A stretch of DNA of 64,000 bases, taken from contig NZ_CP121695.1 in NCBI RefSeq assembly GCF_029761915.1, positions 7,841,501-7,905,500 on the forward strand. Direction: 5' to 3'. Positions 1-64,000 of this stretch are shown here, in pieces. The notes under the pieces were generated by a model, which had not been told where the DNA came from, searched no databases, and worked only from the letters and a program-made list of their open reading frames with translations. This DNA is from Bradyrhizobium sp. CB1650 (GTDB lineage: Bacteria; Pseudomonadota; Alphaproteobacteria; Rhizobiales; Xanthobacteraceae). The stretch's first letter is position 1, and the number at the start of each line of letters is the position of its first letter. Position numbers and translations under genes: made by a program.

Positions 1-107
1 GTGTCCCTGTAGGAGGTGATCGTGTTGGCGCTAACATTGCGCTGGCGCATGAGGCGCTCGGTGAAGAACCGCTCGATCAACGTGGCGACATTGCAGGCGG
101 GCTTCAT
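1..107 (-). CDS. Third tyrosine recombinase of RIT element (N-terminal part only)
   Basis: An ATG at 107 overlaps the stop of the preceding gene as ATGA (104-107). The 35 visible codons read as a SAM-like core-binding start (NVATLIERFFTERLMRQR, then NVSANTITSY), typical of phage-type integrases. The gene continues past the left edge, so catalytic residues cannot be checked. Confidence 0.75.
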   Translation of the reverse strand, partial: MKPACNVATLIERFFTERLMRQRNVSANTITSYRD

Positions 108-1030
108 GGCGTCACCTCCCACCGCCGATCGAGACGCCGCGCCGCTTCTTCCATCAACTCGGGGCAGGCCGAGAGATACCAGTAGGTATCACGCACGCAG
201 GCGTGGCCGAGGTAAGTGGAGATCACTGGGAGTTGCTGCTCGACGTCCTTGCCTTCGCGATACCAGTCGAGCAGCGTCCGGATGGCGAAGCGATGACGGA
301 AGTCGTGCACGCGTGGCCCGGTACGATCACCTGGGCGCCGCAGCCCGATCTCTCGGGACAATCGCCAGAAGACGCGATGAACGTACTGGTGCAGCAAACG
401 GCCTCCTTGTTCGGCAACGAAGAAGGTCGAGCCGCAGCGTGATCCGAGCATCGCGTCGCGCCGGTGGGCGTAGTCGCACAACGCGGTTCTCGTCGTCGGA
501 TGCAATGGCACGAGCCGCGACTTGCCGAACTTGGTCAGCCGGACCGTCAGCACGCCGGCGTCGAGGTCGAGGTCATCACGCTCCAGGCCCATCGCCTCGG
601 ATATACGCATGCCCGTCACCGCGATCAGCCCGAACAGGGTATGGTAGGTCCATCGGCGCAGCCCGCCCGCTGGCGGCAGATCCAGCGCTGCCGTCAGCAA
701 CGCATCGATCTCCGCGTCGCTGTGGACATAGGGCTTGGCGCGCTTCCATCCGGGTAGCATGCCGACGGCCGGCACCTCCGTTCTCGGATCGAAGTTGGCG
801 ACACGGCGCGCGAACCCGCGCACGTCGCTCAATCGCAGCGCCCAGGATGCATGACGATCGGGCGGCAGCGTTGCCCATGCCATTGCCAGCTTCGTCGTGA
901 TGATCCTGGCTTTGCGCTTCTCCATGAAGGCGACTAAGTCGGCGAGCCGACGGGTCTGGTGCTCGTACTTGTATCCAAACCCCTTGCGCATGCTCAGGTA
1001 CTTATCGAGTGCGGCGCGCAGATTGGTCAT
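104..1030 (-). CDS. Second tyrosine recombinase of RIT element
   Basis: A 308-residue DNA breaking-rejoining enzyme of the phage integrase family. It starts at the ATG at 1030, which overlaps the stop of the preceding recombinase (ATGA), so translation is probably coupled. The N-terminal core-binding domain (MTNLRAALDKYLSMRKGFGY) is followed by a catalytic domain with the first Arg in TGMRISEAMGL, the HxxR box in VHDFRHRFAIRT, the GH of YLGHACVRDTYWYL, and the Tyr nucleophile in that last segment. Length and motifs are complete. Codons upstream of 1030 stay open but belong to the neighbouring gene read out of frame, so the internal start is preferred. Confidence 0.85.
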   Translation of the reverse strand: MTNLRAALDKYLSMRKGFGYKYEHQTRRLADLVAFMEKRKARIITTKLAMAWATLPPDRHASWALRLSDVRGFARRVANFDPRTEVPAVGMLPGWKRAKPYVHSDAEIDALLTAALDLPPAGGLRRWTYHTLFGLIAVTGMRISEAMGLERDDLDLDAGVLTVRLTKFGKSRLVPLHPTTRTALCDYAHRRDAMLGSRCGSTFFVAEQGGRLLHQYVHRVFWRLSREIGLRRPGDRTGPRVHDFRHRFAIRTLLDWYREGKDVEQQLPVISTYLGHACVRDTYWYLSACPELMEEAARRLDRRWEVTP

Positions 1031-2247
1031 TGCACGCCTCCCGGCCAGGGCAGGCTCAATGTTCTCAGCGCGTCGATGTCGACCTTCGCGTAAATCCGGG
1101 TGGTGTCGTGGTTTTCGCGCCGCAGCAACTGTCCGATCTCTGACAAGGTCGCGCCAGATCGGAGAAGCTCGGTAGCGAGACTGTGTCGGAAGATATGGGC
1201 GCCGCGGTGTGCGCAATCTTCGATTCCAGCGCGATCGAGAGCGGCCTTGGCGATCATTGTGATCGCACATCCGGAAGCAAAGCCGACGTGTGGCGCGAGT
1301 GTGCGGACGAACAGCCGTCGGCACGACGACTTTGGGCGGCCACTGCGCAGATATGCAACGATGGCTGCGCCAACGTCTGGCGGTATCGGCATCCGTGCAC
1401 GCTGTCGGCCCTTGGCGCGAACGAGTATCTCGCTGGCGCGCCAGGAGCGTCGCCACTTCGTTGGCCCGCAGGCCGAGCTTGGCCAGCAACAACAGAATGG
1501 CGTAGTCGCGCCGTCCCATCACCGTCTCTCGGTCGCAACCGTCGAGAGCCTTCCGTACCTGAGCGGCAGGCAGATAGGTCGGCAGAGTTGCGAGCTTCCA
1601 TCGTCGCATCGATGGAACGCAATCCGCCAACGGGCGCAGGTTCAGCCCCCGATGATGGAGGTAACGGAGAAAGGCGCGCAACGACCAGCACATCGCCTTG
1701 CCTGTTCCCGGGCTCCGATCCTGGGCGTGGCGCTCAATGTAGCGGATCACGTCCTCTTGGCTGATCTTGCCCAGGGCGGCGGCGCCGGAGCACACTTCGT
1801 GCAGGAACCTGCGGATGACCGGGAAATGGCGGACGATGGACCTCGGGGCCAAGCCGCGCTCTGATCGCAGGTAGGCATCGAACTCCTTGAAGATCCGTTC
1901 GTGTGGGGTGAGAGGCGGTAGCACCAACGGCGCGATCGCGCCTTCCTCGCGCAACACCGACAGGCGCCGCTTGAGCGCAGCTCGGTCACCGGGTTGGATA
2001 GACTGCCTCCTGCCTCGATGTCGCAGGTACCGCTCAACAACCTGCTCATCGAGATCGACCAGCTTGTAGCGACGGCCTGCGGTCCAACTCAGGAGCCGCC
2101 AACCACGTTGAGGCAACGCCACGCGCCGTGCCGAACGAGCCTCTCTTCGACGAGACGAACGGCGTAGCACTCGACCAGCCGTCCGTGCGGCCCGATTCTG
2201 AGACGCCGGTACAGTCGGCTTCTGCCCAAGTACTCTTCAGCTTCCAT
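1027..2247 (-). pseudogene. First tyrosine recombinase of RIT element, frameshifted
   Basis: The start is an ATG at 2247 (MEAEEYLGRSRLYRRLRIG) preceded by an AGGAAG ribosome site. The reading frame breaks near 2090, continues in another frame (LLSWTAGRRYKLVDLDEQ to LRANEVATLL), and breaks again near 1440, after which the catalytic C-terminus resumes (SEILVRAKGRQRARMPIPP, then HIFRHSLATELLRSGATLSE). Both catalytic Arg regions and the HxxR box can still be read across the breaks, so the gene was recently intact. It ends at 1027, overlapping the next gene. Two independent frameshifts make sequencing error unlikely for both. Confidence 0.75.
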
Positions 2248-2285
2248 CTTCCTGTTCTTCGCTGTTGAAAGCGGAGGCACAGAAC

Positions 2286-2397
2286 GAACTATGCCGAACC
2301 GGCCAAACGCCGGTCAGCGAGAAATCTGGGGAAAACGACCCGACTCGGCATAGTTCGGCGGGCGGCATAAACCGCCCTATGCCGCGCGCGGCATGGG
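2286..2397. repeat. Inverted-repeat cluster at the RIT element end
   Basis: GAACTATGCCGA at 2286-2297 is repeated as its exact reverse complement at 2345-2356, a 12-bp perfect inverted repeat. The core CGGCATA/TATGCCG recurs inside 2363-2392 in both orientations. The cluster sits between the first recombinase start and the point where IS66 coding sequence resumes, as expected for recombinase binding sites at the element terminus. The function is inferred from position. Confidence 0.7.
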
Positions 2398-2540
2398 GCC
2401 GTGGCGATAAGGGTGTAGATGGCAGCCGCACGGCGGCCGCCCTCGTCGGAGCCGGCGAAGGTCCAATTTCTTCTGCCCACGGCGACCGCCCGTAGATAAC
2501 GCTCAGCAGCATTGTTAAAGGGCATGATGTTTTCAGCGCT
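2398..2540 (-). pseudogene. IS66 TnpC C-terminal fragment
   Basis: The minus strand encodes NNAAERYLRAVAVGRRNWTF and AGSDEGGRRAAAIYTLIATA, the conserved C-terminal region of IS66-family TnpC transposases. Coding similarity stops where the RIT inverted repeats begin, so the RIT element interrupted it. Other parts of an IS66 tnpC lie at 9833-10134 and 12014-12516; they may be pieces of the same original copy. Confidence 0.8.
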
Positions 2541-2659
2541 CAAACCCGGTGGAGAGAACTGGTCGTCCGGATTAGTCTGTCGAAGCCGGGATAGGGGCGC
2601 TGGAGCACGAAACGGTGGCAGGCCGCCATGACCATGAGCTGTGAGCTCGCTTTGTTACT
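2541..2659. other. Short unassigned stretch
   Basis: Nothing recognisable was found between the IS66 fragment and the IS3 orfA remnant. It presumably holds the deletion joint that removed the left end of the IS3 element. Confidence 0.4.
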
Positions 2660-2734
2660 TGGCCACCCCCTACGACTTGCCCGGTTGCGCGAGGAGAACG
2701 AACGGCTGCGCATGGAACGGGACATTTTAAAAAA
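2660..2734 (+). pseudogene. IS3-family orfA, C-terminal remnant
   Basis: LARLREENERLRMERDILK is the leucine-zipper end of IS3-family OrfA. After removing the IS110 insert (2735-4336) the frame continues as KKSIAIFAGTRT and stops with TGA overlapping the orfB start (ATGA near 4369), the usual IS3 arrangement for programmed frameshifting. The N-terminal helix-turn-helix is missing. Confidence 0.75.
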
Positions 2735-2967
2735 CTGTCCAGCAACCGTGGCGCGCCTGTGCGGCGTAGAAACAGCCTTGTGCTATCCTCGGCGCTGGGA
2801 GGGTAGCGGCAGCTCGATTATTGGAGGCACAATCCCCGTTAAAAAACATGGTCCATGGGTGCATGCGAACTTGAGAGTGGTGACGTCGCCGGGCGACGAT
2901 CCCGATTAGGAAGATGACGATTGGCATAGCCCAGACCCTCCTGCTCATCATTGAACGGAGGATTGCC
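2735..2967 (+). other. Noncoding left end of IS110 element (possible bridge RNA region)
   Basis: This 233-nt stretch precedes the transposase and contains no plausible gene. It has a small perfect hairpin (CGTCGC at 2884-2889 with GCGACG at 2893-2898). Some IS110 elements encode a bridge RNA in the noncoding end next to the recombinase gene. Position and size fit; the RNA itself is not demonstrated. Confidence 0.35.
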
Positions 2968-4335
2968 ATGCTCAAGAGGACGACCGGCGACCGACCGGAA
3001 CTGAAGCTGGTCAACGTCGGGGCCGCCGCCATCGACATTGGATCAAAGATGCACATGGCCGCGGTGGACCCAGCTTGCACCGACGTGCCGGTGCGCTCTT
3101 TCGGTACATTCACGCAAGACCTGCATGAGCTGGCGGACTGGTTCAGAGCCTGCGGCGTGACGAGTGTCGCGATGGAATCCACTGGGGTCTATTGGATCCC
3201 GGTTTACGAGATCCTGGAGCAGCGCGGGTTTGAGGTGATCCTGGTCAATGCGCGGTACGCCAAGAACGTGCCCGGGCGCAAGACCGATGTCAGCGATGCC
3301 GCGTGGCTGCGCCAGCTTCATTCCTATGGCCTGTTACGCGGCAGCTTCCGACCTGATGCTGAGATTACAACCCTGCGCGCGTATCTGCGCCAACGGGAGC
3401 GGCTTGTGGAATATGCCGCCGCCCATATCCAGCATATGCAGAAGGCCCTGATGGAGATGAATCTGCAGCTCCATCATGTGGTCTCTGATATCACCGGCGC
3501 GACCGGCATGCGGATTATCCGAGCCATTGTTGCAGGCGAGCGGAATCCTGACGTCTTGGCAACCTATCGGGACGTGCGATGCCGTTCATCCATCGCGACG
3601 ATCCGTGCGGCACTGGTGGGCAACGACCGGCACGAACATGTCTTCGCGCTGAGCCAGTCGCTGGAACTCTACGACGTCTACCAGGCCAAGATGCTGGACT
3701 GCGACCGCAAGCTCGAGGTCCTGATCGCGGCACTGAACAATAAAGGCGCAAAGCCGGTCGGAAAGCTATCCAAGCCACGCATCAAGACCAAACAGGTCAA
3801 CGCGCCTACCTTCGACGTCAGGACCGCGCTGTACGGCGTGCTCGGGGTCGATCTGACTGAGATCCACGGGTTGGGTCCATCACTGGCGTTGAAGCTTATC
3901 GGGGAGTGTGGCACCGATCTGAGGGCTTGGCCGAGCGCCAAGCACTTCACCTCCTGGCTGTGCCTTGCGCCAGGCAACAAACTCTCTGGTGGCAAGGTGC
4001 TTTCTTCACGTACCCGGAGGTCTTCGAGTCGGGCAGCCGCACTGTTGCGGTTGGCAGCCACGACCGTTGGCAGAAGCGATACAGCGCTCGGCGCATTCTA
4101 TCGTCGGCTAGCCTCCCGAGCGGGCAAGTCGAAAGCCGTGACGGCGACCGCCCGCAAGATTGCGGTTTTGTTCTACAACACACTCCGGCATGGCATGAGC
4201 TACAAAGATCCGGGTGCCGCCCATTATGAGCAACAATATCGCAACCGCGTCCTGGCCAACCTACAACGCAGAGCCAAATCGCTGGGCTTCGTCTTACAGG
4301 GCATTCGGGAGGACGCCAATCCGGCTGTTTCTTAG
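2968..4335 (+). CDS. IS110-family transposase (DEDD recombinase)
   Basis: A 455-residue transposase. The start is the ATG at 2968 (MLKRTTGDRPELKLVNVG), with a GGAGG ribosome site just upstream; an earlier ATG at 2914 lacks a ribosome site. The N-terminal RuvC-like DEDD domain shows AAIDIGSKMHMAAVDP, VAMESTGVYWIPVYE and GRKTDVSDAAWLRQL. The C-terminal transposase_20 domain shows IHGLGPSLALKLIGECGTDL and a Ser-rich segment SSRTRRSSSRAAALLRLAAT. It appears intact, is the youngest-looking piece of the nest, and probably moved by itself. Confidence 0.88.
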   Translation: MLKRTTGDRPELKLVNVGAAAIDIGSKMHMAAVDPACTDVPVRSFGTFTQDLHELADWFRACGVTSVAMESTGVYWIPVYEILEQRGFEVILVNARYAKNVPGRKTDVSDAAWLRQLHSYGLLRGSFRPDAEITTLRAYLRQRERLVEYAAAHIQHMQKALMEMNLQLHHVVSDITGATGMRIIRAIVAGERNPDVLATYRDVRCRSSIATIRAALVGNDRHEHVFALSQSLELYDVYQAKMLDCDRKLEVLIAALNNKGAKPVGKLSKPRIKTKQVNAPTFDVRTALYGVLGVDLTEIHGLGPSLALKLIGECGTDLRAWPSAKHFTSWLCLAPGNKLSGGKVLSSRTRRSSSRAAALLRLAATTVGRSDTALGAFYRRLASRAGKSKAVTATARKIAVLFYNTLRHGMSYKDPGAAHYEQQYRNRVLANLQRRAKSLGFVLQGIREDANPAVS

Positions 4336-4368
4336 GAAGTCGATCGCGATCTTTGCCGGAACACGGAC

Positions 4369-4961
4369 ATGAGGTTCCGCTTCATCGAGGACCATCGTGA
4401 TACCTATCCGGTGCGGCTGATGTGCACTGTGCTCGAGGTCTCGGCGGCCGGCTATTACGCCTGGCGGGAGCGGCCGGCGAGCACGCGCACGACCACCAAT
4501 ACTGCGCTCCTGGCTTCGATCCGACAGGTTCATCAGGACAGCGGCGGACGCTATGGCAGCCCGAGAATCCATGCCGCGATGCAGGCGCAGGGACGTGGCG
4601 TTAGTCGCGGCCGGATCGAACGCTTGATGCATCGGCACGGCATCCGTGCCATCATGGCACCACCGCGCCGTGTTCGGACCACCGACAGCCGCCATGGCCT
4701 GCCGATCGCGCCAAATCTCATCGAACGTCGCTTTGCAGCGGCGGCTCCGAACCGGATCTGGCTTGCCGATATCACCTACATTCCGACGGCAGAGGGCTGG
4801 CTCTACCTGGCGGCCGTCATGGACCTCTTCAGCCGCAAAATCGTCGGCTGGGCGATGCGCGATCACATGCAGGTCGAGCTCGTCTCATCCGCCCTGACCA
4901 TGGCGATCCGCCAGCAGCGGCCGGAGTCCGGATTGATCCATCACTCCGATCGCGGCGTGCA
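4369..4961 (+). pseudogene. IS3-family orfB, N-terminal two thirds (split by IS30)
   Basis: The reading starts at the ATG at 4369 (MRFRFIEDHRDTYPVRLMC) and covers the HTH_21 region (GGRYGSPRIHAAMQAQ) and the first catalytic Asp of the DDE integrase core (WLADITYIPTAEGWLYLAAV, then MDLFSRKIVGWAM). It reaches LIHHSDRGVQ and is cut by the IS30 inverted repeat at 4962. The next piece continues at 6424 with YASIAYRQRLADRDITLSMS. Confidence 0.85.
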
Positions 4962-6423
4962 GGGCGGATTCAAACGGTCGTCGCAACACCAATTGTTTTC
5001 ACTCATGACAGTAATTCGTCAAGCGCTTCTGCCGGCGTTTTCCAGCCCGGTGTCTTTCTCGGTCGGGCGTTGAGGGCCGCTGCTACAGCGGATATCTCGT
5101 CGGCGCTGTGGATGCTCAGGTCTGTACCTTTCGGAAAGTACTGCCGCAGCAACCCATTGGTGTTCTCGTTAGTGCCGCGCTGCCAAGGGCTTTGCGGGTC
5201 GCAGAAGTAGACTTGGATGCCCACATCGATCTTTAGGCGGTCGTGCTGAGCCATTTCGGCTCCTTGATCCCAAGTCAGCGTGCGACGTAGTTCTTCGGGC
5301 AAAGTGATGATGGTGCGCGTGATCGCGTCGCGCACGGCTTCGGCCCCATGTCCCGCGAGGGCGGGCCCGTTCTTCGCGCGCGGAGCTTCGCCATGCCCCG
5401 CTAACCGGGGAAGGTGCAATAGCATTGTGAAGCGCGTGGTGCGTTCGACCAACGTGCCGATCGCCGAGCTGCCAAGACCGAGGATGAGGTCTCCCTCCCA
5501 ATGTCCCGGCACGGCTCGATCGGCCGCTTCAGCGGGGCGCTCACTGATCATGATCTCCGGCGAGACAAAGCCCTTGCCCCGCCTGCGTACGCGCCCCCTG
5601 GGCACGCGCAACACGCGTCCGGTTCGCAAGCAGGCCGTCAGTTCTCTGCGTAGTACACCGCGGCCCTGAACGAAGAGAGCCTGATAGATGGCTTCGTGGC
5701 TGATGCGCATCGTCTTGTCGTCCGGGAAGTCGATCGGCAAGCGTCGGGCAATCTGCTCAGGGCTCCATGCTTTGGCCCATCGTCGATCCTTTCGCCGGCC
5801 ATGCCGGCGGCCGTTCCACCGAACGGTGGGGCCAGCAATACAAGCTCCGCTCGGGGCCACAACACTGCCGGCAAGTCTCTCCTCCACATATGTGCGCAAG
5901 GCTGCGTTCGGCGCAAGCTTGGTCGGCTTGGGCCGGCGGGCAGATCGGTCTGCATGCCATTGGGCAGTTGTTGCTCGATAATCTAACCCGCCGCCGCGGG
6001 TGGCCGCGTTCCGCCGCAATTCACGGGAAACCGTCGAAGCGGCCCGCCCCAAGCGGCGCCCAATCTCCCGTATGGAATGGCCCTGCACCTTTAAAAGGGC
6101 GATTTCCTCGCGCTCAGCCAATGAAAGGTAGCGCCCGGAGAGAGGCTTGGCCGAAGATCTGAACATCGCTGGTGGCATGCCGCCTGCCTTTCGGAACAAT
6201 CTGCTTCCGACAGGTTGCGATAATCCGGCCTCAAACGCAGCATCTTCGCTGCTCTGCCCTGTGGCAATCGCCTTCCAAAATCTATTCTGTTCATCGCGTC
6301 CGGCCGCAGACGGCCGGCCGGGCGATGGCAATGGCGCTCGTCCTGACCGCGCCGAACGTCGACTTACAACTTTCATCGCAACCTCCAACTTCAGGGTGTT
6401 GCGACGACCGTTTGAATCCGCCC
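4962..6423 (-). mobile_element. IS30-family element inserted in IS3 orfB
   Basis: A perfect inverted repeat of about 29 bp bounds the element: it starts GGGCGGATTCAAACGGTCG at 4962 and the right end (6395-6423) is its reverse complement. The IS3 reading frame is lost at the left repeat and regained at the right repeat within one or two bases. The total is 1,462 bp with one transposase gene on the minus strand. Perfect ends and an intact gene suggest a recent arrival. Confidence 0.9.
5003..6376 (-). CDS. IS30-family transposase
   Basis: A 457-residue transposase starting at the ATG at 6376 (MKVVSRRSARSGRAPLPSPG), inside the right inverted repeat; a start at 6436 would lie outside the element. 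The N-terminal half holds the HTH of IS30 proteins (RYLSLAEREEIALLKVQGHS, IREIGRRLGRAASTVSRELR). The DDE core shows the first Asp in GHWEGDLILG, the second in TWDQGAEMAQHDR and the Glu in WQRGTNENTNGLLRQYFPKG. All family motifs are present and there is no break. Confidence 0.92.
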   Translation of the reverse strand: MKVVSRRSARSGRAPLPSPGRPSAAGRDEQNRFWKAIATGQSSEDAAFEAGLSQPVGSRLFRKAGGMPPAMFRSSAKPLSGRYLSLAEREEIALLKVQGHSIREIGRRLGRAASTVSRELRRNAATRGGGLDYRATTAQWHADRSARRPKPTKLAPNAALRTYVEERLAGSVVAPSGACIAGPTVRWNGRRHGRRKDRRWAKAWSPEQIARRLPIDFPDDKTMRISHEAIYQALFVQGRGVLRRELTACLRTGRVLRVPRGRVRRRGKGFVSPEIMISERPAEAADRAVPGHWEGDLILGLGSSAIGTLVERTTRFTMLLHLPRLAGHGEAPRAKNGPALAGHGAEAVRDAITRTIITLPEELRRTLTWDQGAEMAQHDRLKIDVGIQVYFCDPQSPWQRGTNENTNGLLRQYFPKGTDLSIHSADEISAVAAALNARPRKTPGWKTPAEALDELLS

Positions 6424-6626
6424 AATACGCCTCCATCGCCTATCGCCAACGGCTTGCCGATCGCGACATCACCCTCAGCATGAGCAGGCCGGGCAATCCC
6501 TTCGACAACGCCAAGGCCGAAAGCTTCATGAAGACGCTCAAGGCCGAACAGATCAACGGCAAGGCTTTCGTCGACCTCGACGACGCCCGCCGCCGCATCA
6601 ACAGCTTCATCGCGGAGGTCTACAAC
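6424..6626 (+). pseudogene. IS3-family orfB, catalytic Glu segment
   Basis: The frame continues the 4369-4961 piece: YASIAYRQRLADRDITLSMS, then PGNPFDNAKAESFMKTLKAE with the catalytic Glu, and IAEVYN at the right edge. At the TACAAC of 6621-6626 it is cut by the serine-recombinase element; the same TACAAC occurs at 9307-9312, where the frame resumes. Confidence 0.85.
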
Positions 6627-6649
6627 TGCGCATCAGAACACCCATCTGG

Positions 6650-8726
6650 CTATGTTGTTGAAGAGAAGAGACTTTGCTGATTGGGATGCGATCCCGCGGG
6701 GTATTTTGGGTTCTGTCGCGCTCGTTCGGCGAGAGATTGAGCAGCAGTTGTTATCAGCCCGGTGCGGGCGAAGATCCAAGGACCATCCGGCAGAGGATGG
6801 ATGGATTCGATCTCGCCGGCTTCAGCGGCCAGCCGGAGCGTCTTGGGCGCGATCTTCAGGAGCTTTGCGGCATTGCCAAGGTTAAGCCATGGCTCGATCC
6901 CGTCCTCGGCGGGCTTGAACACCGGGATGTGGTAGTTCGAGCGCATTGATGTGACGCGCTCGCGGGTCCATCGATTGCCGTTACCGGTCTTGAGGCCGTT
7001 GCGATTGAGGAGGCCGGCAATCAGATCGTCGCTGGCGATCAGCACCAGTTGACGCACGGCCTGGACGATATCGGCAGAGGTGCTGTTGCGCTGTCCACGC
7101 CGGCGCTTCGGCAAGCGCAACTCGCTGTGGGCGCCCCCCACCCAATGGACGATGAGAACGATCTCCGAGGCCGCGTCGTCGATATCGGCCACGACCTCAT
7201 GGATGAGGGTGCGCACAATGCGCTTCTTAAGGCGAGCATCCGTCGTCGGCGCATCCCAGACCGTTTTGAGGTTGGAGGCCAGAACGCCGAGCAAGGCTGG
7301 ATCAGCAAGGGGTGCGGGCGTCGCCGCATCATGCATGGCGATCTTGGCCTCAACCTCCGTCGCGTGAGCGAGCGCCCTGTTCCAGCGGGCTTCCAGCTCA
7401 CTGGCCACCAGCCGGTTCGCGGGATCAGCCGCATCGTATTGCCGGAAAGCCCTGTCGGCGGCATAGCGCGCCGCTTCGAGGTCGCGACTGAGAGCATCGC
7501 GGACCTGATCGCGCCGTTCCCTGGCTCCCTTGGCGGCAGCGGTTGCGGCGGCGACAGCGCCCGGACCCACGATGCCAAGCAGTGCTTCCTCGATGGCGTC
7601 ATCGACGCGCAGTCCGCCGAAGGCGATGCAGTGAGGCCCGCCATTGTCCATCCAGGCGCGGCTGCAGCTGTAGCGCGGGATATGGTTTTCCATGCCGGAG
7701 TACCGGAGTGTGAGCTTGCGACCGCAGCGCTTGCAGCGGATCAGACCGGCCAGCAACGCGTCACCATGCTTGGGCGCGCCGTGATGCCGGCTGGTGGGAA
7801 CATTGCTGCTGACCATGGTGCGAGATCGCCTCGAACTTCTCCCAGCTCACATACCCTTCGTGAGTGTTGGGCTTCAGCGTCAGCCATTCGTTCCGCGCCT
7901 TGCGGCGGATCTTCACGCTCACGCCCGCGGTGCTGTATCCCGCCGCCACAGCTGTCTTACCATAGGCATAGGCGCCGCCGTAGACCGGGTTCTCAATGAT
8001 CCGGTGGATGGCTGAGTAGTTTGGTCGCCGCCAGGCCGTGTCGCCGTTGGTCTGCTTCACCGGGAGATCGAGATTGTACTCGTGAAGCCAGCAGAGCGCC
8101 TGTCGCGCGCTGCCCAGTTCCTCGACCTTGTCGAACACCAACTTGATCGCTTCCTGGACACGCCGATCCGGGTCTTTCTCATAACGGTCGCCGGCCTTCA
8201 CGAAGCCGACGGGCGCTGTCACAACCAACTCGCCCCGGCGCGCCTTCTCGTAGCGGGCCGAGAGCGAGCGCTGGCGCAACAGATCCAGCTCGTACTCGTT
8301 GAGGCTGCCCTTGAGCCCGAGCAGCAGGCGGTCGTTGCCGTGCCTTGGCGCATAGATGGTCTCTTGATCGACCAGAACGGTATCGACCACGCGGCACATC
8401 TCGATGAGTTGCTGCCAATCCCGGCTGTTGCGGGCGAAGCGCGAGACCTCGCGGGCGCAAACCGCACCAACCTTGCCGAGGCAAACCTCTGCCACCATTC
8501 GCTCGAATCCGGCGCGTTGTATGCCGCCGGCGGCTGAACGACCGAGATCATCATCGATCACTTCAATCTCTGACCACCCGAGTGCCGTCAGCCGGTCTCG
8601 CATGGCGTATTGCAGCGCGCTGCTCTCGCGATTGTGCAACACCTGATGGGCCGAAGATTGTCGCACGTAAAGAATCGCCTTGCGCTCCAGATGATGAGGC
8701 CTGACCTTGTCAGAGATCATGATCAA
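6650..8726 (-). pseudogene. Large serine recombinase, frameshifted
   Basis: The N-terminal resolvase domain starts at the ATG at 8726, with nucleophile Ser24 in [17 protein letters not shown] and the conserved [19 protein letters not shown]. The Recombinase domain follows ([15 protein letters not shown]). Near 7800 the frame shifts by one; the zinc ribbon (LIRCKRCGRKLTLRYSG, CSRAWMDNGGPHC) and a long coiled-coil C-terminus continue to 6650. Across the break the protein would be about 690 residues, like its intact relative at 24490-26559. A sequencing error cannot be excluded for a single shift. Confidence 0.82.
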
Positions 8727-8949
8727 CCTCCTTCGCGGGCGGCGTCGCTGTCATCGCAGCATGGTCGAGGATCAACTGCGTCATCAGGCTCGTGAGGGCC
8801 GCCCGGACTTCCGCCGGCAGCTCCGGCCATGCCGGCGCGCCGATCGCGCCGTTCGACAGGCCGCTCCCGAACAGATCCATCTGCTGCTGCGGCCGCGGTT
8901 GTCGATTGTGTCGGTATCCGATCCCTGGCACTGCCGTCTGCCGTGACAT
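8710..8949 (-). CDS. Small protein B of serine-recombinase element
   Basis: 79 residues ([20 protein letters not shown] to KEVDHDL), helical around [18 protein letters not shown] and with an MDLFGSG segment. Its 3' end overlaps the recombinase start by 17 bp, and it lies out of frame inside the 3' part of gene A. The second element has an equivalent 62-residue gene in the same place with a similar DLFESP segment. The function is unknown; conservation of place and motif in two elements supports a real gene. Confidence 0.6.
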
Positions 8950-9295
8950 GAGTCTCTCCCCGATTCTGGTCGTGAGACGCTCTGGATGCGTCAGAAAGCA
9001 GGGCAGCTGATGGCGTTCGATCCTTCAACGCCAGATCGAGAAGCGCAGAGAGCGCCGCAAGTGCGTCAATGCTGACAAACGGCTGAGCTGTCAAAGGCTC
9101 TGCGTCAGGGAATGCTGCCCGATCGAACATCCACGCTGGAACCTCCAACCATCGATCCGCTTGCGATCCATCAAGAGAGCAGCGGAAAGCGACATCATCA
9201 GCCTTCTCGACCCTTCCATGAACGCAAACTCGGCGACCAAACCAGGGATGATGTCGATAAAGAACCTCGCGAAGAACGGTCCTGTGGGCGTTCTT
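8723..9295 (-). CDS. Small protein A of serine-recombinase element (start uncertain)
   Basis: An open frame reads [20 protein letters not shown], then [20 protein letters not shown] and [20 protein letters not shown]. This resembles the small protein usually encoded next to such recombinases (the DUF5372-like type, a His-Pro-rich N-terminus followed by PAWM). No good ATG, GTG or TTG start is seen near 9295, so the 5' end may be damaged; a TTG lies at 9148. The stop overlaps the recombinase start as ATGA (8723-8726). The last 80 codons are low-complexity and overlap gene B. Confidence 0.5.
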
Positions 9296-9312
9296 GAGCC
9301 TTGTTGTACAAC

Positions 9313-9377
9313 CGAGTCCGGCTCCATTCCGCCATCGGATATATTGCCCCGATCCAGATGGAGCTAAAAGCAGCTTA
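9313..9377 (+). pseudogene. IS3-family orfB, C-terminal tail
   Basis: After the TACAAC of 9307-9312 the frame reads RVRLHSAIGYIAPIQMELKA and ends in TAA. This is the conserved C-terminal motif (RLHSALGY type) of IS3-family OrfB and completes the transposase that starts at 4369. Confidence 0.85.
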
Positions 9378-9394
9378 ACCCTGTCTACTTTTTC

Positions 9395-9832
9395 GGGGGA
9401 AGATCAAAGGGCTATCTCTTCGGCAAGCGCGGACAGCATTGGCTGGACAGTCTGCCTCTTCCTTCGGAGGAGCGTGCAATGCTCCGGCGTCTGATCGCGG
9501 AACTCGAACGCGTGACGAAGCAACTGTCGGAGATCGACAAACTCGTGGCCCAGCAGGCTCTGGACGATCCACGGGCTCTCAAGCTGATGACGATCCCCGG
9601 CGTGAGTTCGGTTGTCGCATCGAGTGTACTGGCCTCCATCGGCGACATCGCACGCTTCCGGTCGCCGGATAAGCTCAGCAGCTATTTCGGGTTGACTCCG
9701 CGGGTTCGGCAGTCAGGCGAGCACCCGGCAAGGCATGGCCGGATCTCGAAGCAGGGCAACCGTGACGCCCGCAAGATGCTGGTTGAGGCGGCGTGGTCAG
9801 CCAAGACGGCGCCGGGTCCGTTGCGAGCATTC
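9395..9832 (+). pseudogene. IS110-family transposase, C-terminal fragment
   Basis: The plus strand encodes GKIKGYLFGKRGQHWLDSLP, then ALKLMTIPGVSSVVASSVLA and SYFGLTPRVRQSGEHPARHG, the transposase_20 half of IS110 recombinases. The DEDD half is missing: the IS3 right end abuts it on the left. On the right it is cut at about 9832, where an IS66 fragment in opposite orientation begins. Confidence 0.8.
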
Positions 9833-10134
9833 GGCCTTGCTGAGCCGCGCGAGATCAAAGAACTTGCGCCTGCCGTGCGCCCAGCACGCGGCCTCGATGA
9901 TCGGGCCGCCCTTGCGATTGGCCTCGTAGGGCCTGCCGAAGCCGGCGTAGGCGTCGGCCTGCATCAGTCCGGCATAGCCCGCCAGATGCTGCTCTGGATG
10001 CCCACCGCCACGGACGGGCGAGTAGAAGAACACGGCCGCCGGCGGATCTGGGCCGGCAAACGGACGGTCGTCGCGCACATAGGTCCAGAGCCGGCCAGTC
10101 CTGGTCTTGCCCTTGACCAGGACCGGCACCGTGG
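9833..10134 (-). pseudogene. IS66 TnpC, central fragment (3' exon of a group II intron)
   Basis: The minus strand reads TVPVLVKGKTRTGRLWTYVR, DDRPFAGPDPPAAVFFYSPV, then ACWAHGRRKFFDLARLSKAE, the central catalytic region of IS66 TnpC. It directly follows the 3' end of the group II intron, and its frame joins the 5' exon at 12014 as HADD-TTVPVL. It is cut at 9832 by the IS110 fragment. Confidence 0.8.
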
Positions 10135-10173
10135 GGTGAGTAGGCCGGAGGGATTTCACCTCCAGCCTCTCGC

Positions 10174-10208
10174 AGAGCCGGGCGTGAGACTCTCGCCTCA
10201 CCCGGCTC
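10174..10208 (-). ncRNA. Group II intron domain V
   Basis: On the minus strand the RNA starts GAGCCGGGUGAGG, has a GAGA-type loop, and closes with CCCGGCUCU: a 35-nt hairpin matching the catalytic domain V signature. A second hairpin (GGCUGGAGG pairing with CCUCCGGCC, about 10141-10170) follows as domain VI, with an unpaired A near the 3' end that could serve as branch point. The catalytic core looks preserved although the maturase gene is broken. Confidence 0.8.
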
Positions 10209-10211
10209 CCA

Positions 10212-11528
10212 TCAGGCAAGCTTGCCGCCATCGCCGAGTTGCCAATGCACAAAGAGCCTGCGGTTCTCACGCGCGATCCTCTCCAGAAAGAGACGCGCGC
10301 GTCCTAAACGGTGATGGAAGCGCTTGTACTTTCGCTTCAACCAGATTGCTAACGTCTGGTTGATGTAGCGCGCCAAAGGATAAAGCGCTGAGCGCGTGTA
10401 TTGCCCATAGTAAGCGATCCACCCCCTAACCATAGGGTTTAGCTCGCGGGCAATTTGTCCAACGTCACCTCGGTTCGCTTGCGAAGTTTCAAGCCTCGGA
10501 TCGTCGCACGCATGGCGTTCAGCGCTGGTTTGCTGACCGCTGGAGTGAACCCGCAGAACATCTTCCGCGAATGCGGCCCCAGGACCGATCGCGGCCGGAA
10601 GCAATAACCGAGAAAGTCGAACATGACCCTCTCGCTCTTGCCTCGGCGTCGATCGTCCTTGCAGTAGATGATCCTCGTCTTCGTAGGATGCAATTCCAGA
10701 TGGCACACCCCCAGCCGAGCCTGGAGCGCTTCGCGAACGCTTCGCGCCTCCACCTCATTCCGACAATGCACCAACCCGTCATCCGCATACCGACACCACC
10801 TGAGATCGGGGAACGTCCGTGCCATCCAGAGATCAAATGCATAGTGCATGAAGAGGTTGGATCGGGCTCACCACGCCCCCTTGTGGGGTGCCGCGGCTTC
10901 GCTCGATCGCTGTTCCATCCTCTTGCACCATCGGCGCTGTCAGCCATCGTTCGATGTAGAGCAGCGCCCATGCGCACGTTACATGTTTTCGGACGGCCCG
11001 TAACAAGAGCCCGTGGTCGATATTGTCAAACAATTCTTTGATGTCGAACTCTAGAACCCAATCGTACTTCCAGCACCGCTGTAGCGTGACGCCTACGGCA
11101 TCGAGAGCCGATTTTCCGGGTCTGTAGCCATAGGAATCTGTTAGAAAGATTGCGTCGAGAGCCGGCTCAATCAGTTGTTTAACAACTGTCTGTGCCACGC
11201 GGTCCGCTACGGTAGGCACCCCGAGGATCCTTTGGCCTCCACTCTTCTTTGGAATGGAGACGGCCCGAACAGGCGGCGGGAAGTAAGCGCCTGAGCTCAT
11301 TCGATTCCAAATCTTGTAGAGATTTCCCTTCAAGTCGGGCTCGAACTGCTCAATCGTCACTCGGTCGACGCCGGCTGCGCCACCATTGGATCGCACCTGC
11401 AGATATGCTTCGTACACGTCTCTCTTGTCGACGTTGAACGGCTTGCTCGGCTGGTCATCGACATCCTCCTGTCGCCAGTTGTGAAGATGGCCAGCCCACC
11501 TGATCCGATCCCTTCGCTCCGGCCCCAT
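10212..11528 (-). pseudogene. ltrA: Group II intron reverse transcriptase/maturase, frameshifted
   Basis: RT domain motifs are clear: GVDRVTIEQFEPDLKGNLYK, SIPKKSGGQRILGVPTVADR, FLTDSYGYRPGKSALDAVG, FDIKELFDNIDHGLL, RGTPQGGVVSP, and the polymerase box RYADDGLVHCRN. The maturase end has ARELNPMVRGWIAYYGQYTR. The frame is lost just after GGVVSP near 10855 (about five bases missing, regained at LFMHYAFDLWMAR) and again near 10445 (one base missing before ARELNP). The enzyme is therefore probably absent unless another copy acts in trans. Confidence 0.82.
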
Positions 11529-12013
11529 TACGAGCCTTCGTCGCTAATACGGATCGGTCCGTCCCAGTGCTCCGCGTCGGTAATCTCGCCTCACGGTCTT
11601 CTCCGCTTGTGCTTCTCCCTTTCCATCGGAGCGACTGGTTCCTGCAGTTCCGCGACAGCGCTTGCATCCGATTCACGCCCCCTCAACGCCGGTCGCCGCC
11701 CGCCCAGTCTTCAGGTCTCCGGCGGACTGATCCCAGAGGGACGACACACCTCTGGTTTCGACGACAATTTCGTTACGACGGTTCATCGGTGGGTTCATTT
11801 TCATTCGTCTCTCGGACGCGTATCCGTTCGGGTATCCCCGACCGTTAGCTTCAACGCTCACGACCACGCCTCTTAAGCGAAGCCGCTTGAAGTGATTTGA
11901 GACCTACTCCTGAAAGTCGATCCCGAGGGGCCTGCCCTCATCGCTACCGCAGCTTATGCACACAGATTCTCAGACCATCTCGATCATCCTTTCTGTGTGC
12001 TTCTGCAGCACAC

Positions 12014-12516
12014 TGTCATCCGCGTGGATGCGCTCCGCCGCGAAGACGTGGCTCCGAATTGCATTGACCAGAGGCATCAGGATAGCCGCGGAGGCGCCCA
12101 CCTACTCCGCGAGCGTCGATATGTCGAGGTCGACGCCTTGGCGCTGGTAGATCTCGCTCTGATGATGGAGCGGCAGATGCAGGCCGTACTTGGCGAACAG
12201 GACATGGGCCAGCAGCTTGGGCCCTGCACGCCCGGGCGCAATTGGATGCGAGGGAGCCGGCGGCTGGGTGATCGCTTCGCAGGCTCGGCAGACGCGCTTC
12301 TCGCGCACGTGCTGGATCACCTTCCACTGGCGCGGAACGAGCTCCAGCGTCTCGGTCACGTCCTCGCCAATCTTGCGCAATCGGCTGTCGCCGCAGGATG
12401 GGCAGGCGGCCGGCACGGGAAATGCTCCGGCAGCGGCCGGCGGGCTGGCTTGCGGCGCTCGAACGATGGCACCGCAATCTTCTCGGCTGCCATCTGCGCC
12501 GCGGTCTTCTTCGGCA
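12014..12516 (-). pseudogene. IS66 TnpC, N-terminal/central fragment (5' exon of intron)
   Basis: The minus strand encodes MAAEKIAVPSFERRKPARRP, then the zinc-finger region PAACPSCGDSRLRKIGEDVT, and LLAHVLFAKYGLHLPLHHQS, all typical of IS66 TnpC. There is a frameshift near 12420 and a TGG-to-TAG nonsense codon near 12102 (STLAE-stop-VGASAAILM). It ends at ERIHADD, where the group II intron begins. At 12516 it abuts an IS701 fragment. Confidence 0.8.
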
Positions 12517-12806
12517 TTGCCGTGTCGTCAATAACCAGCACCGCGCCCTTGCCGCCGCCAGTCGGCCTGATTGAGCAATTCCGATTCCAACGGTGCCGCG
12601 TCCCAGACACCATCGGCGATGAAATGGTGCAGCTGATCATAGTTGCCCGTTGCCAGACGTATCGCCATCGGCTGAACGCTTTTGCGGACGCCAGGACCGA
12701 TCAATCCCGCAACGTATAGGGGGCACATCTGCTGCCGGGTCATATGACCCAACCGATCCAAGAATGGCTTCAGCCAGCGTTCGAGTTCGTCTTCCCAATC
12801 CGCCAT
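12517..12806 (-). pseudogene. IS701-family transposase, N-terminal fragment
   Basis: Starting at the ATG at 12806 the frame reads MADWEDELERWLKPFLDRLG, then QMCPLYVAGLIGPGVRKSVQ and DQLHHFIADGVWDAAPLESE, the N-terminal half of IS701-type DDE transposases. A frameshift near 12560 moves the sequence to GAVLVIDDTAMPKK, which includes the first catalytic Asp. It is then cut by the IS66 fragment. Confidence 0.8.
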
Positions 12807-12965
12807 GGTCAGCCCTCCAAGAGCCGGCCACCCATGGATCATTGAAAAATCAATTCGGGAATCCTAATAAATCAGCGGAATCTAATAGTCTGCCAAAGTA
12901 GTGCTAGATCCTTGGGGCTGCGCATCAACATTATTCCGCATCGGCGGAACATTGTGGCAGCAATT

Positions 12966-14173
12966 AGTTTCTCAGCAGCGGAGTGCTCACGACCCGACTA
13001 CCGGGAGTTCAGCGGGTGAAAGAACGCTGAGAAATTGATTCTGGTCAGCACCGACGCAAATGACTTCCTCGAACTGGAACACACCATGGTCGGTTTCGAG
13101 TTTCGGTTCGACGTGCAGTACCATCCCAGGCTTGATAACCTCCGCGCTTGTGGGCGCGATCGACGGCGGCTCGGTGAAATCCAGCCCACCGCCATGGCCG
13201 ATCCGACCGGCGCCGAACAGTTTGGTGAGTCCAGCAGACTTCCAGAGAGTTTCGAAGAGCGCGTAAGCGTCGCCACATGTAGAACCGGCTCGAATACCCC
13301 GACAAACCTCATGGGTGACGTGGCGCACCGCTGTGTACGCATCCCGCTCCGCGGCACTCGGGGCGCCCATTCGGGCAGTTCTATTTCGGTCGGCACCATA
13401 GCCGCCATAGGAATGATAAAAGTCCGTCCAGATGTAATCGCCGATTTCGAGGCGCCGGTCCGTTGGCCTGCGGCCATAGGCAAAAGCGTTGCGACCGAAG
13501 ATTACCGGGAATGGCTCGATCTTGTCGGCGCCGTTCCTTATGAGATCGAACTGGAGTTCCTGGTACACTGATAGTTCAGTGACACCGGGCTTGAGCAATG
13601 GCAAAACGTTATCGAACGCGCGATTAGCGAGGTCCAGTGAAGCACGTATCAAACGCAGTTCGAAGTCACTCTTGATGACGCGAACGTTCCAGATGATGTT
13701 TCCGGCCTCGACGACGTCGGCATTTCGCGAAAGCCCGTCTATCAGAGGCAGTGAGCCCGCACCGGCGTGGTCCTGGCCGTAGTCAAGCCCGATCTTCGCT
13801 GCATTGCCCACCATGGATTGGGAAGTGGCAACAGCCATCTCCGTCCATTGGGGAACAAATCCACTATACAAATGGGCGTCGCACTGGAGTCCCATGGGCT
13901 CGATAAGAGATTCGTACATCCGGGGCGCGACGAGCCCTACCCCTGATCGCCCGACCAGCAACAACGAAGGACGCGTACGATCGCCCCCATTAGGCCAGCC
14001 TGAAAAATATTGGATGTTTGCCTTTGAGGTCAGCACCATCAAATCGACAGAGGCTTGCTCCATTTCCAATCGCAACCGTCGGACCCGACCCGCGATCTCC
14101 GCAATCGAGGCCTTCGGGGCAGGGCCGTACGCTTCAGCATTGAGGTGACTATTCACGAAATTGGTCCTTTACT
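12966..14173. repeat. 1,208-bp near-identical repeat, copy 1
   Basis: It matches 37693-38900 base for base except at 13578 (A/G), 13746 (A/G) and 14104 (A/G). Identity begins at AGTTTCTCAG, 21 bp beyond the M24 stop, and ends at TCCTTTACT, within the M24 ribosome-site region. Outside these limits the left flanks are unrelated. Confidence 0.95.
12987..14156 (-). CDS. M24-family metallopeptidase (Xaa-Pro/creatinase type), copy 1
   Basis: 389 residues with a creatinase N-terminal domain (about 20-165) and a peptidase M24 domain (about 170-380). Metal ligands are visible at Asp245 (YIWTDFYHS), Asp256 (GYGADRNRT), His321 (GRIGHGGGLDFTEPP), Glu350 (LHVEPKLET) and Glu363/364 (FQFEEVICV). The family cleaves Xaa-Pro, creatine-like or other amide bonds; the substrate here is unknown. 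The start is the GTG at 14156, with AAAGGA upstream. It differs from the copy at 37714 only by Ile18 (Thr in copy 2). Here it has lost its operon: IS debris lies downstream and a scrap of a binding-protein gene upstream. Confidence 0.88.
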   Translation of the reverse strand: MNSHLNAEAYGPAPKASIAEIAGRVRRLRLEMEQASVDLMVLTSKANIQYFSGWPNGGDRTRPSLLLVGRSGVGLVAPRMYESLIEPMGLQCDAHLYSGFVPQWTEMAVATSQSMVGNAAKIGLDYGQDHAGAGSLPLIDGLSRNADVVEAGNIIWNVRVIKSDFELRLIRASLDLANRAFDNVLPLLKPGVTELSVYQELQFDLIRNGADKIEPFPVIFGRNAFAYGRRPTDRRLEIGDYIWTDFYHSYGGYGADRNRTARMGAPSAAERDAYTAVRHVTHEVCRGIRAGSTCGDAYALFETLWKSAGLTKLFGAGRIGHGGGLDFTEPPSIAPTSAEVIKPGMVLHVEPKLETDHGVFQFEEVICVGADQNQFLSVLSPAELPVVGS

Positions 14174-14179
14174 GATGTT

Positions 14180-14400
14180 GACGGACTCAGCCAAGACTGA
14201 CGACCTCCGCCGGCGAAGCCGCTCGGCGCCTCGTTGCGCGGCATGTAGCCTGGGTTCCTGTCGTATACATATTGCGCACCTGATGTGGTCTCGGCAGGGT
14301 TAAATCTGAAGGGGCCCGAGCCGAGAAGTGTGTCGATCCTCTGCCGGGTCGTTCTCCGCCTCCTTATTGCGCATGATGGAAGCACAACCTGCTTCGTCTC
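14180..14400 (-). pseudogene. Fragment of peptide-type solute-binding protein gene
   Basis: The minus strand reads GSGPFRFNPAETTSGAQYVY and DRNPGYMPRNEAPSGFAGG, closely matching residues in the middle of the binding protein at 38922-40502 (GSGPFRFNAIETKLGAQYVY). Only about 220 bp remain. Order and orientation relative to the M24 gene are as in the second copy, so this is the remains of a duplicated operon with a deletion between the peptidase start and the middle of the binding-protein gene. Confidence 0.8.
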
Positions 14401-14449
14401 CTTTTTTACCCTTTGCGCTCAAGCCTGGAGTCCGGATCGCTGCTCGAAA

Positions 14450-14960
14450 AGTTTAGGTTGTTCGAGCGTTTCTGACCGTGGAAGTCCGCTTCTGCATTGG
14501 ACCAGCAGAGTCGCCCTTCCGTTTGACGTTCTTCATTGATGCCTCCATCAGCGTACCCTCGAGCGAGAAGTGATCGCTCGACAGAAGCTTCCTGGCCTTG
14601 TGCCAGCACCGCGCCAGGTACTTCGCCCCAATGTCGTCTTGCACCGCCCGATCGCGGTTCTTCGACAACACTGAATGGCCCAGCATCGTCGGCGCCGATT
14701 GCGATGAGCCAGCGGAACAGCAGATCGTATTCCAGCCGCTCCATTAGAAGGCGCGCCGATCCAATCAAATAAAACGCCTGCAACAGCATCGCTGTATCCC
14801 CGCAGCAGCTTCTCCGGCGGAATCGACGGCGTTGCAATCGGCGAAGAGCGCGGAAAGCTCGCGCTCCAGCGTCGACCAGCGCCTCGTTCACAATCGCCGG
14901 ATCGCTCGCAACGAATGATCACGTCCCACTCGCGATTACAGGTCGACGTAGCCGGACAGC
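14450..14960 (-). pseudogene. IS5-type transposase fragment, multiply frameshifted
   Basis: Pieces in different minus-strand frames read IPPEKLLRGYSDAVAG, LLQAFYLIGSARLLMERLEY, DLLFRWLIAIGADD, HSVLSKNRDRA and LLSSDHFSLEGTLMEASM, which in order match the N-terminal half of IS5/ISL2-like DDE transposases. At least three frame changes make it dead. Confidence 0.7.
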
Positions 14961-15483
14961 TCGCCCGTTCGATCGTCACCGCCGCGCACGCACCTTCTCC
15001 GAATCTCGCCCGATACAATGAATCACGGTCGCCGGTCGGCAACTCTGGGGAACTTGCGGATAAGCATCGACCGCGATTCCACGCTTAGTCTCGTACTGAG
15101 GAAGCTTAGGGCACAACATCTCTCTCAGACCTAAATATTTCAGAGTTGTCGCCCGATTTGAGAATGTATAAAGGGCCGCGATGGTTCGGTGTCCAAGAGT
15201 TGTGGCGCCTGTGCGCGGATGATCGTCAGATCGAAGCGCGCTCGGACGCAACCGTGCAAAACGCCCTCGAGCGCTTCGCTGGCGGAGAAGGCCGAACATC
15301 GAGTCATCCTGCTCATGCGGATTCTGACCGAAGAGGAAACGGTGCTGCTGGATCAATCCCTGGCTCGGCCAACTACGGAAAAGCGCGCTTCCAGCATTGA
15401 TTCCCATAGTGAAACTTTCCAGTGTCACTAGACCCGTCGATCTGCCTCAAATTTCATTTTATCGTGTAGAACTCCTGCGACAT
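14961..15483. other. Unassigned stretch
   Basis: About 520 bp without a gene I can support. Open frames exist on both strands but none has recognisable motifs or a convincing ribosome site. It probably holds IS flank debris and the region downstream of the methyltransferase gene. Confidence 0.4.
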
Positions 15484-16272
15484 TCAGCTCTCTGAGACTT
15501 TTCTCACTGTCCAGGATTGGGTGCGTGATCGGACTGTGAAGGATTCAGAAGGAATCATGTCTTCGATTGAGGCGAGGATCTCTTGCCAGCGAGCTGAGCT
15601 GACTTGGCTGACGATGTCATGATTGCACTTCCAAGCCTCCATAAACTGAGCGCGTGATCGTTGTTCGAAATTCGTGGCTTCGATTCGAAGACAATCGCCA
15701 AACTGGCCTGACCGCAGGAGAATATCTTCAATACTGTCCATCACGCGCAAGGCGCGTCGGTAGGCACGTTCGAGCCCAGGTTCGAGCTCTTCAATGTGCT
15801 CTTCTATGCTATTACGAAGATCATCATCGGTGAGGTTCCAGATCGCCGTAAAAAACCCACCCGGCCGAAGCACGCGTTCAAATTCAGAAAGCGTCCGGAC
15901 GGGATCAACGCAATGGAAAGCTGTCCCCATGCAGACCCAATCCACGCTCGCGTCCGCTAATGACGTCATTTCGGCACTGCCGGCGAGCCAACGAAAGCCG
16001 TGCTCAGAGCGAAGCCAACTCTGTCCTTGTTCACGCATTGCATCATTGGGCTCGATCGCGTAGCCCGCAAAACCTAGCTCAGACAGCTGAAGAGCAAGCT
16101 TGCCGGTGCCAGCACCGACATCCGCAGTGCGAAAATTCTCCCGGCCATCACAGACATGCGATTTTAGGCAGCGCAGGACCGAGATGGCGTAACTGGGTGC
16201 CACCTTGTGATAGTCTTTGGCCACGGCGCTGAAGTCGCCATAGTGCGCCGCGGCTATAGTGGTGATACTCAT
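15484..16272 (-). CDS. Class I SAM-dependent methyltransferase
   Basis: 262 residues from the ATG at 16272 (MSITTIAAAHYGDFSAVAKD); a start nine codons upstream is possible but has a weaker context. The Rossmann motif I is RTADVGAGTGKLALQLSE, followed by an acidic loop (AIEPNDAMREQG), the post-I region SVDWVCMGTAFHCVDPVRTL and motif RVLRPGGFFTAIWNL. This is the methyltransferase_11 pattern, acting on small molecules or lipids; the substrate is not indicated. The gene stands alone among IS fragments, so its original operon is lost. It appears intact. Confidence 0.82.
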   Translation of the reverse strand: MSITTIAAAHYGDFSAVAKDYHKVAPSYAISVLRCLKSHVCDGRENFRTADVGAGTGKLALQLSELGFAGYAIEPNDAMREQGQSWLRSEHGFRWLAGSAEMTSLADASVDWVCMGTAFHCVDPVRTLSEFERVLRPGGFFTAIWNLTDDDLRNSIEEHIEELEPGLERAYRRALRVMDSIEDILLRSGQFGDCLRIEATNFEQRSRAQFMEAWKCNHDIVSQVSSARWQEILASIEDMIPSESFTVRSRTQSWTVRKVSES

Positions 16273-16559
16273 GCTTTCGTCCTCGCATGTCGATACCAAG
16301 GGTTTCGTCCGATTGAATCCAGTCCCAGACTTTTCGTGAGCGCGAAGTTTCTTCGTGCCGACGACGACAACATCAGAAGGCGTTGGCGCTGTAACCTACC
16401 GACTCTGATAGGGCTCCAAGCTGCCGTTCCGCCGACACAAATGCGCTCCGATCTAAACCGAAGAATGCCGCTCGCCAAAACCGCTTTCCTCGGTGGCAGC
16501 ATTTCTCCTCGTGAGGCGGTCGACCATAACGGCCAGTCCGAGGCGATTCGTGGCGGCGC
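16273..16559. other. Region upstream of methyltransferase
   Basis: No gene is supported here. It must contain the methyltransferase promoter, but no clear -35/-10 pair was identified. Confidence 0.35.
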
Positions 16560-16765
16560 GGCTTGCGCAGCTTGGCCGACCGTCATGACACCGCATGAGA
16601 ACGTGCTGCGCAAGTGGATCAAGGAGTTCGATGTTGATTTGGTGCAAGCCTTTCCTGGCCTGGGCAGCTGAAGCTTGAACAGCGCGAGCTCGAGCTGTTG
16701 CGTCGGGAGAGCGTCCAGCTGAAGGCGAGCGGGACATCAACAAAAGCCGCAGCCTAGATGCCGTA
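16560..16765 (+). pseudogene. IS3-family orfA fragment
   Basis: The plus strand reads VLRKWIKEFDVDLVQAFPG, then after a one-base shift QLKLEQRELELLRRESVQLK, and AERDINKSRS-like sequence after another: the C-terminal half of an IS3 OrfA (WIKEF...QAFPG...LRRE..KAERDI). No orfB follows. Confidence 0.7.
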
Positions 16766-16885
16766 ATGGGCCCTGCTCCGAGCAAGGGGTAATGATGGTG
16801 GCTGTCCCCCGATAGATGATGAAACGGGGTCACGACCTGAGTCGGCCCCAAGCATTTGGAGACGGAGGACAGCCGTCGAGAACTA

Positions 16886-17950
16886 TTCCGGAATTGACGT
16901 GTGATTGGAATGTCGAGCCTATGCGTTGTGGATGCCGAAGGTAAAATCCTGAAGGAAGCGAAGGTCGCGAGCGAACCCGACGCCTTGGTTGAATGTTTTG
17001 AGACGTTTGGCTTCTCAGTGAAGCGGATCGGGCTGGAGGCTGGGCCGCTGTCGCAATGGCTGCATGCGGGGCTGAAAAGAGCGGGGTTCGAGACGGTTCT
17101 GCTCGAAACGCGGCATGTGAGGCCGCATTGTGCGATGACGGTGAAGACTGATCGCAAGGATGCGCGCGGGATCGCCCAGTTGATCCGGATGGGATGGTTC
17201 CGGCCGGTACACGCAAAGTCGGTCGATGCGCAGGAGATCCGGGCACTCCTGATCGCACGCAAACAGCTTCTCGGGCGGCTGATCGACGTGGAGTTGAGTA
17301 TCCGCGGGATTTCTGCGTGGCTTTGGGCTGAAGGTTGGGCAGGTGACGCGGAAGAATTTCGAAGCGCGGATCTGAAAGTTAGTTGCGGGTCAAGCGACAT
17401 TGGAGCGCATTGCTACAGCGATGCTTTCGGCACGATCGGCCTTGAAGGCAGAGTACGGAAGGCTACACAAGGCTGTGCTGGCAATTGTGCGTGACGATGC
17501 GGTTTGTCGCCGGCTCATGACAGTGCCGGGTGTTGATCGCCTAGTGGCTGTTACCTACAAATCGGCGATTGATGATCCTCATCGCATCGTAAAATCGAAG
17601 GCAGCAGGCGCGCTGTTCGGGCTCACGCCAAAGAAATACCAATCAGGAGAAAGGGACGTCACGGCGGAATCACGCTGGCCGGAGACGAGATAGTGCGCAC
17701 GGTGTTGTATGAGGCTGCCAACGTTCTGTTATCGCGCATCACGCGGTTCTCAAAACTCAAGCGCTGGAGGATGGACGTCGCCAAGCGGCGAGGCTCAAAG
17801 CGCGTCAAAGTCGCTCTGCCACGTAAGCTGGCAGTGATCCTGCATCGGATCCGGTCGACGGCACAACTTACCGACGACCGAAGCGGGGCCGATCGCGGCA
17901 TAGAAATACAAGACGTGGAGGAGATCAAGAACGCAACCGGGCTGAACTGA
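16886..17950 (+). pseudogene. IS110-family transposase, frameshifted
   Basis: The reading starts NYSGIDV, continues MSSLCVVDAEGKILKEAKVA, KRIGLEAGPLSQWLHAGLKR and TVKTDRKDARGIAQLIRMGW (DEDD half). It shifts frame near 17320-17400 to RLMTVPGVDRLVAVTYKSAI and ALFGLTPKKYQSGE (C-terminal half), then shifts again near 17665 to VRTVLYEAANVLLSRITRFS. All parts of an IS110 transposase are present in order, but at least two frameshifts disable it. The flanking 16790-16885 (with GGCTGTCCCCCGA and GGAGGACAGCC) is probably its noncoding left end. Confidence 0.8.
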
Positions 17951-18324
17951 AGCCCAGTGCCCGAAGTCCCGCCGCCGGGACGGTGGATCCGGTGAAGCCG
18001 TTACACGGCCAGTGGTCGTCATCTGACGAACCACGCGTATCTAGATAGGCTCACCGCTCCCTCTGACAGCATGATGTGGCGGCCAGGCGTTGACCACGGA
18101 CAGAAGGATCAGCTCGGCGGCGTGACGTTTACTCGGGAGGCTTGACATCATCGGGCCCATTACAGAAGGTCGTGTACTCAAATTCGTCTAGCGGATCAGG
18201 GCGGACCATGATTCAAGCTACCGAACATCGGGGCTGGGATCATGCGCTACGACCTGACGGATTTCGAGTGAACGTGCGGGGCCATAAGCATGCTTCCGGG
18301 GTGAAAAAAAGAGTGGAGATCGTT
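17951..18324. other. Unassigned stretch between IS remnants
   Basis: About 370 bp containing the right flank of the IS110 remnant and the start of an IS5 fragment. No gene or repeat was recognised. Confidence 0.35.
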
Positions 18325-18610
18325 GTGTGGGCCGAAGCCGAGGCGGCCTCATTACCAAAATCCACGCGCGCGTCGACGCGAAGGGCCGCCCGTCCGCCTC
18401 ATGATCAACCCCGGCGAGGCCACGACGTGACGTGCACCGAGGCCCTGCTCGACGGACTCGATGCGCGCGCCGTCGTCATCGCCGACAAAGGCTACGATGC
18501 CGATCGTGTTCGTGCCCACATCCCTGATCAAGGTGCGACCCCAACATTCCCAACAAATCCAACCGGAAGAAGAGGTTCCGGTGGAAGAAGGCCATCTATC
18601 GCGAGCGGCA
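18325..18610 (+). pseudogene. IS5-family transposase fragment
   Basis: The plus strand encodes GRSRGGLITKIHARVDAKGR, PVRLMINPGEA, then in another frame EALLDGLDARAVVIADKGYD and [13 protein letters not shown], the central part of IS5 (IS427-like) transposases, ending in [23 protein letters not shown] sequence in a third frame. It is fused at about 18610 to the truncated end of an IS630 gene in opposite orientation. Confidence 0.75.
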
Positions 18611-19089
18611 GCCAGTGTTTGAATTTGGAGAAGAACTGCTCGATCGGGTTCAAATCCGGCGAGTACTTCGGCAGGTAGAAGAGGCGTGCGCCGGCGGCGC
18701 GGATGGCGCGACGCACTGCTTTGGCCTTGTGCGAGCCGAGATTGTCCATGACGACGATGTCCCCGCGCTGCAAGGTCGGGACCAGAACCTTCTCGATATA
18801 GAGAAGGAACGCTTCGCCGTTGATGGGACCTTCGATGAACCACGGAGCGGTGATGCGATCGTGGCGCAAGGCGGCCATGAAGGTCATGGTCTGCCAGCGA
18901 CCGTGCGGCACGTTGGCCTTTAGGCGCTGGCCGCGCGGTGCCCAGCCCCGTAGCGGCGCCATATTGGTCTTGGTCCAGGTCTCGTCGATGAACACCAGCC
19001 GAGTGGAATCAAGCCGATCCCGATACTTGGTCCATTGCGCCCGCCGGCGGGCGACATCGGGACGATCCTGCTCGGCGGCAATCAGCGTC
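18611..19089 (-). pseudogene. IS630-family transposase orfB, 3' truncated
   Basis: The minus strand reads [60 protein letters not shown] and [20 protein letters not shown], carrying the DDE residues (FIDET, MDNLGSH, LNPIE). It follows the upstream orfA through an A7 slippery run, as in other IS630 elements made by programmed frameshift. The C-terminus is lost where it meets the IS5 fragment. Confidence 0.82.
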
Positions 19090-19435
19090 TTTTTTTATAA
19101 CTGAGCTTCTCGGCGTGAACGAACTCCCACATCGTGCGGTAATCCACCTTCAGACCGCGCTCGGCGAGTTCGCTCACTAGCCCGCGCACGGTAAAATCAC
19201 CCTTCCGGCAGCGTTGCACCAACCAGTCCCGATACGGCCCCGCAATCTTCTTCGGCCTATAGCCTCCGACCTGGTCCGGCTTGACGCTCCCGGTCTCGCG
19301 GAAGCGCCGGACCCAATTGATTGCCGTGCTGATGCCCACCCCAAATTGGGCCGCAGCCTGATGCCTCGAGAGGCCGCCTTTGATGACAGCCTTCACCACC
19401 CGCTCACGAAGGTCGTCCGAATAGGGGCGTCCCAT
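19082..19435 (-). CDS. IS630-family transposase orfA (helix-turn-helix)
   Basis: 117 residues from the ATG at 19435 ([20 protein letters not shown]). The HTH reads [20 protein letters not shown], followed by [20 protein letters not shown]. The gene ends in SYKKRR at a run of seven A residues on the coding strand (19090-19096), where a frameshift would fuse it to orfB. The long open frame continuing upstream on this strand to 21295 is antisense to istA and not real. Confidence 0.8.
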
Positions 19436-19556
19436 CCATGCTGGCCTCCCTTCCAGCCAGCATGTTGAATCAGAACAAACCTGATTAGAGATCCGAAATT
19501 GCTGATACCAGCTTCCAGTTTGGCCAAAACGTCTCCCGTATGCCGATTCCGAGGTC

Positions 19557-19665
19557 ATCGCGCGCACCGTTCCGATTTGATGGCGCGCGGGGCTCCGAAA
19601 TGATCGCGCGCAGCGTTCCGAGCATTCTCCGCGCAGCATTCCGAGTTGATCGCGCGCAGCTTCGG
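19557..19665. repeat. IS21 left terminal repeats
   Basis: Four imperfect repeats of the type GCGCGCA-GCGTTCCGA, spaced about 25-30 bp: CGCGCACCGTTCCGA, CGCGGGGCTCCGA, CGCGCAGCGTTCCGA and CGCGCAGCATTCCGA. These are expected transposase binding sites. Confidence 0.75.
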
Positions 19666-19723
19666 ATGGTGTGAGCCCTGATCGTTGGCCATTTCTCCGG
19701 CCGGAAACAGCTTGGAGAATTGG

Positions 19724-21265
19724 ATGCCGACGAGGAGGGTTATCATGCGCCAGGTGCGCGAGATTGTGAGGTTGAGCCTTGAGGCTGGGCTCTCGACGCG
19801 CGTGGTTGGCGAACGTGTCGGCGTCGGGCCGACGACGGTACGTGACACGCTCAAGCGGTTTGCGCGCGCGGCTCTGGCGTGGCCCGTCCCGGAAGCGATA
19901 AGCGACGCCGAGCTGGAGCAACGGTTGTACGGGGTGCCGGGCGTGAAGCGGGGTCGCCGCAAGATGCCCGAGCCTGACTGGTCCGTTCTTGCCCGCGAGC
20001 TCAAGCGCAAGCACGTGACCTTGCAGGTGCTGTGGGACGAGTACATTGCAGAGCATCCCGGCGGGTATCGGTATAGCCGGTTCTGTGACTTGTTCCGCAA
20101 CTGGGAGGGCCGGCTGCCGCTGGTGATGCGCCAGCACCATGGGGGCGAGAAATTGTTCGTCGACTATGCCGGCGACACGGTGCCGGTGGTTGACCGTAAG
20201 ACTGGCGAGGTGCGTGACGCGCATATCTTCGTCGCGGTCATGGGCGCATCCAGCTTGTCGTTCGCGCTGGCGACGTGGACCGAGCAGGTCGGCGACTGGA
20301 TCGCGGGACATAACGCGGCCTTCAGCTTTTTTGGCGACGCCACGCAACTCCTGGTGCCCGACAACGCCAAGGTCGCGGTGATTAAGGCCTGCCTCTATGA
20401 CCCTATGGTCAACCGCAGCTATAGCGATATGGCGCAGCATTACGGCACGGCGATTTTGCCGGCACGGCCGCGACGTCCGAGAGATAAGGCGAAGGTCGAG
20501 GCCTGCGTCGGAATCGTCGAGCGCTGGCTGCTGGGGCGGCTGCGCAACCGAATTTTTTACAGCCTGGCCGAGCTCAACGGTGCGATCGCCGAGTGGCTGG
20601 CCAAGCTCAATGACGGACGGGTGCTGCGTCAGTATGGCCGCACACGGCGCCAGCTGTTCCAAGAAATTGACGCGCCGAATCTTAAACCGCTTCCTGGCGA
20701 GCCGTGGGTCCATGCCGAATGGCGCCGATGCCGGGTCGGGCTCGACTATCACGTCGAGATCGAACGGCACTACTACTCGGTGCCCTACCGCTTCGCCCGT
20801 CGGGAGGTAGAAGCGCGGATCTGCGCTCGAACGGTTGAAATCTTCCTGGGGAGCGAGCGTATCGCCGCACACATGCGCGGCAGCGGCAACGGGCGGCACA
20901 CGACGATCGCCGCTCACATGCCTTCCAGCCACCGGCGCTATGGCGAGTGGACGCCGGCAAAGATCCGCAGCGAGGCAACCCGGATCGGCCCGATGTTGCG
21001 CCAGTTGGTCGACCGGATCATCGAGGATCGCCCGCATCCCGAACAGGGCTATCGTTCGTGCCTGGGTATTATCCGGCTTGAGAAGCGCTTTGGCGCCGAG
21101 CGTCTCGAGGCGGCTGCGCTGCGCGCGCTCGAGATCCAGGCGCGCAACTACCCAAGCATCAAATCGATCCTCGAGAAGGGGCTCGATCGCGTTCCAACGC
21201 CCGCGTCCCCCGAGCGCGAGCCGATCATACACACCAACATCAGAGGCTCGGACTATTACCACTAG
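19724..21265 (+). CDS. istA: IS21-family transposase IstA
   Basis: 513 residues from the ATG at 19724 (MPTRRVIMRQVREIVRLSLE). The N-terminal HTH (SLEAGLSTRVVGERVGVGPT) precedes an rve DDE core: first Asp in [14 protein letters not shown], second in ATQLLVPDNAKVAVIKACLY, Glu in [20 protein letters not shown]. The Mu-transposase C-terminal part contains LDYHVEIERHYYSVPYRFAR. Length and motifs match intact relatives; istB follows 11 bp downstream. Confidence 0.9.
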   Translation: MPTRRVIMRQVREIVRLSLEAGLSTRVVGERVGVGPTTVRDTLKRFARAALAWPVPEAISDAELEQRLYGVPGVKRGRRKMPEPDWSVLARELKRKHVTLQVLWDEYIAEHPGGYRYSRFCDLFRNWEGRLPLVMRQHHGGEKLFVDYAGDTVPVVDRKTGEVRDAHIFVAVMGASSLSFALATWTEQVGDWIAGHNAAFSFFGDATQLLVPDNAKVAVIKACLYDPMVNRSYSDMAQHYGTAILPARPRRPRDKAKVEACVGIVERWLLGRLRNRIFYSLAELNGAIAEWLAKLNDGRVLRQYGRTRRQLFQEIDAPNLKPLPGEPWVHAEWRRCRVGLDYHVEIERHYYSVPYRFARREVEARICARTVEIFLGSERIAAHMRGSGNGRHTTIAAHMPSSHRRYGEWTPAKIRSEATRIGPMLRQLVDRIIEDRPHPEQGYRSCLGIIRLEKRFGAERLEAAALRALEIQARNYPSIKSILEKGLDRVPTPASPEREPIIHTNIRGSDYYH

Positions 21266-21276
21266 AAGGGAAGAAA

Positions 21277-22014
21277 ATGCTGACACACCCCACACTCGAC
21301 TTGCTTACTCGGCTTGGCCTTACCGGCATGGCCGAGGCCTTACGCGCCTCGCCGACAACGAGGAGGCCCAGGGCCTCGCTCACGCCGAATGGCTTGCGTT
21401 GCTGCTGGACCATGAAACGACTTGGCGTAACAATCGGCGCCTGTCGCTTCGACTTCGCAAGGCAAGGCTGCGTCATCATGCCGTGCCCGAGGATATCGAC
21501 TACCGCGCTCCCCGTGGGCTCGACCGCCGCTTGTTCGACATGCTGCTCAAGGGAGACTGGATCAAGAAGCATGAGAATTGCGCCATTGTCGGGCCAACCG
21601 GCGTCCGGAAAAGCTGGCTTGGCTGCGTGCTCGGCCACAAGGCCTGTCGGGACAACCACTCGGTGCTTTACACGCGGCTGCCGCGGTTGATCGAAGAACT
21701 GGACCTTGCCCGGGCGACGGCCGACTCGCTTCGCGGATGAAGAGCATCGCCATCGTCGACCTGCTAATTTTGGATGATTGGGGCCTCCAGGCCATCGACG
21801 CCAATGCCCGTCACTATCTGCTCGAAATGCTCGAAGACCGCCACGGCCGTCGATCAACACTCGTCACCAGCCAGCTTCCAATAGCCAAATGGCATCAGCT
21901 CATAAATGACCCAACTTATGCTGATGCCATACTTGATCGCCTGCTTCACAACGCTCACAGGCTCGAACTGAACGGTGACTCCATGCGTCGCCCGCCCGTT
22001 CTTGCTCGGCCTTG
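21277..22014 (+). pseudogene. istB: IS21-family helper ATPase IstB, frameshifted
   Basis: The start MLTHPTLDLLTRLGLTGMAE is right, but the frame shifts near 21345 (to LADNEEAQGLAHAEWLALLL) and again near 21730 (to IAIVDLLILDDWGLQAIDAN). The Walker A reads GPTGVRKSW, with Arg in place of the conserved Gly before Lys-Ser, so ATP binding would be impaired even without the frameshifts. Walker B (LLILDDWG) and the sensor region (TLVTSQLPIAKWHQL) remain. Confidence 0.82.
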
Positions 22015-22214
22015 ATTACATCGTCGGCCGATCAAGACCGAGACTGCAGCCCGCGAAGCTGACCGGCCGCTACGGCACTGTTGGGGGTGCGCGTCCGGTC
22101 AGCTTCGCTCCGTCGAGCGACACTATCAAACATGTGACGTGATCTCCTGGGCAGCCGCTTGACCATGGGCTAACGATGGTGCCAATTACCTTTAACGATC
22201 GGGTGCTTCTCCTG

Positions 22215-22285
22215 GGCGCGATCAGATTGGAACGCTGCGCGGCATCAGATTGGAATACCTGCGCGCGATCATTGGAATCCGCAGC
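22215..22285. repeat. IS21 right terminal repeats
   Basis: GATCAGATTGGAACGCTGCG, CATCAGATTGGAATACCTGC and GATCATTGGAATCCGC follow one another, the inverse of the left-end repeats at 19557-19665. They mark the right end of IS21 copy 1. Confidence 0.75.
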
Positions 22286-22290
22286 CCCGT

Positions 22291-24456
<2,166 letters not shown>

Positions 24457-24489
24457 AGTCAGATTCATACTGCCCATCTCGCTACCCCC

Positions 24490-26559
24490 TTAGAGTTGAA
24501 GTTCTTTTTGATCCGGATCGCCAGACGATGGCCGCCGGAACCGCCGCGCATGCGCGGCGCGCTTGACATCGGGACGTTCCAGATCAACCGCTTTGATCAT
24601 CCACGGTGCGCCTTTGCACAGCTGCTGCGCAGGCAAACTCTGTTCTTCGATCAGACGGCGAACCGTCGAAGGACTGACTTTCAACGCAGTTGCAGCTTCG
24701 TCCAAAGTGACCTCTCCACGCTCGGCGCGCTCGCCCTCTCGGTAGGCCGCGATGGCGTGTTGGTTGCGCAGGCTGCGAACGCGGACACGAGTCCAACTGT
24801 TGCCCCGCCCCGTCGACTTACTGGCGCGGTTGAGAACCGCGGCGATGGTGCTGTCGGGCATCTGACGCGCGAGGACACGAACGAGATCGACCACATCTGC
24901 CGCGGTGCTCCAGCGGTGCTCGCCGGTGCGGTTCTTCCTCACCTGCAATGCCGTGTGATCGCCGCCATGCCAGTGGACAATCAAGTCCAGCACCTCGTCG
25001 CGGATGCGCACAACGATCTCATGGATCAAGCTTCGGATGATCCTCTTGCGCGTCACAGCTGTTGCACCCGGACTTTCCCAAGCTCTCTCGAGATCGGCAC
25101 CAAGTGCAAGTAACCGATCACGATCGATGTCGCTCAACGTCATCTCCGGCGTAGCCAACAACGTCTCGCGCTCGCCCTCAAGCTCGCGGACAGCGACCAG
25201 GCGTTCGTTCCAGCGCCGCTCCAGCTCGCCGGCAACAAGGCGATTGTCCGGATCGACAGCCTCGTATCGCCGACGAGCGCGAGTTGCCTCGTAGCGTGCC
25301 TGCTCCAGAGTCAACTCGAGCTGACGCAGCTTGTCGGCGTGTTCACGCCCGCGCGCTTCCATGGCCGCCAGCGCCGCCTGTACACCCAGCGGCTGCAGCC
25401 GCGCGATGACCTCCGCGCTGATCGCGCGATCCGCGCGCAGACCGCCGAATGAGATGCACGGATCTCCACCATGGTTGATCTGGCTACCGCGGCAATGATA
25501 GCGCCCGACAGTACTGTGCGTGCCGCTGTAGGCAACGTGAAGTTTGCGGCCGCAGTGGCCGCAACGAAGAAGCCCCGCGAGAAGGCCTTCGCCGCGGCGG
25601 ACCGAGCCACGACTCATGAAGCTTTTTCCGTTGGCGTTGTCGGTGATCAGGCGCTGATTCCTCTCGAACTCCGCCCACGTAATGTAGCCCTCATGGTGGT
25701 CCTTGATCAAAACCTCCCAGTCGTTGCGCTCGCGCCGGAAGCCCCGCACGATCCTCTTGCGGCCGGCCTCGATCGTCACCCGACTGCCCGAGCGCCCGAA
25801 GACATAGGCGCCAGCATAGGCGGGATTGGTCAGGATGTGGTAGATCGTATTGTATACTGGTAACTTCCATTCGACGTGGCGGCCCTCGGGGCCATGGCCG
25901 ACCGCGGGCAAAGTGATTCGCTCCTGCCGTAACCAGAGGTGGACCTGGCGCAGTGTCTGCATCTCGGCAAACTTGGTGAACACGAGTGCGAGCGCCTCCT
26001 GAATGCGCCGATCAGGGTCCTTCTCGATGCGATCGTGGGAGACCTTGAGATAGCCGATGGCGACGTTGAGGAAGAGCTCACCCCTGCGTGCCTTCTGCTT
26101 CAAGGCTTCAAGCGAGCGTTGCCGAAAGATAGACAGCTCCATCTCGCTCATCGTGCCCTTCATGCCGAGCAGGAGGCGATCGTTGGGGTGGCGCGGATCA
26201 TAGACGCCATCCTCATCGACGATCAGTGTTCCAACGAGCCCGCAGAACTCCAGGAGCGTATGCCAATCCCTGCCGTTGCGGGCCAGCCGAGAGGCCTCAA
26301 TCGAGACCACAGCGCCAACTCGCCCTTCGCAAATGGCGGCGAGCAGCTTCTCGAACCCGGGACGCGCAGTGCCGCCACCAGAGCGACCGAGATCGTCGTC
26401 GATTACGACCACCTCGCTCCAGCCCAGCTGCCGCGCACGGTCGGCCAAGCCGTACTGGCGGCGCTGGCTCTCGCGGTTGTTGATAACCTGGTCGGCCGTC
26501 GACTGACGAATGTAGACGACGGCCTGGCGAGCAAGGTGCTCAGGCGTGATCTTGCTCAC
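24490..26559 (-). CDS. Large serine recombinase
   Basis: 689 residues. The resolvase domain (about 10-155) has nucleophile Ser20 in VVYIRQSTADQVINNRES and VVSIEASRLARNGRDWHTLL. The Recombinase domain (about 165-290) includes LTNPAYAGAYVFGRSGSRV. The zinc ribbon reads LLRCGHCGRKLHVAYSG with CRGSQINHGGDPC. A long coiled coil (REHADKLRQLELTLEQARYE) and a C-terminal HTH/excisionase-like tail (LDEAATALKVSPSTVRRLIE) follow. It should cut and rejoin DNA at a short core to move its element. The start overlaps the stop of gene A as ATGA. Confidence 0.9.
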   Translation of the reverse strand: MSKITPEHLARQAVVYIRQSTADQVINNRESQRRQYGLADRARQLGWSEVVVIDDDLGRSGGGTARPGFEKLLAAICEGRVGAVVSIEASRLARNGRDWHTLLEFCGLVGTLIVDEDGVYDPRHPNDRLLLGMKGTMSEMELSIFRQRSLEALKQKARRGELFLNVAIGYLKVSHDRIEKDPDRRIQEALALVFTKFAEMQTLRQVHLWLRQERITLPAVGHGPEGRHVEWKLPVYNTIYHILTNPAYAGAYVFGRSGSRVTIEAGRKRIVRGFRRERNDWEVLIKDHHEGYITWAEFERNQRLITDNANGKSFMSRGSVRRGEGLLAGLLRCGHCGRKLHVAYSGTHSTVGRYHCRGSQINHGGDPCISFGGLRADRAISAEVIARLQPLGVQAALAAMEARGREHADKLRQLELTLEQARYEATRARRRYEAVDPDNRLVAGELERRWNERLVAVRELEGERETLLATPEMTLSDIDRDRLLALGADLERAWESPGATAVTRKRIIRSLIHEIVVRIRDEVLDLIVHWHGGDHTALQVRKNRTGEHRWSTAADVVDLVRVLARQMPDSTIAAVLNRASKSTGRGNSWTRVRVRSLRNQHAIAAYREGERAERGEVTLDEAATALKVSPSTVRRLIEEQSLPAQQLCKGAPWMIKAVDLERPDVKRAAHARRFRRPSSGDPDQKELQL

Positions 26560-26728
26560 CGCTGTCCTCCCGGTTCACGTCGTGTGCCTCGACTGCGCTG
26601 TCGGTGAGCGCTTCGGTCAGAAGCTCCTTTAAGAGCTCCAGCATTTGCTGATGGGCTTCGATTGGAATGCTGCTGTACGTCGGAGGGCTCTCGAACAGAT
26701 CCCCCTGACGACGTAATGCGTCCGCCAT
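26540..26728 (-). CDS. Small protein B of serine-recombinase element (copy 2)
   Basis: 62 residues (MADALRRQGDLFESPPTYSS, then EAHQQMLELLKELLTEALTD), mostly helical and acidic. It overlaps the recombinase start by 20 bp and lies out of frame within gene A. The equivalent gene in copy 1 (8710-8949) shares the DLF segment and a helical end. It may assist recombination; the function is unknown. Confidence 0.6.
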   Translation of the reverse strand: MADALRRQGDLFESPPTYSSIPIEAHQQMLELLKELLTEALTDSAVEAHDVNREDSGEQDHA

Positions 26729-27002
26729 GACCGCCTCCTCGCGAATGGGACGATTCCCTGGAAGAGGAGGCTAAGAGCGCGTCGACAAGAAGACGCGCCT
26801 CCAGTAGACGATCCACCGAAAGCCGCGGATCAGCTTTGAGATGGAAGGAAGCGGCGGCGGGAGCCGCCATCCATGCCGGCAGGAGCGTTAACGTGGCGTC
26901 AGGTTGTCTGATAACAAAATGCGTCTCACCCCCAAGCCGCTTGCAGGCGACGACGACGACTGACGCTCCGCATCGCGGATGGAACGGGTAGAGGATCTCC
27001 AC
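26556..27002 (-). CDS. Small protein A of serine-recombinase element (DUF5372-like)
   Basis: 148 residues from the GTG at 27002. The first 90 residues look like a folded domain: VEILYPFHPRCGASVVVVAC, GGETHFVIRQPDATLTLLPA, WMAAPAAASF and LSVDRLLEARLLVDALLASS. This matches the small HPF/PAWM protein that accompanies such recombinases. The remaining 58 residues are Ser/Gly/Arg-rich and overlap gene B in another frame. The stop overlaps the recombinase start (ATGA), as in copy 1. Confidence 0.6.
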   Translation of the reverse strand: MEILYPFHPRCGASVVVVACKRLGGETHFVIRQPDATLTLLPAWMAAPAAASFHLKADPRLSVDRLLEARLLVDALLASSSRESSHSRGGGHGGRITSSGGSVREPSDVQQHSNRSPSANAGALKGASDRSAHRQRSRGTRREPGGQR

Positions 27003-27043
27003 CTCAGATCCCAGACACCCGGCATTATGACGCTGGTCCGCCC

Positions 27044-27511
27044 GGCGGCGGAAAGAGCCACTTGGCGGCAGCGATCGGCCTGGCCCTCATCGAGAACGGA
27101 TGGCGCGTCCTCTTCACCCGCACCACCGATCTCGTGCAGAAGCTCCAGCTGGCGCGACGCGAGCTCAACCTCGAGGCGGCCATCAATCGTCTCGATCGCT
27201 TCGATCTCCTGATCCTTGATGATCTCGCTTACGTCACCAAGGATCAGGCCGAGACCAGCGTGCTGTTCGAGCTCATCAGTGCACGCTACGAGCGCCGCGC
27301 GATGCTGATCACCGCCAATCAGCCATTCGGCGAATGGAACAGGGTCTTCCCGGATCCCGCCATGACCCTCGCCGCTATCGATCGCCTCGTTCACCACGCC
27401 ACCATCGTCGAGATGAACGTCGAGAGCTATCGCAGACGAACCGCCCTCGAACGAAAACGCGGTCCAGGACGGCCGCCATCGCACGCGACACCTAAAACCG
27501 TCGCTGATTGA
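27044..27511 (+). pseudogene. istB: IstB, C-terminal part, after serine-recombinase element
   Basis: Continues the gene cut at 24456: GGGKSHLAAAIGLALIENGW completes the Walker A, RFDLLILDDLAYVTKDQAET is Walker B, and ERRAMLITANQPFGEWNRVF is the sensor region. It ends GRPPSHATPKTVAD. The body is intact, so only the insertion disables it. Confidence 0.9.
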
Positions 27512-27660
27512 CGCTGCGCGACAATCAAAGTTCAACAAAACTCTTGCGCGCGACAATCATCGCGGCAATCATCATCAGGCCGCGACACTGCCTCGCCATC
27601 CTGATTGCCGCGCACTTCCTACCCAGATTGCCGCGCTACATCTCCGAACAGGCCGCGAGC
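27512..27660. repeat. IS21 copy 2 right terminal repeats
   Basis: Repeated GCGCGACAATCA, CGCGGCAATCATCATCAGG and their inverses (TGATTGCCGCGCA, AGATTGCCGCGCT) follow the istB stop, the multiple-repeat pattern of an IS21 terminus. Confidence 0.65.
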
Positions 27661-27774
27661 ATCTCCAATATTCGTCCACCTTGCGTCGAAGTACCGCCGG
27701 CTGGTTGCCTCGTAGTGTCCTGAAAAACTATCTAGGAATATTGCCGCACTTCGCCTTGTAGCCTCAAGGTTGTC

Positions 27775-28240
27775 GGTCACTTCAGGCCAAGCAGCGCACA
27801 GCATCGGTTTCACCCCTTGGCGCCGCGTCTGGGGCGGAACGGTTGAGCATCGTCATCCAGAAGACCCGCCAACTCAGAATGCAAAAGAGCGAGATCAGAT
27901 TGGTCAGACGCTGGGCGGTCCTGAGCTTCGACTCCTCAGCTTTGCAGCCCGATTTGAGGATCTTGTGGAACACCTCGATCTTCCATCTCAAAGCATACCA
28001 TCGAGCTTCTCAATGGCATCAGTGCGGGAGTCAACGGGCAGATCGATGATCAGCTTCCAATCGATCTACTTTCTATTTTTGGGCATTCCCCGCTCTTCGT
28101 CATGGATCACTGTCAGGGTCAGAGCGGGATAGCGCTTCTGCTTTCCGATCGGTGGCAGGACGCGAATCTTCCCATACCTGATCTCAAGAACGGCGTGGTC
28201 GGGATCGCCGTTACTGTCTCTGACTTCAATGCGATGGAGA
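27775..28240 (-). pseudogene. IS4-family transposase, C-terminal fragment
   Basis: The minus strand reads RWKIEVFHKILKSGCKAEES and KLRTAQRLTNLISLFCILSW, the Y-(2)-R-(3)-E-(6)-K region and following segment of IS4/Tn5-like transposases. Upstream, in shifted frames, are LTLTVIHDEERGMPKNRK and WKLIIDLPVDSRTDAIEKLD. Several frameshifts are present and the N-terminal half is missing. Confidence 0.75.
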
Positions 28241-28435
28241 GGACGTAGGTGTGCTTGAGAATGGCCAGTCCGGCCAGCAGCCGCGTCGGCAGCGGCGGCC
28301 GGCCCGGCTTGTCCTCATAGACCGCTCCGAGCCGCTGCTCGAGGAACGACCAGTCGATCGTCCGCGCCAGCTTCACCAGCGCATGGCCCATGTCGATGAT
28401 CGCATCCAGCCGCGACCGCAGCAGATCGGCCTAGC
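28241..28435 (-). pseudogene. IS5-family transposase, N-terminal fragment
   Basis: The minus strand reads DMGHALVKLARTIDWSFLEQ and PGRPPLPTRLLAGLAILKHT, equivalent to the start of the intact IS5 transposase at 45700-47076 (KHEVVQLAGKIDWDWIDGEV). It is fused to the IS4 fragment at about 28240. Confidence 0.75.
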
Positions 28436-28823
28436 CGCTGTCTCGTCGTTCCACTCCCGCGTAGCGGGTTCGTTCAATTGGTGATCAGGTGATTACCATC
28501 GTCTGGAACGTGCATGATACCCGCAGCGCCGCCGAAAGCGAGGTTATAGCTGCCGTGGTCTATCGGACAAGACCGCAACTGCTGCTGTCAATGTTCGCCG
28601 TAACCGCATCTGCGCCTCAGTCGTACATCACGATCGTAGCGCTGCTTGGCCGAGGGTCAGATGTCGGCGATTCGAGCTTCCCAATTAGTACGGATCTGGC
28701 GTGGACCTTGGCTCGGTAGATTATTCTGAGGGCCAGGACTCAACGACTTAGATCTTATTGGGCGGACGAGGTTTTGAAGCTGATCGGCGAGCCACACAAG
28801 CCGAAACTCGACTTCTAATGAGA
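28436..28823. other. Unassigned stretch downstream of porin
   Basis: About 390 bp without a supported gene. The plus strand ends in a short tail reading SYWADEVLKLIGEPHKPKLD and stops at 28818; it looks like the C-terminus of a lost gene, but no start or family was recognised. Confidence 0.4.
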
Positions 28824-28853
28824 AAGGCCTCCGGCGGGCATGCCGGAGGCCTT
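28824..28853 (-). terminator. Rho-independent terminator of porin gene
   Basis: A perfect 12-bp stem (AAGGCCTCCGGC at 28824-28835 with GCCGGAGGCCTT at 28842-28853) and a 6-nt loop. On the minus strand it lies about 55 bp beyond the porin stop and is followed by TTTCTCATT. Confidence 0.85.
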
Positions 28854-28907
28854 CTTGGAGGTTAACCTAGAGCCTATGTGTTCTCCTTCAGCTAGTTTGA
28901 AACAAAC

Positions 28908-30425
28908 TCACCAGTTCCGCTGCGCCCGGAGCAGCAACGCGAGGGTGTTTTGGTCTTTCAGCTCATGTGCAGCAGCCGGCTTAGCGATACCCGACTGCAG
29001 CGGCAGGGTCACCGTGCTGCCGCCCGCGTACTTCTGGTCGAGCATCATGTAAGCGAGTTCGGCGGAAAAGGTCAGATTTTTAACCGGGGTCCAGCGCGTC
29101 ACCGTGCCGACCGCCGCATAGTTGAAGTCGGGGTTACAACCAGCAAGGCCACTCGAGAGCGCCAGGGTACCAACGACCGCGCCGCAGATATAGCCCTTGG
29201 CCGTGTTGTTGTAGCGCACCGCCGCCCATGCCCCGTAGATCGACGTATTCCAGTGCGGATCCCAGTTGTGGTTAAAGGCGCCGTTCATGCCGTAGGTCGT
29301 CGTCAACTCCTGACCAGAGCCAGTTACGAACACGGCGTCTGAGACACCAGCAATACCAAGGCTCTGGTATGCTCCTGGAAGGCCGGTGCCACCGTACATC
29401 GCGTACGTTCGCGAGAGAAAGCTCTCGAAGTTGTAGCCGCTCGCACCCTTCGTATACACGCCCTGGACGTTGATCGAGTCACCCGCCCCCGTCGGGATGT
29501 TTTTGATCGATAGAGCCAGTTGGCCGGCCCAGCCCCACTTATCGCCCGGATAGCCCGTCACTTCGGAGGCGCCATAGTAGGCAGCATGATTGTCATGCGC
29601 CGCGACGGACGCCTGGAAGAGGCCCCAAGCTTGGTCAACGCGAAGCATCGCCACGAGATCTGGAGCCCTCGTACCGCCGATGTCGTTGGAACCATACGCG
29701 CCGGTGGCTAGACCTGCTGCTGTCGCACCGCTCACATTCCAGATGTTCGTGGTGTAGTTGGCGACCTGATCCTGAGCCGAGAAGGAGGCCGTGATGCCTT
29801 GACCGAAGTCAGCCGTATAGCTGAACTGGTTCACGGGCTCCCAGCCGCCGCCGCCGGGGATTTCCAGGGCGTTACCCGGATATGAGGTCCAGGGCGACGA
29901 GAACTGCGACTGCGCCTTGCCAAATGTGAATCCAGCGAACTGGATGAAGGCATAATAAACCCCAAGTCCGCCCACACCGGGCTGAGAAGTAAGCGATGAA
30001 GTATAGGCTGTTGCACCATTCACAGCCGTACTACCGACCCCGGAATAGGCACCGCTGGACCAGGTGAATGCCAACTCGCCGTAGGCCCGGAGCACGCCGT
30101 ACTCGGTCGCGGTACGCGTATCGAAGCTAAGGTCCTGACGGGAGCGCGCGGTGTAATAATCGCTCAGGCGGTTGTTAGCGCCTTGCACGCCGCTGCTGCG
30201 GACATCAAAATGACCGCTCGTATTGAGGGTTGTTTCAGCGCGCAGATACCCCCCGATCTTGAGGCACGTGTCAGTGCCAGGGATGTAGTAGAAGCCGGCG
30301 CCGTACAGTGAGCAGATCTTTACATATTCGATCGCCTTCGCCTTGACGGGGAGATCAGCAGCCTGCGCTCCAGCCCCCACCAACATTGCCGCTGATCCAA
30401 GGATAACACCCTTCATCACTTTCAT
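28908..30425 (-). CDS. Outer-membrane porin (rhizobial Porin_2 type)
   Basis: 505 residues starting at the ATG at 30425 (MKVMKGVILGSAAMLVGAGA), with GGAGG just upstream; the longer open frame to 30572 has no ribosome site. A signal peptide ends at AQAADLPVKA. The mature start VKICSLYGAGFYYIPGTDTC with LKIGGYLRAETTLN is the hallmark of alphaproteobacterial Porin_2 proteins, forming trimeric beta-barrel channels for small solutes. The protein ends in Trp (LLLRAQRNW), a typical outer-membrane assembly signal. It has its own terminator and faces the marR gene divergently. It appears intact, so it is probably expressed cargo rather than debris. Confidence 0.9.
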   Translation of the reverse strand: MKVMKGVILGSAAMLVGAGAQAADLPVKAKAIEYVKICSLYGAGFYYIPGTDTCLKIGGYLRAETTLNTSGHFDVRSSGVQGANNRLSDYYTARSRQDLSFDTRTATEYGVLRAYGELAFTWSSGAYSGVGSTAVNGATAYTSSLTSQPGVGGLGVYYAFIQFAGFTFGKAQSQFSSPWTSYPGNALEIPGGGGWEPVNQFSYTADFGQGITASFSAQDQVANYTTNIWNVSGATAAGLATGAYGSNDIGGTRAPDLVAMLRVDQAWGLFQASVAAHDNHAAYYGASEVTGYPGDKWGWAGQLALSIKNIPTGAGDSINVQGVYTKGASGYNFESFLSRTYAMYGGTGLPGAYQSLGIAGVSDAVFVTGSGQELTTTYGMNGAFNHNWDPHWNTSIYGAWAAVRYNNTAKGYICGAVVGTLALSSGLAGCNPDFNYAAVGTVTRWTPVKNLTFSAELAYMMLDQKYAGGSTVTLPLQSGIAKPAAAHELKDQNTLALLLRAQRNW

Positions 30426-30667
30426 CGATGACCCTCCAAGTTGGAAACCGCGTTTCCGTCCTTCAAAGATCCGCTCTGCAACCCTCACCATAAGGAAGGT
30501 GCCTGACGGAACGACTTCGAGGACCCCCTCGCTGTCGCACCGATCATTAGTATCTTCGATCAATTGTTGCAATTGATTAATTTAAATTAGCGTCTGATCG
30601 CAGAAGGCGTGTTGCGATTGAGCAACACACGACTAAATCGGCCCAAAACACCGCAGGCGCACCAAAA

Positions 30668-30698
30668 GAAACCCCCAAGGGGGCATCTCGGGGGTTTC
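30668..30698. terminator. Hairpin between porin and marR (terminator or leader structure)
   Basis: GAAACCCCC at 30668-30676 pairs with GGGGGTTTC at 30690-30698, a 9-bp GC-rich stem with a 13-nt loop. It lies between two divergent genes, where no gene needs terminating, so it may belong to a long porin leader, a small RNA, or a remnant. Confidence 0.5.
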
Positions 30699-30917
30699 AC
30701 TTGGAGATTTGCAGCAGAGGAATTGCTTGATTGGTCCTTGGTGATCGCCTAGATGATATACGCATGTAATTTTCTAAATCAATTGCTAAATTGCATTGTA
30801 TGTGCGTTCCATGCAGGCTGTTCTGGGCAACTTCGATGGATAGCATTGAGCTATCACCTCTCCTGAGTCGTTCACGACGCCCGTCCCTCGCGACAATGAG
30901 CAAGTGCGAAAGCTAAC

Positions 30918-31400
30918 ATGGCTGAAAAAGAACAATTGGATCGAGCCGTTAGGGACCTGATCTGGAACATCGTCGAGATCCACTCTCAGCTCGAGGAGAT
31001 TCACAAGAGCTGGGCGGAAATGTTAGGCATAACCGAACCGCAGTGGCTAATTCTGATGGCCATTGAAGAGCTTGATGATGGACGCGGCGTTTCCGGGATT
31101 GCGATCGCGAATAAGCTGCGGATCCATCCCGCCTTCGTGACAAATCAAACCAAGAAACTCGAGCAGATGGAGCTCCTGGCCCGCGTAGTATCGCCTGACG
31201 ATGCGAGATTCCTGCAGATCTCGCTGACGCAAAAGGCTCGAACGGAAATAGCAAAGCTGTCAGACAAGAGACAGGCGCTTGATTCGACGATGCTTGCCGG
31301 TCTGGACGAAGAGTCTTTGGACTACCTCAATAAACGACTGACCTCGATTGCCAAGAATAGCTGGCTTGCACATCAAAAACTAAGTCTACGGCTATTGTAG
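30918..31400 (+). CDS. MarR-family transcriptional regulator
   Basis: 160 residues (MAEKEQLDRAVRDLIWNIVE). The winged helix includes TEPQWLILMAIEELDDGRGV, the recognition region NKLRIHPAFVTNQTKKLEQM and the wing LLARVVSPDDARFLQISLTQ; a C-terminal dimerisation helix ends LAHQKLSLRLL. MarR proteins repress nearby genes until a small ligand binds. It is divergent from the porin with a 490-bp gap, so porin control is possible but no operator palindrome was identified. Confidence 0.85.
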   Translation: MAEKEQLDRAVRDLIWNIVEIHSQLEEIHKSWAEMLGITEPQWLILMAIEELDDGRGVSGIAIANKLRIHPAFVTNQTKKLEQMELLARVVSPDDARFLQISLTQKARTEIAKLSDKRQALDSTMLAGLDEESLDYLNKRLTSIAKNSWLAHQKLSLRLL

Positions 31401-31794
31401 TTGGGCCTTCGACGTATCCATTAGTCTTCACCGGCTAATCTTGAGGGTTCTGTGAGGTCGCGGGGCAAAGGCCAGCCGCGCGCTCTGTCGGAACGTGCGA
31501 CCTCATAGAAGCCGGATTGAACGAAGGCGCGGAGTTGTGGGCGCTATGGCGATAGTGCAGCCAGTGCGGCTGCGGAGAAGGCGCGCCTGTGGTCGCCGCA
31601 CGCCGCCAAGACAATCAGCTGATGTGAGCGACCGCATTGATCGGGCCAAGAGCGCGAGGCCGCGAGCGATTTGCTGTGCTGGGATGCGCGGCCGAACGAT
31701 CGGCGGGATGTTCGGTGACGAGCGCGGCCACGGCGACATCGGACGTTGCCACCGAGAAGGTGATCACGGAAGGGGTGGATGGTGCAGGCGCTGG
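31401..31794. other. Noncoding flank of IS91-type element
   Basis: No supported gene. Open frames on both strands have Arg-rich, motif-free translations. It probably contains the terminus of the IS91-type element. Confidence 0.4.
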
Positions 31795-32973
31795 TCATGA
31801 CGTGTCACAACGAAACGGATGGTCGCGCGCGCCGGCTCGCAGGACGACGTCGACGCGCCGCATGGTACCGCCGCAAGGTGGGCAGGCGGGGATCTCGCAT
31901 TTGACGAGGGGATCATCGCCGGCTTCTTGATCAGCCGGAGCGTTGCGGACGTCAAGGAGTTGACGGCAGAGAGCGATTTTATCGTTGCGTCCGCCATTGG
32001 CGAGGAAGCCATAGTGGCGAATGCGATGGAAGCCGTCCGGGAGGGCGTGCAGGAGAAAGCGCCGCATGAACTCACCGGCATCAAGCGTCATCACCTTGGC
32101 TTTGCTATTCTGCCGATAGTCCTTCCAGGAAAAGCTCACCTTACCATCGGCGAGCGAGATCAGCCGGCTGTTGGCGATGGCGACGCGATGCGTATAGCGG
32201 CCGAGATAAGCCAGCACCTGTTCGGGCCCGCCGAATGGCGGCTTGGCGTAGACGACCCAGTTGGTCCGTCGGAGCTGATCGAGCCGCTGGGTGAACGCGG
32301 CCGGATCGGCGAGGTGGGCGAGATCAGCAAAAAAGCCTAACTGGCCAGCCGCGAAGGCAGCTTGCAGCTCTTGCAGAAACAGGCGGCGGAATAGCCGGGA
32401 GAGGACGCGGACCGGCAGGAAGAAGCCAGGCCGGCAAGCGATCCAGCGTGTGCCGTCGAGCGAAGGTCCACCACCAGGCACGACACAGTGGACATGCGGA
32501 TGGTATTGCAGAGTCTGGCCCCAGCTATGGAGGACGGCAGTCACGCCGAGCTGGGCACCGAGATGCTTGGGATCGGCCGCGATGGTGGTGAGCGTCTCCG
32601 CCGCGCAGCGGAACAGGATGGCATAGACCACCGCCTTGTTCTGGAAAGCAATCTCTCTGGCCGGCGCCGGCAAGGTGAAGACGACGTGGAAGTATGGCAC
32701 GGGAAGGAGTTCGGCCTGCCGCTCGGCAAGCCATTGCGCGCGCGCCGCGCCCTGGCACTTCGGACAGTGCCGACTGCGACAGGAGTTGTAGGCGATGCGC
32801 GTCGCGCCGCAGTCGTCGCATTGCTCGACATGGCCGCCGAGCACCGCCGTCCGGCACGCGGTGATGGCGCCCATCACGCGTCGCTCGACGCGGCCGAGAT
32901 GGCCGGCATGCGCCAGTCGAAAAGCTTCGCCGTGGCGGCGGAATATGTCCGCCACCTCCAAAGCCGGACCCAT
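31795..32973 (-). CDS. IS91-family transposase (HUH rolling-circle type)
   Basis: 392 residues. The N-terminal zinc-binding domain shows EQCDDCGATRIAYNSCRSRH and CPKCQGAARAQWL. The HUH metal site is in LQYHPHVHCVVPGGGPSLDG. The catalytic Tyr region is AYLGRYTHRVAIANSRLISL, then SFSWKDYRQNSKAKVMTLDA, RHYGFLANGGRNDKI. These enzymes nick one strand and move DNA by rolling-circle transposition. The gene follows a tyrosine integrase gene with an 8-bp gap, a pairing known from rhizobial IS91-like elements. It appears intact. Confidence 0.9.
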   Translation of the reverse strand: MGPALEVADIFRRHGEAFRLAHAGHLGRVERRVMGAITACRTAVLGGHVEQCDDCGATRIAYNSCRSRHCPKCQGAARAQWLAERQAELLPVPYFHVVFTLPAPAREIAFQNKAVVYAILFRCAAETLTTIAADPKHLGAQLGVTAVLHSWGQTLQYHPHVHCVVPGGGPSLDGTRWIACRPGFFLPVRVLSRLFRRLFLQELQAAFAAGQLGFFADLAHLADPAAFTQRLDQLRRTNWVVYAKPPFGGPEQVLAYLGRYTHRVAIANSRLISLADGKVSFSWKDYRQNSKAKVMTLDAGEFMRRFLLHALPDGFHRIRHYGFLANGGRNDKIALCRQLLDVRNAPADQEAGDDPLVKCEIPACPPCGGTMRRVDVVLRAGARDHPFRCDTS

Positions 32974-32981
32974 GATCCCGG

Positions 32982-33842
32982 TCAGCTGGGCGGAACGATC
33001 TCCAATCGCAGCCGGTCAAGCGGACTCGGGGTCTGGCTGATCGTTTTGGTGGCGACTTGGGCGTAGCGTGCCGTGCTTTGCAAGCTGGCATGGCCGAGCA
33101 GCACCTGGATGACACGAATGTCGGCGCCGTTCTCCAGAAGATGGGTCGCAAAACTGTGCCGTAGTGTGTGCACCGTCACGCGCTTGTTCAGACCGGCTGC
33201 GATGTAGGCCGAGCGACACGCGGCGTGCAGCACCGTCGCATCAAGCGGCCGCTCACTGTCGCGGCCAGGAAATAGCCAGCGTGTCGGTCGGGTTAGCCGC
33301 CAATAGGCCCGCAGAATCTTCAGAAGCTGCGGCGAGAGGATGACGTAACGGTCCCTGCCGCCTTTGCCTTATTCGACCCGGATCACCATCCGCTGGCTGT
33401 CGATATCCGCGATCTTGAGGAAAACCACCTCCGATACGCGTAAACCGGTGGCATAGACTGTCGTCAACGCTATGCGGCTCTTTAGGCTCGGGATCGCCTC
33501 CAGAAAGCTCACCACCTCGTCGGCACTCAGCACGACCGGCAGCTTGCGTGGCTCCCGCGCGTAGGCGATGCGCTCCGGCATCGTGCTGTGGCCGAGCGTG
33601 ACCCCGTAGAAGAATCGCAACGCACAGACGATCTGGTTCAGGGCAGGCCATGAGATCCTCGTCGCCACCAGATGAACCTGGAACGCGTGAACGTCCTCCA
33701 AGCCCAAATGGTCGGGTGATCGGCCAAAATATCGGCTGAACTTCGATACCGCGTTGAGATATGATCGTTGCGTCGCCGGCGACAAATTGCGGACCGTCAT
33801 GTCCTCGATCATGCGTCGGCGGAGAGGGCTCAGCTGGGCCAT
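32982..33842 (-). pseudogene. Tyrosine integrase of IS91-type element, one stop codon
   Basis: A single frame runs from MAQLSPLRRRMIEDMTVRNL to [11 protein letters not shown] (287 codons) but contains TAA at 33369-33371 after MVIRVE, where CAA (Gln before GKGGRDRY) is expected. Core-binding domain, first Arg (TGLRVSEVVFLKI), HxxR ([17 protein letters not shown]), GH ([16 protein letters not shown]) and Tyr are all present. One C-to-T change explains the loss, so it is very recent, or suppressed, or a sequencing error. Confidence 0.82.
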
Positions 33843-33848
33843 CGAAAA

Positions 33849-33902
33849 CCTCCTGTCTGAAGGGTTGGGCTCTGAAAACCCTCGATCCTCTCAGACAGGA
33901 GG
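33849..33902. repeat. Nested inverted repeats at IS91-type element end
   Basis: CCTCCTGTCTGA at 33849-33860 is matched by its exact reverse complement at 33891-33902. Inside, AGGGTT near 33861 pairs with AACCCT near 33877, forming a second stem. It lies just upstream of the integrase start, as expected for an element terminus or a recombinase site. Confidence 0.65.
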
Positions 33903-34164
33903 CGGCCGTTACCACCTCTCCTCAAATGCCGCGCCAGCGGCTTCGTTCAATTACCCATAACTTTGCCCAGCCGGGCTGATCCGCTGGTCGGCGAAATCTT
34001 GAATCGGAAGAATCACTTGTGATTCCTTTCTGAGCACCTGATTTGCGAGAGGTGCTCTATGGGGGCTGACATTAAGCGATCGATTGGCAAAAGGCTGTTT
34101 GCGTCCTTGGAAGGGAAATGTTGGATTGATCGAGAGAGTAGTGGATGCGAGTTTAGGAACGCGC

Positions 34165-34325
34165 GGCTCGCCGCATCGAAATGGCGCTGAAACTCGCACA
34201 CTTCCCGGCCGTGAAGGAGCTTGCGGGCTTCGACTTCGAGGCATAACCGTCAATCGTCTAAAGCAGATCCGCGACTTGGCCGCGCGAGAACGTGCTGCTG
34301 CTCGGCCCGCCGGTGGGTTGGCTCG
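34165..34325 (+). pseudogene. IstB fragment (another IS21 relative)
   Basis: The plus strand encodes MALKLAHFPAVKELAGFDFE, then after a stop and shift RENVLLLGPPVGW, the N-terminal segment up to the Walker A of IstB proteins. Nothing more of the element remains. The surrounding 33903-34548 has no other recognisable gene. Confidence 0.65.
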
Positions 34326-34548
34326 AAGCCTTTGAATTTCAGCAGAGGCGCTGGGAGCTTGTTGGCCCTGGCTAAGGAGAGCTGGGAACAGGATCGGTTC
34401 GCCGCTAACACGAACATCATCTCTTGAGCGAAACGCCTTGAATCCAGGTGAAGATCACCTGGGACGGCTCGGCCTGGCTGATGCTGTCGAAGGTACTGGA
34501 GAGGAGCATTCAAGGGCCACGATCAGCAGTTGTGTGCGGGGCAAGCGC

Positions 34549-35781
34549 TCAGACCGAGAACTCTTTCATCGAAACGGTGGGATCTGCCAGCCTGCGCTTG
34601 TCGACCGCCTTTCGAGATCCGATCAGCTGGCGACCCACCACGAATTCCGCCGGCGCATTGATCGCCTCGACTGATTGTAGCTTGTTGCCCATTAGGTGGA
34701 AGACCGCGAATTTGTCTCGGGCCGGATCGCCGCGGACAACTGTCTCATCCACGTCGAACGGATAGCCGGCGATCTGGAGTTTCAGATCATACTGGTCGGA
34801 CCACTGCCAGGGCACCTCGCCGGCAGGTGGCGGGCGGCCTACGATGGCAGCGGCGGCCTGCTTGGCCTGCTCCAGGGCGTTGGGCACACTCTCCATGCGG
34901 AACATGCGGCCATAGATCGGCATCGGCCGGTGGGCGACGTCGCCGATGGCGAAGACGTATGGATCGGAGGTACGCGCCTCCAGGTCAACCACTATGCCGC
35001 GGGCAGTCTGCAGTCCCGCCTCGGCGGCCAGCTCATCGTTGGGATGCGCACCGATGCCCACGACCGCGGCATCACAGCGGATCAACCGCCCATCGGCCAG
35101 CCTCACCCCTGTGATGCGGCGGCCATCGCCTTCGAAGCTCCGCGCTTTGACGCCCAGCTCGAACTTGACCCCGTGCTTCTCGTGGTACTTGCGGACGAAG
35201 GTCGACAGCACCTCACAAACCACGCGCGGCAGCGGCCGCGCCTCGCGTTCTAGCACTACTACCTCGGCACCGAGCGCCCGCCCGGAGGCTGCGACCTCCA
35301 GGCCGATGTAGCCTGCTCCGATGACAGCCAGCCGTTTGCCCGGGCCAACCTCAGCCTTCATCGTCACGGCGTCCGCAGCCGTACGGAGGAACATCACGCC
35401 TTCAAGGTTCGCGCCAGGGATCGGCAAGGCTATGGCGCGCGCGCCGGTCGCCAGCGCAAGGAAATCGTAACCCACCTCGGTTCCACCGGAGAGTTGTACC
35501 TTGCGGGCGCTGCGCTCTAGCTTCACAGCCCGGACATTGGGTCGGAAGTCAATGAATTTATCGACGTAGAACTTGAGCGGCTTCAACGCCAAGCGCTCGG
35601 CGGCGGTCTCGCCCTTCAGCCAAGCTTTGGAGAGCGGCGGCCGCTGATAGGGCGGGATCGGCTCGTCCCCGATAAGCGTGATCGGGCCCGCATGGCCGTA
35701 CTGCCGCAAGAGGGCCGCGAGCGTCCCCCCTGCCTGGCCTGCGCCGACGATAACTATTCGTGGTTGTGCGCGCAATTCCAT
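34549..35781 (-). CDS. NAD(P)H:ferredoxin reductase (FAD, putidaredoxin-reductase type)
   Basis: 410 residues from the ATG at 35781 (MELRAQPRIVIVGAGQAGGT); an ATG 11 codons upstream is also in frame. FAD binding: IVIVGAGQAGGTLAALLR at the N-terminus and TSDPYVFAIGDVAHRPMPIY near residue 290. NAD(P)H binding: RLAVIGAGYIGLEVAASGRA near 150. A C-terminal reductase domain follows (WSDQYDLKLQIAGYPFDVDE). These cytosolic flavoproteins pass electrons from NAD(P)H to a [2Fe-2S] ferredoxin for a P450. It lies downstream of the ferredoxin and P450 genes on the same strand and completes the electron chain. Confidence 0.92.
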   Translation of the reverse strand: MELRAQPRIVIVGAGQAGGTLAALLRQYGHAGPITLIGDEPIPPYQRPPLSKAWLKGETAAERLALKPLKFYVDKFIDFRPNVRAVKLERSARKVQLSGGTEVGYDFLALATGARAIALPIPGANLEGVMFLRTAADAVTMKAEVGPGKRLAVIGAGYIGLEVAASGRALGAEVVVLEREARPLPRVVCEVLSTFVRKYHEKHGVKFELGVKARSFEGDGRRITGVRLADGRLIRCDAAVVGIGAHPNDELAAEAGLQTARGIVVDLEARTSDPYVFAIGDVAHRPMPIYGRMFRMESVPNALEQAKQAAAAIVGRPPPAGEVPWQWSDQYDLKLQIAGYPFDVDETVVRGDPARDKFAVFHLMGNKLQSVEAINAPAEFVVGRQLIGSRKAVDKRRLADPTVSMKEFSV

Positions 35782-35852
35782 GTTCAGGTGATATACTTGC
35801 GTGGCGGGAGACACCGCGGCCTGCCAGTGGGATCCCCGTGAACAACCGCCGT

Positions 35853-36086
35853 TCAGCGATCATCAATGATTTGGTCACTCGAGTCCGCAAGATCGAAATG
35901 TTCTGAGGTAAAGCTTGGCCAATGGCTAAGGGCGGCGCGACGAACGCCGGCTTCACGTAAAGCGCGGTGCCCCGCCGAAGGCGCCGTGTTTCTTGACGCC
36001 TCAAACGTCATATAAAACCGCTCATAAGTAGTCTCCATCCCCATTGTCTCCGAAAGACCGGCGTTCCCGCGCAGCGAATTTGGCAT
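35853..36086 (-). CDS. Small ORF of unknown function between ferredoxin and reductase
   Basis: 77 codons (MPNSLRGNAGLSETMGMETT, then ERFYMTFEASRNTAPSAGHR) between the ferredoxin stop (36105) and the reductase start. No family or clear ribosome site was recognised. It could be a small operon protein or chance open sequence. The 320-bp gap is unusual in an otherwise tight cluster. Confidence 0.3.
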   Translation of the reverse strand: MPNSLRGNAGLSETMGMETTYERFYMTFEASRNTAPSAGHRALREAGVRRAALSHWPSFTSEHFDLADSSDQIIDDR

Positions 36087-36104
36087 CTCGAAATCGGTTC
36101 AGAA

Positions 36105-36431
36105 CTACGCTTCTTCAAAACTAGAACCGGGCGCGAGCGTCACTGTCAGGCCATCCAATTCCTCAGAGAGCGGGATCTGACAGGCAAGCCGCGAGTTTTG
36201 ACGTCGCTCGGGGGCGACATCCAACATCGCGTCTTCGTTTTCGTCTACGGGTTTAAGCTTGCTGAGTAACGCTTCATCGACGTACACATGGCAAGTGCCA
36301 CACGACGCGCAACCGCCGCACTGCGCTGTTAAATCCAACCCTGCGTCGCTAATGGCGCGCATCAATGTGGGCGCCGACACATTTTCGAGCTCAATCGACT
36401 GACCGGCTCGATCAACAATTGTCAACTTCAT
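36105..36431 (-). CDS. [2Fe-2S] ferredoxin (adrenodoxin/putidaredoxin type)
   Basis: 108 residues (MKLTIVDRAGQSIELENVSA). The cluster ligands are Cys38, Cys44, Cys47 and Cys84 in the pattern C-x5-C-x2-C...C (AQCGGCASCGTCHVYVDE, RLACQIPL). Acidic residues after the cluster loop (VDENEDAMLD) form the usual docking face for reductase and P450. It starts 11 bp after the P450 stop, so the two are probably translated together, and it is the likely electron donor of that P450. Confidence 0.95.
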   Translation of the reverse strand: MKLTIVDRAGQSIELENVSAPTLMRAISDAGLDLTAQCGGCASCGTCHVYVDEALLSKLKPVDENEDAMLDVAPERRQNSRLACQIPLSEELDGLTVTLAPGSSFEEA

Positions 36432-36442
36432 TTGAAAAAAAC

Positions 36443-37666
36443 CTAGAAGACCACATGCAGCGGACCGAAGGAACGATGAGAGAAGCCGCGGAATCGGGGC
36501 GCTTCTTTCGCAGTATCCAGACGCACGTTAGGCAGGCGAGCAATGAGGGCCTTGAGGGACTCCCTCATCTTCAGCCTGGCCAAATGCATACCGGGACAAA
36601 TCCGCGGGCCGACATTGAATGCGATGTGATCGGTTGGTCGCTTCCTCTCCAAGTCGGCCATGTGTGGGCAAGCATAATGCTCTGGGTCCCGATTTGCTGC
36701 CGCATGCAGCATACAGACCTTTTCCCCCGTCTTGATGCTTACGCCTGCGAGTGAGGTGTCACTGGTCGCTGTGCGAAACCGGAACTGGATCGCCCCGAAG
36801 AGCCGCAATGTTTCCTCAACAAACGCGTTGAGCGCGCCCTCCCGATCGTCCGTCACAGCTTGGCGCAAAGCGGGGTCAGACAAGTACAGGTATACCGCGT
36901 TAGCGATGGCGTTCGTAGTCGTTTCTCCGGCGCCAATCGCCATGTCCCTGACAAGCGAAATGATGTCATCTTCGCCGACATTATCCCAATACAGAGGGGC
37001 TAGCGTCCAGAGCTGGCTGATTAGATCGCTACCGCGCCCCTCCCGTCGCTCACGGACGAGTGGCTTAAAAATACCATTGAGTTCGACAGACGCCTTCTTT
37101 GCCTGCTGGATTCGCTCCTCGTTGGATGAATTGTAAGCCCACGCCACCACGTTCCGATGGCACTCGGCAATGTTGTCGATCAGTCCGTCGTCCTTCCAGG
37201 GAAGCCCAAACATCGACGCCATAATGCGCGGCGGAATCGCATAGGAAAAATCCGTTACAAGATCAGCGCTACCTCGCCTCTCGAAGCGGTCAATCGCATC
37301 GTTAACAACGGGCAGGACATGCTCCGTCCGGTATTGGGTCATTGCCGCTGGGCTGAAAACCCTTAGATAGAGTGGACGAAGTCGCGCGTGTTCCTCGCCA
37401 ATCAGATGGGTAACAGAGGTTTTCCCCCCCCGAATTTCGTAAGACAGCGGGGGGATGTCTTTGGACACCCAGCCTGCGTACAACTTTTCGTCCGATTCGA
37501 CCGCTTTGCAAAGTTCATAGTTCAAGATCAGCCAGCACTTCATGCCCGGATCCCAGACGACATCTCCCCTTCCTCGTAATTCATCGTAGACCGGGAAGGG
37601 ATCCTTTTCCGCGAGTGAGAGCATGGACCAATCAGGTGACAGCGGGGAAATCGCAGCAGCGTTCAT
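36443..37666 (-). CDS. Cytochrome P450 (bacterial class I)
   Basis: 407 residues, no membrane anchor. I-helix oxygen-activation motif AGETT at 246-250 (MAIGAGETTTNAIA); K-helix EETLR with Glu285 and Arg288; heme loop FNVGPRICPG with Cys357 as the thiolate ligand. The family inserts oxygen into small organic substrates using electrons from a ferredoxin; the genes for ferredoxin and reductase follow directly. The ATG at 37666 has GTAAAGGA upstream. Upstream genes encode an M24 peptidase and a solute-binding protein, an uncommon partnership that suggests catabolism or modification of an imported amide-type compound. Substrate unknown. Confidence 0.95.
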   Translation of the reverse strand: MNAAAISPLSPDWSMLSLAEKDPFPVYDELRGRGDVVWDPGMKCWLILNYELCKAVESDEKLYAGWVSKDIPPLSYEIRGGKTSVTHLIGEEHARLRPLYLRVFSPAAMTQYRTEHVLPVVNDAIDRFERRGSADLVTDFSYAIPPRIMASMFGLPWKDDGLIDNIAECHRNVVAWAYNSSNEERIQQAKKASVELNGIFKPLVRERREGRGSDLISQLWTLAPLYWDNVGEDDIISLVRDMAIGAGETTTNAIANAVYLYLSDPALRQAVTDDREGALNAFVEETLRLFGAIQFRFRTATSDTSLAGVSIKTGEKVCMLHAAANRDPEHYACPHMADLERKRPTDHIAFNVGPRICPGMHLARLKMRESLKALIARLPNVRLDTAKEAPRFRGFSHRSFGPLHVVF

Positions 37667-37692
37667 TGAAACATCCTTTACGGGTTAGGTGA

Positions 37693-38900
37693 AGTTTCTC
37701 AGCAGCGGAGTGCTCACGACCCGACTACCGGGAGTTCAGCGGGTGAAAGAACGCTGAGAAATTGATTCTGGTCAGCACCGACGCAAATGACTTCCTCGAA
37801 CTGGAACACACCATGGTCGGTTTCGAGTTTCGGTTCGACGTGCAGTACCATCCCAGGCTTGATAACCTCCGCGCTTGTGGGCGCGATCGACGGCGGCTCG
37901 GTGAAATCCAGCCCACCGCCATGGCCGATCCGACCGGCGCCGAACAGTTTGGTGAGTCCAGCAGACTTCCAGAGAGTTTCGAAGAGCGCGTAAGCGTCGC
38001 CACATGTAGAACCGGCTCGAATACCCCGACAAACCTCATGGGTGACGTGGCGCACCGCTGTGTACGCATCCCGCTCCGCGGCACTCGGGGCGCCCATTCG
38101 GGCAGTTCTATTTCGGTCGGCACCATAGCCGCCATAGGAATGATAAAAGTCCGTCCAGATGTAATCGCCGATTTCGAGGCGCCGGTCCGTTGGCCTGCGG
38201 CCATAGGCAAAAGCGTTGCGACCGAAGATTACCGGGAATGGCTCGATCTTGTCGGCGCCGTTCCTTATGAGATCGAACTGGAGTTCCTGGTACACTGATA
38301 GTTCGGTGACACCGGGCTTGAGCAATGGCAAAACGTTATCGAACGCGCGATTAGCGAGGTCCAGTGAAGCACGTATCAAACGCAGTTCGAAGTCACTCTT
38401 GATGACGCGAACGTTCCAGATGATGTTTCCGGCCTCGACGACGTCGGCATTTCGCGAAAGCCCGTCTATCAGGGGCAGTGAGCCCGCACCGGCGTGGTCC
38501 TGGCCGTAGTCAAGCCCGATCTTCGCTGCATTGCCCACCATGGATTGGGAAGTGGCAACAGCCATCTCCGTCCATTGGGGAACAAATCCACTATACAAAT
38601 GGGCGTCGCACTGGAGTCCCATGGGCTCGATAAGAGATTCGTACATCCGGGGCGCGACGAGCCCTACCCCTGATCGCCCGACCAGCAACAACGAAGGACG
38701 CGTACGATCGCCCCCATTAGGCCAGCCTGAAAAATATTGGATGTTTGCCTTTGAGGTCAGCACCATCAAATCGACAGAGGCTTGCTCCATTTCCAATCGC
38801 AACCGTCGGACCCGACCCGCGATCTCCGCAGTCGAGGCCTTCGGGGCAGGGCCGTACGCTTCAGCATTGAGGTGACTATTCACGAAATTGGTCCTTTACT
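37693..38900. repeat. 1,208-bp near-identical repeat, copy 2
   Basis: Matches 12966-14173 except at 38305, 38473 and 38831. It contains exactly the M24 gene with its ribosome site and 21 bp past the stop. The motif GTAAAGGA (minus strand) occurs both before this gene and before the adjacent P450 gene. Confidence 0.95.
37714..38883 (-). CDS. M24-family metallopeptidase (Xaa-Pro/creatinase type), copy 2
   Basis: 389 residues, identical to the gene at 12987-14156 except Thr18. Creatinase N-domain followed by the pita-bread M24 fold, with metal ligands Asp245, Asp256, His321, Glu350 and Glu363/364. It is placed between the solute-binding protein (stop at 38922, 38 bp gap) and the P450 (47 bp gap), all on the minus strand, so it is probably co-transcribed and hydrolyses what the binding protein delivers. 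It lacks a signal peptide and should be cytoplasmic. This is the copy in functional context. Confidence 0.92.
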   Translation of the reverse strand: MNSHLNAEAYGPAPKASTAEIAGRVRRLRLEMEQASVDLMVLTSKANIQYFSGWPNGGDRTRPSLLLVGRSGVGLVAPRMYESLIEPMGLQCDAHLYSGFVPQWTEMAVATSQSMVGNAAKIGLDYGQDHAGAGSLPLIDGLSRNADVVEAGNIIWNVRVIKSDFELRLIRASLDLANRAFDNVLPLLKPGVTELSVYQELQFDLIRNGADKIEPFPVIFGRNAFAYGRRPTDRRLEIGDYIWTDFYHSYGGYGADRNRTARMGAPSAAERDAYTAVRHVTHEVCRGIRAGSTCGDAYALFETLWKSAGLTKLFGAGRIGHGGGLDFTEPPSIAPTSAEVIKPGMVLHVEPKLETDHGVFQFEEVICVGADQNQFLSVLSPAELPVVGS

Positions 38901-38921
38901 AGCCGGGCCTTCGAGGTCGGA

Positions 38922-40502
38922 TCACGCTTTTTCGATGTTCCACCAGACCCTAAACCACTGAAACGGGCCCGGCAGAGCGTTGTTGATGTTGGCGCGCATC
39001 ACTGTCGGCTGCACCCATTGCCCAAAATTGACATGCGGTACGAACGTCCAGGCGTTCGCCTGCAAGTCTCGCGCGATCCTCTTGCGCTCTTCGAGCGTCT
39101 CGGCCCGCAGCCATTCGCCGCGCAGCTCCTCATGCTTGGTATCAGTCGGCCAGCCGTACCACGTGCCGTCCGCCTTGTAGTAGCTCGCGGCTGGGCTGCC
39201 GTAATCCGCAGCCGAGCTCGCGGTGACAAAGAGATTCCACCCACCTTGATGGGCCGGGGCTTTGCTACTGCGACGCTGCTCCAAACCTGCCCAGTCGACC
39301 GCCACCATTTCCACGTTGATCCCGGCGCCGCGCATCTGCTGGGCGAGGATCTCCGCCGAGTTCTTGGTCACATACCATTCGCTCGACTGCAGGATCACGA
39401 CCGGGTGGCCATCATAGCCGCCTTCTTTCAGGAGCTGCTTCGCGGTGGCATAGTCGGGCGCGTTCTTGAACCAAGGCGTATTGGCGTCGTTCTCCATCGG
39501 AACGTCGCAACCGAAGTACGAAGCGCAGGTCTTGTAGTATTTGGGATGGCCGAAGCTGGCCTTGAGATAATCGATCTGGTTGACGACGTGCAGCATTGCT
39601 TGGCGGCACTTCACGTTGTCGAACGGCGGCTGAACGCAGTTGAATTGGATCCAGCCGATCGACCCCGGCGAATTGAGTACCTGAAGCTTTAGGTTTTTAT
39701 CTTGGGTGAGCTGGTCCAGCACGTCGATCGGCGGGTCACTATGGAAGTCGATCTCGCCCGCTTGTAAAGCGGCGAGGGCGGTCTGCGCATCCGGGATGTT
39801 GACGTACACGACGCGGTCGACATTGACCACTTTGCCGCCAGCCAAGCCGCTCGGCGCCTCCTTGCGCGGCACGTAGTCTGGGTTCCTGTCGTATACGTAT
39901 TGCGCGCCTAATTTGGTCTCGATAGCATTGAATCTGAAGGGGCCTGAGCCGACGATCGCATCGATCTTCTGGCCCGGATCAGTCTCCGCTTCCTTCTTGC
40001 GCATGATGAAGCACAACCTGCCGAGCGCATCAAGGATGAGGCCATTCCGCTCCTTGAGCTGGATAGTGAAAGTTCGCTTATCCTTGGCTGAGATGTCTTT
40101 CACCTGCTCCATCAGGAGCGGCCCCCAGTCAGCGCGCGCGCCCCAACGGCGAATCGAGGGAATAACGTCGGCGGTGGTGACTTCGGTGCCATCATGGAAT
40201 CGAAGTCCGTCGCGCAGTTCGAAAGTCCACGTGAGCTTGTCGTCGGACTGCCCGTACCTGCCGACCATCTGCGGCCGCGGCACTTGTTGCAAGTCCACAC
40301 CGAAGAGCGTGTCATAAACCATAAGCGCGTGCTGCCACGTCGCCTGATTTGTACTTATGACCGGATCAAAGACGGTGATGTTTCCAGTTGTCTTAATGAC
40401 CTTGCCGGCAAACCGCTGGCCCAGCGCGATCCGGGGCGCGGCGAGCGATCCAGCGACGGCGAGACCTCCCTGCGTGAATTCGCGGCGAGTGAAATTGCCC
40501 AT
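38922..40502 (-). CDS. Peptide/opine-type ABC solute-binding protein (SBP_bac_5), Tat signal
   Basis: 526 residues (MGNFTRREFTQGGLAVAGSL); the TRREFTQ motif and following hydrophobic stretch mark a twin-arginine signal peptide, so it folds before export to the periplasm. SBP_bac_5 features: DTLFGVDLQQVPRPQMVGRY, FELRDGLRFHDGTEVTTADV, GSGPFRFNAIETKLGAQYVY. The family binds di/oligopeptides, opines and other amides. No permease or ATPase gene is adjacent; a paralogue at 53983-55569 has a complete transporter. It heads the P450 cluster. Ribosome site AAGGAG. Confidence 0.92.
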   Translation of the reverse strand: MGNFTRREFTQGGLAVAGSLAAPRIALGQRFAGKVIKTTGNITVFDPVISTNQATWQHALMVYDTLFGVDLQQVPRPQMVGRYGQSDDKLTWTFELRDGLRFHDGTEVTTADVIPSIRRWGARADWGPLLMEQVKDISAKDKRTFTIQLKERNGLILDALGRLCFIMRKKEAETDPGQKIDAIVGSGPFRFNAIETKLGAQYVYDRNPDYVPRKEAPSGLAGGKVVNVDRVVYVNIPDAQTALAALQAGEIDFHSDPPIDVLDQLTQDKNLKLQVLNSPGSIGWIQFNCVQPPFDNVKCRQAMLHVVNQIDYLKASFGHPKYYKTCASYFGCDVPMENDANTPWFKNAPDYATAKQLLKEGGYDGHPVVILQSSEWYVTKNSAEILAQQMRGAGINVEMVAVDWAGLEQRRSSKAPAHQGGWNLFVTASSAADYGSPAASYYKADGTWYGWPTDTKHEELRGEWLRAETLEERKRIARDLQANAWTFVPHVNFGQWVQPTVMRANINNALPGPFQWFRVWWNIEKA

Positions 40503-40515
40503 GCTCGTCTCCTTG

Positions 40516-40539
40516 TCTGCAGGTGTTTCTGCAGGTGTT
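40516..40539. repeat. 12-bp perfect tandem repeat in SBP leader
   Basis: TCTGCAGGTGTT occurs twice without a gap at 40516-40527 and 40528-40539, 14 bp upstream of the binding-protein start codon. It could be an operator half-site pair or a chance duplication in the leader. Confidence 0.6.
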
Positions 40540-41152
40540 CATGAGTGGTATGGCCAACGGCCTTTGCGCGAAGGCGAACATGCGCTGGGAATACTTGATG
40601 GCGCAGAGCGCCTGCAGGCGTTCGGTTGAGCAACACGAGCATGATTTCGTGCTTGTACATCGCGAAAACTCAGCGCCGTACTCGGAGGAGACGCTGCCTG
40701 GGCGGTCGTAGTGAGGTTGCAAGCTGATCCCATTGCGCTCGAGATTGCGCTGCTGGCAAGCGGGACAGCGCGGTAGCGCCCCCCGATCCAACTTCTAGAA
40801 GGGTAGCTGAGGCGTTGCGATCAAAAACTGCTTTTTGGGGTAGCTGCGAACAGTAAACCTGCGCCGTAGCCTTCTTCGGAGCGACCTCGCGGCGTGCGCG
40901 CAGGTTGGACATAATTTCATGATGTGGAGGGTGTCCAGAACCCGAGTATGCGGAGTTCGTTGAAGTCGCCGAGCCCGCGGAAACGACGTATTTGCTGGTC
41001 GTGTCCCAACTGACGGTGTAGCTCGGTAGAGCAAAGCCGCCTGCACGCGCGCCCCAAACAGCGCCGTAGCGGGCGGGCGGCTTTGCGTTGGTCATCGATG
41101 ATTCGCCGGTAGGGTCGGGTTGCTGACACCAACCTGATTCGAGGAACCACCG
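40540..41152. other. Upstream region of P450 cluster; no gene recognised
   Basis: About 600 bp. Several short open frames exist on the minus strand but lack recognisable motifs or continuity. It must hold the promoter of the binding-protein operon and the left end of the IS256 element. Confidence 0.4.
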
Positions 41153-41877
41153 ATGACCGACGAGATGATGAACCTCCGCACGCTCGTGGAGAAGACCCCC
41201 GATGCGCATCTGTTGCGCGAGATGATCGGCTTTGCCGTTCAGCGGCTGATGGAGCTGGAAGTCGAGAGCCAGACCGGGCGGCCTACGGCGAGAAGAATCC
41301 CGAGCGTCTGGCCCAGCGCAATGGCTACCGCGACCGGGTCTGGGAGACCCGCGCCGGCAGCGTCGAACTGCGCATTCCCAAGCTGCGCAAGGGCTCCTAC
41401 TTCCCGGCCTTTCTGGAGCCGCGCCGCATGGCCGAGAAGGCGCTCACCGCCGTGGTCCAGGAAGCCTATGTGCAGGCGTCTCGACCCGTTCAGTGGACGA
41501 TCTGGTGCAGGCGATGGGAATGAGCGGCATCTCCAAGAGCCAGGTGAGCCGGCTGTGCGGCGAGATCGACGACAAGGTGAAGGCGTTTCTCGGTCGCCCG
41601 ATCGAGGGCGACTGGCCGTATCTGTGGATCGACGCCACCTACGTGAAAGTACGCCAGCAGGGCCGCATCGTCTCCGTCGCCGTGATTGTCGCGGTCGGCG
41701 CCAACAGCGACGGCCGGCGCGAAGTGCTCGGCATGGATATTGGTCCCTCCGAAGCCGAGACGTTCTGGACGGCGTTCCTGCGCAAGCTCGCCCGCAGCTG
41801 GTCGTCTCCGACGCCCACGAGGGCATCAAGGCGACTGTGGCCAAGGTGCTCAACGCCAGCTGGCAGCGCTGTCGCGT
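41153..41877 (+). pseudogene. IS256-family transposase, N-terminal part
   Basis: Starts [20 protein letters not shown]; a frameshift near 41280 moves it to [20 protein letters not shown], and another near 41490 to [40 protein letters not shown] and PYLWIDATYVKVRQQGRIVS with the first catalytic Asp. A third shift near 41800 gives LVVSDAHEGIKATVAKVLNA. It is cut by IS1182 at 41878 within SWQRCR. The rest lies at 43392-43632 and 45435-45647. Confidence 0.85.
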
Positions 41878-43391
41878 GGGGTCGTTGAAAAAGCTGCAAT
41901 TGGCTGATTCCGTTTTGGTCGGCGATTCGCGATCGGCGGAGCAAACGAGATGCTGGGGCGCAAGGAGCGGGATCAGTTGGAGCTCTTCATCACTGGCACG
42001 CTCAGACAGCTCGTCCCAGACGAGCACGTGCTGGCGCGGGTCGATCGTGTACTTGACCTGTCCTGGCTCAGGGAAGAGGTCTCCGACTGCTATTGCATGA
42101 ACGACGGTCGGCCAGGCATCGATCCGGAGGCCGCGGTCCGCCTGATGCTCGCGGGTCTGCTGACCGGCATCGTACACGATCGCAAGCTGATCCGGGAGGC
42201 TCAGGTTAACATCGCCATTCGCTGGTTTGCTGGTTATGGCCTGCATGAGCAGCTACCGCACCATTCCAGCCTGACGCGCATCCGCCAGCGCTGGGGCGAA
42301 GAGCGATTCCGTAGGATCTTTAAACGCACGGTCGAGGCCTGTCTGAACGCCAAGATCGCAACAGCCGAAGTGGTTCACATCGATGCGTCGCTAATCCGCG
42401 CCAATGTGAGTTGGGACAGCCTCACCGAGCAGCATGTGGTGGATGTGCTGAGCGAAAATCAAAGCGAAGATGAAAGCGAGGATGAGAGAAAGGGCCGGCA
42501 AAGCGAGAAGTACAAAAAGGTCTGCACGACTGATCCCGATGCGACAATGGCTACGAATGCCCGAAACCGGCGGCTGGAACCCGCTTACAAGCAGCACACG
42601 GCCGTCGATGACAAGGTCGGTGTCATTCTGGATGTCGCGGTCACGACTGGACAAACGAACGAAGGAGAGATGATCGAGCCGCAAGTCGATGAGGTTGAAG
42701 CGATTACAGGCATCGACATCAAGGTGGTCACGGCCGATGCGGGCTATGCCTACGCTAAAGTCTACGGCGCGCTCGAGCGGCGCGGGATTGATGCCCTCAT
42801 TCCAGCTAAAGCTGAACCAATCAAGAGTCGCGTACCGCTCAGACGCTTCCGGTACGATGCCAAGAACGACATCTTGAAGTGCCCGCGAGGGCGTATCTTG
42901 CGTCCCGCGCGGCCCATCAAGCACGGCCGTTTCTTTTACTCGAAGGCGAAGGATTGCGCCCGATGTCCACTCAAGGGCGATTGCCTATCCAAAAGGCGGG
43001 TTAACAAAGCGGTCGTTGTCGGTGACCATTATCCGGCACTGCTGCGCGCCCGCCGCCGTCGCGAGCGATGGAGTAAGCAGGATCGACATCTCTATCAACG
43101 CCATCGCTAGCGCTCAGAGGGCTTCCACGGCGAAGCCAAAACTTGGCATGGGCTGGCGCGCGCCGTACGGCGCGGTCTACCGAATATGAAGATCCAGGCC
43201 TACCTGACGGCCGCCGCCATCAACCTCAAGCGGCTGGCAACCGCTCTCATTGTGCTTATTCTGCCTCGGATTGTCCTTCAAAATGCGTTTGCGGCTTCAG
43301 ATCGGCCGTAGCGCGAGCTTTGACGCGAGGGCCAGGATAAGGCCGGTCGCTGCATCGCGCGAAATCCATTGGCCACTTCTTCAACGACCCC
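41878..43391 (+). mobile_element. IS1182-family element inserted in IS256
   Basis: 1,514 bp. The ends are inverted repeats GGGGTCGTTGAAAAAG (41878) and CTTCTTCAACGACCCC (to 43391), with one mismatch in 16. They are flanked by a 5-bp direct repeat CGCGT at 41873-41877 and 43392-43396. Removing the element and one CGCGT restores the IS256 frame SWQRCRVHFMRNALAH. Confidence 0.9.
41950..43311 (+). pseudogene. IS1182-family transposase with one premature stop
   Basis: The 454-codon frame starts MLGRKERDQLELFITGTLRQ and shows VVHIDASLIRANVSWDS, HTAVDDKVGVILDVAVTTGQ, VVTADAGYAYAKVYGALERR and a Cys-rich segment CARCPLKGDCLSKRRVN. A TAG at 43108-43110 replaces the expected Trp codon in YQRHR-W-RSEGFHGEAKTWHG; the remaining 67 codons stay in frame to 43311 and hold the catalytic Glu region. 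A single G-to-A change explains it, consistent with the perfect insertion footprint of a young element. Confidence 0.85.
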
Positions 43392-43632
43392 CGCGTGCAC
43401 TTCATGCGCAACGCCCTGGCGCATGCCGGCAAGAGCGGGCGGCGCGTCGTCTCCGCCTTCATCGCCACCGCCTTCGCCCAGGACGATGCCGAGGCTGCAC
43501 GAGCGCAGTGGCGCAAGGTCGCCGACCAACTTCGTCCAAGCTGCCCAGGCTCGCCGGCTTCCTGGATGAGGCCGAGACCGATGTGCTCGCCTACATGACC
43601 TTCCCGCCGCAACATCGTACCAAGCTGCACTC
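43392..43632 (+). pseudogene. IS256-family transposase, central part
   Basis: Continues from 41877: VHFMRNALAHAGKSGRRVVS, AFIATAFAQDDAEAARAQWR, then after a small shift LPRLAGFLDEAETDVLAYMT and FPPQHRTKLHST. It is cut at 43632-43637, and the following NPIERLNGEIKRR is found at 45435. Confidence 0.88.
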
Positions 43633-44044
43633 GACGGATGAGATGGACAAGCGATTTCTTCATGGCCGGGACGTCGGAGATCGCTTGAAGTCCATTCTTT
43701 TGTTCGGCTGCGCTGCGGCCATTCTTCCGTCCCGGCCACCGATCTCGCAGCCGCCGCGCGCAGGGGCGGTCAAAGCTGGCCGCATTTGCGGCCACCGCAA
43801 GGCTTGGCCTTGACCGGCCCGAGCACGGCGGCACGCTGGCGTGGAACGGGACTGCGTTCGTGGCTAGAACTTGCCGTCAGCCGCGATTATGGTTGTGGGG
43901 CGCGGGCGACCTCGTGGCGAAGCGTGATGCGTCGGCTGCAAGCATCACCGGACTGCCTATTTTGTCTTGCCGAGCTGAGGCGCCCGCGCGCCGGTTTTTG
44001 GCCGCCGCGGTTTCCATTGCGACACAAATCGTTCGTAGCTTTGC
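43633..44044. other. Noncoding end of IS110 insert in IS256
   Basis: About 410 bp between the IS256 break and the IS110 transposase stop. No supported gene. ATGAGATG at 43638-43645 has its inverse CATCTCAT at 45417-45424 at the other border, so these may be the ends of the inserted segment. Confidence 0.45.
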
Positions 44045-45193
44045 TCAGCCGGCAATCAACATCTCGCGGTCGCGCAGCGCCTTGATGTTGTAGGCATAGG
44101 CTGGTCCACGCCGGCTCCCTTTTTGTTGCGGATGCCCGGCTTGAAGTTGCATCGCGCGGGTCTTGTTGGCGACCAGCGCCGGGCGCGCCCACAGGTAATC
44201 CTCGCCCTTCGTCAGCAAATGCCAGCAGAGCACAGTGAGCTTCCGAGCCACCGCCACAGCGGCGATCTGATGGCCGCGCCGGGCGCGGATTCGTACGAAA
44301 AACGCATGCAGTGGACCGGGCGCCTTCGCCGCTGCCCAGGCCGCCTCGACCAGCATCGCGCGCGCATGACTGCGGCCGATCTTGCTGATGCGGCCGTGGT
44401 GGGCGGCTCCCAGCCCGGACTGCCGCACCCGCGGGTTCAGCCCGAAATAGCTCACCAGCTTCTGCGGGCTGTTGAACCGGCTGATGTCGCCGATCGCTGC
44501 CATGATGCCGGCGGCGACCGCCAGGTTCACGCCGGTAATCGTCATCAATCTGTTAACCGCGGAATCCTCAATTGCGTCCCGCGCGATCTCGCGGTCGAGC
44601 AGGGCCAGGTCTTCCGCCAGCCGTTCAAGCTCACGGACGTGCCGATTAATGGCCGCTCGCTCATCGTCCGGCAACTGTTGAGCGGCCAACCATGCCCGGC
44701 CGCGCGCGTTGAAAAGATCGGCGTGAGGGCACTTCGGAATCAGGTGCGCGTGCAGGATCGAATGCACCTCGTTCTTGAGACGCGTGCGATGCCGCACGAC
44801 CTGATAGCGCCGCGCGACCAGTCTGCGTCTGCGTTCGGTCTCCGCGTCAGGCGTCCAGATCTGCGGCAGGTACCCGGCCGCCTGCAGACTGGCGAGCGTG
44901 CCGGCATCGATCTTATCGGTCTTGACGTGAGCTTGGGCGATCGCCTTTACCTGCAACGGATTGGCGATAATCACCCGTGCCACGAACGGCGCCAGAACCC
45001 GCGACACCGCCATGCTGTTGGCAGTCGCTTCGACCACCACCTCATCACTGGCCAGCAGCGTCTTGCCAAACCCTTCCAGCGCAGTCCGCGTCATATCAAT
45101 GCCGCCCGCATGTCGGAGCCTGCCGTCCTCCCAAAATACGACCTCCCCGAAAGTTCGGTGGACGTCGATGCCAATCACCCGTCGCATTCGCAC
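44045..45193 (-). CDS. IS110-family transposase (DEDD recombinase)
   Basis: 382 residues (MRMRRVIGIDVHRTFGEVVF). DEDD half: VIGIDVHRT, EVVVEATANSMAVSRVLAPF, AHVKTDKIDAGTLASLQAAG. C-terminal half: LMTITGVNLAVAAGIMAAIG, SYFGLNPRVRQSGLGAAHHG, SKIGRSHARAMLVEAAWAAA. All motifs are intact. It belongs to a different IS110 branch from the gene at 2968, and is closer to the fragment at 9395. It sits inside IS256. Confidence 0.9.
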   Translation of the reverse strand: MRMRRVIGIDVHRTFGEVVFWEDGRLRHAGGIDMTRTALEGFGKTLLASDEVVVEATANSMAVSRVLAPFVARVIIANPLQVKAIAQAHVKTDKIDAGTLASLQAAGYLPQIWTPDAETERRRRLVARRYQVVRHRTRLKNEVHSILHAHLIPKCPHADLFNARGRAWLAAQQLPDDERAAINRHVRELERLAEDLALLDREIARDAIEDSAVNRLMTITGVNLAVAAGIMAAIGDISRFNSPQKLVSYFGLNPRVRQSGLGAAHHGRISKIGRSHARAMLVEAAWAAAKAPGPLHAFFVRIRARRGHQIAAVAVARKLTVLCWHLLTKGEDYLWARPALVANKTRAMQLQAGHPQQKGSRRGPAYAYNIKALRDREMLIAG

Positions 45194-45434
45194 CTCCTGT
45201 CAGACATATGACGGGAGCTACGGGCGACACGACAACTACGGATTCGCGCTCTCGGCGCAACCGGGCGAGTCGCAGAGGCGGCCAGCTACTAACTCGAGCT
45301 CTCGGCTCATCGAATGTATCGGCCTGCCCGCACATCATGCTCCCGGTGCCTCTGTCCCGATGGTCGCACCATACGCTACGATGTAGAATACCGCAGCGGG
45401 AACGTTGGCACCGAGACATCTCATACCGGTTACC

Positions 45435-45647
45435 AACCCGATCGAGCGCCTAAACGGCGAGATCAAGCGGCGCACGGAGGTGGTCGGCATCTTTCCCAAT
45501 GAGGACGCGATCGTCCGCCTCATCGACGCGATCCTGCTCGAGCAGAACGATGCATGGGCCGTCCAGCGGGCCCGCTACATGACGCTGGAAACCATAGCGC
45601 CGTTGAGCGATGATCCCACCGTCAGCCTTCCGGCAATCGCCAGCTGA
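45435..45647 (+). pseudogene. IS256-family transposase, C-terminal part
   Basis: NPIERLNGEIKRRTEVVGIF with the catalytic Glu, PNEDAIVRLIDAILLEQNDA and RYMTLETIAPLSDDPTVSLP complete the transposase interrupted at 43632. It ends at TGA 45645-45647. Confidence 0.88.
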
Positions 45648-45699
45648 CCTGTCCGGCCCATGTCGGCGAACGCGGTGTCCCACCGCCAGTTACACTACG

Positions 45700-47076
45700 T
45701 CACGGGACACGATCTATTTGGTCGTCCGTTAAGAAGCCGGATTGAGCTTGGGTGGACAGGCGAGCGTTCGCGATAGGCAGCCCCAGGAACAGGCACAAGA
45801 GTTCTCTGAGCCAGGCGAGGATGCGGCGGAAGTTGTGGCCCACTGCTGAGAGCACGACGTTAGCGGCGTCGCCGGCGCGGCCCTTGAGGTAGCAGCGGCC
45901 GAGGTGACCTTCGGCCTTCAGGTGTCCGATGATGGGCTCGATGGCGGAGCGGCGGCGCAGCTCGCGCTTGATGGTACCGAACACGCCGCGCTTCTGGCCG
46001 GAGATGAAGACGCGACGGGGATTCTGCGTGTCGTGGCCGCGATATCCCTTGTCGACATAGGCCCGCTCGATCGGACAGCCGGTGAGCGTCTCGGTGCGGT
46101 CGATGACGTCCCGCAGGGTATGACCGTCGTAGGGATTATCGGGCAGCGACCTGGCGTGCAGCACGAACAGGCCACCGGGAGCCCGGCGGTTGTTGGTGAC
46201 GATGGAGGCCTTGACGCCGAACTCGTAAGGCGCGGCAGCCTTGCCTTTGCCGATGCACTCCACCTCCGGGGCGTGGAAGGAATAAAGCTTCCAGCCACGC
46301 TGGCGCTGTTGTTGCGAGCGGATCTGCATGGCCCGGCCAAGCGGGAGGGCGAATGCCTCCTCCAGTGCCGGGTGGTCCTCGATCCTGCGGCGGATGTCGC
46401 GGATAATCCGGCCGAGCCGGCTGCGCAGGATCTGCAACTGTCGCTGATGTCGTTTGAACTGTTTGGCGTGGGCGTAGCGGCCCGCCATCATCGCCGCGGC
46501 CTTGGCCACGCGAGAGTAGGATTGCCGCAGCCTGACGCCGTGCCTTTTCGCCAGGCGGTTGAGCCCCTTGATGGCCGCATGCAGCAGCTTGGCATCGGTC
46601 GGAAAGGTGATGGCCTTTGGCTGCACCGTGGTGTCGACCGTGACGCGCTTGAGGTCCTGGCCGCGTAACGCGCCGGCCTCGTGCGCCACCCGCAGGCTCT
46701 CGGCCAGCAGCAGCTCCAGCTTGTCGCCGAGCCGCTTGCGCCAATGGCTGAGGTCCGAGCGCTCGTGCGCAAAGGTGTGCTGGAAGAACTCTTCGCCGGT
46801 GAAGAACTGGAAATACGGGTCGTGGACCCAGCGCTCGCATATCGCCTCATCGGACAGCCCGTAAATGTGCTTGAGCAGCAGCAGCCCGATCATGAAGCGG
46901 GTCTCGATCCCGGGCCGGCCATTCTCGCTGTAGAGCGGCGCGACCTCGCCGTCGATCCAGTCCCAATCGATCTTGCCAGCGAGCTGAACCACCTCGTGCT
47001 TCATGTTGATGATCTGGTCCAGCCTCGCCCGGAACAGGTCGTTCGATCCCGTCGCCTTGTGCTTCTTCGGCCGCAT
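45700..47076 (-). CDS. IS5-family transposase, complete
   Basis: 458 residues (MRPKKHKATGSNDLFRARLD). N-terminal DUF772-type region: HEVVQLAGKIDWDWIDGEVA and RFMIGLLLLKHIYGLSDEAI. DDE domain: KRVTVDTTVQPKAITFPTDA (first Asp), ERAYVDKGYRGHDTQNPRRV (second), RRRSAIEPIIGHLKAEGHLG (Glu). It appears intact. It lies immediately after the IS256 end and opposite to it. Terminal repeats were not identified with confidence. Confidence 0.9.
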   Translation of the reverse strand: MRPKKHKATGSNDLFRARLDQIINMKHEVVQLAGKIDWDWIDGEVAPLYSENGRPGIETRFMIGLLLLKHIYGLSDEAICERWVHDPYFQFFTGEEFFQHTFAHERSDLSHWRKRLGDKLELLLAESLRVAHEAGALRGQDLKRVTVDTTVQPKAITFPTDAKLLHAAIKGLNRLAKRHGVRLRQSYSRVAKAAAMMAGRYAHAKQFKRHQRQLQILRSRLGRIIRDIRRRIEDHPALEEAFALPLGRAMQIRSQQQRQRGWKLYSFHAPEVECIGKGKAAAPYEFGVKASIVTNNRRAPGGLFVLHARSLPDNPYDGHTLRDVIDRTETLTGCPIERAYVDKGYRGHDTQNPRRVFISGQKRGVFGTIKRELRRRSAIEPIIGHLKAEGHLGRCYLKGRAGDAANVVLSAVGHNFRRILAWLRELLCLFLGLPIANARLSTQAQSGFLTDDQIDRVP

Positions 47077-48150
47077 CGTCCCCTCCGATGCACCACAGAA
47101 TCACGGTCCGCAGCGAAAGGGAATCCACAAATCAAACTGCAGGGTTTGAGCGGCTCAAGCGCCCAATCCCTGCAATTCAAATGCCTCCGCATCCGAAAAA
47201 CAGCCTCTCGCTCAATCGCTTAGAGACTTGTTCACGGACGACTATTTGCGCTTCGATGTTTACCGCCTTGTGGGCCCTGCTAGAGCCGCATGCATCTTCC
47301 CATGAGCAGAATTGAAAGTACGTAGCCCAGTGACGCTCCATCTCGATGTCCTCGCCCGCGCAACCAGGTCATCGGCTCGACGGCCGCCCATGGTTTTGGA
47401 GCTCGGAGCAGATATACAAGCGGAAATCCGGATACCTTGCTCGTTGATAAACGGGCTGGAGCGCGCACATGACAGGCCACGTCTTCCCCTCAACCAGGGT
47501 ATCAATTCGGTCCGGCAACGCTCGACGTGCAGCACAGCGTGGATCCAACTCGCACCCCTTCAGTAGATCTGTGCGCCCTCAATGGCCCAAGACAAATCCG
47601 TTTCCGGTCCGGCACTGGGCGACCGATACGAGTGCTTCTGTATAGCATGGACGGTTTTGCGAGAGCGCCTCGTACGGGGCAAGCTCCACGATAACTTCCC
47701 AGATCTGGTCATCCGAGATGAAGAATAGACGCGATCCCTATCTGCTGCTGTTTGAAAATCCAATAGTAAACTTGGCGCCCGCGCGGAGTGCTCAAGAAGG
47801 AGGGGCTGCGCCTGAAGCGGCGCGTGCTGTGGCATCCGCCAGCTCCTTATTCGCTCCCACATGCGCGCGAGCGCCTGCGAGCTACCTCCGTAAGGTGGCA
47901 CGTAAAGAGCGTCACCCAACGATTTCGATTCTTGCCCAGGGGCTGCGGAAGTTGAAGCCAAGAGGCAAGTGGATTTGCGGATGTGTCCCGCGTCGATTGC
48001 TGTCTCTGCAATAAATCGCTCGGGTCTTTAGCTTGTGCAGCGTCAAATGACTCGAAGCCTTAATGCACAAGAAGATTCGCTCAGCAGCGGGCTTTCTCAC
48101 GGTGTGGTGCACGTTTCTGACTGGCCCAATAGGGCATTTCTACCGGATCC
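47077..48150. other. About 1 kb without a recognised gene
   Basis: The first 200 bp are probably the upstream end of the IS5 element. The minus strand at 47560-47750 has a short protein-like tail ending ETDLSWAIEGAQIY, not assigned to a family. The rest shows only motif-free open frames. It lies between IS5 and a decayed group II intron. Confidence 0.4.
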
Positions 48151-48400
48151 TTTTCCGCCATCGTTCGGCAGGAGGAACACTCAGAGCTCCTGACAGTACT
48201 TGCGAAGCGCCCTCACCAGAAGAGGATGATCGATAGTGTCGAAAAAAGCCGTTGATGTCGAGATGCAAAGCCCAGTCATAGTCCCACGGTCGCTTGCGCG
48301 TTTGCTCGATCACCCAATGCGCTGGCATTGACGATTCGCTGCCGCTCATCTTCTTATGACCACCTCACGAAGCGCTCACGACCACGTCTCTTAACCCATG
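48150..48400 (-). pseudogene. Decayed group II intron with RT fragment
   Basis: The minus strand reads HWVIEQTRKRPWDYDWALHL, DINGFFRHYRSSSS, a degraded version of the RT segment containing the first catalytic Asp (WVLEFDIKELFDNIDH in the intron at 10135-12013). Adjacent 48365-48392 (CGCTCACGACCACGTCTCTTA) matches the 5' RNA region of that intron at 11850-11875. The rest of the intron has been lost. Confidence 0.65.
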
Positions 48401-48517
48401 CAGGCCGGCTCCGGGAGGCCTCCCGTCTTCAACACAGTTGAGTCAGCTGATACGGGTTGACGCCCTTCGCCGCCCTGGTGTGTCCTCTTCTGGCCGCCAA
48501 ATTCGCCACAATTGTGT

Positions 48518-49639
48518 TCACGGAGCAGCAAGCGCCTTCATCGCCTGTCGATGGAGCTGGTGCGATCTGGTGAGAACCATCTCCTGCCAGTCAAGGTGTT
48601 GAGGATAGAAGTACCGCTTCGACACAAGCCGAAGCTGACGATCCACATCTGGATCAGCTGCACGCGATAGGTTGAAAACAATTTTGGCGAAACGGCCCTC
48701 CTTCCGCTTGAAGCGTTCCCAATCGTAAGTTCCAAACTCTACGAAGACATAGGTTTGCTGACTTCCCAATGCGCGCTGCCAGAACTGCGCTTGTGTGCCA
48801 TAAGAAGGAACTCCGGCCGTGTGCCCCATATCTGCTGTCATGAGGGACGGCCCAAAAATGCTCAGCGCCCTTTCGTAAACGCCGGAATCGGTCTGCTGCC
48901 CGGGTTCTGGTAGCTTTGAAGCGCATCCCACCTCGCCATACCCATAAGGGCCTGAACCGGTGTGGTAATCCATAATGACGACGTGGTCCCGAGCGGCTAA
49001 CTCGAAGTCTGCCACGATTCGTTCGAGCGTGAGACGCGCCTCTGTGGGTCCGGTTCCTCCGTAGTGCGCACCTCCGGGCCTAGTGTACTGTCCTCGGCCT
49101 CTCGCAGTTCTAAATTCAACGTCGGTATGCATGGATCGGTATGTGGCAATCGCCGCCTCGGCTCGGTGAATTCCCTCCTCTGATAAGTCGACCGGAACAA
49201 GATGTTCGAACAACTCCTCGTATCCCGGATTTTGGGGCAGAGGTTCGGAAAAATCGACAAAATTCCTGTTGAGGTCACAACCCTCTGCAGTGTCGCGGCG
49301 ATCCCAGGCGAACCCCCAGCAATTTAGGGCATGGATGAAAAGTACGCCTGTCGACGCTGGCAGCCTGCGGTGAAACTCCCCTTTAAGAAACATGAGCTGT
49401 GCGGCCGAACCGCAATATCCCTCCACGCCGTGTGTTCCGGAAATCAAGACGAGGAGCTTTCTGGCATCTCGCCTGCCGAAGTATGCGACGTCGGTGAAAA
49501 GTGGTTCTCCCGACGGCCCCACCAAGGTGCATGGATAAGCTTTCGAGTCCGGCGCCGCTTCAACGAACTTTCGCCTGGCTTCGAGATAATTGTCGGAAAA
49601 AGCGGCCAGCGCAGCCTGCTGAAATAGGTCAAAACTCAT
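48518..49639 (-). CDS. DUF2817 M14-like zinc hydrolase
   Basis: 373 residues (MSFDLFQQAALAAFSDNYLE). The fold resembles M14 carboxypeptidase/aspartoacylase enzymes. Zinc ligands His70 and Glu73 are in ISGTHGVEGYCGSAAQ, an Asn-Arg pair in CDLNRNFVDFSE (124-125), and a third ligand His226 in MDYHTGSGPYGYGEVG. There is no signal peptide, so it is probably cytoplasmic. It likely cleaves an amide or peptide bond. It lies downstream of the DppBCDF transporter genes on the same strand, after a 415-bp gap with its own leader, and may process the imported substrate. Confidence 0.85.
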   Translation of the reverse strand: MSFDLFQQAALAAFSDNYLEARRKFVEAAPDSKAYPCTLVGPSGEPLFTDVAYFGRRDARKLLVLISGTHGVEGYCGSAAQLMFLKGEFHRRLPASTGVLFIHALNCWGFAWDRRDTAEGCDLNRNFVDFSEPLPQNPGYEELFEHLVPVDLSEEGIHRAEAAIATYRSMHTDVEFRTARGRGQYTRPGGAHYGGTGPTEARLTLERIVADFELAARDHVVIMDYHTGSGPYGYGEVGCASKLPEPGQQTDSGVYERALSIFGPSLMTADMGHTAGVPSYGTQAQFWQRALGSQQTYVFVEFGTYDWERFKRKEGRFAKIVFNLSRAADPDVDRQLRLVSKRYFYPQHLDWQEMVLTRSHQLHRQAMKALAAP

Positions 49640-49945
49640 TGGTGCCCGTCCTTAAGAAATATATCTGTCGATCTTGGTCTGGATAAGCGGGAGGAGAGTC
49701 CACCAACCGCCTACGCATGGTGATGTTCGGTAGATGTGCTTCGGTCCGAGATCCGCGCCGACATCACGTCTTCTCGGCATTCCAGAAGACGCTGCCAAAA
49801 GAGAGCAAGCTCTCGTGGAGGCTTCCCTCTTTTGAGTATGAGTGCCCCGAGGGCGCCCCGGCGTTGTGATTTGTCAAAACTCACTCGTTTCAATCCTTAG
49901 ATATACTCGCGTCGATCTTGTTCTGGATAAGCAGGAGGGAAGAGA
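49640..49945 (-). repeat. Duplicated leader upstream of DUF2817 gene, with small ORF
   Basis: The 60 bp before the DUF2817 ATG (49640-49700) resemble 49885-49945: both contain the plus-strand core GTCGATCTTG-TCTGGATAAGC and a CCTTA ribosome-site complement. The second copy leads into GTGAGTTTTGAC, like the gene start ATGAGTTTTGAC, and then an open frame to 49711 (FDKSQRRGALGALILKRG, 57 codons from the GTG at 49884) that no longer resembles the enzyme. This looks like a duplicated and decayed gene start. Confidence 0.55.
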
Positions 49946-50054
49946 GCCGATAACTGCCTTTTAGTGTTCTGTAGCAATTTCCAACTCAGCTTGCAGAGAC
50001 CTGCGCGGCCTGCTGGCCAATTTGGCGTCTGTTGCGAGCGCGGCGACAAGCACA

Positions 50055-51089
50055 TCAGGTATCCTCGAGATTGCAGTTCAACCGGGTGAAGGAGGGTCGC
50101 GGCAACGCGCCCCGGTAGCCATCCTCGCGGAGGTGACAGGCCACGAAGTGGCCGGGCACCACCTCACGCAGCTGCGGCTCCTCGCTGCGGCAACGCTGGT
50201 TGGCGAATGGGCATCGCGTATGGAAGCGACAGCCCGAAGGCGGGTTCATAGGACTGGGTACATCGCCTTCGATCAGCAGCCGCGCGCGCTTCTGACGTGG
50301 GTCCGCAATAGGCGCGGCGCTCATTAGCGCCTGCGTATACGGATGCAGCGGCTCCTCAAATACCGGCTCCTTCGGTGCGATCTCCACGATCCGCCCAAGG
50401 TACATCACTGCAATTCGGTGTCCGATGTGCTCGACCACGCCCAAGTCGTGGCTGATGAATAGATACGCCACATTCAGCTCTTCCTGGAGATCCATGAGCA
50501 GATTGAGAACCTGCGCCTGCACCGACACGTCGAGCGCGGAGACGGGTTCGTCAGCGACGATGAGATTTGGATTGACTGCGAGCGCACGCGCGATCGCCAA
50601 CCGCTGGCGCTGTCCTCCAGAGAACTCGAAGGGAAAGCGCTTCAGCGCCTCGGCGCGCAGCCCCACCTTGCGCAGTATATCCGTTACGCGCGCTTCGCGC
50701 TCTTCTGCGGCAAGCCCTCGGAAGTTCTCGAGCGGCTCGCCCACAATCTCGCCGGCCGTGAGCCTCGGGTTTAGTGACGCGTACGGATCCTGGAAGACCA
50801 TCTGCACGTACTGTCGATGTGGGCGCAGCTCGTTCTCCGATAGATTCGTCACGTCCACGCCATCCAGACGAATGGAGCCAGCCGTGGGGTGCGTCAGGCG
50901 AAGGATGAGTTTGCCCAGAGTGGACTTGCCGCAACCGCTTTCGCCAACCACGCATAGCGTCTCGCCTCGCGCGACAGAGATGCTCACACCATCTACGGCC
51001 TTAACGCGAGCAACTTCACGGCGCAGCAATCCGCGGTGCAGAACGTAGTGCTTTTGGAGGCCGGTAACCTCCAGCACGGGAGCGTTCAT
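50055..51089 (-). CDS. dppF: Peptide-type ABC transporter ATPase (DppF/OppF-like)
   Basis: 344 residues. Walker [16 protein letters not shown] near residue 45, Q-loop [20 protein letters not shown], signature [20 protein letters not shown], Walker [16 protein letters not shown]. The C-terminal oligopeptide domain is [20 protein letters not shown] with a Cys-containing end [20 protein letters not shown]. It powers import with DppD. The start overlaps the dppD stop (ATGA, 51086-51089). Last gene of the transporter block. Confidence 0.93.
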
Positions 51090-52129
51090 GGAGCCGTCTC
51101 CGCGTGAGCTTGCCCTACCTGATCGGCGACGCCAGCTTCCCAGCAGGCTACCGAATGCGTTTCTTGCCGCAACTCGAAGGGAGGTTCGTCGGCGCGGCAG
51201 CGCGCCGTGGCCAGAGCGCAGCGCGGTGCGAAGGCACAGCCCTTGACCGGTTGATTTAGGGTCGGCACTATCCCAGGAATTTCGGTGAGCCGTCGCGCTC
51301 GCGCTACGTTCGCGAGCCGCCTAGGCATTGAGGCGATGAGCCCGCGCGTGTACGGATGCAGCGGCCGCTCGAAGAGTTCCGTCACTTCGGCCTCCTCCAC
51401 CTTGCGCCCTGCGTACATCACAATCACACGCTGGCAGGTTTCGGCGACCACCCCCAGGTCATGCGTGATCAGAACAACCGCAGCGCCAAAGCGTTCCTTC
51501 ATCTCCAGCATGAGGCGCAGAATCTGCGCTTGGATGGTGACGTCTAGCGCCGTGGTCGGCTCATCAGCAATAAGCAGCTTGGGATTGCAGGACAGTGCCA
51601 TCGCGATCATGACACGCTGGCGCATGCCGCCAGAGAACTGATGCGGATAATCTTTCAAGCGTTGCTCGGGATCGGGGATGCGCACCAGTCGCAACAACTC
51701 CGCAGCGTGCGCGAAGGCGTCGACGCGACTTTTCTTCTGGTGGATCATCACCGCTTCGGCGATCTGATTGCCCACTGTGAGCACCGGGTTGAGCGAAGTC
51801 ATCGGCTCCTGAAAGATCATCGCCATGCTGTTGCCTCGCATCGCGCGCATCTCAGATTCTGCAAGCGCGAGAATGTCGCGCCCCTGGAAACGGATGCGAC
51901 CGCCCACAGTGCGTGCGAGCTTCGGCTGCAAGAGACGCATGATCGACAACGCGGTGACACTCTTGCCGCAGCCGCTTTCGCCCACGATGCCCAGCGTGTC
52001 GCCCGCTTTCACGTCGAAACTCAAGCCGTCGACCGCGCGAGTAACGCCGTCTTGAGTGAAGAAGTGGGTGCGAAGGTCTTCCACACGCAGCAGGGTCTCG
52101 TCGGTGTTCATCGCCGTGGTCTCCATCAC
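51086..52129 (-). CDS. dppD: Peptide-type ABC transporter ATPase (DppD/OppD-like)
   Basis: 347 residues from the GTG at 52129; an ATG six codons on ([20 protein letters not shown]) may be the real start. Walker [20 protein letters not shown]-loop [19 protein letters not shown], signature [20 protein letters not shown], Walker [16 protein letters not shown]. The C-terminal domain has [20 protein letters not shown] and a Cys cluster [15 protein letters not shown] typical of the Opp/Dpp group. It pairs with DppF on the cytoplasmic side of DppBC. Confidence 0.93.
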
Positions 52130-53001
52130 ATGCGGCGCGCCAGGCGCGGGTCGAGATGGTCGCGCAAGCCGTCGCCCAGCAGGTTGACGGCCAGGACGGC
52201 AACGGTGAGGAAGGCGCCGGGAAAGAAGATCGTCAAAGGTGCGCTCGCGAGATATAGGCGGTGCGCGGAGATCATGTTGCCCCAGGTGGGGATTTCAGGC
52301 GGCACGCCGATGCCCAGAAACGAAAGCGACGATTCGGCTAGGATTGCGGATGCGAAGATCAACGTTCCCTGTACAATTAACGGTGCAATCGTGCTGGGCA
52401 GGATGTGGCGGCGGATGATCTTCAAATCGCGACTGCCCGAGACGGTAGCCGCCTCCACGAAGGCTAACTCGCGCGTTGATAGAACCACCGAGCGCACCAG
52501 CCGCACCACGCGCGGGATTTCTGGAACAGTGATGGCCACCACCACGATTGCCATGCCGCCACGGGTGAGCGCGACCGTTGCTATTGCTAGCAGGATCGAG
52601 GGGATTGTCATCATGCCGTCCATGACGCGCATGATGTAGCCGTCAGCTCGGCGGTAATACCCGGTGATGAGCCCCATCACCAACCCGATGGCGACCGATA
52701 ACACCGCGACGGATAGTCCCACCACCAGCGAAACACGTGCTCCATAAAGCGTGCGCGCACACAAATCACGCCCAAGCAAGTCAGTGCCGAACCAGTGCTC
52801 TATCGATGGTGCCTTCAGCCGCTCGGCTGGCGCGATCGACATAGGATCGCCTGAGAGTACCGGCGCGGCAATGGCAATTACCACCATGAGGAACAGAAGA
52901 GTGGCCCCCAGTATAATGGTTGGATTGCGCCGGGCGAATGTGCCGAAGCCGCGCGATTTGCGCGGTGTGTTCGCCACGATCTCGGTGTACAAAGCAGCCA
53001 T
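52126..53001 (-). CDS. dppC: Peptide-type ABC transporter permease (DppC-like)
   Basis: 291 residues. OppC-type N-terminal segment [20 protein letters not shown] with the first membrane helix, then [20 protein letters not shown] (the conserved GTD-GRD motif) and four to five further helices ([20 protein letters not shown]). The ATPase-coupling loop is [20 protein letters not shown]. It is an inner-membrane protein forming the pore with DppB. It overlaps dppD by a few bases and follows dppB directly. Confidence 0.93.
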
Positions 53002-53955
53002 TCAGTAGCGAATCCTCGGATCGAACAGGGGATAAGACAAGTCAACAAGCAAGTTCACCAGCATGTACACGCCCGAAAAGATCAGTGTGACACCCTGGAT
53101 GATGGGGTAATCGCGCCGGGTGATGGCATCGACGACCAGTCGCCCGATTCCCGGCAAGTTAAATACCGTCTCAGTGATGACCGCCCCTCCAATGAGAAAG
53201 CCCAGCCCCATGCCGATCACCGTCACGATCGGTGGCGCCGCGTTCTTCAGCGCATGTTTCAAGAGCAGCGCACGACCTGCCACTCCCTTGGCGCGCGCCG
53301 TGCGCATATAGTCTTCATCCAATACTTCGAGCAGGCTCGCGCGGGTGATTCGCGCGATCAGCGCCACATAAGGTAGACCGAGCGCCACCGTCGGCAGTGC
53401 CAAGCTTCGCAGCCATGGACCTAAGCCTTCGTCTAGAGGCGAGTAACCCTGTACAGGCATCCACTTCAGTTCTATCGCAAACAAAAACACGAGCAGGTAG
53501 CCCACCACGAATAAGGGCACTGAGAAGTCAAGCACGGCAAAGGTCATCACCAAGCGGTCCAAGGCTGTCCCGGCCTTGATGGCTGCGGCGATGCCTAAGC
53601 TTAGTGCCACCGTGACAGCAAAGATGGTTGTGGTGATGGCCAGCGAAATGGTCGGTTCGGCCCGCTGCGCAATCAGGGTAGCGACCGAGTCGTTCCAAAA
53701 GATCGATCGACCCAAGTCGCCTTGAGCGACATTGAACACCCAGATGAAAAACTGCTTCCACAATGGCTGATCCAGACCCATCTTCTCGCGGACTTGCGCA
53801 ATCATTTCCGGCGTGGCGTTGTCGCCGACCATCATGGCCGCCGGGTCTCCCGGTGCTAAGTGAAGCAGCGAGAAGATGATGATCGCGACGATCGCCATCA
53901 CCGGCAGCATTGAGAGAAAACGACGGATGACGTAGCTGGTCATGATCGATATCAT
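53002..53955 (-). CDS. dppB: Peptide-type ABC transporter permease (DppB-like)
   Basis: 317 residues (MTSYVIRRFLSMLPVMAIVA from the internal ATG at 53943; four more codons are possible upstream). OppB features: N-terminal helix, LAPGDPAAMMVGDNATPEMI, six predicted helices, and the coupling loop DEDYMRTARAKGVAGRALLL followed by KHALKNAAPPIVTVIGMGLG. The gene follows the binding-protein stop by about 28 bp. Together with DppC it forms the translocation channel. Confidence 0.93.
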   Translation of the reverse strand: MISIMTSYVIRRFLSMLPVMAIVAIIIFSLLHLAPGDPAAMMVGDNATPEMIAQVREKMGLDQPLWKQFFIWVFNVAQGDLGRSIFWNDSVATLIAQRAEPTISLAITTTIFAVTVALSLGIAAAIKAGTALDRLVMTFAVLDFSVPLFVVGYLLVFLFAIELKWMPVQGYSPLDEGLGPWLRSLALPTVALGLPYVALIARITRASLLEVLDEDYMRTARAKGVAGRALLLKHALKNAAPPIVTVIGMGLGFLIGGAVITETVFNLPGIGRLVVDAITRRDYPIIQGVTLIFSGVYMLVNLLVDLSYPLFDPRIRY

Positions 53956-53982
53956 TGCAAGTAGTTGACACGGACTCGAAAC

Positions 53983-55569
53983 TCACGCTTTCTCGACGTT
54001 CCACCAGGGCCTTAGCCAAGAGAATGGGACCTTCATCATGCCCTTCAGGTTGGGGCGCAGCAGCATTGGTTGCATCCACTGGCCGAAGGTCACAAATGGC
54101 ACGAAATCCCAGGCGTTCTCCTGAATTTCGCGCGCAATCTTCTTGCGCTCTTCAATAGTTTCGGCACGCAGCCATTTGGCCCTGAGTTCCTCGTGCTTAG
54201 CGTTGTCCGGCCAGCCGAACCATGCCCTGTCGCCGTTTGCCGCATTGACGATGTGCAGCGGATCGCTGGTCACCGCAGTGCCATTCGATGTGAGAAAAAT
54301 GTTCCATCCACCTTGCTCCGGCGGAGCCTTCACCGCGCGACGCGCCACGACACCGCCCCAGTCCAGAGGCACTAGTTGAACGCTCATTCCGGCAAGGCGC
54401 ATCTGCTGCGCAAGAATTTCGGCCGAACTCTTGGCGAGAGGCCAATTCGTCGGCTGCAGAATCAAAACGGCACGACCATCGTAGCCTCCCTCCTTCAACA
54501 GCTGCTTCGCCCTGGCATAGTCCGGCGCAGCGTTGAACCACTCGGTGTTGGCATCGTTTTCCATCGTTGTGCCGCAGGAGAAGTAGGAGGGACACGTTTT
54601 GAAGTAGCTCGGATTGGCGAAATTGCCCTTCATAAAATCAATTTGATTGACGAGATACAGAAGCGCTTGGCGGCATTTTACATTGTCGAAGGGTGGCTGC
54701 AGAAAATTCAAACGGATCATGCCGGTCGAGCCGCCGGGACAGAGCACTTCCAGTTTCACGTTGCTGTCGTGCGACAGCTGATCGATCAGGTCGGTCGGCG
54801 GATCTGAAAAGAAGTCAGCCTCGCCGGCTTGCACAGCTGCGACCGCGGTGTGAGGGTCGGTTATGTTCACGTAGACGACACGATCAACCTTGACGACCTT
54901 GCCACCCGCGAGGCCGCTTGCCGGCTCCTTGCGCGGCAAGTAATCGAGGTTTCGGTCGTAGACGTATTGCACGCCTGGTCGAGTCTCGGCTTGGTTGAAG
55001 CGAAAAGGGCCGGAGCCGACGATCGCCTCGATCTTCCGCGCTGGATCAGTCTCCGCTTCCTTCGTGCGCATGATTAAGCAGTTCGATCCCAGGCCGTCGA
55101 GGAGCAGGCCGAAGGGCTCCTTGAGCTGCACGGTGAAGGTCTTGTCGTCTTTTGTAGAGATATCTTTCAAACGCTCCATCATGAGCTGTCCGCGGCCATC
55201 CTTTGCCGCCCAACGCCGTATGGAAGCAGCGACGTCGCCAGTAGTGACCGCCGTGCCGTCATGAAATTTGAGCCCCTCGCGCAGTTCAAACGTCCAAGTG
55301 AGTTTGTCCTCCGACAAGCCGTACTTACCCACCATCTGGGGCTGTGCGATCTGCTGTGCGTCCAGTCCGAACAGCGTATCGTACACCATAACCGCGTGAT
55401 ATAAGGTAGCGTCCGTGGTGCTAACTACTGGGTCGTAAGCAGGGATATCGCCAATCGCCCTGATAACCTTGTAATTGCGACTTTGGCCCATCACCGCCTT
55501 CGGCCCGACAGCCGCGCCTGCGAGGGCGACGCCGGTCTGGAGGATTTCGCGCCGCGTGAAAGCGCCCAT
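53983..55569 (-). CDS. dppA: Peptide/opine-type ABC solute-binding protein (SBP_bac_5), Tat signal
   Basis: 528 residues (MGAFTRREILQTGVALAGAA) with a twin-arginine signal (FTRREILQ). Long matching stretches with the protein at 38922-40502 (DTLFGLDAQQIAQPQMVGKY, GSGPFRFNQAETRPGVQYVY, QPPFDNVKCRQALLYLVNQI) show the two are paralogues. It is encoded immediately before its own permeases and ATPases, so it delivers the ligand to DppBCDF. The ligand is unknown; family members take peptides, opines, nickel-chelates or sugars. Confidence 0.93.
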   Translation of the reverse strand: MGAFTRREILQTGVALAGAAVGPKAVMGQSRNYKVIRAIGDIPAYDPVVSTTDATLYHAVMVYDTLFGLDAQQIAQPQMVGKYGLSEDKLTWTFELREGLKFHDGTAVTTGDVAASIRRWAAKDGRGQLMMERLKDISTKDDKTFTVQLKEPFGLLLDGLGSNCLIMRTKEAETDPARKIEAIVGSGPFRFNQAETRPGVQYVYDRNLDYLPRKEPASGLAGGKVVKVDRVVYVNITDPHTAVAAVQAGEADFFSDPPTDLIDQLSHDSNVKLEVLCPGGSTGMIRLNFLQPPFDNVKCRQALLYLVNQIDFMKGNFANPSYFKTCPSYFSCGTTMENDANTEWFNAAPDYARAKQLLKEGGYDGRAVLILQPTNWPLAKSSAEILAQQMRLAGMSVQLVPLDWGGVVARRAVKAPPEQGGWNIFLTSNGTAVTSDPLHIVNAANGDRAWFGWPDNAKHEELRAKWLRAETIEERKKIAREIQENAWDFVPFVTFGQWMQPMLLRPNLKGMMKVPFSWLRPWWNVEKA

Positions 55570-55640
55570 GTTTGTCTCTTTTCAGATGTTAAGCGTGGTG
55601 TGCGCACCTGCGGTATTGTGGACTAAAGTGAATCCGGTGC

Positions 55641-56885
55641 TTAGTGTTCGCGAGCCAAGCTATTCAGGACGCCCTCCACCGGGCCTTCATTGGCGATCAG
55701 AGGCTCGAGTTCGCGCGTGGACACGTCCGAATCTTTCCATCCAGCTGCCGTGCCCAGGCAGACCACGGTTTGCGATGGCAGGACCGTTCCCGCGCGAACG
55801 AGCTGCCTCAGCGCAACCAGCGGCATGACACTCGCCAGCTCTAGGAACAGTCCCTCGTGATGAGCAAGTAATTCTTGCGCGGCAATGAGCCCCTCATTAC
55901 CGACCCTGATTACAAGACCATCCGTTTCGCGCAATGCCTTCAGGGCTTGGTACGCGCTCTGCGCAGTATCTACCGACTTATCTAGCGCTGCCTCCTCTAT
56001 GGTCGCCGCGCACACCGCGTCATCACCATTGCGCATGGAAAACAGCAGGGAACCGTGGGCTTCTGCGGCAACAAGCCTCGGCAAGCGGTCGATGACGCCG
56101 GATTCCAACAAATCGGCGAATCCTTGCGCTACACCACTCAAAGCATCGCCATACGCCACGGGCAGCACCACCCAGTCGGGAGCGCGCCCGAGATCGGCGG
56201 CGATTTCGTAAGCGATCGTCTTGTAGCCCTCGACGCCCACCGGAAGGCTTCCGACAACCGGAGCCGTGCGCGGAGATGTCGCCAGCCATCCTTCGAGTGC
56301 CATCCCGGCCCGCAGGAGAGGCCATCGATCTTCCGTGCGCTTGAGAAGCACCAGTTGCGCACCCAATTTTCGGATCTGGGTCAACATCGGACCCGCGGCG
56401 CCCTCCGCGGCGACGACGACGCATCGCAGCCCGGCACGCGCTGCATAGGCTGCCAGTGACGCACCAGCATTGCCAGAGGAAGCCGTCGCCACGGTTTTGA
56501 CTCCGAGCTGCACAGCATGCGTGACGGCGACTGTACTGAGCCTGTCCTTAAATGAGCTTGTCGGATTGCGGGATTCGTCCTTGACGAAAAGCTCCTTGAG
56601 GCCGAGGTCCCGCGCAACACGTTGAAGTCGCACCAAGGGCGTTCCGCCTTCGCCGAGCGTCACCGCATTCTCGCCGGAGACAGCTAGCATCTCCTGGTAC
56701 CGCCAGACCCCCGGCAGGCGACTCAGCGCCGCACCGAAATCCCAACTCGCTCGAACAGCCGGAGCATGGAGCACCGCCAGATTCGCAGCTCTTTCTCCTT
56801 CGCAACGAGAGCATCCGGATCCGAGATAATCAAGAGCATGCTCGCGACCGCAACGAACACACGCAAGCGCCGCGCGCCGCATCAT
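55641..56885 (-). CDS. Threonine-synthase-like PLP enzyme
   Basis: 414 residues. An N-terminal zinc-ribbon-like part has Cys9, Cys12, Cys25 and Cys28 ([20 protein letters not shown]), as in threonine synthases of the ThrC class. The PLP lysine is Lys113 in [18 protein letters not shown]; the phosphate loop is [36 protein letters not shown] follows. The family does beta/gamma-elimination or replacement on amino acids. Location at the head of a transporter operon suggests a catabolic lyase or dehydratase rather than threonine synthesis; this is inference. The start overlaps the upstream ORF stop. Confidence 0.88.
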
Positions 56886-57379
56886 GCAAGCACCTGCGGT
56901 GAGCTGCCCGTACGGCGCCGGAGCTCCGAACCGTCAAACCGTACGACCCTCGGGTTCTTCACCTGCGGACCGCACCAGCCAACCTCGGAGTAAGAGCCGC
57001 CCCACAGAGCCACCGCCTCGCAGTCAATGGGCGTTCCGCCCTCGGCAAGGTTCGGCACATCCTGTTCGCGGCTTTCGCGGAAAAACTCGAAATGCCACGC
57101 GCTTGCCACACCAACATCTTCATGACCCGCGAGTGACGCGCGCGCAAGCACGCACACGGTCGCGAGATCGCCATCAGCAAGAAGGGCGAAAGTACTGAGC
57201 AAGCTTGCGGTTGCAACGCCGTCCGGATCGAGATTCGCGCGATGAACGCGCTGCGCCTGAAATATCAGGTCGGCAAAGGGCAGGCCATAGAGCGCCTCGG
57301 GCTCGGCATTCCCCGAGGCCCGACGGACCGACGCGTTGTTGCCACAGTCCTCCTTCCGCTCAACTCCGACAGAAACCAT
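56882..57379 (-). CDS. Unknown protein with BioB-like N-terminal stretch
   Basis: 165 codons, overlapping the PLP enzyme start by 4 bp (ATGA), so probably the first gene of that operon. Residues about 28-63 ([35 protein letters not shown]) strongly resemble the N-terminus of biotin synthase (PF-x-DL-x-x-x-AQ-x-VHR...FDP...STLLS), but the radical-SAM CxxxCxxC does not follow. The remaining 100 residues ([40 protein letters not shown]) are unrecognised. It may be a chimera of a bioB fragment and another gene; the function is unknown. Confidence 0.5.
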
Positions 57380-58302
57380 GCAGACTTGCCCTTCCTAATC
57401 ATAGATGATCAGACCCATTATCTAGGCGACCCGCGAGATACAAACTGATCTCCCCGCCTGTCTCTACCTTGGTCTGCTCTTTGCGTTTCCAAGACAAAAC
57501 ATAACCGCGTGCCGACGCCTAAAGACCGCAAAAATCGGAGCCGATTGCAGAAATTCTGCACAGATGGTCACCTCACGATTTCGACCGCTGCTGGCTGAGT
57601 AACAGGCTTCGGCAACCTGCTCAGGTCGGCACCAGTACGGACTCAACGCCCCGAAGCCGGGCAGCCCTCGCCATCGAAGCCAAACGAGTTTCAGGATGTG
57701 CTTCAATAGGTAAACGGCGCGTCGTGTTTCTGAGGGTATGACGAGGCTTGTTTAAGGTGGCACACCGAATGCAGGTGAAGTTGTCGGGCGCCGCCGAGCG
57801 TCAGGGGCGTTGGAGTCCATTCCATGTGGTCGAAGAGACCTTTCTTGCGAAGGCGCTTCACGCGCAGCCATGATCTCCAGGCCATCCGAATCATCGATCT
57901 ACCATTGCTTCGCAAAACCGGCTCGAATCGGCACGCCCGCGTTGCTACTCCTGCGCAGCACGGCATTTCCTTCAGGCACTACCCGTGACGCATTGAAGCG
58001 GCCCGTTGTTTGTTGATTCTCGATTGCACGATAGTAGGGTACACTGCCGCCCGCACAAAGACTGGTGCTAAGGCAGTTGTTCGGGCTGAGACCTCTATCA
58101 GAGACCTTTAATCAAAACTGAAATTAGCCCAGTGAGACCGCGCGTCGGTAGAGAGTGACTAAGCTCGCGATTAAAGCGAAATTTAACTTTAGCCTTCAGC
58201 TAGGTAGATATTCGCGACTCCAGCATTCGCTTATGGCGCCCGCTGCAAGCTAGGCGTCTATTTCGGCGTCGGCGTATTGCAGACCCCGCAGATTTTGCCG
58301 CG
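57380..58302. other. About 920 bp without a recognised gene
   Basis: Upstream of the PLP/transporter operon, so it should hold its promoter. Short open frames on the minus strand (for example 57703-57966, 57464-57706) carry no motif I can name. No clear sigma-54 or sigma-70 promoter or operator was found. Confidence 0.4.
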
Positions 58303-60378
58303 TCACTCGCCGTATTTTTCCGCGGAGGGTAGCGCATGGACCTTTCCTACCGTCGAGCGGATCGCGTAAGGATCGACCTGAGTGATCTTGTGCCCGCTGG
58401 GATGGTCACAAAATATCGAGAAGGAATAAATTCCTAGCTCGGTGCCCGGAAGAGCATCCGCAGGCCTCGAATTTGCCGACCGTATGGCATCTATATTCTC
58501 GCAAATTGCAAAATCGATATCGGCTGCCCGAAATCTTGATGTCCATTCCTCAGCGGAAGCCTTCGCGATAGCTGTGGCAAGGAAAGAGGCACGGTCCTCC
58601 TTCGGCAATTCAGCAAGTTCCTCAAGTCCCTCCACCTGGGCAAAGCGCGGTAAATCGTCTTCTCCAGCGTGGAGCATAAGACTGCGGCCGGACGTCCTTC
58701 GATAGAGACGGGCCAACGCACCATAGCCCTTGGCGTCGATACCGCTCGGCTCGTCGAAAAGTCCACGCCCTTCATAGTCGCAACAGAACGGCACCTGCAC
58801 GAGCCCGGGCGAGTGCCGACAGGGACGTTCGCGCCCGCCCTGTTCGGCCGGTCACGGCCTTCTGGTAGAGCGCGGCAGCAATCCCAAGAGCCGCGGCGAA
58901 CCCGCCGTTCACGTCGAGCGTACCCGCCGCGGGCGCATGGTCCTCGGGCGTTTTCATGGAACCTGGGAATCTCAACGTGATGCCAGTCGCTGCCTGGACA
59001 AGATTGTCATAGCCGAGATAGTTCGTCCGCGCGCCACGACGAACGCCGCCGAAGCAATCAAGCTGGCAGAAGATCGCGTCTGGATTGAGCGCTTTCAGAC
59101 CGTCCAGATCGAGCCCCATACGCCTGACCTGCCGGTCAGTCGCATTCCAGACTACGACATCCACCGACTTCACGAGCTTCTCGAAGATCGCTCGACCGCC
59201 GGATGAGTCGATATCTACCAGAATCGAGCGCTTACCGCGCATGTGGTTCACGCCATAGATGACCGTAAACATGGAGTCAAAAAGGGGACGCGCCGCGTCG
59301 ATCTTGATGACCTCGGCCCCAACGAGCAAGATAGCATGCTGCATGCGGCCCAGCGATGACATTGCACAGGTCGAGAACCCGAACACCGTCAAGCCATCCC
59401 CCGCCTGCCGCCGAAGACTGTCCCGCCCGCCACCTAGCTTGAATAGCCGAGAGTACGGCGACTGCTTCGTCGAAAGCGACCCATTTCCGCGGGGCGGGGT
59501 TCAGCATTGCTTCCCCGCTTTCCTCGAGCCAAGCCACAGGTCCGGGCTGGATCATTCGCCCATATACCGGGCCGTCGACTTCGAGCACGAGGTCCGTGCA
59601 TCTAGCGTGATCATCGCTGATCCATTCGCTAAGCCATCGGTGCGGAGCGGCGGGTGCCTGGCCTTCGCCGAAGATCCGTTCCCACTCGTTTGCAGTTCGC
59701 GTCCGGAAGACGGCTTTCATCTTTGCGTAGATACTGATTTATAGCGGGGTGGAAGGTCGTCAATGCTGATCGAGTTGTAGGCCAGTCCCTCCATGAGCGC
59801 ACATGCAAGAGGCACCTCGATCTGGTCACCGGTCCCGCTGCGCTCTCGCGCCTAAAGCACCGGTACCGTAGCCGATGCCGCGAGCATCGTGCGGTATGCC
59901 GATGCCAGAGGCAGCGGTGAGAAGGAGGATTGACGCCCATCAGCACGCGGCTAAGCCCCCCGAGCATGCCGCTGGTGAACACGCCCGACGAGGCCTCTAT
60001 CACTGCTTCGAAGGCGCGCCACTCGTTGATCGTTGAAGCAAAACCCGGAGTGGATACGGTGCTCAGGTCCGGCCGCGCCTTGCGCAGGGCTTTGAAGTCA
60101 ATTCCGAGGCGCCTGAGCACGCCTGGGTGAAAGTTCTCGATTACGATGTCCGCTTCCCGGATAAGCGCCTGCGCCCCCCAGTCTTCAAATCAACCTGGAC
60201 AATCAGCTTATTGAGGATCGCATTGGCCGGACTATCCCAGCGGGGACCGGATGGTGGGTCGATATGCACGACCGTAGCCCCAAGGTCGGCGAGGATCATC
60301 GCCAGGGCCGGGCCCGCAATGTACTGGCCGAAATCGATGACCTTGACGCCGAAGAGAGGCAGGGTTGAACGTCGCATC
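58303..60378 (-). pseudogene. Two-domain CaiB/BaiF family III CoA-transferase, decayed
   Basis: Starting at MRRSTLPLFGVKVIDFGQYI (60378), the first domain reads AGPALAMILADLGATVVHID, then in shifted frames VLRRLGIDFKALRKARPDLS and GVFTSGMLGGLSRVLMGVNP. A second domain starts near 59430: LDGVRVLDLCNVIAGPHAAC, GAEVIKIDAARPLFDSMFTV, DVVVWNATDRQVRRMGLDLD, ending in CDYEGRGLFDEPSGIDAKGY. Frameshifts are visible near 60160, 59880, 59735, 59328 and 58800. The intact protein of about 690 codons would have moved CoA between carboxylic acids. Confidence 0.8.
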
Positions 60379-60744
60379 GCTATGCAACTCCGTTTTCGAC
60401 CGTGATGACTGTTGCTCGCGCCGGGAAAGGACCGCGGTGCGTTCGTGCTCAGCGCAACCGGATGCTTGCACCAACGCGCTCCGACGAGGCAGCGTCGCGT
60501 GCAGCCGCGCCAGCTCCAGCACGCGCTCCCGTACTTTTCCCTACACGGGTCCGCTGCGTCGTGTCGCTGCATTGACGTAGATCAGCATCTACTCGCCTGT
60601 GGCTACCGGCCTCTCGTCACCCTCGCGTCTGAGAACGTGGAAGAGATGAAGGCGCTTGTCGTCGACACCGAGAATTTGCGTGAGCACCTGGACGCGGGCC
60701 GACATACAATTCACCAAGATGAGACAGGTGCGTCTCGACGGTGT
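60379..60744. other. Unassigned stretch before third IS21 element
   Basis: About 365 bp. Upstream flank of the CoA-transferase pseudogene. No gene or regulatory site recognised. Confidence 0.4.
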
Positions 60745-60825
60745 AGTGCGGATTCCGCTCGATGTCGCCCGCTATTCCGAGATGATCTCGCCCACCAATT
60801 CCGGGATGATGTCGCCCGGGTGACG
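60745..60825. repeat. IS21 copy 3 left terminal repeats
   Basis: Three spaced repeats of the type ATTCCG-x-GATG-x-TCGCCC: ATTCCGCTCGATGTCGCCC, ATTCCGAGATGATCTCGCCC and ATTCCGGGATGATGTCGCCC. These are expected transposase binding sites. Confidence 0.75.
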
Positions 60826-60882
60826 AGGCCTCTTCTGGTTCCCATAGGTCGTTCTCTTTCGGCTTTGCGAAGGGGACCCTGG

Positions 60883-62427
60883 ATGCCGACGGAGAGGCTT
60901 GCGATGCGCCGTGTGCGCGATGTGATCAGGATGAAGGCGGCTGGGCTGCCGAGCCGCGAGATCGCGCGGCGGATGGGCGCGGCGCCCTCGACAGTGCGGT
61001 TGACCATCCGGCGGTTCGAGGCCGCAGGCCTGAGCTGGCCGTTGCCCGACGAACTCACGGACGCGGCCCTGGAGGCCCGCCTGTTCGCTAAGACCGGCAA
61101 CGGCAACCGGCAGGGTCACCGCCGCATCGCCGAGCCCGACTGGGCGGCGGTGCACCGCGAGCTCAAGCGCAAGCACGTGACGCTGTCGATCCTGTGGAAG
61201 GAGTACATTGCCGCGGAGCGCGGCGGATACCGGTGCTCGCGCTTCTGCGAGCTTACCGCGCCTGGGAGGGCCGCCTGTCGGTGACGATGGGCCAGTCGCA
61301 TGCGGCCGGCTACAAATTGTTCGTCGACTACGCGGGCGACGGCGTGCCGGTGGTGGTCGACCGCCTCACCGGTGAGCGGAGGACGGCGCAGGTCTTCGTC
61401 GCCGTGCTCGGCGCCTCGAACTTCACCTATGCGCACGCGACGTGGACGCAGGGGCTTGCCGACTGGATCAGCGCCCATGTCGGCGCCTTCGCGGCGATCG
61501 ACGGCGTGCCGGCGCTGCTGGTGCCGGACAATACCAAGGTCGCGGTCATCAAGGCGAGCCTCTACGACCCGCAGATCAATCGCACCTAGAGATGGCCGCG
61601 CATTACGGCACGGCCGACTTGCCGGCGCGACCACGCAAGCCGCGCGACAAGGCCAAGGTCGAGCAAGCCGTCCTCATCATCGAGCGCTGGCTGCTCGGCC
61701 GCCTGCGCCACCGCGTCTTCTACAGCCTCGCCGAGGTCAACGCAGCGATCGGCGAGTTGCTCACCAGGCTCAACGAGGAGCGGCCCGATCCGGCGGCTCG
61801 GCGTGACGCGCCGCCGGCTGCTCGAGGAGGTCGACCGGCCGGCGCTCAAGCTGTCGCCGGCGAGCCCCTACGTGCTCGCCGAGTGGCGGATCCGCCGCGT
61901 CAGCCTCGACTACCACGTCGAGGTGGAGAAGCACTACTACAGCGTTCCGCATCGCTTCGCGCGTGCCGAGGTCGAGGTGCGGTTCACCGCTCGCACCGTC
62001 GAGATCTTTCACAAGGGCGAGCGGATTGCCACGCATCAGCGCATGAGTGGCAATCACAAGCATAACACCGTGCCGGAGCATATGGCCTCCAGCCATCGCC
62101 GCTATGCCGGCTGGACCATCGTGCGCATCCGTCAGGGCGCCGCCGCGATCGGCCCGGCGACCAGCGCGTTGTGCGACCTCATTCTCGACGAGCGCTCGCA
62201 CCCCGACCAGGGGTTCCCGCCTGTCTCGGCATCCTCAGGCCGCGTCCTACGGGCGCGAGCGCCTGGACGCGGCAGCCGCGCGGGCGATCGACATCGGCGC
62301 GCGCACCTATGGCTCGGTCAGGTCGATCCTCGCCAACAACCTCGATCGGCGTCCTGCTCCCCAGCGTTCCGCGGACGACCTGCCGATCCTGCACTCCAAC
62401 GTCCGCGGACCGCGCTACTACAATTAG
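60883..62427 (+). pseudogene. istA: IS21-family transposase IstA, multiply frameshifted
   Basis: Starts at the ATG at 60883 (MPTERLAMRRVRDVIRMKAA) with AAGGGG upstream. Frames change near 61250 (to [20 protein letters not shown]), 61585 (in-frame stop after DPQINRT, then [20 protein letters not shown]), 61795 (to [20 protein letters not shown]) and 62215 (to YGRERLDAAAARAIDIGART). The DDE residues can still be recognised ([35 protein letters not shown]). It is dead by several independent lesions. Confidence 0.85.
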
Positions 62428-62436
62428 GATGATCCC

Positions 62437-63222
62437 TTGCTCACCCATCCGAACTTCGACCGGCTCAACGCGCTCGGCCTCCACGGCATGGCCAAAGCCT
62501 TTGTCGACAGCGAGGCCACTGGCGAGGCCGCGAGCCTCGGTCACGCCGAATGGCTCGCGCTGCTGCTCGAACGCGAAGTCTCGCTGCGTCACGACAAGCG
62601 GCTCGCCACCCGCCTGCGTCACGCCAAGCTGCGCCAGCAGGCTTGTGTCGAGGACGTCGACTACCGCACCCCGCGCGGTCTCGATCGCGCGCTATTCGCT
62701 AGCCTCGTCGAGGGCCGCTGGATCGACGACCACGCCAACCTGCTGATCTGCGGTCCGGCCGGCCTCGGCAAGAGCTGGATTGCCTCGGCGGTCGGCCACA
62801 AGGCCTGTAGCGATAACCGCTCCGTCCTTTACCAGCGCGTCCCGCGTCTGTTCAACGATCTGGCGCTCGCCCGCGGCGATGGCCGCCACCCGCGCCTGCT
62901 GCGCGCGCTCGGCCGCGTTGATCTGCTCATCCTCGACGACTGGGGTCTGGCCCCGCTCGATGCCGGCGCCCGCCACGACCTCCTGGAGATCCTGGAGGAT
63001 CGCTACGGCCGCCGCTCCACCCTCGTCACCAGCCAACTCCCGGTCGACCAGTGGCACGCGCTCATTGGCGACCCCGCCTACGCCGACGCCGTCCTCGATC
63101 GCCTCGTCCACAACGCCCATCGGCTCGATCTCTCCGGCGAAAGCTGTTGGCAAGGAGAATCTTCACGTCACAGGATTGGTCGGAGCAGCCATGTGTTCGG
63201 CCTTTTTGCGCGGTACACATGA
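62437..63222 (+). CDS. istB: IS21 helper ATPase IstB with altered C-terminus
   Basis: 261 codons (MLTHPNFDRLNALGLHGMAK), the start codon read as TTG or an equivalent at 62437. Walker A GPAGLGKSWIASAVGHK, Walker B VDLLILDDWGLAPLDAGARH and sensor TLVTSQLPVDQWHALIGDPA are intact. From DLSGES (about 63145) the sequence no longer matches IstB (CWQGESSRHRIGRSSHVFGL), showing a deletion or fusion with the neighbouring IS110 region. The ATPase core could still fold, but its own IstA is broken. Confidence 0.78.
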   Translation: MLTHPNFDRLNALGLHGMAKAFVDSEATGEAASLGHAEWLALLLEREVSLRHDKRLATRLRHAKLRQQACVEDVDYRTPRGLDRALFASLVEGRWIDDHANLLICGPAGLGKSWIASAVGHKACSDNRSVLYQRVPRLFNDLALARGDGRHPRLLRALGRVDLLILDDWGLAPLDAGARHDLLEILEDRYGRRSTLVTSQLPVDQWHALIGDPAYADAVLDRLVHNAHRLDLSGESCWQGESSRHRIGRSSHVFGLFARYT

Positions 63223-63388
63223 CCGCTGGCCATAATGCCCTCCGCGGATCAGGTCCCGGTCAAAAGCACGCATTCGAGATGCCATGGCCCAAGTGGGTTG
63301 TCCTGATCGCCGGATCGACCGGCCTGCATTTCGTGCTGTTCGCCCTCCCAACCGTTACGTCACGCCGGCGATGTCGGCGCGATCTCGT

Positions 63389-63760
63389 TTAGGCCGCCAG
63401 CGCGGCCGGCTCCTGGTAGCGTTCGTTCCTCGCCATCATCGCCCAGGCCATCCTGGCGAGCTTGTTGGCAAGCGCGATGGCCGCGACCTTGGTGGGCCGC
63501 CGGGCCAACAATCGCGTGAGCCATGGCCGATGATCGGTGCCATGGATCTTGGCGTAGCGGATTACGGCGAGCGCGCCAGCCGTGAACAGGCTACGCAAAT
63601 AGCGATCGCCCTGCTTGCTGATGCTGCCAAGCTTGTCTAAGTCCCGCCCGGATCGGAAGGCTTTGGGATCGGCAATGCTGGCGACCAGCGCTGTTGCCAG
63701 CGCCGGACCGACGCCAGGGATCGCGTCCAGCCGCAAGTGACCTATCATTGCTCTGAACTC
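63389..63760 (-). pseudogene. IS110-family transposase, C-terminal fragment with internal deletion
   Basis: The minus strand reads LDAIPGVGPALATALVASIA and DPKAFRSGRDL, then jumps to DKLGSISKQGDRYLRSLFTA; the segment usually lying between (with the PxxxSSGGK-like motif) is missing. The end HRPWLTRLLARRPTKVAAIA and ARMAWAMMARNERYQEP is complete. The DEDD half is not present in the window upstream on this strand. Confidence 0.78.
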
Positions 63761-64000
63761 ATGGGTTCGTGACACGGCTCGAGACCGACACTGCTCAGGC
63801 GTGCTCGGACACAACCGAGCGGCGCTACCTCCATGAACCTCGGCTGCCCAACTGTGCCAGTCCCCTTCGAAGGGGGCGGCCATATGAGGAGCCGATACGG
63901 ATTTCTGCGCACGCCGAAAATGGCTCGTGGCTTGGCTGCTTACCTACGGGTCAGGCCGCTGCTTCCAACGTTTCCTCAGGCATGCGGCTCAGCTTACGGC
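63761..64000. other. Right edge, no gene recognised
   Basis: 240 bp without a supported feature. It may belong to the flank of the IS110 fragment or to an element continuing beyond the window. Confidence 0.35.

What the first reader, a model, noticed from the sequence alone, without database searches (positions are those of the whole stretch)
34549..40502. P450-ferredoxin-reductase set joined to a binding protein and an M24 peptidase
Five minus-strand genes appear to form one functional unit: Tat-exported solute-binding protein, M24 metallopeptidase, class I P450, its [2Fe-2S] ferredoxin, and an FAD reductase. Seen directly: gene order, short gaps (38, 47 and 11 bp), heme Cys357, ferredoxin Cys38/44/47/84, and M24 metal ligands. 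Known: these families form a complete oxygenase electron chain and an amide hydrolase. Inferred: import of an amide-, opine- or peptide-like compound followed by hydrolysis and oxidation. I do not recognise this combination as a described pathway.
Basis: partly seen in the sequence, partly recalled or inferred. Interest (0 to 1): 0.72.

Follow-up and report, generated by a model that had tools for sequence, protein, structure and literature searches.

The report
Rhizobial P450 joined to amino-acid scavenging genes
In the symbiosis region of a nitrogen-fixing soil bacterium, an oxygen-using enzyme (a P450) sits among genes that probably import and break down a small amino-acid-like compound; the parts are known families, but I found no description of the combination, and its target compound is unknown.

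Summary
The five genes, coordinates, gaps and active-site residues are as reported. The genome is a Bradyrhizobium; in all six one-contig genomes with this P450 it lies 242-437 kb from nodA.

The exact five-gene order was seen only here. P450-ferredoxin is a recurrent cassette (9 of 13 other places), with a metal-ligand-bearing M24 nearby at 5 of 13. Such M24 genes often sit in ectoine-degradation-like modules. But the transporter family (0 of 4 loci) and DUF2817 (0 of 14 stretches) are not linked to this M24 type or to the cassette elsewhere.

The window's reductase is foreign: 36-41% identical to the cassette's usual reductases, which share 58-89%. Best reading: an IS-shuffled catabolic module for an unknown amide- or N-substituted amino-acid-like compound. 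Known parts, new combination; no expression or substrate evidence.

The parts
38922..40502 (-). SBP1: SBP_bac_5 (Opp/Dpp-type) solute-binding protein with twin-arginine signal
   Evidence: Pfam PF00496 225 bits; 63% identical to SBP2 at 53983-55569
37714..38883 (-). M24 hydrolase (Creatinase_N + Peptidase_M24), dinuclear metal ligands kept, second catalytic His replaced by Thr328
   Evidence: AlphaFold model pLDDT 92, prolidase fold
36443..37666 (-). class I cytochrome P450 of a mainly rhizobial family (55-64% to the 16 relatives compared; one relative at 81%)
36105..36431 (-). [2Fe-2S] adrenodoxin/putidaredoxin-type ferredoxin, partner of the P450
   Evidence: PF00111; directly follows the P450 at 9 of 13 other places
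35782..36104 (-). unusually long Fdx-FdR spacer (290 bp to GTG, 323 bp to ATG), no gene recognised; possibly the scar of a replaced reductase (inference)
34549..35781 (-). FAD ferredoxin reductase of a different clade from the cassette's usual reductase; ATG start at 35781 preferred over GTG at 35814
   Evidence: 36-41% to cassette reductases; 2 of 265 genomes, this one included, at E<=1e-115; best plasmid hit 58%, beside an alkane 1-monooxygenase
12966..14173 (-). second M24 copy: 1208-bp block, 3 mismatches; ORF 12987-14156
14207..14392 (-). remnant of a third SBP_bac_5 gene upstream of the second M24 copy (84% nt to SBP1)
53983..55569 (-). SBP2, SBP_bac_5
53002..53955 (-). DppB-like permease
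   Evidence: PF00528/PF19300
52126..53001 (-). DppC-like permease
   Evidence: PF00528
51086..52129 (-). DppD-like ATPase
   Evidence: PF00005 + oligo_HPY
50055..51089 (-). DppF-like ATPase
   Evidence: PF00005 + oligo_HPY
48518..49639 (-). DUF2817 protein, M14/aspartoacylase-like metallohydrolase, possible deacylase
   Evidence: PF10994 282 bits; GTHGxE and LNR motifs shared with DoeB-like proteins, weak profile match; carboxypeptidase/aspartoacylase-like fold, modest TM
55641..56885 (-). PLP fold-type II enzyme, threonine-synthase-like
   Evidence: PF00291 206 bits; 34-39% to PLP enzymes of M24-DoeB modules; below the cut-offs of the 25 NCBIfam families shown of 37 matched
31795..32973 (-). 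IS91-type transposase flanking the unit
33369..33842 (-). tyrosine integrase fragment flanking the unit
41950..43110 (+). DDE transposase (DUF772) between the two gene blocks

Best explanation
A mosaic, IS-bounded catabolic module on a Bradyrhizobium symbiosis island. SBP1 (and SBP2) capture a small amide- or N-substituted amino-acid-like solute, which the DppBCDF transporter at 50055-53955 imports (inferred). The M24 enzyme, a dinuclear metallohydrolase that is not a canonical prolidase, cuts a C-N bond of it; the M14-like DUF2817 protein removes an acyl group; the PLP enzyme processes the freed amino acid (inferred from the ectoine-degradation-like modules in which M24 relatives sit). NAD(P)H passes electrons through the reductase and ferredoxin to the P450, which hydroxylates, perhaps N-dealkylates, the compound or an intermediate. 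Shown: gene content, families, catalytic residues, recurrence of P450-Fdx near M24 and transporter genes, symbiosis-island location, foreign reductase. Inferred: order of steps, one shared substrate, union of the two gene blocks, co-transcription, function of the reductase with this P450. (On checking I lowered this from 0.50 to 0.45, because the block at 48-57 kb is not linked to this M24 or P450 in the other genomes seen.)
For: Families and residues. P450 family in 9 of 265 Bradyrhizobium genomes and this M24 family in 11 of 265, 5 shared (hypergeometric 5e-6; 6e-5 if only the 160 nodA genomes count). In the stretches round the 13 P450 places outside this genome: metallo-M24 5, any M24 8, ABC-transporter part 7, ferredoxin 9. 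In this genome 1 of 15 P450 matches lies within 12 kb of an M24. Same order M24-P450-Fdx-FdR in G238; M24, Opp transporter and P450-Fdx-FdR on one strand in G033. M24 with a DoeB-like deacylase at 5 of 13 other Bradyrhizobium places and at the 4 plasmid loci opened of 407 records matched. SoxB/SoxA-type genes 1.2-1.8 kb from the P450 in two Bradyrhizobium and one Mesorhizobium. SBP1-family proteins elsewhere have DppBCDF at 4 of 4 loci. All nine P450 places in the six one-contig genomes lie 242-437 kb from nodA. 5 of the 9 P450 genomes are among the 28 of 265 with this DUF2817.
Against: Exact five-gene order seen only here. The SBP1-family loci (0 of 4) and the DUF2817 stretches fetched (0 of 14, holding 15 of the 33 other places) contain neither the metallo-M24 nor the P450 cassette; 6 of the 14 DUF2817 stretches have a y4tL-type M24 instead. 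So the union of the two gene blocks rests on this genome alone. Cognate reductase absent from the genome (best 41-42%), so electron supply is unproven. Metallo-M24 proteins near P450s elsewhere belong to three clades other than the window's, so the linkage may have arisen more than once, and G147/G239 are close relatives. At 5 of 13 other places no M24 was found (three of them on contigs of 4.3-12.6 kb). Transporter counts include generic ATPase matches of about 36-37% identity. SBP1 lacks adjacent permeases. No -24/-12 pattern above chance and no nod box. No expression or substrate data.
Confidence: 0.45

Rival explanations
1. Accidental mosaic: IS activity on the symbiosis island has placed an SBP-M24 pair, a P450-Fdx cassette and an unrelated reductase side by side; they share no pathway and the P450 may lack a working reductase.
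For: Transposase/integrase genes on both sides; non-orthologous reductase after a 290-bp spacer; duplicated M24 and broken SBP copy; exact order seen only here; SBP1-family and DUF2817 loci elsewhere lack this M24 and the cassette.
Against: Gaps of 38, 47 and 11 bp; all five frames open; P450 near metallo-M24 in four other genomes.
Confidence: 0.3
2. Peptide scavenging plus separate P450: SBP and M24 import and cleave Xaa-Pro-type peptides; the P450 cassette does unrelated chemistry.
For: Best PDB sequence and fold matches of the M24 are Xaa-Pro and other dipeptidases; Dpp-type transporter.
Against: The prolidase His is replaced, TEPP in 22 of 24 aligned; relatives often sit with DoeB-like and PLP enzymes; P450 repeatedly near M24.
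Confidence: 0.16
3. Biosynthesis rather than breakdown: the P450 tailors a peptide or cyclodipeptide signal and M24/SBP process or sense it.
For: Best NCBIfam match of the P450 is the cyclodipeptide-synthase-associated P450 family, but at 143 bits against a cut-off of 500.
Against: No synthase or ligase recognised among the ORFs scanned (not searched for specifically); genes near the cassette elsewhere look catabolic (M20, SoxAB, 2-hydroxyacid dehydrogenase, importers).
Confidence: 0.06

Closest known systems
y4t region of Sinorhizobium fredii NGR234 pNGR234a and its R. etli bv. mimosae counterpart (Ehu importer, M20, EutB, EutC, two M24, SBP_bac_5-DppBCDF; y4t letters recalled)
   Same: SBP_bac_5 transporter beside M24 hydrolases on a rhizobial plasmid; SBP1 is 45-46% identical to the SBPs there
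   Different: No P450 in the 29-kb and 26-kb stretches shown; their M24 proteins are of another clade without the metal ligands, one scoring 397 bits to DoeA, below its cut-off of 613
Ectoine degradation (doeAB/eutBCDE with ehuABCD)
   Same: Combination of ABC importer, M24 hydrolase, aspartoacylase-type deacylase and PLP enzyme (passages of PMC10228743 and PMC5924519; family assignments partly recalled)
   Different: Window M24 scores 46 bits against a 613 cut-off for DoeA; has metal ligands; Dpp-type importer; adds a P450
P450-ferredoxin genes Msi332-Msi331 of Mesorhizobium loti R7A with a NifA-RpoN-type promoter (that they are CYP127A is recalled)
   Same: P450 with a possible ferredoxin gene on a symbiosis island (passage of PMC3538637)
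   Different: Ferredoxin there is DUF1271-type; the best-ranked of 1240 plasmid records matched by the window P450 is 33% identical
Prolidase / Xaa-Pro dipeptidase (3q6d, 5giu, 4ege)
   Same: Fold and metal ligands
   Different: Thr replaces a catalytic His; 17-27% identity in the listed fold matches to prolidases and X-Pro peptidases

Membership tests
Class I bacterial P450 system | Heme-Cys motif FxxGxRxCxG, ExxR, I-helix acid/Thr | tested here: met
   C357, E285/R288, AGETT
Class I bacterial P450 system | Own [2Fe-2S] ferredoxin and FAD reductase | tested here: inconclusive
   Both genes present, but the reductase is not of the clade that goes with this P450 elsewhere
Ectoine hydrolase DoeA/EutD | TIGR02993 score over 613 bits | tested here: not met
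   46.4 bits
Ectoine-degradation-like module (my own definition) | Importer + M24 + M14-type hydrolase + PLP enzyme near each other | tested here: inconclusive
   All four kinds lie in 37.7-56.9 kb of the window, but split by transposase genes, and the two blocks are not linked in other genomes seen
Prolidase (Xaa-Pro dipeptidase) | D, D, H, E, E metal ligands | tested here: met
   D245, D256, H321, E350, E363
Prolidase (Xaa-Pro dipeptidase) | Second active-site His (HExP motif) | tested here: not met
   Thr328 here; TEPP in 22 of 24 aligned sequences
Prolidase (Xaa-Pro dipeptidase) | Cleaves Xaa-Pro | not testable with these tools
   needs an assay
Cyclodipeptide-synthase-associated P450 (TIGR04538) | Score over 500 bits | tested here: not met
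   143 bits
CYP127 (NGR234, M. loti) | Over 40% identity (P450 naming rule, recalled) | tested here: inconclusive
   Best-ranked plasmid match is 33% over 95% of the query, in a collection that holds pNGR234a; 40 of 1240 records were listed and the NGR234 CYP127 was not compared directly, so membership is unlikely, not excluded
Dpp/Opp-type importer | SBP_bac_5 with two permeases and two ATPases | tested here: met
   SBP2 with 50055-53955; SBP1 itself has none adjacent

The most novel reading that the evidence does not exclude
A rhizobium-centred P450 family works as a portable oxidation step that symbiosis islands plug into different ectoine-like amino-acid-derivative catabolic modules (M24, DoeB-like, SoxAB, M20, PLP enzymes with their importers), letting symbionts feed on host- or nodule-made N-substituted amino acids; this would be an oxidative, rhizopine-like nutrient route not yet described.
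Probability: 0.3. Interest if true: 0.66.

Novelty: new variant of a known kind. Interest (0 to 1): 0.42.

Why it matters
Symbiosis islands hold many scavenging gene sets whose compounds are unknown. A P450 found repeatedly near amino-acid-type importers and hydrolases in the nod region points to an oxidised or N-alkylated plant or nodule metabolite as a possible selective nutrient. It gives a defined set of proteins (P450, ferredoxin, M24, DUF2817, SBP) to assay for that compound.

Tried and rejected
CYP127 membership: made unlikely, not excluded. Ectoine hydrolase identity of the M24: rejected. Remnant of the cognate reductase in the window: only the present reductase matched well. Cognate reductase elsewhere in the genome: none, best 41-42%. 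NifA/RpoN promoter and nod box: two pattern matches against 2.0 expected, neither within 5 kb upstream of this unit; no nod box. Promoter and terminator scan: no more sites than shuffles. P450 in a draw of 397 genomes of the order: 1 of 397, this genome; a direct search of Mesorhizobium was not possible. The scan of 84,980 species genomes returned 4 loci, found through six short peptide patterns of one sequence, so it sees near relatives only. Hope that the transporter or DUF2817 loci of other genomes would show the whole module: they did not (0 of 4, 0 of 14). DUF2817 against DoeB by profile comparison was weak (probability 15%, P 0.0017); the model (pLDDT 79) matches carboxypeptidase A and aspartoacylase folds with TM 0.3-0.5. 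Papers: ten searches (two returned nothing) listed no title on this gene combination. I saw listings with abstract beginnings, and passages of PMC8197338, PMC13207237, PMC10228743, PMC5924519, PMC3538637 and PMC6321122; no whole text. The library lacks most subscription papers.
Full report
Observation. Five minus-strand ORFs occupy 34549-40502 as described and belong to the named families above Pfam cut-offs. The gaps 38, 47 and 11 bp are right. The fourth gap, Fdx to reductase, is 290 bp (323 bp if the ATG at 35781 is the start, where homology to other reductases begins). Heme Cys357, ferredoxin Cys38/44/47/84 and the M24 ligands D245, D256, H321, E350, E363 are present. The residue at the second active-site His of prolidases is Thr328; 22 of 24 aligned sequences carry TEPP there, the two exceptions being the NGR234 proteins.

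Surroundings. The window is G000:C1:7841501-7905500 of a 9.43-Mb single-contig genome, a Bradyrhizobium judging by named relatives. An IS91-type transposase and an integrase fragment lie on one side and a DDE transposase on the other. At 12966-14173 a 1208-bp block repeats the M24 gene with 3 mismatches; beside it 14207-14392 is a remnant of an SBP gene only 84% identical to SBP1. An SBP-M24 neighbourhood therefore exists twice, and the M24 gene looks homogenised or recopied more recently than the SBP (gene-conversion-like; inference). At 48518-56885 lie, on the same strand, DUF2817, DppF, DppD, DppC, DppB, SBP2 (63% to SBP1) and a threonine-synthase-like PLP enzyme. Between the blocks (40.5-48.5 kb) I recognised only transposase-type genes, one by Pfam, the rest by eye from the ORF list. 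SBP1 has no permeases of its own; the transporter of the second block is the natural partner (inference), since SBP1-family proteins elsewhere come with DppBCDF at 4 of 4 loci.

Where the P450 family occurs. With E <= 1e-110 it is in 9 of 265 Bradyrhizobium genomes at 14 places, 13 of them outside this genome; in a draw of 397 genomes of the order only this genome had it at 1e-100. Named homologues at 50% identity or more are mostly Bradyrhizobium and Mesorhizobium, with a few Burkholderia, Caballeronia, Nocardia and Sinomonas records; many others are unnamed. The nearest, 81%, is in Bradyrhizobium sp. RT9b on a 7-kb contig whose context I could not see. All 9 genomes have nodA, against 160 of 265 over the NodA cut-off (hypergeometric P 0.0097). 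In the six genomes of one contig, this one included, all nine P450 places lie 242-437 kb from nodA, so the cassette is a symbiosis-region passenger.

Its neighbours. I fetched all 13 other places and mapped a panel of proteins on them. A ferredoxin follows within 20 bp at 9 of 13 and a cognate reductase is present at 6 of 13. A metal-ligand-bearing M24 lies in the stretch at 5 of 13, any M24 at 8 of 13 (one a partial match), and an ABC-transporter part at 7 of 13, generic ATPase matches included. Stretches reach mostly 8-12 kb to each side and some contigs are short (4.3-12.6 kb), so these are lower bounds. G238 has M24-P450-Fdx-FdR-M24 on one strand, with 323 bp between the first M24 and the P450. 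G033 has a y4tL-like M24, an Opp transporter with a distant SBP_bac_5, then P450-Fdx-FdR on one strand within about 13 kb. G147, G239 and Mesorhizobium helmanticense (L011) have SoxB- and SoxA-type genes 1.2-1.8 kb from the P450. Mesorhizobium sp. (L012) has an Ehu-type amino-acid importer, an M20 hydrolase and an aminotransferase upstream. As a control, of 15 P450 matches and 8 M24 matches in this genome only the window pair lies within 12 kb. Genomes with the P450 (9) and with this M24 family (11) overlap in 5 (P 5e-6; 6e-5 within nodA genomes). G147 and G239 loci are near relatives, so independent events are fewer.

The M24 family. At the four plasmid loci that I opened, of 407 records matched, M24 relatives (40-43% identical) sit with a DoeB-like deacylase, a PLP enzyme and Ehu-type importer genes, three of the four with a GntR regulator. 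The DoeB-like gene is also near M24 at 5 of 13 other Bradyrhizobium M24 places. The deacylase tested scores 281 bits to TIGR02994 against a cut-off of 403, so it is DoeB-like, not shown to be DoeB. A tree of 44 rows groups the window M24 with the clade of the plasmid proteins (95/97 support) and apart from the NGR234 type. The AlphaFold model (pLDDT 92) has a prolidase-type fold; creatinase and ectoine hydrolase also match, lower down. The window's DUF2817 protein shares GTHGxE and LNR motifs with the deacylases and a carboxypeptidase/aspartoacylase-like model, with modest scores.

Results against one module. In other genomes the second block is not linked to the first: the four SBP1-family loci and the 14 DUF2817 stretches fetched (15 of 33 other places) hold no metallo-M24 and no P450 cassette (L107 has an unrelated P450, 25%); six of the 14 hold a y4tL-type M24. 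5 of the 9 P450 genomes are among the 28 of 265 with DUF2817, but in G033 for instance the two lie about 48 kb apart.

The reductase. P450s compared are 55-64% and ferredoxins 59-73% identical to the window's, but the reductases only 36-41%, although those reductases share 58-89% among themselves (two records of one contig disregarded). No cognate-clade reductase was found elsewhere in the genome (best 41-42%). Close relatives of the window reductase are rare in the genus (2 of 265 at 1e-115, the other G206 at 67%, without a P450 of this family nearby). The best plasmid hit (58%) is beside an alkane 1-monooxygenase, the second (56%) in an acyl-CoA gene set. The simplest account is that the original reductase was lost and another captured downstream.

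Mechanism. The most likely reading is a catabolic module: capture by SBP1/SBP2, import by DppBCDF, hydrolysis by M24 and DUF2817, PLP chemistry on the product, and P450 oxidation of the substrate or an intermediate. The SoxAB neighbours in two genera hint at N-methyl or betaine-type chemistry, but this is a hint only. Family resemblance fixes neither compound nor order of steps.

Comparison with what is known. It resembles an ectoine-degradation module but is not one: the DoeA cut-off is not met by the window M24. The y4t region of NGR234 already shows SBP_bac_5-DppBCDF next to M24 genes, so that half of the finding is not new; a gene named y4tO is among transporters down in an RpoN mutant of Bradyrhizobium sp. 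DOA9 (one passage of PMC13207237). The Mesorhizobium P450-ferredoxin pair with a NifA-type promoter has a different ferredoxin type. Ten literature searches, listed under Tried and rejected, gave no title describing a P450 in such a module, within an open-licence library.

Verdict. Real, partly conserved, assembled from known families; the novelty lies in the recurrent presence of a rhizobial P450 cassette near amino-acid-type importers and hydrolases in symbiosis regions. Substrate, expression and reductase compatibility are open.

Noticed in passing
window 12966-14173 and 37693-38900: Two M24 copies identical over 1208 bp but for 3 A/G differences, with sharp ends just outside the gene; the neighbouring SBP remnant is only 84% identical, as after gene conversion.
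   Followed up: partly
window 28908-31400; L061 from 13062 and 15094; L120 from 13827 and 14834: A divergent Porin_2 / MarR pair recurs near other scavenging gene sets in the same genome (68% / 78%) and in G033 (72% / 81%).
   Followed up: no
G000:C1:7791567-7914195: Five M24-type genes within about 125 kb of the symbiosis region, in at least three clades.
   Followed up: partly
L011 2239-10824, L054 7591-16773, L056 6218-15513: SoxB-SoxA genes before P450-Fdx-FdR in Mesorhizobium and two Bradyrhizobium genomes, hinting at an N-demethylating branch.
   Followed up: partly
window 58772-59392: CoA-transferase family III fragment (206 aa, about half of the profile) upstream of the PLP enzyme, probably a truncated gene.
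   Followed up: no
G000:C1:7406742-7410095: Two other P450 genes lie about 2 kb apart, some 150 kb from nodA; possibly the gibberellin operon known from rhizobia (guess, not examined).
   Followed up: no
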